The notes under the pieces were generated by a model. The model had not been told where the DNA came from and ran no database searches. It saw nothing but the letters and a program-made list of their open reading frames with translations. From Dysidea avara (lineage: Eukaryota > Porifera > Demospongiae > Dictyoceratida > Dysideidae), in assembly GCF_963678975.1 (NCBI RefSeq), contig NC_089272.1, positions 21,775,399 through 21,839,398 of the forward strand: a stretch of 64,000 bases of DNA. Direction: 5' to 3'. The translations under genes and the position numbers were made by a program. Below are positions 1 through 64,000 of this stretch, one piece after another (the stretch's first letter is position 1; every line of letters starts with the position of its first letter).

Positions 1-42
1 GTAGCACTGTTTTTGACTTATATCTCCCACACTTACAAGTAA

Positions 43-297
43 TATGTGACCCGATTTTGGAAATTCAGTCTTAATGTCATATGTGAAATGTCATAGAAAT
101 CTACACTTATATGTGTCACCACTAAAGCAGTTATGTACCTGTTAAAATATCTCACAGAATTTTGGCTACCAACTACATACTGATCTAAAGCTGAGTAGAA
201 GTTAATTTGTACCTTATTTTAATCATAAATATTTCAGTTGTATATTGTGACATACTGTAATTATAGTAAGGCTGATTTTCCAAAATCCGGTCACATA
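43..297. repeat. MITE-like inverted-repeat element
   Basis: Inverted ends: TATGTGACCCGATTTTGGAA at the left is matched by the complementary TTCCAAAATCCGGTCACATA at the right, about 255 bp apart. There is no coding content. The layout is that of a non-autonomous DNA transposon. The end motif CCGGTCACATATACTGATG also occurs near 24352, which suggests a further family member or fragment there. Confidence 0.6.
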
Positions 298-442
298 TAC
301 TAAATATACTACCACAGTAAGTACAGTATACAGTTTTTATTCTTCTTAGCTACATGTAGATTGACAGTATGCATATATGCCAGTTCATTTGGCAGTAGTT
401 AGCGATAATTATTGTGAAGTAAAGGCAATACACCAGTACAGT

Positions 443-3400
443 ATGTATTATTATTGTGAGGGTTATTATTTGTGTAGGTATGTTTGGGTATGCAAGAGAA
501 AAGTTTTTGCTCTATACATATTGTTACTGCTTTTTATTGAAGGAGGTAAGGAGTTATTTCTTGATTAAATCTTGAAGCTAAATAAAACATGTACTGTATG
601 TATGAGTTCCTGTAGTTGGAATTACAGTAATTAAAAGCCATACTAGATTTGTACAAGTGACACTTAATATGGGTGGAGTTAACTACTACATTCTCAACAT
701 AACAACACTTTGTAGTTAATGGTTACTATTTAGTTAACATTGTATAGGATGACCAAGCCTGTAACTGATTACAAATTGATCAAATTAATCAAATGTTGAA
801 AAGGGTGTGAATACATGTGTACTATGATGTGGTTTAGAACTATGTTTCCTCGTAAGTGTTTCGGTAATACTGTATAATAGTGTATCTATGCACGTACTGT
901 ACAGCCAAATATTAAATCACGTATTTATTTATAGATGCAGGTTACCCAATAAATGTGACTGCTTGTATCTCTTATGATGCTACTGAAACTCCTCTTCTGA
1001 ATGCACAGTGGGAAGTTAGTAACAAATGTATTACTAGTAGTGTATCTAAAAATCAATATTTAAATTAAAGACAACGTGTATACAGTGTATCTGTGTTAAT
1101 GCTGATATGTCTTATATGTCATAGGATTCTGGAATTACTGGAACAGTTGTTTCTGTGTTTATATTTTATTCAGTCAATGGAGGGACTGAGAAGATTATTA
1201 TTACACCATACCAAGGCTCCAACATTATTACTGATGTTGCTCTGTCTGATGTTCAGTATGGCTCTGATATTTCAATGCAAGTCTCAGTACGCAGTAATTC
1301 TACAACATCAGGGAGAAGTGAAGAGATCATAATGCGTAAGTGTTAAATGTTTTTCCTGTCTCTATATGAAAAGGGTTTCTGTATTTGGAAACTTATGTGG
1401 TTTGTTTTCATGAGCAATGAATTTGAGTATGTAGGTAACTATGGTATTGTCATAGTAAGTATAGCTGTATATGTGTACTTTAAATTAAACCATATCTACT
1501 GTAATTCTATCATATCCACATGTGTAGGTGCTAATCCTCTCTATGGCGTGATGTGGTCTCATTCTGAGTCAAATATATTGACATTTACTTGTGTGATGGC
1601 ATGTAGAACTAGTACAATTCGAGGCTGTGCAGTATTTTTATTTCACAATGTATCACACTCAACTCATGCCAGCCAGTCTGATCAATTATCAGGAAACTTA
1701 GAAGAAGTGGAAAGTCGTAACAGCACAATTCAATTTGTTAATGTATCATTAAGCAATCCTATTACTTACATTGCTGTAACCATACCTACTGATGTTAGTC
1801 CTGTACTTGGAGAACACCTAGAAGGCACTATTTCACTGGACAATTTTATCAGTTAGTTTCTTATTTAAGCGCATTGAGATACATACATACGTATATGTAC
1901 ATGGAAATTTTAACTAATAAAATGTACGTGTGTACAGTTAGCGTGACTGAAATTGTGTAATAACAGCAAAGTTTGTGAGTACATACGGTTATCAGGTCTC
2001 CTGAAAATCCCTTAATTTGACCATGACTAATAAATCTTATGTTTCACAGATGCGGCAGGTCAATGTTTTGGCAAACCCAAAAATAAATGTAAATCACATG
2101 ATCTCTTAAAAATTGCTACTATGACTGAATATTGTGCAAGCAGTAACAGGTATAGTAGCAAAGGGAAATGAAATGGAGCTCCAGCAATTTATTTCGGGAG
2201 GACTAGCTTTTGCACCTGTCAAGATTGAAATACTCTAATAAAACAGTCATATAAACTCTAACAAAGTAGTCAGTTGCAGCTGAAATAATTTGCATTTTTT
2301 GGCCTGTCGGGTCACTACTAGAGAGCAAACAATCCATGAAACATGTGATTAATTTGATATGGCATTAAAGGCGTATATACAAACAAAGATATGTGGTCCT
2401 CATGGTCAACCAGTGGATCAATAGTACCTGTTAAGGTCCAAGATACAGTAGTTGGCTTATATTTCTAAATGAGGCATGTATGGCATGGCTAATTGTCTAA
2501 TGACTGGTTCCATTAAATTCTACCATTTTGGTTGATATTGTGTATATCTCATATGGATTTCTAATTCTCCAGGTTCGACAAGTTCTATCAGTTCTTCCTC
2601 AACAGTTAGAGTGTTTACAAGTATGTTTACTTAATTTTTAAAATTCAAGTGAAATATACATTACTGTATTATGTAGCAGTAATTGGTGGCAGTGAAATGT
2701 CCAGCAGTCCATTATTACCTACCATATCTACAAGTATGTGTATTGCAAAGTATACATTATACATGTATGTGTTCTTATGTCTTATAGCAATGACTCAACA
2801 ATCTGGTCCAGTAATGGCACCATTAGGTATACATGTGCTGTACAGTATGTACTACTGACACATTCCCACAGTAACTGTATGTACAAGTTCTCTAATAGAA
2901 TGCACACTTCTTTTGTAGGTAACAATTACTTTAATAGAACACACATTGTTAAAGCAGGCGCGTGCTCACAAAGACCGTATGCTTGGTTTCTAAAATTAGT
3001 TTGGAAAAAGACATGTGTGCATGTGTATTTATGTCTGTCCACACACCCACGTGAGCGAAAATAAGTGTTCATTGTATGACTGAAGGCTATTTATGGACTG
3101 TATTGACGGTTAACTTTCTTATCGACTGTTTTTGTTATGTTCAATTGAATGGGATATGCCCTATCATCATAGCCACTTATATCTGTAACAGGCATTTAGT
3201 GACCGAAAAATAGTGAACCAGGCCTTGTAAACTACCAGAAATAGTACTTCTTTTCATAGTGAAGCTATATCAAGAGGAACAGCTCTAAATTTAGAGACTT
3301 TGACAAGAGAATTTGCATCAGAAACATATTAGACAAACTACAGTACTTGCAATTATAGAAAACAGTTGAGAATATATTACAGTATTGTATGGAATTTGTG

Positions 3401-6400
3401 TGCCTGATGTTTAGAAGTAGCTCATCAACTTGTTTGCAGGTGACAAGACCTCTAATAGAATGCACATTTGGTTTTCAAATGAATACATTTGGTTTGTACA
3501 TTCAGGTATGTGTAGTACATTCAGGTACATTCAGGTATTGGTCTGTTTCCTGTTGAGGTCATGGGTTAGCATGGGGGAGACCTACAGTAGCCACACACCT
3601 GTCTATACTGTCATGGTGACAACCAATAGTTTAAGTCACAACATGTGTGTAAAGATGTATACAATAGAATCAAGAGTTAATACTATTATTAACTCTTGAT
3701 AGAATGTTAAATATTTATCAATTTATGCAATGAATGTGAGTGTGCACATGCATGTATACATTTTTAAAAGCATTCCTGTTTGTCCATTATGTAGATATTA
3801 CTGGTAATTAATACTATTGACAGTGCAGTAGATATACTTTATTTTCTGTTCAGGGATATGAAACCCTGCTCAATTGCTGTAATAGAGAATGTACAGTAAA
3901 TCTACAGGTGCAACAAGTACTGTAAGATCTTCAACCATGAAAATACCTACAAGTATGTTTGTTTGATCTAAAGTGCTACATGTATATACATGGACAAGGG
4001 AGCATGATAACTCTGTAAACAGAAAAATTCAAACATATTAATGAAAAAAGAAGTGAAGTTTAAATTCCGTATTACAGATGTACAGTATGGGAGGTGTATG
4101 ACATTATAACTGCATGCTTATACCAGTCAAGTTGGGATAGTGATGTTGAATGGCACAAGTTTAGCAGGATAACCTTTCTTTTTTGATAGCAATGCTAGTA
4201 GTTGTTTTATTTGACTAGTTACATGTGGTTCAGCTCTATGAGCTCAGCTATGTATCCTATTGAAGTAATTTACCTCTTTGTAGGCTAATAGTCTGCGGAC
4301 AAGGGGGTAGGACAAACCCATGTGAATGCGTAATAATGTTGCACAAGTACCTGTACAAAAGGGCTCTACAGGACTCGATAAATACTTTGGTTCTACCTAG
4401 CTAGTTAGTTGTTTGCAATGGTGTGATTCACAAGTGGAAAAATGCTGCCGTAATGGAGTAGGGCCACTCCAAATGAGACTGTAGTTTCCTGTCCTCTACC
4501 CACATCACATCATGTCACCTGCATTGGTATGTCATTCCTGTGTTGCTATATACTATAACTCTAACTTCCCATGCATGGAGCCTTCCATTTTGCATTATAT
4601 TGCTAAAAGTCACAATGAAAACCTAAAAAGAATAAATATTCTAATGATTACTAGCTAGGGTTAGCTTACAAAGGAGCCGGTTTCATGACTTTGAAATCCA
4701 CTGAAATTGAGATATTGTAATAGAGTTGTCACATCTAATAATGAAGAGTGATGGTAAGCCTCCCGCCTGCACTAAATGTTGAAAACATCAGGATGGGAAA
4801 CTACGTTCTCATTTGGAGTGGATTTATAATTATGACAATGTGTGGCGGTCATGACTTTCACATCAACAGTGAACAGTCATCATCATTACAATACAATTGT
4901 TATTGTTGTACAATCTATTACTTTCAACAGGTATTGTATAGCCTAAAAATTTTGAGGTGAAAATTTTCACTGATTTTGAGTTCTCGTGATCATGGTGTTA
5001 ACAGCAAAAAATTTACCCTTAAATATTTAGACCTCCATATATAGTCCAAGGGTAGTCACTTCCATGCCACCAGTTGATACACTTGCAACTGGGATCAAAA
5101 ATTTTCTTTGTCAAGTTATTCCTTGATCACTTGATTTAACCACAGAGCCTTGATTATTGATCGTCAACTGTAAAAACCTAGTAAATTCTTGTGTTACCCC
5201 CCAAAAAACAGCTTTAAAAAGTGCTTGATTCTTACGTTGGCAGGCGTCTTGATTGCTTGATTCACTGTACAAAAGCCCCTTGATCACTTCATTGAATCTT
5301 GACCCCAGTCAATAAATAGTACAGAAGTGATTACCCTTTGTAGTTTAATAATACAGTACATTTTTTTGGGATTGATTGCAAATTCACAAAAAAAATTTTT
5401 ACCTACATTTATCAACCTTGAATTTTTTGCTTTTCAGCTATACAGTAGTATGGCTACGTTTACAGTGCTTTGCATGTTGGTTGTCACTTGTATACAAAAA
5501 TTCTGAATAGGACACAGGTGAAAACCAACCAATGATAGGTGGCCAGACGTTTTCACGTAGTATCACGGAATTGTAATTGACAACTGTCTTGTAATCTACT
5601 GTAATAAAAATAGTTATGCTAACACTTCATAGTGCACATGGTCTTGTCCTACCCCCCTGGTCTGTGGCAGGCACCACCACGATCAATCACCCAAGCTACA
5701 GTAATACTGGACTCTTACTGGCTGGGTGACCAATCATCCCTGCCAGTAAGAGTCCACCCTGGATTCATTTTAAATATACCTCACAACTTCGATGATGATA
5801 TGTTTGTTGATATGAATGGACAAGTCCTAGGGATATACGGAAATATGTTTTCTAAGTGCACAATTGATTGTGCGTTGTGAGCAAATTCAATTGCTAGGAG
5901 CCTACAAGTAAATGTACTATTACAAACTAACACACGAGTTCCTTCATTAAGTTAATTTGTGTGTATGGTGTGTTAGTATTTTGTGTAGTTGATTGCGAGT
6001 CATAGAACCATGGCTACTTCATCACCCCTCATTCTTCAGATAAGGGGTGTACAGTATATACTGGAGGTGTAGTAAACTTGTTATATCTGTAACTTCACAT
6101 GGTATGTTAAAAGTTTGCCCAAAACAGTTGATAGTGTACAGAGTTACCAAAGATTCTCGGGCACACTGCTAATCAATGCAAATTGATCATTTTTTGTTGA
6201 ATAAATTGATCATTTTTTGTTGCAAATTGACCACGCATGTAGTCTATTAGAGTAATTAGGTGACTGCTCTGTTAGAGTATCTTGATTTCGTGCACTCCCA
6301 GCACTGATTCATGCAGTATTCCATTCTTGCACAACCTTTAGCACAAATTCTAGTAAATCAAGGCAAAGTAAGTTGGCTAATGACTACAACAGTTGTTTTA

Positions 6401-9400
6401 CTTTAGCAAATGGGCATTGGGGGGAACTGCCCTTCCACTTCTAAAAGTGGAGGGGAGTGGGGGAGGAGTTGCCCCCCTTGTCCCCCCATATCTCCACTCC
6501 TTATATCTCTGCCCCTGGCCAAATTTTATCATGATTATCGTGATCATTGCCTGCTCAGCTGTAGTAATGGAAATCACTAAACACCAGGGGCATAGCTAGA
6601 ACCTAGGCCCAGGTCCAAGCATCAATAACCGTACATTATTATATAAACGTAAAGATTGAGATGTACTCTTATGGAACAATCACCCTAATATAGCAGCTGG
6701 GCAAATGTAGCTGCTCTAATAAATTGCACCTAATGTTCAATATCAGAGAATCTAATGTATTAACAATTTCCTGTATTTAGCAGAAAACTTGCTATAAAAT
6801 TCAAGATTGGGATACCTGCACAATAATTGCTGATTTCGATTACTGACTAGTGTTGATTATTTCCATAATTATCACAATAATTGCCCATCCCTACTGCAAT
6901 TTACGTACAATGATGATATAATGTAGGTGCTTAATAGTCTCACATGAGTATGGTTGCTATGGCACTAGTATTATTTGAGAGAGTGAATCTACAGAATTTA
7001 TAAACCCTCATGAGTGCAGCTATGGCACTACAAAAAGCCTGAGGGCTTTTTCTTTAACCAAATTGTGTCATTAGTATAATTACAGTACTTCCTTCATAGT
7101 GTAATATTGCTTACCACAACTTGCAGTTGCCATTGATTCCTGTACAAAAATACATTTTTAAAGGTGAAAATGTTTTGTACTACTGTATATGACTATCGTA
7201 TATGCATCCCAAGTTTCTTTAGATGTTAGATGTGGTCTTCCTTTTTCATGAAAGCTTTGTCTTGTTGCATTTTAACAACCCGTCTTTAAGCTATAGAAGT
7301 TGCACCAGATGGCATCGTTTAGCACTGTAGTTAACAAAGCCACTGGTGATAATTCTAGGCTAATGATAGTCACCGCCGTTCTTGCCACTAACAGCCATTC
7401 AAGTATAGCAAAAACAGCTTATAATGAATGACATACTGTGCCATTTGACCAATACACTGTTCCCAAACACTGCCAGTATCAAATGGTAATGTGCTAGTCA
7501 TCATCACACTTCAGAAGCCACATCGTAGACCGATTTTGTCATCACAGTCTAACTACAGCATTTCACTGCCTAAAATGAAAAGGCATATTCCATAAACTCC
7601 ACATTGTATCCATATAACTATTATTTAAGGTCCTGTCATACAGTACTGTATTGGAAATTATTGTTTGCAATCTTCTTTGAAATGTCTACTAAACCAACTG
7701 ATACTGCTAATGTGACAGTTGCAGTAGGAGTTGTAATTGGACTGGCAATTTTGGTAGCTGTTCTAATTGTGGCTATGGTAATTATGGTGATGATAATATA
7801 CAAACTGCACTGCATTCAACTTACTGGTAAGTAAAATAAGCATGAGAACAAGTAATATGTTGTATGTATTACGTAAATTTCTACAGGATATTTAGACCCA
7901 AAGTCCCTTAAAATGTAAGTTTATGCCATATATGCACTGACAATTATATGCATAATATAGTAACAGCTTAATTACGTACATTCTACACCCCCTGTATTAT
8001 ATATTTTGTTTACAGCAATGAAGATGCTCTTCCTAGTATTGTGCGTGCTCAAATGGTTTCTGTCAACAGTGAATCCACTGGTTTAACCAGACAAGCAAAT
8101 GACGGTGATGAAAAGAATTCACAGCCACAATCTGATTACTGCTTTACAAGAAATCAACAAACAATTGTAGGAAGACCACAAGAAAATTCATGTTGTAGTA
8201 GCAGGGAATATGATGTAGTAGTTGAACCACTGAAACATTCACCCCTGACTGCTAAATATTCAACACCTTCAGAATACAGTGGGCTTGTGCACTTTAAAAG
8301 TGATAATTTATCAGGTATAGAATTTTACGGAGGGTGCATTTTTTAATAATTTGTTTTTCAGTACATGGAAAACAAGTGTATTGCATGCACTACTATGCAG
8401 CTCTATGACAAAAAAGTTTATGCATGAATGTATGCAAAATTACAAATGGCATACAATGTCAGTTTACTTATGTGCATGCTTGTTAGTTGTTACTGTACAT
8501 GTGCGTGTAGATGCACACATTATTATTATTATTTTTTTTATTACAGAGACTGAAGTAGGGATTAAATGTCTACTAATATAGCTGTAGGCGTAGTATAGCT
8601 GCTGCTGTAATTGCATTATGAAATCCGAAGCTGTGGCAATATTTTTCGACACCACCTCATGGTCTATAGCTTATTCACTGTCATGGCTACTGGGCCTTTT
8701 GTATAGCAAATTTGTATAGCAAAAATAAGGTTTGAGACTGCAAAGTAGGCTGCTAAGGTTACTTTGCTAATTCAGGTGGCTGTTAAGGAAGGTTCTGCAA
8801 ATTCACCCTCTAAGCTTTTTATCATCATTTTCTCAAATTTATGGTACTAGCCAAAGTCTCTTGAATGTCTTGTACAGTACACAGAGTAAGTTTACAGCAT
8901 GTACATACAAGAAAATTGCTATTAATATTCAGTCATGTTGTATGCACAGTTTTCTTAGGCCATCCACTTTCTGCACAATCTTTGCAATTGTTGACAAACT
9001 TTGTAGTGTCTGTGTGTTACAATCATTTAATCAGATGTTGATTGTTTTTGTACAGTAACAAATTTGTCACCATTAAATCAAGAAAACTATGACCATTTGC
9101 AGTTCCAATCTCATGAATATGAGGAAGTGTTTCTCAGTGAGTAATCTGTTGAATTTTCTGTTATGAAATTTTAAATTTGAGTACAGGTGCATATATCATA
9201 TATATGCTAGTAATTATTTATGTAGACTGTATATTCTCTGTGCTTTATTGTGTTGAATAAGGTTTGTTGCATTTTTCTTACATGTAGATGACCATATAAG
9301 TAGTAAATCAGAGTCTACTTGTCAAGATTATGAATCATGCATTCCTGCTGCAAAATTTGGTAAGTGCTTGGTACTATAGTTATTGTGTTCATGGCTTACC

Positions 9401-9549
9401 CATAATAACACTGTTGATTTACCCATTATTGTACATATATACATGCACTGTTAAACAGACAAACCATGCAGAGTCTGAACTACATGTACTTAGGTATCAG
9501 AACTCTTCAGTTGGGTACTACAGATGATGTACCAATTACTATTATGTAG
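443..9549 (+). CDS. Orphan single-pass receptor with FN3-like ectodomain, S/T stalk and tyrosine-rich tail (receptor 1)
   Basis: Proposed exons: 443-545, 935-1014, 1125-1335, 1528-1851, 2573-2620, 2680-2733, 2788-2826, 3908-3952, 7644-7826, 7887-7914, 8016-8314, 9056-9136, 9288-9359, 9494-9549. All phases join without a stop, giving about 540 residues. Exon 1 ends in a hydrophobic signal-like run (VFALYILLLLFIEG). Residues about 35-131 (DAGYPINVTACISY onward) have the strand pattern of an FN3 domain. Residues 132-239 form a second Cys-containing module, and 240-301 an S/T-rich stalk. The membrane helix is at about 327-354, followed by a basic YK. The tail holds REYDVVV, AKYSTP, SEYSGLV (an ITIM match), ENYDHLQF, HEYEEVF and QDYES. 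Exon order and phases match the paralogue at 13631. Uncertain points are the start (ATG 377 is in the same frame), the TM-exon acceptor (7719 also keeps frame) and the last exon (9459-9478 also ends in a stop). The ligand is unknown; phosphotyrosine signalling is inferred. Confidence 0.65.
4939..5045 (+). repeat. Dispersed repeat, copy 1 (AGCCTA...TTTAGACCTCC family)
   Basis: This stretch aligns by eye with 60581-60685: both begin AGCCTA, pass through TTTTGAGG and CAGCAAAA, and end AAATATTTAGACCTCCA. It lies in the long intron of receptor 1. The rest of that intron (3953-7643) shows no convincing exon, only AT-rich sequence and small repeats. Confidence 0.5.
5709..5755. repeat. Short perfect hairpin
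   Basis: GGACTCTTACTGGC at 5709-5722 is followed after 19 bases by its exact complement, GCCAGTAAGAGTCC, at 5742-5755. It is intronic in receptor 1 and could form a small stem-loop. Function unknown. Confidence 0.6.
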
Positions 9550-10106
9550 GGAACTGTTTCAACAGCAGACACTCTAATATCATTATGGTGTTAGCTAAGA
9601 GTTCAGGCCTTCTTATAACAGATATCAGTGCACTGCCATCATAGTAATTGCAAGAACTGTTTCAGCACTGCAAAAAAATTAGCCTCTGCATATGTACATA
9701 TCTTCTCATCACATGTATGCAAGATTCCTCTTTTGATTTGACAATTTTCTAGACCAAATTATGATCTGATGCTTGACTGCTCGTGCTGTTTCTAGTTGGT
9801 GCATAAATGTGATGATTCTATCCAATAAAAATAGCTTACTGCTACTATAATTCATGAAGTGCATACACATTTTTTTTGTGGTAAAATTTATAAAATACAG
9901 TATTATGATTCGTTTCTTTCAATAGTTTGAAGATTTTGGATCATCATGCAAAGTTGAACATGCTAATACCGATTAATGGATTTAGCAAAAAGAACTTCAT
10001 GATTCAGTAGATAGTGTTTATTAAACATAATTTACCCTGTTGAATGCCATCATGTATGTCTTATTGTTACTAAGATCAAAGGAGATAGGTTGAGCTAGGC
10101 ATTGTG

Positions 10107-10144
<38 letters not shown>

Positions 10145-12690
10145 GTGATACTGTAATTAATCAACATTAACAGTGAATATGTTCCAAGCTAGGGAATCTG
10201 GCTGAAGCTACAGTATATTCTAAAAGTGGGACAATAGTGTAAATAGTGTAGCTAAAGTACTGTACTTTGCCTTTAAAAAAGTAAAATACGAAATAAATAA
10301 TCAGAATCACCTTGTACATGTCAATGGCCTGTAATGCATGTAAAAGATTAATGCGTTGATTCTGAAATAAAGAATAATACAATGTAGCTACCAGAGCAAC
10401 TAAAAAGCAATGTCATTAATTCAACAATGCCATGAGAAAAAAATTATACTTTATAAATGGAAGTATTTTAACCAGCACAAATTTTCTATCTAAAAGGTAA
10501 AGCTACAGTGAACAATGCCTCAAACATAATACACTTGGAAAAGTTTTGCTTAGAGACTTGGGAAGAGTTTGGTACAATGGTAGCTTAAGTTGTAGGTGTT
10601 ATGTAAAGTGTGGAATGCCTGTTTCTTGTTAATAGTCATTTTAATAATCGATGTCAGTGTATGATGTTATCTTTATTTTTCAACATATGACTATATCCAA
10701 AAGCACACTATTATGTACATAACTACTAGTACATGCTCAAATATACTTGTAACAGTATTACATGCATAACTACAATATGTAGCTTTATACATTTGTAGAT
10801 AAATTAAACAAGGTACAGTATACTATAAATTTCATTCTACTTTGGAACTTTAAAGTGCTAGACAGCCGTAGTTCACTGATTAGGTAATTTGTAAAATATC
10901 TCAAAAGAGCTGTCTACAAAGCATATAATTAGAGTATTGTTTATCTAATGATGTTTTGGAGAAAATGCAGATATGGGCTATAAAGTTAATCAAAGGTTTT
11001 GGAAGACTCTTATCAGAGATTAAATAGCATGTACGCCTTATATTATTGTCGTCAATACAGAAGTCTTGTCAATGATTTTGAATGAATGTTGTGATATAAA
11101 CCTTACTGAGATTTTAGTTATTACATAAATTCACATGCCAGGTTAAATGTTTGATCAAATTTCTCTGGAAAATTACCCAAGGAGTAGTAGTCTCAACAAA
11201 CGCTATCAGTTTTTTCAAAGCAAAATTGACAACTATTGGAACAGTTGTGTGAATCCAATTTAGGGGAAGACACATACCCCTATACCCAAAAAGTAAGATA
11301 CTTTAATAAAGAGACCAGTCAAATATTCTAATAGAACAGTCACCTCATTAAACCACTATTAAGAATCCACAGTAATTGAGTATGAAAGTTTGTAACTGCA
11401 GCACCATCCCATGGGCACATTTAGCCTGCTAGAAAATGAAATGCACATAATCTTTTAAATGCCACTAGTGTTACTCATGACTACAACTCTTGATCAATTT
11501 TCTTTTAATGCTGTGATACAAAAACTTAAACTCTTGATTAAGAATTGAGGTTTTTGATCACTTAAAAGTAGAAAACTATAATAATTATGATTTGGATATT
11601 TGCATAATAATTTCAGTAATAATATTGATCATGAACTACTAGTTTCTGGTGGGCGTGTAGCCCTCAGACCCCATGCTGTGGAAATTAACAGGACGTGAGT
11701 ATGAACAATGGCTTATAGCATGACCACAGATTTATAAACCCTAGCTAGGTACAGTAAAAAAGCTCAATAGACATTTTCAGGGACTCCTGTTACTATTACT
11801 AATCGTAAGACCTCTGGATCAGAAGAAATCTATCCTTCAAAACAAATTAAACTTAAACTAAGGGGCAGGAAAACCCAGGCCATATCTGCAAACTTTTCAT
11901 AACACCTGACTTAACCCCTCAGAACAAAAGGAGAACAAGGATTTAAGGCTTAAACTTGCACAAATGAAAAAGAATGAAACTGAAGTATGAAAAAACAACA
12001 CACAAAAAAAAACCGGCAGAGAGGGGGAGTAGACCTAACCACACTACCTTATCAAATGATTATTTTCTTCCCCCTGCATGGGATTACTGCATAGCTGTGC
12101 AGTAATATAACACCACTCATGATGAATGCATAGGACAATCAAGGGCAGATCCAGGCTTGGAAAGGGTGGTGCACCAGGGTAGTAGTAGTAGGTTTTTGGA
12201 GCAGGGGTGTGTGAAGCTAAGCTATTTCATATGTTTCAGGACTGAAAATTTTGATGTGTATAGAATGGTTTTAGTTCAGTTAGTTATAGCTATGAACCTA
12301 AAGAATGACATACAAAGGACCATGTGCATTTCACTAGCTTATTTTGTACATCTATTAGACGTTGTGTTTAGGACTGTCACTATGATACAACCAGTAGTGT
12401 AACATACTTAATAGACTGAAACCAGTCAAATTTACTCAATCCCACCTGAAAACCATCATTAAGATGTTCAAAACACACAATTACAAATACCTCAGACACA
12501 TGTGACTATACATGCAAAATGCACAGTACAATTAACCATGACAAGGAAGAGTACAAAAATAAACCTAAACATATAGCATCATGTACACGACGAACGCACA
12601 AACATTAAGAATGACTAACTAAATTATATTCTTAGCAGCTAAGTGTGTCCATGCATGGGATTTTTCATACTCATTGAGGAAATAGTGTTA
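9550..12690. other. Intergenic region, no gene recognised
   Basis: AT-rich intergenic sequence between the two receptor genes. An AATAAA near 9825 could serve the upstream gene. A (TG)n tract lies at 10110-10143. The motif TATTCTAATAGAACAGTCAC, recurrent in this window, is at about 11324. Near 12140, CAAGGGCAGATCCAGG resembles a decayed transposon end. No exon with a convincing frame and splice sites was found. Confidence 0.5.
10110..10143. repeat. (TG)n microsatellite
   Basis: Uninterrupted TG dinucleotide run in the spacer between the two receptor genes. Confidence 0.95.
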
Positions 12691-12692
12691 TA

Positions 12693-13264
12693 CCGTATGG
12701 AGGGAAACTTTGGCGCCGTTAAAATTTGGCGAATGACCATGAATTCGCCAAATTTTCCCCATCCAAATATTTTGGTGGTGAAGAAAACACGAGAGAAAAC
12801 AGCAAACCAAGCATCAAACTAATCAATTTTCTACTCGACCAAGGGATAGTGGGCCAGGCATGAAGCCAAGCCTGCCTCGACTACCTCACTAGGTAGCTAG
12901 TTACTGTACACGCGTGGTACTCGATTATCTATGGTGGTCGATGGTGGTACTATCCTCAAACTTCACCTCGAAACAGGCGTGACAAGTAGCGAGTCCTACC
13001 ATATTAAGTACGATGGATGTTCACTATTCCAAAGGGTGTAGATCTACTGTCTATATAGTATTACTTTTAGTTGGTAGCTGACTCCAGGCGCCGAACCGCT
13101 GAGAGGCGTGGCACTCCGCCAGTTCTTGCTTCAGGGCCAGGCACAGCGATTAGTAATCTAATTAATTTAAAAGGGCGTGCGCTTTGCTAACAATTGGCCA
13201 AATTTATTTCGCCAACAGTGATATTTTGCTTGATTCGCCCCTCCAAAGTTTCCCTCCGTACGGT
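12693..13264. mobile_element. MITE with long terminal inverted repeats and TA duplication
   Basis: The left end CCGTATGGAGGGAAACTTTG mirrors the right end, which reads CAAAGTTTCCCTCCGTACGG. Both ends are flanked by TA (12691-12692 and 13265-13266). The 572 bp element has no transposase. Subterminal ATTTGGCGAA and AATTCGCC motifs also mirror each other. A TA duplication with long TIRs fits a Tc1/mariner- or pogo-type non-autonomous element. It sits about 370 bp upstream of the receptor 2 start and could contribute to that promoter. Confidence 0.75.
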
Positions 13265-13512
13265 ATGTGGTGACCATTCTATTAGAGTATTTGACTGACT
13301 GCTCTATTAGAGTATCTCGATCATTTTTTGTAGGAAGGGGAGGGGGCACGTGCCCGCGGCTGACAGTGGAGGCGTGCTGTACATGTTTTACTATGACAGA
13401 CTGCTCTATCACTGAAGAGTGGACTCTAATGAATGCTAATTTTAAATAGTGAATGCTCATGGGTTCACCTACCTGTGGCCTAGACAATGTATTATGCCTT
13501 GCATGTTGTAGA

Positions 13513-13520
13513 TCACGTGA
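13513..13520. promoter_or_regulatory. E-box TCACGTGA upstream of receptor 2
   Basis: The palindrome TCACGTGA lies about 110 bp before the receptor 2 start codon, with a second CACGTG core near 13538. TCACGTGA is the preferred site of class-B bHLH-zipper factors (USF, MITF/TFE, Max types). A gene of this class is encoded at 35543 in the same window. Regulation is inferred from sequence only. Confidence 0.4.
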
Positions 13521-13630
13521 CAACTAACCACATTTAGCACGTGTATCTGGCGGAAACAATTTTCTTTCTGGCTTCCTTTATCAATCATAACACTGATACT
13601 TACGATCTTGTCAACTAAGGCAAGCTGAAG

Positions 13631-16600
13631 ATGATAAATATCAAGCTGATGATTTTCGTAGCTATACTTCTTTCAATACCATGGGCTACTAAAGGTACGT
13701 CTCATGATCATCTTAGCTATATAGCTATAGGAATTTTTATATGCTTTAGTTAGTCAGATTTGTCCCTTTTAAATAAAACTAGATGCAAAGCTAGCTATCC
13801 GGCCGGCTCTATATTGTTGGCACGATCTTACTCGGTCTTCACTGATAACTTTAATTCTGTGTGTTTATAATAGCTACTATACAACTTATATAGGGCAATT
13901 GATGTTGCCGGCACCAGAAAATGTCAGTGCTTGTGTGACATATCAAGGAAACAGAACTTTACTAAATGTGCGATGGCAGGTATGTCAGACTGCACTAAGT
14001 AGATCTTCACATGCAAGTTTTTTTCCATGCATAATACATCCATAAGCTGAAGTAAGATCATTCGTTATGTAACATTTAACTATGTACGTATATCCTTCAA
14101 TTTCCAATGCAAAATTCTAGTCTCTGTTTTAGGAAAAGTTATACAATGCATATACTTCTGCTTATGTATATGCTATGTATATAGCACACAGTAAATGTTA
14201 ATGTTCTTCAACATGCACAGCATAATTCATACACAAATACTGCCTGTATTTATTCCGTCTATATTTCTGTGTTGGAACTACCAGTCCAAAATTTTTACTT
14301 AGACTCACACAAAAAGCAGATCACAGGCCCCAACACTGAATAGCATTGGAGTGTGCATTTAATTATGGATTTGTGGTCTGTTTTGCCTTGGTATAGGGAG
14401 TTATTTGAATTATTTGTTTCAATACTGACTAAAGATGGAGTTAGAATAGGAACACTGTTATTTGCTGTGATGGTTAAATGTATGTAATAACTAATGTGGT
14501 TGTATGTGCTCTATTGTTAATTTTGTTATACAAAACAGGACGCAGCAGTCCACTTTATGTCAAGTGCAGCTCAACACATCATATACTATTCCTCTAGCAA
14601 CTCTGACTTCAGTGACAGTACAATTCAACCACTAGTAAACTCTGCAAACAACATAACTGGAATTGTCATTCCAAATAATCTGGATGGAGAGCAACTTCAA
14701 ATAAGAGTAGTACTTAGAGTTTTTGAAACAGATAGTGATGTCAGCATGACTACAGTACTTGGTAAGTATGCACTTGAATTTATGTATAAATAATACAATA
14801 CTATGCAGAATTCATATTCTAGTAATAGTTGACACTAGATACAGTATATGTAAAAATGTGTAATAACATACAAGGGAAACTCTATCATGCATTGCACCCA
14901 AAAAAGTGCATAATAGGCACAACAATGCCCTTATAATGAGTCAGTCAATGTATGGCTTACACTATGTACTATGCATAATATAATTTCTGTACAGGGATGA
15001 GTCCAATTTACTTGGCTTCTTATGAAGCTGTTAATGTCACTGGAATCCGTACCATTCTGAGACTAGGATTTCAGTTAGCATGTGGACTTGAAGATGTAGT
15101 AATGTGTGTTGTAAACATCACAAACAATAATGTAAGATTTCCTGTCTCTTCGTTAACACATGAGATCACAAATGATACTGACAACAGAAGCAATTTGTTT
15201 GATCCAACAAAAGTGTTTCTAAATTTTCCGAACATCACAATGGGGACAGACTATTTTGTTCATGTACAACTTCTGAATTCTGAAGGGAGACTTATTGGAC
15301 CTGAACATCAGAGGATAATCAACGTGGGAGTTCCTCGCTGTAAGTTCAATAGTCAATTAATATTTTATGGTTTATACATGCAGTTAGCTAATATAAAGTG
15401 TGAATGAACTCATGAAATTTACGATTAATAAATTAAACTATCATACAGCACAGTAGTACTGTGTACTATCATGGAGTTTTGGGCTTACTTGCCCAAAAAT
15501 ATCACTCTAAACTAATCTCACATTATGACAGTTTAGCAGTGTTGATTAGGCATTAATGTCGACCCCAGACCCTTCCAAAAAGTTTCTATGATTTTTTTAT
15601 TATTTAGCTGAATGTTATGCTGACTGACTAACTAATGCCTTCAGCCAAGAGTTTTTACCAATCACAGTATGTATGTACAATACGTACATCATGTACATCA
15701 TGGACTTACTTTCGTCCTCTAATTCTTTTTTGCTGCCAATGCAAGGTGTTGATTCATGACAGCATGATGTAGCTTCTCTGTGGTTATATTGACTTGCTAT
15801 CATGCTTATCAACCATATTTTCCATAGTAGCTGGATTGATTGTAGAGATACTTCTTTGTTTGTAATGTTTTGTATTGGGCAGAATAAAACTGCATAATGG
15901 CCACTTCACTTTTCAGTAATTGATTGTTGCGGCGCACGTCACAGATACAGAATTTAATTTTATGGCATGCCTGGTACCATTCTTTCTTTTAAAGTGGTAT
16001 AGCTAAAAAAGTAATGAAACAAGAGAGGTTGTTGATATACTAATGGACATTTAATCCCAAATTTAGGCATTAAAATTAATGTCCATTAGGATATCTGCAG
16101 GCATAGACACCCTTTCTTGTGTCATTGCTTTTTAGCAATTTCATTTTTTTTTCTTTAATCCCTCCCTTCTACTGTACTTGTGTATATTAATAGATTGAGA
16201 ACAGCAAATCACAGTATAATTATTTTGTATCATCTATTTGATTGTTAAAATTACTGTTAACAATTTCAAATTGTAAAGTTCAGAAAGCATACAGTATATC
16301 GTGTTCAAAGTAATCACCATCACACTACAATTACAGCTGTCAACACAATGCCCATACCACCTCCCACCAGTTCATCTGAAATTGTAACCACCTCAACTGT
16401 CGCTTCCACTACCACTCTGACTGGGTTTACAACGAGTATAACAGTCACTCCAATTGATCTTACAACTAGCACAACAGCTGCTATGACCAATCAAATTGAA
16501 ATTACCCCTACATCTTCAAGTGGTGGTATAGCAACAGGTAACTCTTACCTACATTTTAAACTATTATTACATACAGTACAAACATTTCTCATTGTAGTTA

Positions 16601-16879
16601 TCATATCTATAGTTACCAAATATTACCATTATATGTACGTACTTAGATTCAGATGGCTCTTCCAGTATTGGCATTGCAATCGGTGTTACAATTGGATGCT
16701 TCATACTGCTGGCATTATCGATTACACTGTGTATTGTAATAGTGATAATGAAAAGAAATGAGAAACAGAAAAGTAAGATAAAACTTTTTGCATGTTGAGT
16801 GCAGAGATTACATAATTCTATTTCTACACATTAGAGAAAAGGCCATCACCAAACAGGTATGCACAATGAGATTCAATTC

Positions 16880-16970
<91 letters not shown>

Positions 16971-18503
16971 TGTGTGTGTGAAAGAAAACACATAAAATTA
17001 ATTCTAAACTTGGACATTAATTTGATCATGCTGTTGTTAAAGGGCAAATTGTATTGTATTTCACACTTATGTCAGTGAACCCGTGTAGCTATTAATGTTC
17101 TAAGAAAATATTTTTAATGGCTTTTTTGTAGTGATGATAACTCTGTCCGAGACGAATCCTTTGTTTATGCTAACCGATTTAGCTGTAGCAGTACTTCAAT
17201 GCTTCAAAGCTCTACTACAGATTTAATACAAGCCTGCAATGGGAGACATGCATCAAAAAATCAAAAGCATGACTACAGTTTACCGCCAGATGCTAATTAC
17301 ATCCTTTATGAGGAGACTCCACAAGTACAAATCCCACCAAACAATGCTATACCATCTCATTATGAAACAGCTGAAAACCAAACTACACAGATGAAACCAT
17401 TTCTATTGAATGGACATTATGAAATGTCAAATACTGTAATGTTTGATGCAGCAGTGTTGGAAAACAGTATGACTGTAACTGATTACAGCGAACTTGTTCA
17501 CAATTCTCATCGAAATGGTATGTTTGCATTAAATGCAGGTGGCCATAATTAATTGTTTACAAATGTTTAATGTTTATGCTATCTTAGTTGCAAAGCAAAG
17601 CCATAGCTCAATTCTTGTATGTCTAGCATAATGTACACAATCCCTACACCATATAATGCTCTATGAACACTATATTGCTAGGTAATGATATACCTCCAAC
17701 TCCTATGGGAGGATATGATTATGATCAATTAGACCAATCATTGAGCAATCAGGATACAGTCGGCCCACACTATTATGATCCAGTTGCAAACAACGTTAGC
17801 CAACAACAACAGCAAATAAAACAAAGTTAGTACATACAACAGTAAAAAAGCACATTGATTATGCCATTAATATGAACGTAATATACAGGAGTGTATTTCA
17901 TGATGATGGTGACTTTTGGAAGCAAATACATGTAATTAGTAAACTTACATTGCACAACAACAACAAAAAAAAACTTTATCATTGTGCAAAATGTAGAGCT
18001 ACACTGCAGTATTGTATTGTAGATCAGTTTGTATTAACAGTGTTAATAAACTGAAACTGTAATTGTTTCAAATAGGTGATGGATATACTGAGCTACAAAA
18101 TTCAACCACAGATCATGATCAAAACAAGCCATATCAAGTGCTAACTAACTCCAATATCCACCCAAGACATGTAGTTCATCAGTATGAAGATGTTGATAAT
18201 GACAATGGTACAGATGACATGTATAGAATAGTACACTATCTTATTCTCTTGACTTAGGTAATTATTCAGAGCCATATAAGGGTAAGAAACTACCTCGGCA
18301 TGACTATGATCTTGTGGCAGGTATGCACACACTTACACTTTGTTCAGCTATTAATGGTTTGTTCACACAGGAGATGCAATTCCTCTACCAAAACGACCTT
18401 TTGTCAGGTAGGAATGTTTTCATTCAGTGTAGTTTTATAATACCAATGTTGTTACAGGGAGTACTCAGAACCTCGTGACACACTTAACATATTTATTGAC
18501 TGA
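13631..18503 (+). CDS. Orphan single-pass receptor with FN3-like ectodomain and 14-tyrosine-motif tail (receptor 2)
   Basis: Thirteen exons join in frame: 13631-13694, 13894-13979, 14539-14761, 14995-15339, 16337-16537, 16653-16772, 16835-16856, 17132-17517, 17682-17825, 18076-18207, 18258-18320, 18371-18407, 18458-18503, giving 622 residues. Residues 1-21 are a signal peptide (MINIKLMIFVAILLSIPWA). Residues 22-124 are an FN3-like module (ENVSACVTYQG...LLNVRWQ, then strand-rich sequence ending QIRVVLRVF). Residues 125-239 form a second Cys-containing module with several NxS/T sites, and 240-306 a T/S/P stalk. The helix is at 312-338, followed by KRNEKQK. The tail (about 340-622) holds HDYSLPP, SHYETAE, GHYEMSN, TDYSELV, YDYDQL, YYDPVA, GYTELQ, PYQVL, QYEDVD, NYSEP, HDYDLVA and EYSEP, candidate SH2/PTB sites including ITIM/ITSM-like ones. 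A PPTPM and poly-Q stretch are also present. No kinase or phosphatase domain is seen. It is paralogous to receptor 1; ligand unknown. Confidence 0.8.
15580..15955. repeat. Dispersed repeat, GCCTTCAG family, copy 1
   Basis: Shares blocks with 22725-23170: CTGACTGACT..ATGCCTTCAG, CATGGACTTAC, TTTGCTG..GCAA/GCGAA, and ACTTCACTTTTCAG followed by a GATTG/GATAATTG..GGCGCAC/GGGCACAC end. It lies in the intron between receptor 2 exons 4 and 5. The order of blocks is the same in both copies, so this is an interspersed element with no recognised coding capacity. Confidence 0.6.
16002..16136. mobile_element. MITE of the AAAAAGTANTGAAACAAG family, copy 1
   Basis: Left end GCTAAAAAAGTAATGAAACA mirrors right end TTGTGTCATTGCTTTTTAGC. 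The interior is itself a hairpin (TACTAATGGACATTTAAT versus ATTAATGTCCATTAG). The same end motif recurs at 23266, 27459 and 46416 with different interiors. It is intronic in receptor 2. Confidence 0.7.
16884..16980. repeat. (GT)n microsatellite
   Basis: About 97 bases of GT repeat with a single TA interruption near 16963. It lies in the intron between receptor 2 exons 7 and 8, just after a very short 22 bp exon. Length polymorphism here could affect splicing of that exon. Confidence 0.95.
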
Positions 18504-18589
18504 AATAATTTGTATGTTTTTAACATCATATTGTATGTAACATATCTACTATAGCTATTTATTTTGTGACACTATTATACTGCTGTATA

Positions 18590-18595
18590 AATAAA
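18590..18595 (+). terminator. Polyadenylation signal of receptor 2
   Basis: AATAAA lies 87 bp after the stop codon of receptor 2, in AT-rich 3' sequence. It is the first canonical signal after the stop. Confidence 0.6.
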
Positions 18596-18599
18596 ATTG

Positions 18600-20077
18600 T
18601 ATAGTTACCCTGTGTAAATATCTTGCAGGGGTTGCTATTGTACTTTAATAGTATCACCATCTCCTATAACTATAGTTCAATAGTGACAATAATTCATGCT
18701 ATACAGGTAATTGATTGGAATACCTGTGACACCAGACAAATTGCTTACAGTCTTACAACCACAATGCAATTTGTATGACTGTTTTGACTGACATAATAAA
18801 TATCTTTTGTAAATGGTAGCTACTGTCCTATGTGAGTCCATATGAAAAACTTCTAAGAATTGATCATTCTTCAGATACACCAGCTGTACTAGAAACTGGT
18901 GCACACAGATGGCCAAAATGTTCAGTTAGCTAAAGAATTTATCACCCTAGAAATTCCCAATATGTTTACTCAACAAGGCACTATATAAGATAATCCCTGT
19001 GGCATGTAAAATGGAAGACTATTATATTAAATGCACCAAATGACAAAAAAAAAATTCCAATATTAAACTCCACTTCTGCAGATTAAGTAATCAAGAATTT
19101 AGTTAACCAATGGGTGATATATGTAGAGGTAAGGGCATGTTTGCAGAATAGAAATACTAGAACTAACAAGCATAAAATTATTTGGGAGCAGCTGAAGTGT
19201 CAATGTAAAAAATGCTGACTTGAAGTGACTCAATATCAATGGCTATTTAACACTGGACAGAAGGGAGTATATTTACTACTGTAAGATGTCATAATTATTT
19301 TGGTTCAAGTATAGTACATAGTTCAGACACCTGTTAGGGCTATTATGCCTTTAACACAGTACACCTTACTTTATAAGCTATCACCAAAAACCATTGCACT
19401 AACTCCTCAAACCTATCTTATACATGGCCAGCCCCAAATAGGATGTGGTGATATGGTAGGACTACAAGGCTAAAAATAGAGTCCAGCAGTCTAGTCTGCT
19501 GAAAAATGCCTTTAGGTACAAATGAACTCGAAGGTTTCGCAGCGATACAATATACCATCAGCAAAATTATGTTCTTATACGCTACACAAGACAGTCACTT
19601 TAGCTTGTAGATGCACTCTATACAACTGCTGTAGATTAACAATAATAGGGAACACTTTTTGGTGTTATAAAAGAAATTGACACAGAGGCCAAACTGTGAA
19701 AAGGTACAGCCTTTTAAAAGTTAGAATTACTGCATAAAGTTGTTCAAAGCTTTTTGGCAATGATGACAGCATTGCCACGCAGTATATTTTCACAGAAATT
19801 AGCATATACATCACTCAGTACTTTTCCTTTGGTTTGAAGTCAGACTTGTTTTACTGCAGTGAAGTTACAGAAAATATTTACCGGATTGCTCTCAAATACC
19901 AATTACATTTCATAACTGTTCATTGATGAATATTAAAGATAAAGTTGTACACAAACTGCATTTACAATATGTACACCATGATGAGACAAGTGTGCCATAG
20001 TACGTACAGCACACACAAATGAAATGCACACGCATGAATAGAAAAATCATCATATAAAAAGGTCAGTATTTATAAGT
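18600..20077. other. Intergenic region, no gene recognised
   Basis: AT-rich sequence between the end of receptor 2 and a minus-strand terminal exon. No exon with good frame and splice sites was found on either strand. It may hold the 3' UTR of the minus-strand gene ending at 20078. Confidence 0.4.
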
Positions 20078-20241
20078 TTATGATAAAGTAGCACTGTGTA
20101 ATTTCTGGAGGAACTTCACAATCATGTCACTGGGAAAACAAAATGGGTTGCTGAAGTCATCAGTTACAGTTGGAGGAATGTGCAGAGGCTGATAATAGTA
20201 TTCCAAAAATTGATCATCTTCTTTTAGAGAAAATCTCAAAC
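20078..20241 (-). CDS. Putative terminal coding exon of an unrecognised minus-strand gene
   Basis: On the minus strand an acceptor (GATGTAG before GTTTGAG) opens a 54-codon frame that ends TAA. It begins GLRFSLKEDDQFLEYYYQ and ends FLQKLHSATLS. The sequence is acidic and aromatic and of ordinary coding composition. Upstream on the same strand a LINE fragment fills the intron. The exon starts in phase 1, so earlier exons are needed. The minus-strand first exon at 25668-25988 is a candidate partner, but no joining exons were proven. Product not recognised. Confidence 0.4.
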
Positions 20242-20257
20242 CTACATCAGGAATAGA

Positions 20258-20861
20258 TTGATTGATTTGATTTTTATTAACTTGTGAAATTCACAGGGGA
20301 GAGTAAAAGGTTAAAGAGCCTATAAGAACACCACCAAACAAACAAATAATGACACACAACACAAAAAAAAACATTAACATAACACAAAAAACAAAAAAAA
20401 ACAAGAAGTTATACACATGCGAAATGACTAAGTACAGCAGAACGAAAAACCTTACGTGAATTTACATTACATACAGAAGTTGGTAATTTATTCCACAAGA
20501 AAACTACATGTACAAAAAAGAGTAACGATATGCATTAATCACTGATGATTTAGTCATAAGTGTCCTAGAATGAGATCTTGTGTTGTTACAATTAAATTTG
20601 AAGTGATCATCAAAAGTAATCAAAGTGCAGTGATGCATCAAGTCATACAAAAATAACAATGATATGGTGATGAGCCGTGTGTAAATGGAAGGCCAAGTAA
20701 GTTCAGAAAGGCAGGATCCTGATGATGGTGACCATGTACATGTGAACGTAGAAGGGTTAAAGTGACTCCAGTGAGCAGCTCGATTCTGAATAGATTCAAG
20801 TTGTTTGAGGAACTTATTGTAAAGAGGCAACCAAACCGGATAGCACAATGATTACACTGCA
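20258..20861 (-). mobile_element. LINE (non-LTR retrotransposon) 3' fragment
   Basis: Minus-strand translation gives the C-terminal part of a LINE reverse transcriptase ORF: YPVWLPLYNKFLKQLESIQ, NRAAHW, LTWPSIYTRLITISLLFLYD, and near the end LWNKLPTSVCNVNSRKVFRS before a stop at 20409-20411. These match the usual ESVQRRAAR...LGWPTLEHRR and WNxLP block order of CR1/L2/Jockey-type elements. A 3' tail of AATC repeats lies at 20258-20270. The 5' part is missing, as in typical truncated LINE inserts. A MITE abuts the truncation point at 20862. Confidence 0.75.
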
Positions 20862-21054
20862 CAGTGGACCCTTGGTTATCTGACCCCAATGTGTTTCAAG
20901 CAGTGGTAGTTTAAGTGTTCAGAAGTGAACTGTTCGGATAACTGAAGCACACACATTTAATAGAGCTCTGTTGATATATACCCTAATAGAACATACACTT
21001 ACGGTAGTACAGTCACTTCCAATTTCAGAGAGTTGGATAACTGAGGGTCTACTG
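20862..21054. mobile_element. pogo/Tigger-like MITE, copy 1
   Basis: Ends CAGTGGACCCTTGGTTATCT and its mirror GGATAACTGAGGGTCTACTG. A second copy at 42926-43149 has CAGTGGAACCTCAGTTATCT and the matching right end. The CAGTRGAACCT..GTTATC end type is shared with pogo/Tigger-class elements (established knowledge). The interior contains CCCTAATAGAACATACACTT, a form of the motif recurrent across this window. No transposase. Confidence 0.7.
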
Positions 21055-21640
21055 TATATAATTTCATTGTATACATCTCTTAATAGCTGGCACACATAGC
21101 TTTCATATGCTATGGAAACAAGTGGTGACAGCCCTTATTTATCCTGGACGAGGTATGATGCATACAAGTACATACGGTACCGCCCAAGTCATTTCTTGCG
21201 ATTAAAAACTCTAATTAAAGGGCGTGGCAACCATTTCTCTAGCAAGTCATTATGAAATGGCTGCCATGCTCTTGCTTTTTAATCGTGCGCACTCATGAGA
21301 AACGATGTTGTGCTTGGACAGTACTGTATACGCATGCACAACACTGAAAATGGGATAAATCACTAAGAAACTAGCTGAAATGGAATATACCGTAAGCAAA
21401 CTGCAGTGCACTGAGCAATCATACAGGGCCCTATCCAGTGATACAGAACTTGTAGATGTGAAGGGTGAGGCTGAATCTCTGGTAGCAGGGCAAGTGGAGG
21501 GCAGCCTCCAGTGTCCCAACCAAATCCACCCTCACCCTCCCACCAAGCTGTAGCAGCTTTAGTTTTCATGATATTTAAATTACTTGCACATGCACCTGGA
21601 TTCATGAAATCAGTAATGACAAAAATTGTGTGTGCATGTC

Positions 21641-22106
21641 TGTATGCATGTATGTATGTATGTATGCATGTATGTATGTATGCATGCATGTATGTATGTA
21701 TGTATGTATGTATGTATGTATGTATGTATGTATGTATGTATGTATGTATGTATGTATGTATGTATGTATGTATGTATGTATGTATGTATTACTATGTATG
21801 TATGTATGTATGTATTACTATGTATGTATGTATGTATGTATGTATGTATGTATGTATGTATGTATGTATGTATGTATGTATGTATGTATGTATGTATGTA
21901 TGTATGTATGTATGTATGTATGTATGTATGTATGTATGTATGTATGTATGTATGTATGTATGTATGTATGTATGTATGTATGTATGTATGTATGTATGTA
22001 TGTATGTATGTATGTATGTATGTATGTATGTATGTATGTATGTATGTATGTATGTATGTATGTATGTATGTATGTATGTATGTATGTATGTATGTATGTA
22101 TGTATG
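21641..22106. repeat. (ATGT)n tetranucleotide microsatellite
   Basis: About 460 bases of TATG/ATGT repeat with two interruptions of the form TATTACTATG near 21788 and 21814. Open frames through it on both strands (MYVCMYVC and YIHTYIHT repeats) are artefacts. The tract resumes at about 22508 after a hAT-type insertion. Confidence 0.98.
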
Positions 22107-22107
22107 C

Positions 22108-22507
22108 TAGTGTTGCACCAATAATCGGATTGGTTATTGGAAAAGCCATATATCGGCTGTATTTTTTGTATATCGGTATCGGATTGGCACCTTGATGAAA
22201 AAAGCAGCAGATACAGATATTATGTATGTAATCTGAAACACATGCTCATGATTTTTACAAATGCATCGAGTTGCATTTTCCTGCACTACAATGTTGTTAT
22301 TACTGCTTCACTGTACTGTCAGCTGTTGTTATAGCAATACTGCTGCTATAAACAAGCTAAATTGACCCTTCACAATCAAATTTCTAGTAAAAATTGCTAC
22401 AAGATAGACATGCTGTGCTGTATCGGATCGGCTACGTTTATCAGCTTGAAAATATTATTCAATATCGGTTATCGGAATATCGGCAAAATCTCATATCGGT
22501 GCAAGGT
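22108..22507. mobile_element. hAT-type MITE inserted in the ATGT microsatellite
   Basis: Left end TAGTGTTGCACCAATAATCG; right end ATATCGGTGCAA. The interior is rich in direct and inverted TATCGG motifs near both ends, the usual subterminal repeats of hAT elements. ATGT repeat units flank both sides, so the element inserted into the microsatellite. No transposase frame. Confidence 0.65.
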
Positions 22508-22724
22508 GTATGTATGTATGTATGTATCTGTATGTATCATACAGTACGATAGTACTGTATAGTAGGGACCACAAAGGAGTAGGCATGGCCCACGGGATAA
22601 CATCACCCAAAAACCAGCCTCAATTTTCCTTGACGACAATGAGGCAGTATTGGTTAGGTAAAACTAAGCCCAAACAAGTTTTCAGATCGACCTGAAACGT
22701 TTTCAACAAGTTGCTATGGAATTA

Positions 22725-23170
22725 AAAAAAAATATTTTAAATTATTTAACGGAATTTTCTACTGACTGACTGAGTAAATGACTGACTGATGCCTTCAGAC
22801 AAGCGTAACTCGATAACGACTCTTGATTTTTCACTGTTTGACGTTGCTTCGGCCCAACAGGTGCCTTTTGGCATACCGCAGTACATACAGTGCATTCTTC
22901 ATGGACTTACCAGTGTCCTCCTTTGTGTCCCATTCATCTTTGCTGACAGCGAAAAGTGTTGATTTGGTGGTAGCACGTGATGGCTTCCCTTTGTAACAGA
23001 AAACGTCTGTATTTTTCATAGTGGATATTATGATAGCAGAGGTGCTTTTCAAACAGTTCTTTATTCGAAATGCTGCGTAACGCGTTGAATATAGCTGACA
23101 ACGAAGCATAGTGGATACTTCACTTTTCAGACGATAATTGGGGCACACGGTGCCATTTCAGATGCGGTAT
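22725..23170. repeat. Dispersed repeat, GCCTTCAG family, copy 2
   Basis: Collinear with 15580-15955. The minus strand has a 105-codon open frame (22831-23148), but the other copy does not keep it open, so I treat this as a repeat rather than a gene. AGTAGGGACCA occurs on both sides (about 22562 and 23253), possibly marking outer limits. Confidence 0.55.
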
Positions 23171-23265
23171 GCGTGGGTTCACCAGTCACAATAATTATTT
23201 ACAAAAAACGTTAACAAACAACTACACAGAAAAATTTAGAATTTTCAACTAGAGTAGGGACCATA

Positions 23266-23468
23266 GCACATCGATAAAAAGTACTGAAACAAGCTGGAGT
23301 AGTGCACGATATTAAATCACAATAAAACAATAAGGAGTGTTATAGCCCTACTGTGCTCAAGATACCATAATGGAAATGCACAGTAAGGATATAACACTTC
23401 TTATTGTTTTACTGTGATTTAATATCGTGCACTACTCCAGCTTGTTTCAGTACTTTTTATCAATGTGC
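23266..23468. mobile_element. MITE of the AAAAAGTANTGAAACAAG family, copy 2
   Basis: An almost perfect foldback: GCACATCGATAAAAAGTACT at the left mirrors AGTACTTTTTATCAATGTGC at the right. Inner arms (GCTGGAGTAGTGCACGATAT and complement) continue the stem for about 80 bp. The arms differ from those of copies 1, 3 and 4 although the terminal motif is shared. Confidence 0.75.
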
Positions 23469-24852
23469 CGATTATCTGTGTACTTGTGTATGCATGTGTA
23501 TTGTATTTTGCATGGGAGGATCAAAGCGATGCTGCGTATCGTATTGCTCATAAGCTGCATAACTGTACTGTATGAGTCAAACAGAACAGTTATGCAGCTA
23601 ATTGGGCAAATATAGTACAGTTATGCAGTTAATTGGGCAAATACAGCACACTTGGGCAAATACAGTACAGCTATGCAAAGAATTTGTTTATGGAATGTTA
23701 TGAAAACAACACACTGTAAATCACTAAAACCAGCCAAACTAATCGGGGGTTTAGAAAACCCAGACCAGACCGGACCAGATCAACTTCTTCAAGTAAGCCA
23801 ATTCACACAATAGCTGTAACATACAATTCAGCTATAACATACATTCTTCACCTTGTAACCACTCTGCCAAGAACATAATTAGCTAGCTACGATGGCTCAG
23901 ACTGCAACAGCGATCACGCACGAAACTTCATCTACGATAAAACAACCTAACTAAGCTATAAAATACTTTCTACTATATTTCACTACCCAATCGCTACAAA
24001 GCTACAAGCTCTTTCTGTTGTACTCAACTGTTAGTCACACTAGTAACCGCCTGGATTTATTAAAATCATGATATACAAAGTGAAAGGAACTAAGATAACA
24101 GCAAACCTCTGAATTTATTTCAGTAGTGATGAATGAGTAATGGAGTATTTATAGCTACATGTCAAGGTAAGCTTTAAATAGAACAAAACCTTACTACTCC
24201 AGAAATATATTTCCATTGTTACTATGTAGGGCTGTAACTCCGAAAGCTGTTGGCATACAAGGCTGAAACTTGGGTCAGAGCATACACTTGGCTTAGTAGA
24301 TTATAAATATAGAATATGAAAAATGCGCCATTGTGCTGGGTTTTCGCAGTACCGGTCACATATACTGATGCAAGTGCTGATAAGACATGCGCAAAGGAGT
24401 TGTTTTAAGCCAGGAAATAGCATTTCAGAGAAAGTTAACAGCATTAAAGGAAGATTAAACAAGGTCAGTCACAATCCATATAAACAGCGTGGGCAGCTGC
24501 CACTAAAGTCATAGTAGCCGCCATCGCACAGCTGCTGAAAGTCATAGTATCCTTGGCTATTAACTGGCCGAATACGGTATGCATTAGACAGTGTGTCCCT
24601 TTGAGTTGAAAGGGGAGTGTCCCTTATGTACTGTACTTGTAAAATGAAGAGCTGACTGCCAATTTTCATAAAAAACACCCTAGATGTTCCTTAGCAACAA
24701 AAAGTGATAATGAAGTACAGTACCAAAATAATTAAAAATACATGGAATTAAATTACAACAAATTGCTGTACACTGTATGCATTAAAAAAATACAAATCAA
24801 AACGAAATTGAGTAAATAACAATCTCATAAAACAGGGGACACTATTAAGGTG
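23469..24852. other. Spacer with minor repeats, no gene recognised
   Basis: Contains short tandem units around 23590-23670 (ACAGTTATGCAG..AATTGGGCAAATA repeated about three times). There is no exon with convincing splice sites on either strand, though a minus-strand intron of the 25988 gene may cross it. Confidence 0.4.
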
Positions 24853-24860
24853 GCGATAAA

Positions 24861-25400
24861 CAGTGTTGGGAGTAACGCGTTACGTAATATTATTACTTTT
24901 GTGGTAACCAAGTAATATAACGAAATACGCTATAAAAACAGGTAATATAACTCACTTACAAATGTAACGCGTTACCTAAGTAATATAGTTACTGTAACGA
25001 ATCTAATATTACATAATATTATTACTACAAGTAATGAAGTTATTAATCTCGTTAGTAATCCTTTGAGTAATGCCCAGCCACAACAAAGTAACGAAGCCTA
25101 CTGAATGTACAGTAGCTTATTCACCAGCTTCTTACTTATAACCAAGATTTTCACATTGTGCAACAACACAATCACGTCATGTGATAAGGTGGTAGTTTCA
25201 CACGTGACAGCTTAAGGCTGTGGACACAAAGTAATATAATATGTAATATTATTATAGTTACTTTATTTTTTGGGTAATATCAAGAGTCCATAATATTATT
25301 ATGGACTCTTGGTAATATGTAACTGTAACTAAATAGTTTAGTTGTAAGTAATATGTAATATGTAACTAGTTACTTATAAAAAGTAACTCGCCCAACACTG
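24861..25400. mobile_element. hAT-type MITE with 8-bp target duplication
   Basis: Ends CAGTGTTGGG and CCCAACACTG are perfect inverted repeats. Flanks GCGATAAA (24853-24860) and GCAATAAA (25401-25408) match at 7 of 8 bases, the 8-bp duplication expected of hAT transposition. The interior consists of variants of GTAACGCGTTAC and TAATATTATTAC. Length 540 bp, no coding capacity. Confidence 0.85.
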
Positions 25401-25667
25401 GCAATAAAACAATGAAGCGCACAAGAAGCCATAGCAAATATAGGTGACGTAACATTGTGGTAAATCGGGCAGGGCTAATTAGGTGCTACACCATAATAAA
25501 CTTACCAAGTAAAAACAGCCAAGAATAACAAGTGAGTTGTTAGTGAAAACAATAAGCAGCTGCCGTTACACAGTTCAGGTGGAATGTTACTCACCTTTAC
25601 AACAAATTAACAACCTTGACAACTTGAAAACAAGCACCACTAATAATCATTATTTGTTTTGACTCAC

Positions 25668-25988
25668 CTTACAGCCCATTACAAACATGGTCTTTTCTTC
25701 GTAGATACAGGTTGAACAGTCACAAAACTTTGTATGAATGGTGAGCAATAGTGTCTGAATAATTCTACGTATCAGTATATCATATATCCATTCTATGGCT
25801 TCTTCACTTCGTGCGAACGGTGGAACAAGGCTCTCAACGTCATATATTTCGACTTGTAAATCGCTTCCACTTATTGATACGTAGAATGATTCTTGTAATA
25901 ATATGCTTTCTTCATGTGAAGTATTGGAGCTAAAACTTGAGGTTATTGAGAGATAATGTGTCTCCTGTGGTCTACTAAGTACCACCAT
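25668..25988 (-). CDS. Putative first coding exon of an unrecognised minus-strand gene
   Basis: The minus strand has ATG at 25988 and a 107-codon frame ending at a strong donor (TGTAAG then GTGAGT). The product begins MVVLSRPQETHYLSITSS and ends with a Cys cluster, CDCSTCIYEEKTMFVMGCK. The middle is acidic (SFYVSISGSDLQVEIYDVES), then amphipathic (EEAIEWIYDILIRRIIQTLL). A TATA-like GTATAAAG lies about 35 bp upstream of the ATG. I do not recognise the family. Downstream exons were not securely found; 20078-20241 could be the last exon. It could also be a relic exon of a mobile element. Confidence 0.45.
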
Positions 25989-27458
25989 TTTCTTGGTATG
26001 AGAGCAGTTCTATGCTTTATACTCTCTACGAATGACAGATTCCTGTATGTATAGTTTATTTGCATGCAAAATTAAGTACTAGCTTTCAATATGTCTTAAA
26101 ATTGAGACCATGTTGAGATGCAGCAGATTGTTGTCAAGAATGCGCGTTATTGCTTTAGCGCTACCTTAACTATTAACTCCCAGGAATAATGCATCAACAA
26201 ACTTTTTGTATATCAAATCGTATCCTGGGCTAGGGTGCTTCTTATAGAAACACTGTTCAGAATCACATCATGTGATGCCATCGAATAACGGGGTTGCAAA
26301 TCCGGAAATTAAAAAAGATTCTCTAATAGAGCAGTCAAACACTCTATTATAATAATCACTTACTCTATTAGTAAGATATTTCATGCACTTACACCTGTAG
26401 CCAAGAAACTTACATGTATTCTCAGAATAGAACAACTCACTGCAGTTGACTCAGAAGCAGTACAGCTAACTAACATCAACTACATGTAAAGAACAGATGC
26501 AAGGATGGAATGAACTAACCCATCATGGAATCTGATACAGGTAGCTCAGGTTCAGGCAGGCACAAAAGTCTTGTTCAAAAGGCACAATTACAGCTTCTCG
26601 TGCTTCTGGTAATGTGGCGTATCATCAGTTTCCAATTCCACTTAGTAAGGGCTATAATATATGATATAATCAGTTAATATTCTCATCTACTTTCTCATGC
26701 ACTGACGAGATAATTGGTAGGCACTAATTGAGCTGTACTGTTCAAGCTGTGTGCCACAGGTCCAGAAAAGACGAAAATTTAATGTGAAATCATTTTACAT
26801 ACACCTGTACAGGTTGACTGAAATTCTATTTCTCCTAGAAAAATTCCACCTTTCTGCTTTAACTGTTTTCTCAGGGCTCAGCTCAATACTGCCTACACTA
26901 TAGTAGGGCCCTCCCTTACCCAAATGAAGGGCATCCACCAGTGGCATATCTGCAGCAGGGCTTTGTAGGGCCAAGGCCCTACTAAATTTGGCTAGTGTAT
27001 TACCAAACTGAAGATTACAAAACCCACACAATAACCAGCTTTTCATGGGTCATTGCAATATCTAATAAGTGAATATACTAAATTACTCACCAACTTGTTG
27101 GTATCGAGGCAATAATTGAGCAGTCATGAAACCATTAATTATGACGATTCTAATTAATGCCACCAATTCAGCATGTGATTAATCAAATGCACATGTTGCT
27201 GGTGATAAGTGATTATTATTGGACGTGTCTTGGTGTCCTTGCAGTTTATACTTTTATCATCTTATCTATAGCTCCTTGTAAGATTTGTAGTGTGTCATCA
27301 TGTATATAGCTTGGTATAGCTAGCTAGTGTTTTATGTGTTTATTTTGTTGTCTTGTTTTAATATGTAGCTAGCTACCACAAGTACACATACACAGATATG
27401 CAAAAAGTTGTATGGCGAAGTGCCTTAAGCAGTTAACGCTTACTAAAATTTATTAAAA

Positions 27459-27701
27459 ATTAATAAATTTAAAAATGAAGTAGGTATTAAGCTATAAAAA
27501 GTAGAGAAACAAGAGATGAACAATGGTAGCTATTACTAACTCAGTGGAAAATCCCTACTTTGGCATTGAACACAAAATAATTGTTATACCATGCCAAAGT
27601 AGGGATTTAACACTGAGTTATGCTGTAATAGCTACCATTATTCATCTCTTGTTCACTACTTTTTATAGCTTAAAACCCTACTTCATTTTTAAATTTATTA
27701 A
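27459..27701. mobile_element. MITE of the AAAAAGTANTGAAACAAG family, copy 3
   Basis: Foldback with about 110-base arms. The left arm runs TTAATAAATTTAAAAATGAA, then GCTATAAAAAGTAGAGAAAC; the right arm is its complement. CCCTACTTTGGCAT near the centre also pairs with ATGCCAAAGTAGGG. It is nested inside the hAT element. Confidence 0.75.
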
Positions 27702-28039
27702 CTTTTAATATACTAGTTTGTTTAGTTTATTTTGTTAAAGCATACAGCTAGCTATAAACATGTGACTGTTCTATTAGGGTGACTGCTGTATTAGAGTATC
27801 TCTAGTCGGCCTGCGAAGATGCGTGCTTGCCCCAAAAAGGGGTGTGGTCATCATGGTTTCGATTAGTTATTAGACTAGAGTATCTCGAATCAGTCTACCA
27901 ACTTGAAGGTGTGTGGTCACAAATACAGCTAGCATAAAAGGGGTGTGGTCATTGTGGTTTTGATCGATAGATCAATAATACGTAGGATAAAAATGGGCAT
28001 GACCTTGTGACCTATCGCGCAGTACTGGTACCTCCGTAC

Positions 28040-28500
28040 AGTAGCGTAGTCTAAGTGCCTTAAATAATTTTGTGACGTCTATTATGCTGCTTAAAGAAAG
28101 TGCTGATATGGAAAATTAATGCCTCGGTATGGTTTCGTTGCATGAAGAAGACAAGCAGCCTGATTGAAGATAAAAGAAAAGACAAGGCGCACAGAGCATA
28201 CACTTGTCGGAATCCCAAAAGGCACATTCCACTGGTGAGTTTGTTGTTGTGGCGAAAAATGGTGACTGTGCGCTGCTTCGTTTGGGCTCTAGGCTTGCGA
28301 CTGTGGTCAGTGAGTGAGTGAGACGAAATTTCGAGTTTTGATGATTTAAAAAAAATTCTATATCTGGCTGCCAGTAAGTGTTTTCTTGTTTTTAACACTA
28401 CATTTGAAGTTGAATGGACTAATATTATTCCGTAAAGGTGATTTTCGTCACATAAGAAGTTTCTACGCTGGTTTTTAAGGGTGGTATTTTGGGCGGCACG
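28040..28500. repeat. Dispersed repeat X, copy 1 (STR-carrying family)
   Basis: Collinear with 47350-47830: both have AGTGC(C/T)TTAAATAATTT, then ATGCCTCG(G/A)TATGGTTT, ATTGAAGATAAAAG, TCGGAATCCCAAAA, GTGTGCTGC/GTGCGCTGC, then a simple-repeat slot and a TTTGAGTTTTG/TTCGAGTTTTG exit. Here the slot holds only a few GAGT units. The 3' part (TTATTCCGTAAAGGTGATTT) recurs at 52568. Confidence 0.6.
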
Positions 28501-28527
28501 TGTCACTTTTGATGCAAACCACACTGT

Positions 28528-31019
28528 TTGACAATTGTTTCGAAGAAGAATAAGATTGGTGAAGAAATCAGGGAAGCAGAACAGTCAGTGCAGGAAACAG
28601 TAACTATTGTAAATGATGTGAGTATACCAACAGCTGTATCACTGGATGAATCGATAATTAATGATTATGATTCTACATGCAATTCACTAAACTCAACTAC
28701 ATTATTCGAAGTAGATGAAACACAAGTCCATTTGGAAACCAATTCTTGTGGTAGTGATTCTAGTGAAATTTCAGCTAGTAGTGATCTATCATCAAACACT
28801 GTAACAACCTACTGCAACATGACAAAAACTGTAGCACATCTAGTACTGCTACTGACACAGTCCATACTGGTGGATCAACTTTAGTTCCCTTACGACGTAA
28901 ACCCTACAAAACAGTCAGTACCTAAGGCTCCATCAGATATTGCCACAGCAGCAAACCTTTCACCTGTTCAGCCTATTATGAATTATTCAGTTACTATACT
29001 TCATGGGAAAAAAAGATCCTTTAATACACAATGGTTTAGAATACCAGTGGTTAGAGTATTCTAAAGAACAGGATGCAGCATTCTGTTTTCCCTTTCATCT
29101 TTTTGTTATTTCTGCTGGGTTAAAGAAAGGTGTTAATACAATTACAGAAATTGGTTACAGCGATTGGAAACAAGCTACTGGAGAAAGTGGAATGCTGTTT
29201 AAACACAACAATAGCAGCAGTCACAAGCAAGCTATGTCAACTTGGAAGGATTATATGACAAATTCCAAGAAAGGTTTACTGATAGATAATAGAGCACATA
29301 TGCAAAGACAAAAAGCTCATTGACCACAACAGACATTACTTGAAAACTGTTGCTCAAATTTTGTTACTGTGTACAAGCAAGATATTCTTTTCAGAGGGCA
29401 TCGGGAATTAGATCCACCGGTAAACAGAGGAAATTTTTTGAAGATATTTCATTCTATTGCTGAACATGATCACATTGTCAAAGAAAGGCTAGAAAATGGT
29501 CCAAGAAATGCTATGTACACTTCACCATGTGTACAAAATTTAATTATAACTATTTTTGGTGATACGGTTATGAATTCTATTTGTGATTGCATTAAAGAAG
29601 CTAAGATGTTTTCTTTTAGTTAATGAAGCAAGGGATGCCAGCAAGGTAGAGCAAATTCAATTGTTTTACATTTGCTGATGTCACAGGCTTACAGTAATTC
29701 ATGAACATTTTCTAACTTTTGTTGATACTGCCAGCCAGACAGCTGAGGGGTTATTTAATGATATCTTGTAAAACACCTAATTGGACCCACGGTGGATTGT
29801 TTCTCAATGTTATGATGGTGCTGCTGTCATGAGTGGGCATCTATCTGGAGTCCAAAGTCGTATAAAAGATGTTGTTGCACATGCCCAATATGTGCATTGT
29901 TATACACATACACTAAACTAAACTTGGTATTAGTTGATAGTGTGTGATTTTTGCCAAGTGCTTCCACATTTTTCTCACTTTTACAGTCATTGTACTGCTT
30001 TCTGTCAACCACAAAGGTTCATGCTATCTTTGTTAGTACTCAACAAGAACTACATCCCGATAAACAGTCTTATCAGCTACAGAAGCTTGTGAGACTTGAT
30101 GGACTTGCCGATATGCAGTTGCAAATGCTGTATGTAGAACATACGATGCCATTTTAGCTACTTTGCAAACTATAAGGGATGGAACAGATTCTGACAAAGT
30201 TGTGGAAGCAAATGGTCTGTACCATCAAATTGCCAAGTTTTCTTTCTTGCTTAATCTAGTTGCATTTGATAAAATTTTGACATGTACCAAAAGTCTATCT
30301 GATCAACTGCAAAGTCCTCAAATTGATTTTTCTCAAACTATAGATCTCGTGGTTGCTACAAAATATACCCTGAATGATTTCAGGACAAATGTTTACTGGG
30401 AAAAGCTGTTTTATTATGTTACAAGTATTGCAGACCTTCATAAAATACAAATAGAGCCTGAGACCACTAGGACCACACAGCAAAGGCTTCCTAGTTGAAA
30501 CAGGGATGGTGTTGTACTTGGAGACAACTGGATCAAGGGATAATTTGTCAAGTAGTGATAGCTACAAAATAGCTCTTTTCTTTCCTGCAATTGATACTTT
30601 TCTTTCTGAATTATCACAAAGATTTGATGAAAAAAACATGAATATTATACATGCCATCCAAGCATGTAACCCTCTTGGAATGAATTTTTTGCTGCCACAA
30701 GAGCTTAGTCCATTTGCTGAAATGTATGGGTTTGACAAAGAAATAGTTGAGATTGAGGCTAAACTTGCTAAGAAAATGTTTGATAAGAAGAAAGGCATTG
30801 ATACTTTGCAAGATGTATACTCCATCCTTCTTTCTGTGACGGATGCTTTTCCAGAACTACTCAAATTGGTAAAAAATATCCATGGCAATAGCTATAAGTA
30901 CTGCAAGTTGCGAAAGATCTTTCTCAACACTAAAAAGGATTAAATCACACTTGAGGTCAACTATGACAGAGCAAAGGATAACAGACTTAACAGTATTCCA
31001 TCAAAAGCGAGCTGGCTAG
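28528..31019 (+). pseudogene. hAT transposase, ZMYM1/TTF-zinc-finger type, broken
   Basis: Several frames must be joined, so the gene is dead. In order: an acidic Ser-rich N-terminus (28528-28884); the TTF zinc-finger region (GKKRSFNTQWF, then in another frame WLEYSKEQDAAFCFPFHLF, YSDWKQATGESGML, NNSSSHKQAM; 28990-29323); a DUF4371-type segment (DILFRGHRELDPPVNRGNFL, 29369-29623); a middle region with stops; and the C-terminal hAT dimerisation motif (CERSFSTLKRIKSHLRSTM, ending TVFHQKRAG, 30900-31019). The order and motifs are those of ZMYM1-like hAT transposases. The Cys expected after CFP is Phe here, a further sign of decay. Confidence 0.8.
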
Positions 31020-31894
31020 TTCAATACCTTTAGATGATGCTATTGACATTTTTAGCTGTAGAAAATCTGAGAAAAACATTAGAATTCAGTTGACATAGCT
31101 AATTGTATAGGTAATAATGTTGTGTACAATCTGAACAGGTTATTATGCTTCATGAAAATTTAAAAGCATGTTTTTTTTGTAGCTGAATGGCCTAAGATGC
31201 CATTTTGCAGCTGTTGAAATAAAAAATTTTCTGGGGGGGCATGCTTCTAGACCCCCTAGATAATGTTGCCTTTGGCAGCATATGCAGTGCTGGAGATGTG
31301 CCCTACCAATAGAGAAAGTCCAGATACGCCACTGGCACCACCAAAATTCTGCTATTAAAAAACCATAATAGAAATATCAGTGTTCAAAACAAGAAACCGA
31401 ATGCTAAACATTGTCTAAGCCCAATTTTGGTCTGTTTGTCTGCTACAGTACCTGCCAGCATGATCACATTCGCAAGGTTAGAGATCAGCCTATAGCTATG
31501 CCACCATTACAAACTCATGTGTGGTGTATGCCTCTTCTGATTTCAATTAATGCAAGGAAATTGTACCAAAGCATTGATTCTCTGTATTGACACTTAAGGA
31601 AACCATACCAAAGCATTAATTTTCTGTATTGACACCTTCCTTAGAGAAGCATATTTACACATCACAGAACTATTTGAAGCACTTAAAGTATTGTAAGTGG
31701 GAGTAGATCCCTGTACAGTAGCTGTAGTTAAAAACAATTGTACGAGGCCACACTCTTAAACAATCAGAATATGCTGCCATGTCCTTAATGATCAGAGGAC
31801 GGCTACCATGTCCCTTAATGATCTAGCTGTAATAGTTGTAATTTTGCTACAGAAAACAAGACACAACAACCACACCAATCAAGATATTCTGAAA

Positions 31895-32060
31895 TGATCA
31901 AGGAGAAAACATCCTGGCAGACTCCTGTAAGGATTTGAACATACTGTAAATTGGATGGTTGTAGGATCAAGGCTGCCCAGGTCCAGTCTATCTTTAAACA
32001 GGCTGTATGGACCAGGTGTCCTACAGCACTTGTGTTGTTACATCAATAATCAAATACAAG
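31895..32060 (+). repeat. Retroelement 3'-end relic, related to 43460-43800
   Basis: Shares CTGGCAGACTCCTG(T/C)AAG, GGACCAGGTGTCCTACA and a (T)GT(G/T)CTGT/TTGTTG..TCAATAAT-type tail with the sequence after the DIRS-like remnant near 43460-43800, though block order differs. No coding capacity. The surrounding 31343-32217 shows no recognised gene. Confidence 0.4.
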
Positions 32061-32217
32061 TAAAGCAGGTATAACATAACAAACTAAAAATGATAAATTA
32101 GGGCTCCAATGGCAACGTATGTATGGAGTCAAACACTCCCTAATCCCTAAGAAGCAGGAATCAATATGCATGCAGCATGTTGCATTTAAAATTTTAAACA
32201 ACACACATAGTACTTAC

Positions 32218-35200
32218 CACTTAATATTCCTACATCAACAACTCCATGAAATTCATTCACTCCTACATGCTCAATGCAAACTCCGCTCAAACCTCTGTAC
32301 AAGTTCAGTACAGAATTATGAGTTTCTGAAACCTGTAAATAGTTGATTTCAAATGCAGTAATTATGCAAATATCATAAATGTAGATATTATGATGCATGC
32401 ATACATGTATGGAGGTATGTGTGCATGCATGCGTGCCAAACATACAACATTAACATTTACCTCTAAAGAACTATGATGTATTACTGATGATGCTTCTTGC
32501 TGTTCTATACAAATTAAACCACATTGTTTTTATGTATAAAAGTGTTTATTTATTGTTTAATGTTACTGGGCAGACAGCAATTGCCAATGTGGCCAGGAGG
32601 TAATTAACTTAAATCACACACACACACACACAGACAGAAAGCAATACAGAGGTCCTTTGGAGAGAGTTTGAAAGTTGCTTTTATGTATGTGTTCCGGCTA
32701 AAAGTACAGAGAGCATAATGTGACTGGGTCTGAGAAACCTGTCTTATTGCCCACCCATGTAATTGATTTTTCACCACAAACACAAAGCCACGTAAATACA
32801 CTAGTAATACAATCAAATTTCACTGTCAGAGTTACAGGGTATGTGGTCTGTTTTTTCAAGCCCAGTGGTCAGCTATACGAGCTGTCTGAGGCCTTGATGG
32901 AGCTCTGGTCAAGTTAGGGATTGCTGGATGTGGCTGTACAGCTTTGTGAGGTATGCACAGTAAATTTCCTGTAATTTTAGCCAATTTTGAGTCCTGCAGC
33001 TGAATGGCTCATAACTTAGACCCTTTTACCACCCCACAAACTAGAGCTTGCCTTTAGCCTCATAAAAAATACCTAAAATGATGGGAAACTTTGCTGTGGG
33101 CCACTTGTACAGTGGACGCTCTGGAAGGTAAGGAATCAGTATAAAATGTGTGGAAAACTAGCTCAACCATTAGTGAGCTACAATACTCCTAACAGACAAT
33201 AAAACCAGCATTCCCATATAATTGATAGTAAAGTATACAGTCATTCTCTGTAGAAACATTAATTCCAACAATCTCCATTCTGATTAAATACAAATATCGC
33301 AGCCACACTCATATCCATGCTAATCATGAGAAGGAAAGTTTTTGTTATGGGAAATAGCAGGTCTTGGGAAGTGGTTTTCTAAGAGAACAGCTGTCATAGG
33401 GTAGATTCTATCCTACACAGCATGTAAAACTGGATTTGAAATAATGGCTTTATATATACACATGTATGTAAATGACAGTAATGTATAGTTATAGCCACAA
33501 GCACAAGGTGAGTATTGTATTCAACAACTAATGAAACACAAAACACAGGAGTCACACAATAAAACATACATACTTAAAAGCTGATCATTTTGATCTCTGC
33601 ACAAGGATAATCGTTCTTCAAGTATAGAAATCTTATTCTTTGATTCTTGTAGCTGGGTTAACAACTCCTTTTCAAGAGCTGAAAATGCTAAAAACACACA
33701 TTATGTATGAGTATCAAGCCAGTCCATACAAAATTCTTAATGCAGTGTAGTTGCACAAAAAGTATGAGGAATTAGAAAATATTCTACAATTAAGAACATA
33801 CTGTATTCACTTGGTTAAATGCCGCACTTTCAATAATAGCTACACTTGAGTGGTGCCACAATCAATTTTGAAAATAAGGGCTTCAACATTGCTTTCGAGC
33901 ATCAAGTTGTGGTCAAATTTGAATAGTCGCTGGATCACTTTATGAACTAAGATAATAAATGCCGCAGCATTTAACAAAGTAAATATGGTAGATTGATAAT
34001 GACATATTCATAGCCAACAACATACGTAACATGTACTACCTCATGAAGAGGTAGCTAGCATAATAAGCTCAAGAGATTAATAATTATTCTTTTGTGAGTC
34101 ATACTTTATATATACCTGTACTACCAAGAGTTAATAACGGCTCCCATACATGCATGCACGCAAGAAAATCATTTTATACAATTGAAGAAAGACTATATGA
34201 AAATCGCTATACTGAGGGAAGTAATGGTCAATTTTAAAAGTGGTACTAGGCTAAGTTTGGCTAATGGAATTTAATGGCTCGTGGCCAGTTTCTTCTAATT
34301 GTGAAACAATATTGGCAAGCAACGAATATCATAAACATATATACTATAGCTTTCTTGTGTTTTACCAGCTATCTATGGCTAGTACAAACTCCTACACTTA
34401 GCTATAGCTCCATTGTTAGACTATATAACTACACCAGAAATACATAAATGGCAACTTCCACAAGGAGTGGCAATACTTATGCAACTGGTTAAACTTGTTA
34501 GTATCCATGATAATGAAGCTTCGGTGAGGTAAAGCAGCATCTGAATGTTATGAAACCAAACCAAGCTTTGAACTATTGTCTCAATCCTAACATGTATAAT
34601 GATGGAGTGAAGTGAATTATTGGAATGATGTTATTGTTTTGTTACATTGCCTGTCTATTTTGTTACATGCCAACCTGTATAGTTGAGATTTCCCATGGAT
34701 ATCGTTGTAATTATATAGTATACATATATATATCAAATAATTATAACCTACATGGTATCTTCTCTACCAGTGCACCTTCTTCACCATAACAGTTGCATAG
34801 TCGGATCTGATTTTAAAGTGATTTACTAACTAACAGTCTGCTATGCACATGTCATGATCTGGATGGTATATTTCATAGCATGAAATTGATTTACAATTTG
34901 TAGAGACAAACAGTAATCCCTTCACTGCATACTGTGTATAGGCATAAGTGTAAATTAGTTGGCTGTATTTTGGCCTACATTCTGTACCGGTACTGTGTTT
35001 AGACTACTGTGTACAATGCATTTGCTTGGCATCATTACAAGTCCATGATACATACATACCGTCAACAAATACGGTGTGTTTTGGTAAAAGTAGTCTAGTC
35101 ATTTCTGAGGGATACTGTTTCATTCTTTAACCTATTAATCATTCGACGATTTAATAGTAGCCCAGTCCACTGTTTGTACCCGCCCAAAGAAAGCCGTTCA

Positions 35201-35335
35201 TGTTTAAATAAAACTCGCACATTTGTACAAGTCACCTTTATCGCTCTTTTCTGTTTCCTCTCTAGTTTTTATAGAGGCGTTCTCTACAGCAGTCAGGATT
35301 TCTTGGTAACGCTTCCTCCATTCTTCGACATCCAT
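32218..35335 (-). CDS. Small coiled-coil protein gene, partial model
   Basis: Minus-strand exons: 35236-35335 (ATG, MDVEEWRKRYQEILTAVENA..., ends phase 1), 33574-33687 (ALEKELLTQLQESKNKIS, ILEERLSLCRDQNDQLL, phase 1) and 32218-32332 (VSETHNSVLNLYRGLSG, VCIEHVGVNEFHGVVDVG, ends phase 1). The first two chain in frame and form an unbroken heptad-type coiled coil. The third begins in phase 0, so at least one exon between them is missing from the model, and the 3' end is not found. The layout of N-terminal coiled coil then 'LxxYRGLSGV..' recalls kinetochore or monopolin-type proteins with a C-terminal RWD-like domain (weak inference). It shares a promoter with the bHLH-zipper gene. Confidence 0.5.
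33818..33985. repeat. Dispersed repeat, CTTCAATARTAGC family, copy 1
   Basis: Shares TTCAATAATAGCTACACT, GAGTGGTGCCACAATCAAT and AAATAAGGGC with 42100-42235 (TTCAATAGTAGCCACACT and so on). AAATGCCGCA occurs in direct orientation at both ends. It is intronic in the coiled-coil gene. Confidence 0.55.
33986..35235. other. First intron of the coiled-coil gene, nothing recognised
   Basis: AT-rich sequence with small hairpins only, such as CTACCTCATGAAGAGGTAG near 34036. No nested exon was seen. Confidence 0.4.
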
Positions 35336-35542
35336 ATCCAAAAAGAGATCTCAAATTTGGTTTGTCGGCATGTCAACACATCATGATCACGTGAAAAACA
35401 GCCAATGAAAAAGCAGCTATCAATCGCGTGATTTATTCTCACGTGAAGTAGTAAACATGAGTTGAGTTGGTGTTGAATTGTACTTGATAAGCGATCAAAC
35501 GAGTTTTGTGTGAAGAAATATCCGCTCTTCTTCTTGGCTAGA
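35336..35542. promoter_or_regulatory. Divergent promoter with two TCACGTGA boxes
   Basis: Only 207 bp separate the start codons of the minus-strand coiled-coil gene and the plus-strand bHLH-zipper gene. The interval holds two perfect TCACGTGA palindromes (35387-35394 and 35439-35446) and a CCAAT box (35402-35406). TCACGTGA is the classic target of class-B bHLH-zipper factors, so autoregulation of the downstream gene is plausible. No TATA box is evident. Confidence 0.65.
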
Positions 35543-38500
35543 ATGAACTCCGATTGTAGCTCTCATTCTGATAGTGACTCACCAAAGGGTATGCATAGAT
35601 CGTCGGCGACGGGGCAATTACAACCAGGTGTTCAAAAGGACTACAAAGATGCTTTAGAGGCGCTAATCCACATGCCTACGATGGGACTGAAGTGGTCAAA
35701 TACGGTAGCCATGCACAACGCCATATGCTACCTTTCCGATGCTCTGCAGGGCGACGGAGAAGAAAGTGCCGCTTCCTCATCGGATGATCGCAGTTCTTCC
35801 CAGAACGAAACAGACGATTGCAAACCCGAGGAGCGTTGGGTGCCACTACATCTGGTGAAGCAGACAATAGAGCCAGCCAAAATGGATTATGTACTGACAG
35901 GCCCGTATACTTATCCTCCGGTAGCTATAGCACCTAAAGCATATCACTGCCAACAAACTAAGCAAGTAAATGAGAAAGAGCAAATGAGGAAGGCATCTCA
36001 CAATATAATTGAGAGGAGACGAAGGGAAAAAATCAATGAGTTGACACAGACATTAGCTACTATGGTTCCAGCATGCCAGCAAAGGGATGGCCTACATCCA
36101 ACCAGGGTGAGTAGATGATACTGCACCATAAGTGGCAAACAAAACTCATGTGATCTGGACAATAGGATTATATATAGGTGTCACATGATTTATAAAGTCA
36201 TCATGGGGCACAATTCACATGTATATCATTATCATCCAATTATACCAATTATAATTGGGTTGATGTATGGGCTTGTTTCAGCTGATTAAGGTCAGTAACC
36301 AGTGTAGAGAGCATGCACGTATAAAAATGTCACAGTAAGAACTAGTCACAAATTACTGCACTGCACGCATGTATAGACGGGTTGCCTTTTTAAGGCGTGG
36401 TCGTTTTGCCGTAAATTTTCCACATACTTTCCGAGTTCGCTAAGTCAAAAATGTATTACGGCTATTGGAGAAAATGAACGTTTCGGTTAACTTTAGCAAG
36501 CAAGAGTTAGCCAGCCTTCAGAAAAGAAAGTATGTTATAGAGATAAGTTCGAGCTATAACATATCCAGCGTGTAAGGTGAAGGCTGAACGAGAAGATGAT
36601 TTTCTCTCAATCTCGGGTTTTTGGAAAGCGATAAAACTCGCTGAAAACATTCTTTGTAAGACTTTGCTACTACTTAGAATGATAGACTGGATGATTTTAA
36701 CTCACCTTGTACCTTTGAAGAATCAAAAACGTTTATCAAACTATTTTAAAAAATGGGTTTTTTGTTGACTTCTTGACCAACATTGTAATCATGCGTAAAA
36801 CGGAAAGTCGCGTTTTCTCGCGTTACACAAGGGACACGCCCTAAATAGGCAACCCGTCTATAGATGGAAAGAATATGAAAGATGATAGTGGCAAATGACT
36901 GGATCTGCCAAAACCCATGCAACACGTTAGTGCATTTTTTGAGTTCTTTATTATCTGAAGTTTAAAACCTGTAATGTAACCAATGGGTTGAAAATGTTTG
37001 CATTGAAAGTTTGTAAAATGATGCCTAAGGGTAGATGTTGCACAGCAAAAAGTAACACAAATATCCATACAGTGTACTTGTGTTAATGAAGTAACCTGGT
37101 TGATTCAAAGAGTGCCTTGTGTAGTGCAACTCTCCAAGCACCATTAACACAATGAGTGCTAATGTCTGTGAAATCTTATAACCTATGTATTGAAGTTTTG
37201 CTATAGTGATTAATTAATTACACAGGTGAGCATTTTGAACTATCTGGATTTCACATAATCTTCTATATTTAACACATTACAAAGCAAAACATTATTTTGA
37301 AATATTTAGCCAAGATTTTCCAGTCCATTGTCCTATGTGTTGACACATGCACTTGGTACCACTGTGTCCCCTAATAATTGTAAATGTGCTCAAACTTTTT
37401 ACCTGTCATGTTACTATCAACCATAATGACTGTTTCAGTTTGCACAGGACAACCGACTATAAATCCTGTAACAGTTTACACTCATTAGCAAGCATCCTAA
37501 GAATCTTATGGAGGTTTGAGGCATGCAGTGTACTCGTGTCCATTATACTGAAATGTGCATAAGTAAATAAGCACTGATCAGTGTCCTTGTACTTTCAATC
37601 CTACATACAAATCTGTAACCAAACATCCCTCAAGCCAATTTCAAATCTCCAAGCATGGAAGTCCCAGAGAATCCACAAATTTACTGTACGTTTATCACTG
37701 GTGACATATGTATAATGGGAATGATTCGCGGAAGAAAACATTCGTGTATTTCGTGATTTTAAGTGCATTCGTGAATGTTTTCTTGCAAAATTTTTCCTAC
37801 AATCAAAAAAGTTTTTCTCATGGATCAGTTGATGTAGCATTCATGTAACAAGTGCATAAGCGGGTAGCTACTTGCTAATCTGCATGCGTGACGGTATAGC
37901 CAGTGAGGCGCAGGACCGTGGCGTGTGATTTGAACAGATTCAAACTTCAGTGACAGTTAAAAATCAGTGCTACTAAATGGAGCAAATATAATTGCAGCCC
38001 AGCAATTCTCTTTGCCGGAATGGTGTGTCTTACCCTCAGTTTTAGTGCCGCCCCCCGGCCTTTAAGGCTATAGGCATGCCTATCGTCCGCGCTCATTATC
38101 ATGAGTGCCTACTTCTCCAGCGAAATAGCGATCATTCATGGCTACTAGTATGCATAGTATGCAACATGTCAGTCAGCCATATAGTTGAGCGTCCCTAGCT
38201 ATCCAGAGAAAAAAGTTAATTCGTTGTGGGCGCGTACCCAACTTCATGCAATAAATCGCAAATGTTTTCTCACGAATAAGGAAATAGTAAATCATTCGCG
38301 AATGTTTTCTTCCGCGAACCATTCCCGTTATACAGTATATGATTTCTTTTTTGGTGGTAACATATACACTATACTTCCACTGAGCTACATGTACTGTATA
38401 CTCTTCTGTACTAAAAGATGCAAGAATATTTTGTGCAGCAGCTGAGTTGTAATAATGTTGTTCGTTGCTTTACTTTATAGAGTGCTTGTAGCAAAGTTAT

Positions 38501-39080
38501 TATTCTGGAAAAGACCATCACATACTTGCAGCAAGTGACTTCTGAAAATGAGAATTTGAAAAAGTCTGCAGCATCACAGAACAAATATGGAAGTGGAGAT
38601 TCAGTAGCAACGCAAGCCATGCAAAATCAAATCACTATTCTAGAAAAAGAAAATGAGTTCTTACGTAGAAAGTTGAAGCTCATTCTGCCAACCAACTCAT
38701 CACCAGATGAAATAAAATCTACAACTGCAAAGGAGTCTGAATTGCAGAAAGCAAGTGTTTCAGCAACAGAGTTGGCAGAATTAAAGGCTCTTGAAATGAT
38801 CAGAAAATTACTAGACACAGTTCAAAAGCATCATGGTCAGAGTGGTAGGGTGCAAGAAGCACTAAAGGAATTATCAGCCAAAAAACTTAAAACAATGCAT
38901 GCTAGTACATGTACAAAACCCGACTGTAATACGAGTCACATTTATCCAAATAACGACAGCTTACTTGATGACTCTGATACAGCTAATGATACAAAAAGGA
39001 AAAACGGTACAGAAATGACAGCAGGCATAAAAAAGTTTAAAGGAATTGACTACACTGAGACATCTGAGGAGGAAAAGTGA
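35543..39080 (+). CDS. bHLH-leucine zipper transcription factor, class B (USF-like)
   Basis: Two exons, 35543-36106 and 38481-39080, join in frame to 387 residues. The basic region KASHNIIERRRREKINE carries the H-E-R set that defines CACGTG binders. Helix 1 is ELTQTLATMVPACQ. The intron falls in the loop after HPTR. Helix 2 is SKVIILEKTITYLQQV, running into a long zipper (LKKSAAS..MQNQITILEKENEFLRRKLKLIL). A second coiled segment and an acidic tail (GIDYTETSEEEK) follow. The N-terminus is Ser/Asp-rich with a stretch KDYKDALEALIHMPTMGLKW. USF is the closest type I recall by basic region; Max-like or a sponge-specific relative is possible. The last codons overlap a perfect donor (AA then GTGAGT at 39077), so a longer isoform is possible. 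The 2.4 kb intron holds two MITEs. Confidence 0.8.
36372..36862. mobile_element. MITE with TA duplication in the bHLH intron
   Basis: Left TATAGACGGGTTGCC and right GGCAACCCGTCTATA are perfect inverted repeats. The next bases also mirror (AAGGCGTG and CACGCCCT). TA flanks both ends. About 490 bp, no transposase. Confidence 0.8.
37711..38332. mobile_element. MITE in the bHLH intron, TTCGCGGAAGAAAAC family
   Basis: Left end TATAATGGGAATGATTCGCG, then GAAGAAAACATTCG; the right end mirrors it (CGAATGTTTTCTTCCGCGAA, then CCATTCCCGTTATA). Additional inner copies of the CGAATGTTTTCT motif occur in both arms. About 620 bp, no coding capacity. Confidence 0.75.
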
Positions 39081-39309
39081 GTATGCAATACACAATCTTC
39101 GACTCGAATTTTAATAACCCATACATGACAATTGCCTCAAATTTTCATCAACACTTATATATTTATTATACCACTATACATGCTGTAATACTTAGGTTTT
39201 GTAGAGTGAGCAGTTATCATTTAGGCTATTAGCAATTGTGTACATATACATAAATGTTTGTACTCTTCTTGAACAATAATATTATATGCACAGTTAGTGG
39301 AATATTATG
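39081..39309. other. Convergent 3' ends of bHLH and TBCC genes
   Basis: The stop codons of the two convergent genes are 229 bp apart. No canonical AATAAA is placed well for either strand; AATAATATTATATG (39274 onward) may act for the plus strand. Overlapping 3' UTRs are likely. Confidence 0.45.
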
Positions 39310-59335
<20,026 letters not shown>

Positions 59336-60827
59336 TGGTGATGCAGACTGCTATTAACAAGAATTGCATCAACTTGAGTAAGAGAAATCTGTGAAAAATT
59401 AGCGACACGTGGTAGCAGCCATAAGGTTGTATCGTTATTGGTATAGCTACCAGACATTGGACTAGACACTGGAGTATCCTCGCAACTGTTCAAGGCAAGT
59501 CTATATCACGAGGGAGAATCAATGGATTGACGTCACCGTGCCTCATGTAGCTAAACAAAGTAAAAGTGGAGAAAGACAGCTAGCATAACTACTGCACAAT
59601 AATGGCGCTGGTTTTTAGCATGTCACGCAGCAACATAGCCCATTTTCTAGGAAAGTAAGACACCAATACTTACCTTGGCACTCCAGTTTACCCTCCAACA
59701 CCAGAATAGGGTGGTGAAGAACGTGCTGGTATAGTCAGTTGTGCTAATTGTTTTGTTGAGACCTGTGGTGGAGTCGCTTCGTGAATAAGAAACTTCTATT
59801 TTAATCAAACTTTAAAGCATTGCTAACATACCATTCTAATACACAAAAATATACTGTAGATACCATATAACGGGTTATTATAGCATCTGAAATTTCTTAA
59901 ATAATAGCAGCAGAAAATCTAGAGACTGAAGGTCATCGCTAATATTAAAACTTGCTGTTAATAAAGGTACGTGCAAAAAAACACATTCATAATAAGCACC
60001 AACTATTTCTGTTTGAACTAGCAAACTAGAAAACAAAGCAAATTGTGCCGGCATGGCATCATTTTTGTTATTGTCCGAGTCATATCCACTGCTTAACTAG
60101 TTCACATGGGCTGAGAGAAATCTTTCTAAAAATATGAGCTAGACCTTTGCTAGCAAACCTGCAGGCTAAAATGCAATCATTTTATATATAGATTGTTAGC
60201 TCAAGTCACATGTACCTTGTCTTATCTACACTTTTTGCTTCAACTTTCATAAGCTTCTTTACAGGACACAGCTTTGGTTGGGCAAACGTATATAGTGATG
60301 AAGCCTTCAACAAATGTGACCTTAACAAAATCATGTGATGATGCTATACGGTATTAAAATTCTTAAGAATTAAATTTTAGCAAATGATCTTAAATGCTAA
60401 AATTAATCACTTGCTATAAACCTGCTATATGTATGCAGTATCATGATTAAAATTCAAACAAAACATTGTGGGCTGTCAGAATTCCTGTATGGAATTAACC
60501 ACTTTAGCAAATGTATACAAGTCAAATCGAATGATAATTTTAAGGAATATGTTGACAAGAATAGTTACCGTAATCGGTATAGCCTAACTATTTTGAGGGG
60601 GGAAATTTTTTTGCTGATTTCGCGGTTTTGTGGGTTATCAGCAAAAATTTTATTCTTGAAATATTTAGACCTCCACATACAGGTACAGGTAGTCTAATAC
60701 ATTTTGGAACTGTTTGCAAATCCATGAAAATTTTATTTTTAGCAACATCGCTCATACTCGAAATACATGCTATACGGTATTGCTAAATGTATGTAAATGT
60801 GCAAGCTTCCAATCACCTATTATGCAC
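59336..60827. other. TBCC upstream region, nothing firm
   Basis: Presumed promoter and 5' flank of TBCC. No TATA box or upstream coding exon was recognised. It includes a repeat copy at 60581-60685. Confidence 0.4.
60581..60685 (+). repeat. Dispersed repeat, copy 2 (AGCCTA...TTTAGACCTCC family)
   Basis: Aligns with 4939-5045 over about 100 bases, same strand. TTGCTGATTTCGCGG and TCAGCAAAAATTTT form an internal inverted pair. Confidence 0.5.
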
Positions 60828-61247
60828 CTATCAATGTAATCCCCGACTACAACTGATGATACAGGCTGAGGTGGAGGAAGGTGGGGATTTGCATCACTGA
60901 AAATTACAATTCCTCACCTACTGGGGAAGTACTGGCGATGCAAACCCAGACCAAGTCTCAACCTGCAAACTCCGGGAATACTGGGGCTAGGAGGGATTTG
61001 TACAGTCGTGTGGCATTGGTCTAGTGATGAGTTAGTTCAAGTGGATTCTAGTATGAACGTAGTAGCTAGCACCCAAGACACTCCTTCCTAAACTGAAAGC
61101 ACACACCTTTGCTGTCTTGAGTGAATTTCTTTAGTGAAGACAAATCCCCACTATGCCGGGGAAATTTAGCGATTAATTCCCCCACCATCCCTGACCTTTC
61201 CCCACCCTCAGCCCGTATCAGTGGTAGTCGGGCATTACAATGATAGG
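60828..61247. mobile_element. MITE with CCCGACTAC ends
   Basis: CCTATCAATGTAATCCCCGA, CTAC at the left mirrors GTAGTCGGGCATTACAATGA, TAGG at the right. Inner pairs (CAGGCTGAGGTGGAGGAAGG versus CCTTTCCCCACCCTCAGCC) extend the stem, and GGGGATTTG/CAAATCCCC pair within. About 420 bp. Confidence 0.75.
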
Positions 61248-61309
61248 CACATTACTCATGACTGGGATACATTGCTCACACCAGATAGAAACAATCAAAC
61301 ACCCTATGT

Positions 61310-62950
61310 AGAGTAAATTATCTATTCTCGGACACCATGTATACTCGGACACTCGTTCTTGTAAACTGCTGGACGGAATCCTACAAAAATTGGTGTGGAA
61401 ATACCTTGCATATAGCCCAACTATACCTCCAATTTTGAGCCAAAACTCTTGTTTGATTGTTGTGCTAGATCACATCAAAGTCGTTGCTCAAAATCATAGA
61501 TTCTCGGACAAAATTCAAGTATTGTCGGACACCGGTCAGTAATCCTACATCAAATACTTTAAAGATTTACCACCAACACCATCTGTTAGGGCTATTCATT
61601 AGCTATCAGCAGAGCCATAGTTTATTTCTTTCTATCTCATTTGCAGGAAGCTGTGATCGGAAATGTGCGAGCATGTCACCACCTCTATTCTCGGACACGA
61701 GTTATCAGCTTGTTCTCGTACACGGTTATATCAAATCGTACAAAAATTATTGTACACATACTTTATACACAGCCTATCTGAACCTCCAAGTTTGAGCTAA
61801 AAAGCTTTTATGGTTAGCTAACTAGAGCGGATTAAAGTTTCCACAAGAAAATTAGTATTCTCATTTTTCTCGGATAATAACCAATGCTTCCTACCCCAAA
61901 TAATTTAGCCACTTCCTACCACCACCATCTGATAGAGCTGTTCATTGGCTATCAGCAGAGCCATAGTTTATTTCTTTTCATCACCGTAATGGATAGTTAT
62001 GATCGGAAATATGTGATTATGCAATTACATCTATTCTCGGACACATCGTTTCTGTGCTGTCTGATTGAATCTTGGCTCAAGCTATTTCTGGTGATTTTTT
62101 TTTACTTTTTATTGACTTGAACTACTTTAAATAGCATGTAATGCCAGTGAACTACCTTTTTGCATCACCAGAAATAGCTTGAGCCAAGATTTAATCAGAC
62201 AACACAGAAACAATGTGTCCGAGAATAGATGTAATTGCATACTCACATATTTCCGATCATAACTATCCATTACGGTGATGGAAAGAAATAAACTATGGCT
62301 CTGCTGATAGCCAATGAACAGCTCTATCAGATGGTGGTGGTAGGAAGTGGCTAAATTATTTGGGGTAGGAAGCATTGGCTATTATCCGAGAAAAATGAGA
62401 ATACTAATTTTCTCGTGGAAACTTTAATCCGCTCTAGTTAGCTAACCATAAAAGCTTTTTAGCTCAAACTTGGAGGTTCAGATAGGCTGTGTATAAAGTA
62501 TGTGCACAATAATTTTTGTACGATTTGATATAACCGTGTACGAGAACAAGCTGATAACTCGTGTCCGAGAATAGAGGTGGTGACATGCTCGCACATTTCC
62601 GATCACAGCTTCCTGCAAATGAGATAGAAAGAAATAAACTATGGCTCTGCTGATAGCTAATGAATAGCCCTAACAGATGGTGTTGGTGGTAAATCTTTAA
62701 AGTATTTGATGTAGGATTGCTGACCGGTGTCCGACAATACTTGAATTTTGTCCGAGAATCTATGATTTTGAGCAACGACTTTGATGTGGTCTAGCACAAC
62801 AATCAAACAAACGTTTTTGGCTCAAAATTGGAGGTATAGTTGGGCTATATGCAAGGTATCTCCACACCAATTTTCGTAGGATTCCGTCCAGTAGGTTACG
62901 AGAACGAGTGTCCGAGTATACATGGTGTCCGAGAATAGATAATTTACTCT
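61310..62950. mobile_element. 1.64-kb near-perfect palindromic element with 4-bp duplication
   Basis: The left arm (61310 to about 62096) and right arm (about 62164 to 62950) are almost exact reverse complements around a 67 bp spacer. The ends AGAGTAAATT and AATTTACTCT are flanked on both sides by ATGT (61306-61309 and 62951-62954), a plausible target duplication. The octamer CTCGGACA and close variants occur about seven times per arm. Matching open frames on opposite strands are a consequence of the palindrome, not genes. Confidence 0.85.
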
Positions 62951-63613
62951 ATGTAATGAACAAATTTGCAATTGCTGTTATAGATCACTACACATTAATT
63001 TTGTTCATGATCATGATGTGTAAGGCATCATGTCAGAGTCAACAATATAAGTGATCCCAATTAACTCCTGAATATGTACAAAACATACATATCCTGTACT
63101 GCCATAGTAAACTTTCCTCAACAGTAGCATTTTGTTGAACCGCATCTATGCTCTTCATACTTGCTGAAAACAAAGAACATTGACCGCATTCTAGAGTTCA
63201 TAAGCCGGGGCTTATGAACTTCTGATTCTGTATCAATGTCTTTATTTGCTCACATTCAATTTCTACTAAGCGCCTCAACCATGAAAACAATACGGTGTGC
63301 TTTAAAAAGAACTCGAAACCTTCTATGCTAGCCTTGTACATAGTCTACAAAGAAAAGACATACCGTGTATTGTTCCGTCATCGGTTTCTTGAAATCTTCC
63401 AGAGCGAAAGCTCCTAAATTATATTACAGTATGGGGGGTGACGTCCGAATCGAAAATCTGTGCGCACGTGCACGTGGTCGAACGGTAAAAAAAATAGACA
63501 CGTAGCTATTAAGGAATGCAGTGGTTCATATTTAAAATAGCTTCTTAATGTATTTATCGGTGGACATTCATTTGTGACTTTCATCTATCGGAGCACGGTT
63601 TTTTTCTTTCAAG
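62951..63613. other. Upstream region of the Ig-domain gene
   Basis: No coding exon recognised. Overlapping CACGTG cores lie at 63466-63477, about 140 bp before the start codon. Confidence 0.4.
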
Positions 63614-64000
63614 ATGTTTGCTGTAATACTCATATTTGCAACATTACATTTTTCTGGTGAGCTTCATACTCTACGAGAAAAATCAAGAAACTAGTCTAAA
63701 TACAGTGTTGTAACGCAGTAGTTTTCTTTGTAAACTATTCAATAGGCCATACCATGTTAACTGTGCTTTTCAGGTGCGATCGACGAGATTTGTAGCATCA
63801 CGGAACACCCCACCAGCCAGGACGTAGCTATTACTGAAAGTGTGACTTTGACGTGTTTACCAGGTAACGATGGAAGAGTGGTAGATTGGCTCTTCGGTCC
63901 GAACAGTGAAAGCATAGATCGCTCTAAATATCAACTGACTAATGATGCAAGGCTGCTATTCATTGAAAATTTCAACCCATCGTATGCCGGCATTTACAGA
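63614..64000 (+). CDS. Ig-domain surface or secreted protein, 5' part (truncated by window end)
   Basis: Exon 63614-63656 encodes a signal peptide (MFAVILIFATLHFSG), ending in phase 1 at a GTGAGC donor. Exon 2 starts at 63774 after TTTTCAG and is open to the window edge. It shows an Ig-like domain: the B-strand SVTLTC, the C-strand tryptophan in VVDWLF, then LLFIENFNPSYAGIYR, the usual L-x-I...D/S-x-A/G-x-Y turn before the second cysteine. The phase-1 boundary after the signal peptide is typical of Ig and FN3 receptor genes and matches both receptors at the left. The rest lies beyond the window, so a membrane anchor or enzyme domain cannot be judged. Confidence 0.8.

Follow-up and report, generated by a model that had tools for sequence, protein, structure and literature searches.

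The two genes described here, which lie on the + strand of a 64,000-nucleotide stretch of DNA (the window), probably belong to a family of type I proteins that is lineage-restricted and has expanded in tandem, namely putative non-catalytic tyrosine-phosphorylated receptors. The features of this receptor class that were seen are a single transmembrane segment (TM), no enzyme domain, and a tail in which tyrosine motifs are conserved. Restriction to the lineage is indirectly supported by the searches, which returned no Pfam family above the cut-off for either protein (sub-threshold rows only), no match in a PDB sequence search made with gene 2, and many paralogues in this genome. Among the open-licence papers listed by literature searches, no title or abstract describes such a family in sponges, and the receptor family is apparently undescribed.

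The common plan proposed for the two genes in the original prediction was borne out by full splicing, single-pass proteins, shared exon phases, and homologous ectodomains. In both models, whose exons were picked by eye and checked by script, all internal borders are AG/GT and the frame is open until the stop, and in each protein hydropathy picks out two segments, the signal at the N-terminus and a single TM. The exon series common to both genes consists of the signal exon (phase 1 at its end), two exons of the first domain (D1; phases 0 and 1), the second domain (D2; phase 1), the stalk (1), the TM exon (1), a short juxtamembrane exon (2), and a tyrosine-rich exon (1), with four stalk mini-exons in gene 1 versus one in gene 2. 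The first-domain motifs NVTACISY...QWE (gene 1) and NVSACVTY...RWQ (gene 2), with a phase-0 donor after each, are also as claimed. The search pattern for this second exon, broadened to admit M once gene F of the upstream array had been seen, had six matches in 111 kb (upstream array and window, both strands). All six lie in family genes on the + strand with GT directly after, and the pattern had no match in 129,879 bases of other loci examined. Since the pattern is confined to family genes in the sequence searched and the two ectodomains match by BLASTP (E=5e-6, 26% over 160 aa), the likeness between genes 1 and 2 goes beyond chance.

Gene 1 (443-9549, + strand) has 14 exons encoding 516 aa, with phases 1,0,1,1,1,1,1,1,1,2,1,1,1. 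Its first exon (443-545) encodes the signal peptide, as judged by hydropathy, and ends in phase 1. Exon 2 (935-1014), recovered by the pattern search, holds the first part of D1 (NVTACISY..LLNAQWE) and ends at the phase-0 donor GTTAGT; exon 3 (1125-1335), homologous to exon 3 of gene 2, completes the domain. D2 is encoded by exon 4 (1528-1851), where the AC-x7-C-x-V signature and paralogue matches are found. The stalk mini-exons follow at 2573-2620, 2677-2733, 2788-2826, and 3908-3952, the choice of the last being uncertain, and the TM exon, assigned by hydropathy, at 7719-7826 has an uncertain acceptor. The stalk and TM exons are the least certain part of this model. A short juxtamembrane exon of 28 nt (7887-7914) leads from phase 1 to 2, and the tyrosine-rich cytoplasmic exon used in the motif counts (8016-8314) from phase 2 to 1, ending in EYSGLVHFKSDNLS. 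Three tail exons complete the gene: one with NYDHLQF and EYEEV (9056-9136), one at 9288-9359, and the final exon with the stop TAG (9494-9549).

Gene 2 (13631-18503, + strand) has 13 exons encoding 624 aa, with phases 1,0,1,1,1,1,2,1,1,1,1,2. The signal peptide exon (13631-13694, phase 1, hydropathy) is followed by exon 2 (13894-13979), which carries NVSACVTY..LLNVRWQ before its phase-0 donor and was recovered by the pattern search, and by exon 3 with the remainder of D1 (14539-14761). Exon 4 (14995-15339) encodes D2, a predicted FN3-type sandwich with AC-x7-C-x-V. Downstream are the Ser/Thr stalk (16337-16537), in which S and T make up 32 of 67 residues, the TM exon found by hydropathy (16647-16772), a short basic juxtamembrane exon of 22 nt leading from phase 1 to 2 (16835-16856), and the tyrosine-rich exon leading from phase 2 to 1 (17132-17517), which ends in DYSELVHNSHRNG. 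The remaining tail exons contain YDYDQL and YYDPV (17682-17825), an ITAM-like YTEL-x12-YQVL (18076-18207), NYSEP and DYDLV (18258-18320), PLPKRPFV (18371-18407), and EYSEP with the stop TGA (18458-18503).

The genes had been presented as a pair. Both are real, but they are only two members of a tandem array and of a chromosome-wide family. Five more whole or partial copies (A, B, D, E, and F) lie head-to-tail upstream of them, and elsewhere in the genome there are 16 candidate loci on C1, the chromosome that carries the array, and one on C4. With D2 as the query, 17 of 18 matches were on C1 (14 of them strong), the remaining one being on C4 with E=1.3. The A-C, C, and V of D2 are invariant in all nine chosen sequences.

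In a recent copy of the gene 2 ectodomain (exons 1-4), a dN/dS of 0.35, calculated with a few codons next to indels in exons 1 and 3 omitted, indicates purifying selection; the compared exon DNA is 91.2% identical, versus 73-88% in intron-containing BLAST blocks. Six of the strong C1 matches, including a pseudogene, supplied 15 pairs of sister D2 exons, and dN/dS was 0.23-0.9 in all but one pair, where it reached 6.2. In that outlier, 19 nonsynonymous changes stand against 1 synonymous change (P=0.03 by an uncorrected Fisher test with hand-entered site counts). Diversifying selection was considered and set aside, as one pair of 15 hinting at rapid amino-acid change is too thin a basis and gene conversion could explain that pair.

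The description of the outer domains as FN3-like finds no sign in the sequence, and structure prediction upholds it for the second domain of gene 2 only. This domain is predicted to form a seven-strand beta sandwich of FN3 type, and the prediction for D2 of gene 1 gave no usable fold (pLDDT 38). Neither protein had a row for Pfam fn3 (PF00041), even with E values as high as 10 admitted, in a search where most weak matches were filtered out. For the two-domain ectodomain, D1-D2, an FN3 type is probable.

The tails had been described as diverged, and this is mostly so, with no overall alignment, except that Y-x-x-L-V-H is kept in common. Full tails do not align (gene B versus gene 2, E=0.089; versus gene 1, E=0.37), and the tail of gene F as a query returned itself and two weak rows only (E 0.6 and 7), so the tail motif is not traceable by ordinary search. 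Y-x-x-L-V-H is present in four of the six tails examined: in genes 1, 2, B, and F it stands at the end of the first tyrosine exon, before a phase-1 donor and 5-7 residues ahead of the exon's last, split codon, and it is absent from the tails of gene A and of a putative gene at 22.26 Mb, as read by eye in the assigned exons. Its chance per shuffled tail is 0.0005-0.0025, with whole tails shuffled for genes 1 and 2 and the first tyrosine exon only for B and F; the gene B copy falls outside the pattern of that test by its flank lengths and was found in a separate motif search. The tyrosine exon of gene B, picked by eye among candidates in all phases, has a phase-2 acceptor, and a short juxtamembrane exon was looked for in this gene and not found. 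In gene F the tyrosine exon is in phase 2 only through a non-standard AAG acceptor, a nearby CAG acceptor giving phase 1. The short exon leading from phase 1 to 2 recurs, with 49 nt in gene F and, as read by eye, with 25 nt at 22.26 Mb. The latter locus does have a Y-x-x-L-V-H downstream of its TM exon and ahead of the putative tail exon, but with no assignable frame, and this was counted as background.

Beyond this motif, Y-x-x-[LIVMP] occurs 11 times in the gene 2 tail versus 4.4 expected by shuffling (P=0.001) and 6 times versus 2.3 in that of gene 1 (P=0.009), the P values of all tail counts being uncorrected for the nine motif classes tried and the tail start being a chosen juxtamembrane residue. 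ITIM and Y-x-N showed no enrichment in the tails. For acidic residues ahead of tyrosines, enrichment was only marginal in gene 1 (P=0.047) and absent in gene 2 (P=0.29). The counts for gene 2 included one ITAM-like spacing, a weak signal (P=0.056), and there was one ITSM-like motif (P=0.15).

Several other explanations can be weighed against this evidence. Tyr-x-x-hydrophobic is also an endocytic signal, and the proteins could be receptors for adhesion or uptake, with tail motifs that serve clathrin/AP-2 sorting instead of phosphotyrosine docking. An adhesion role would fit the FN3 domains and the Ser/Thr stalks, and Y-x-x-[LV] is enriched in both tails (7 versus 2.0 expected in gene 2, 4 versus 1.3 in gene 1). 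However, the long tails, with 9 and 18 tyrosines, go beyond what an endocytic signal needs, and Y-x-x-P, to our knowledge not an AP-2 signal, is also raised in gene 2 (4 versus 1.4, uncorrected P=0.04) and less clearly in gene 1 (2 versus 0.5, P=0.07); we regard this explanation as unlikely. It is very unlikely that one or both models are wrong or decayed, as chance splicings of unrelated open frames or as pseudogenes. The exons were eye-picked from genomic sequence alone, and sister exons are damaged at 37.138 Mb (in-frame TGA) and 43.53 Mb (divided over two frames), but 13 and 14 exons keep one frame with consensus borders, the ectodomain phases of gene B are identical by eye to those of genes 1 and 2, and gene 2 exons 1-4 are under purifying selection.

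The statement that neither gene encodes a kinase held, with no Pfam kinase in either protein and stops at 9549 and 18503; no family passing the Pfam cut-off means that no kinase was recognised. Ten selected open reading frames from the rest of the window contained no tyrosine kinase either. This genome has many kinase domains of the Tyr/Ser-Thr model, and in genes on C3 and C9 that resemble receptor tyrosine kinases (RTKs) a kinase comes after the same stalk-TM-tyrosine arrangement. Genes 1 and 2 might therefore be kinase-less derivatives of these RTKs, serving as decoys or co-receptors, and gene 2 does give weak matches to them (E about 1e-4 to 1e-2). Yet these are limited to the stalk, the TM, and its flank, whereas D2 matches lie on C1 apart from the one on C4; no kinase is on C1 among the matches listed, and the phases past the TM exon differ, by eye, in the one C3 gene read. 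On these grounds an RTK origin was rejected, common descent is not claimed, and we hold this explanation to be quite improbable. Still less credence is due to homology with class I/II cytokine receptors signalling through an associated JAK-type kinase. Such receptors are marked by a D1 cysteine pair (C-x9-10-C-x-W) and by WSXWS in D2; a motif search found neither in either protein, and membership was rejected on motifs; Pfam gave no cytokine-receptor match, and the fold scores of other FN3 domains are equally good.

Under our preferred reading as non-catalytic tyrosine-phosphorylated receptors, D1-D2 would recognise a ligand, probably one presented by another cell or by the matrix, and the tail would be phosphorylated in trans by tyrosine kinases and then docked by SH2/PTB proteins. 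Y-x-x-L-V-H may serve as the shared docking site, with the remaining tyrosines member-specific. The original prediction of a lineage-specific family feeding tyrosine-kinase signalling stands as far as a family of receptors built on one plan is concerned, and motif enrichment and abundant kinase domains suggest the kinase link. The role in cell recognition suggested there is speculative, with purifying selection on the gene 2 pair and a hint of rapid amino-acid change in one of the 15 sister-exon pairs. FN3-like outer domains joined to tyrosine-rich tails without a kinase suggest a home-grown counterpart of immune-type receptors. The family bears on whether non-catalytic tyrosine-phosphorylated receptors are used by early-branching animals as they are by leucocytes. 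As a tentative extension, possible but not what we would expect, the family could be an immunoreceptor-like repertoire that arose independently in an early-branching animal: chromosome-clustered, duplicating FN3 receptors with varying ectodomains, used to recognise microbes or to tell self from non-self, in which signalling members keep one family-specific phosphotyrosine docking motif, Y-x-x-L-V-H, alongside private tyrosines. A clustered family with a common tail motif is a directly testable set, offering one peptide motif for SH2/PTB screening, and the array can be typed to see how individuals differ where grafting or symbiont recognition is studied. These results also emphasize that a receptor family can retain its exon phases together with a single short motif even as the remaining tail diverges past alignment.

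Among known systems, the FN3 adhesion molecules MDGA1, NCAM, and L1CAM match D2 of gene 2 by fold only (6-11% identity) and are strings of Ig-FN3 domains, unlike genes 1 and 2. Class I/II cytokine receptors share FN3-type domains and a kinase-free, tyrosine-bearing tail, and differ in the two motifs and the Pfam family that genes 1 and 2 lack. The RTKs of the same genome share the Ser/Thr stalk, one TM, and a tyrosine-rich juxtamembrane part, and differ in having a kinase, with no similarity detected beyond the stalk/TM region. PMC11399299 describes non-catalytic tyrosine-phosphorylated receptors for leucocytes, as many families that have diverse ectodomain structures, are free of enzymes, and conserve tyrosine motifs either in their own tail or in an associated subunit. 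Compared with these, genes 1 and 2 have domains of probable FN3 type rather than Ig domains, no ITIM enrichment, weak ITAM-like spacing in gene 2, Y-x-x-L-V-H as the common motif, and putative phosphorylation; what they have in common is the enzyme-free receptor with conserved tail tyrosine motifs (PMC11399299). By analogy, the overall scheme would be the working plan of these immunoreceptors.

Gene 1 (443-9549, 14 exons, 516 aa) and gene 2 (13631-18503, 13 exons, 624 aa), neighbouring receptor genes on the plus strand, were rebuilt from sequence, the window (positions 1-64000) being placed at C1:21775399-21839398 in an assembly of 550.8 Mb and 108 contigs. Every internal border is AG/GT, and each frame closes with a stop. 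Both proteins begin with a hydrophobic signal and carry a single strong membrane span (within residues 295-339 and 310-345, respectively), preceded by a stalk in which S or T makes up 29 of 63 residues in gene 1 and 32 of 67 in gene 2. The common exon order and phases of the original prediction were recovered in both models (signal 1, exon 2 0, exon 3 1, exon 4 1, stalk 1, transmembrane [TM] 1, short exon 2, tyrosine exon 1), and its plan of Ser/Thr stalk, one span and tyrosine-bearing tail also holds for both.

The ectodomains align with E=5e-6 and 26% identity over 160 aa, spanning the first domain (D1, exons 2-3) and part of the second (D2, exon 4). The two had been described as a pair; their ectodomains are indeed homologous, but an array and dispersed loci on C1 reveal a larger family, of which, judging by sequence comparison, genes 1 and 2 are members. 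When the genome was queried with a blend of sister sequences for the exon-4 domain, 14 of the 18 matches listed had E<1e-6, all 14 on C1 and gene 1 among them, three being partial second matches close to a full one. With D1-D2 of the family gene at 22.26 Mb as query, ten of the 15 matches listed had E<0.1, every one on C1; weak matches (E 0.3 to 5) fell on C9, C14 and C8. One D1-type relative lies on C4 (E 7e-10). The 47 kb read upstream holds a head-to-tail array on the strand of genes 1 and 2, running from A (C1 21.730 Mb) through B (21.739 Mb), D (21.7527 Mb), E (21.7549 Mb) and F (21.7608 Mb) to gene 1 and gene 2. D, E and F may each be a gene in its own right, or they may be modules repeated within a smaller number of genes; if each is counted, the candidate loci number 16 on C1 and one on C4. 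Of these, at least two seem disrupted or decayed, in each case in a sister D2 exon: the exon at C1:37.138 Mb has a TGA in frame, and the halves of that at C1:43.53 Mb are split between two frames.

The predicted first-domain motif ending in W at a phase-0 donor recurs across the family as AC[VILM]..L[NQHDK][VIALF].W ahead of a phase-0 GT donor. This exon-2 pattern, widened to admit M once gene F was known, is present at 11 distinct C1 loci. In the 111 kb of array and window, both strands taken together, it occurs at six places, in family genes only, and none was found in 129,879 bases of other loci read. It was not seen within the stretches read at five of the 16 C1 loci (A, 25.29, 36.975, 37.138 and 43.53 Mb), some of which may carry it beyond. 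The exon-2 donor of the 22.26 Mb gene sits one codon later. In D2, A-C, C and V are invariant in nine of nine aligned sequences, a hand-chosen set that contains the disrupted exon at 43.53 Mb as well as near-identical copies.

A partial duplicate of gene 2 at C1:24.9217-24.9256 Mb comprises exons 1-4 and the beginning of exon 5, keeping signal, D1 and D2 without the gene 2 tail; it could yield a soluble or chimeric receptor. About 4 kb beyond it lies a different, Ser/Thr-rich open frame. Between gene 2 and this copy, over 234 codons of exons 1-4, dN was 0.067 and dS 0.192 (ratio 0.35; D1 0.56, D2 0.32), and identity was 91.2% in the compared exon DNA versus 73-88% in intron-containing BLAST blocks, which together support real coding. 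The dN/dS of this pair over exons 1-4 gave no sign of rapid diversification. Among 15 pairs from six sister D2 exons, one had 19 nonsynonymous changes to 1 synonymous, a lead only.

Several other features were observed in the window. Near-perfect terminal inverted repeats (ATACCGTA[TC]GGAGGGAAACTTTGG), found by eye upstream of gene 2, enclose about 0.57 kb (about 12690-13270), which looks like a MITE. A DUF4371 match (29324-29620, plus strand, E 7e-10) is likely a hAT-type transposase remnant, and mirror-imaged open frames on both strands at about 61221-62790 point to a large inverted repeat that is perhaps a mobile element. Plus-strand exons at 35477-36115 and 38481-39077 encode a bHLH domain (PF00010, E 1.2e-7) and then a leucine-zipper-like segment, resembling a USF-type factor. 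An immunoglobulin domain just under the cut-off (63761-64000, plus strand, PF13927, E 3.5e-6) continues past the window end and perhaps belongs to another surface receptor.

The tail of gene 1 contains 9 tyrosines in 187 residues and that of gene 2 contains 18 in 283. Among nine motif classes tried, Y-x-x-[LIVMP] exceeded expectation (6 vs 2.3, P=0.009, and 11 vs 4.4, P=0.001); acidic residues ahead of Tyr (P=0.047 and 0.29), ITIM, Y-x-N and NP-x-Y showed little or no excess in either tail. The B tail aligned convincingly with neither gene 1 (E 0.37) nor gene 2 (E 0.089). Its tyrosine-rich exon (21748724-21749103) opens in phase 2 at a TACAG acceptor and closes at a phase-1 donor, and the short exon was not located downstream of its TM exon. 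F has a TM exon of 117 nt, a short exon of 49 nt (phase 1 to 2, GTAAGT) and a tyrosine-rich exon that closes at GTAAGT in phase 1 and is in phase 2 only via a non-standard AAG acceptor. The short exon of the 22.26 Mb gene, placed by eye, measures 25 nt (phase 1 to 2). In genes 1, 2, B and F, Y-x-x-L-V-H stands at the end of the tyrosine exon, with 7, 5, 5 and 7 residues, respectively, and then a split codon after it. Its chance in a shuffled tail is 0.0005-0.0025, values that were not pre-planned because the motif was spotted after reading the sequences. It is absent from the assigned tail exons of gene A and the 22.26 Mb gene, and is thus in four of six tails. Elsewhere in 345 kb of DNA (overlapping loci included) it is sporadic, sometimes across stops; one stray copy (YLSLVH) lies on the minus strand at about C1:22.2618 Mb, in the stretch that separates the TM exon of the 22.26 Mb gene from its putative tail exon, in an unassigned frame.

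The best-supported working model, which we hold to be somewhat probable, is that genes 1 and 2 encode non-catalytic tyrosine-phosphorylated receptors. Beyond gene structure and motif content this model is inference: the ectodomain would bind a ligand, the tail tyrosines would be phosphorylated, and docking would follow at the tail. The main rival is that the Y-x-x-hydrophobic signals serve endocytic sorting. Error in the gene models is improbable, with AG/GT at internal borders set against the non-standard phase-2 acceptor of F and a second sister exon that turned out disrupted; owing to these last two points, our confidence in the receptor model is slightly lower, and the weight given to model error higher.

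Receptors of the non-catalytic tyrosine-phosphorylated type are described in PMC11399299 as diverse in their ectodomains, with conserved tyrosine motifs in the tail that Src-family kinases phosphorylate. A genome search with PF07714, a model that covers Ser/Thr kinases too, returned 151 matches, with none on C1 among the matches listed. RTK-like genes at C3:47.6-47.73 Mb have tyrosine-rich juxtamembrane exons (NDYE, SDPGHSEEAIYA), and the Ser/Thr stalk of one of them is a long tandem array of ATTSSPVM repeats. Receptor kinases on C3 and C9 follow the same stalk-TM-tyrosine plan as genes 1 and 2 with a kinase in addition. In the one C3 gene read by eye, the exon phases after the TM are unlike those of genes 1 and 2. 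The likeness to the local RTKs is thus one of plan, not of demonstrated homology.
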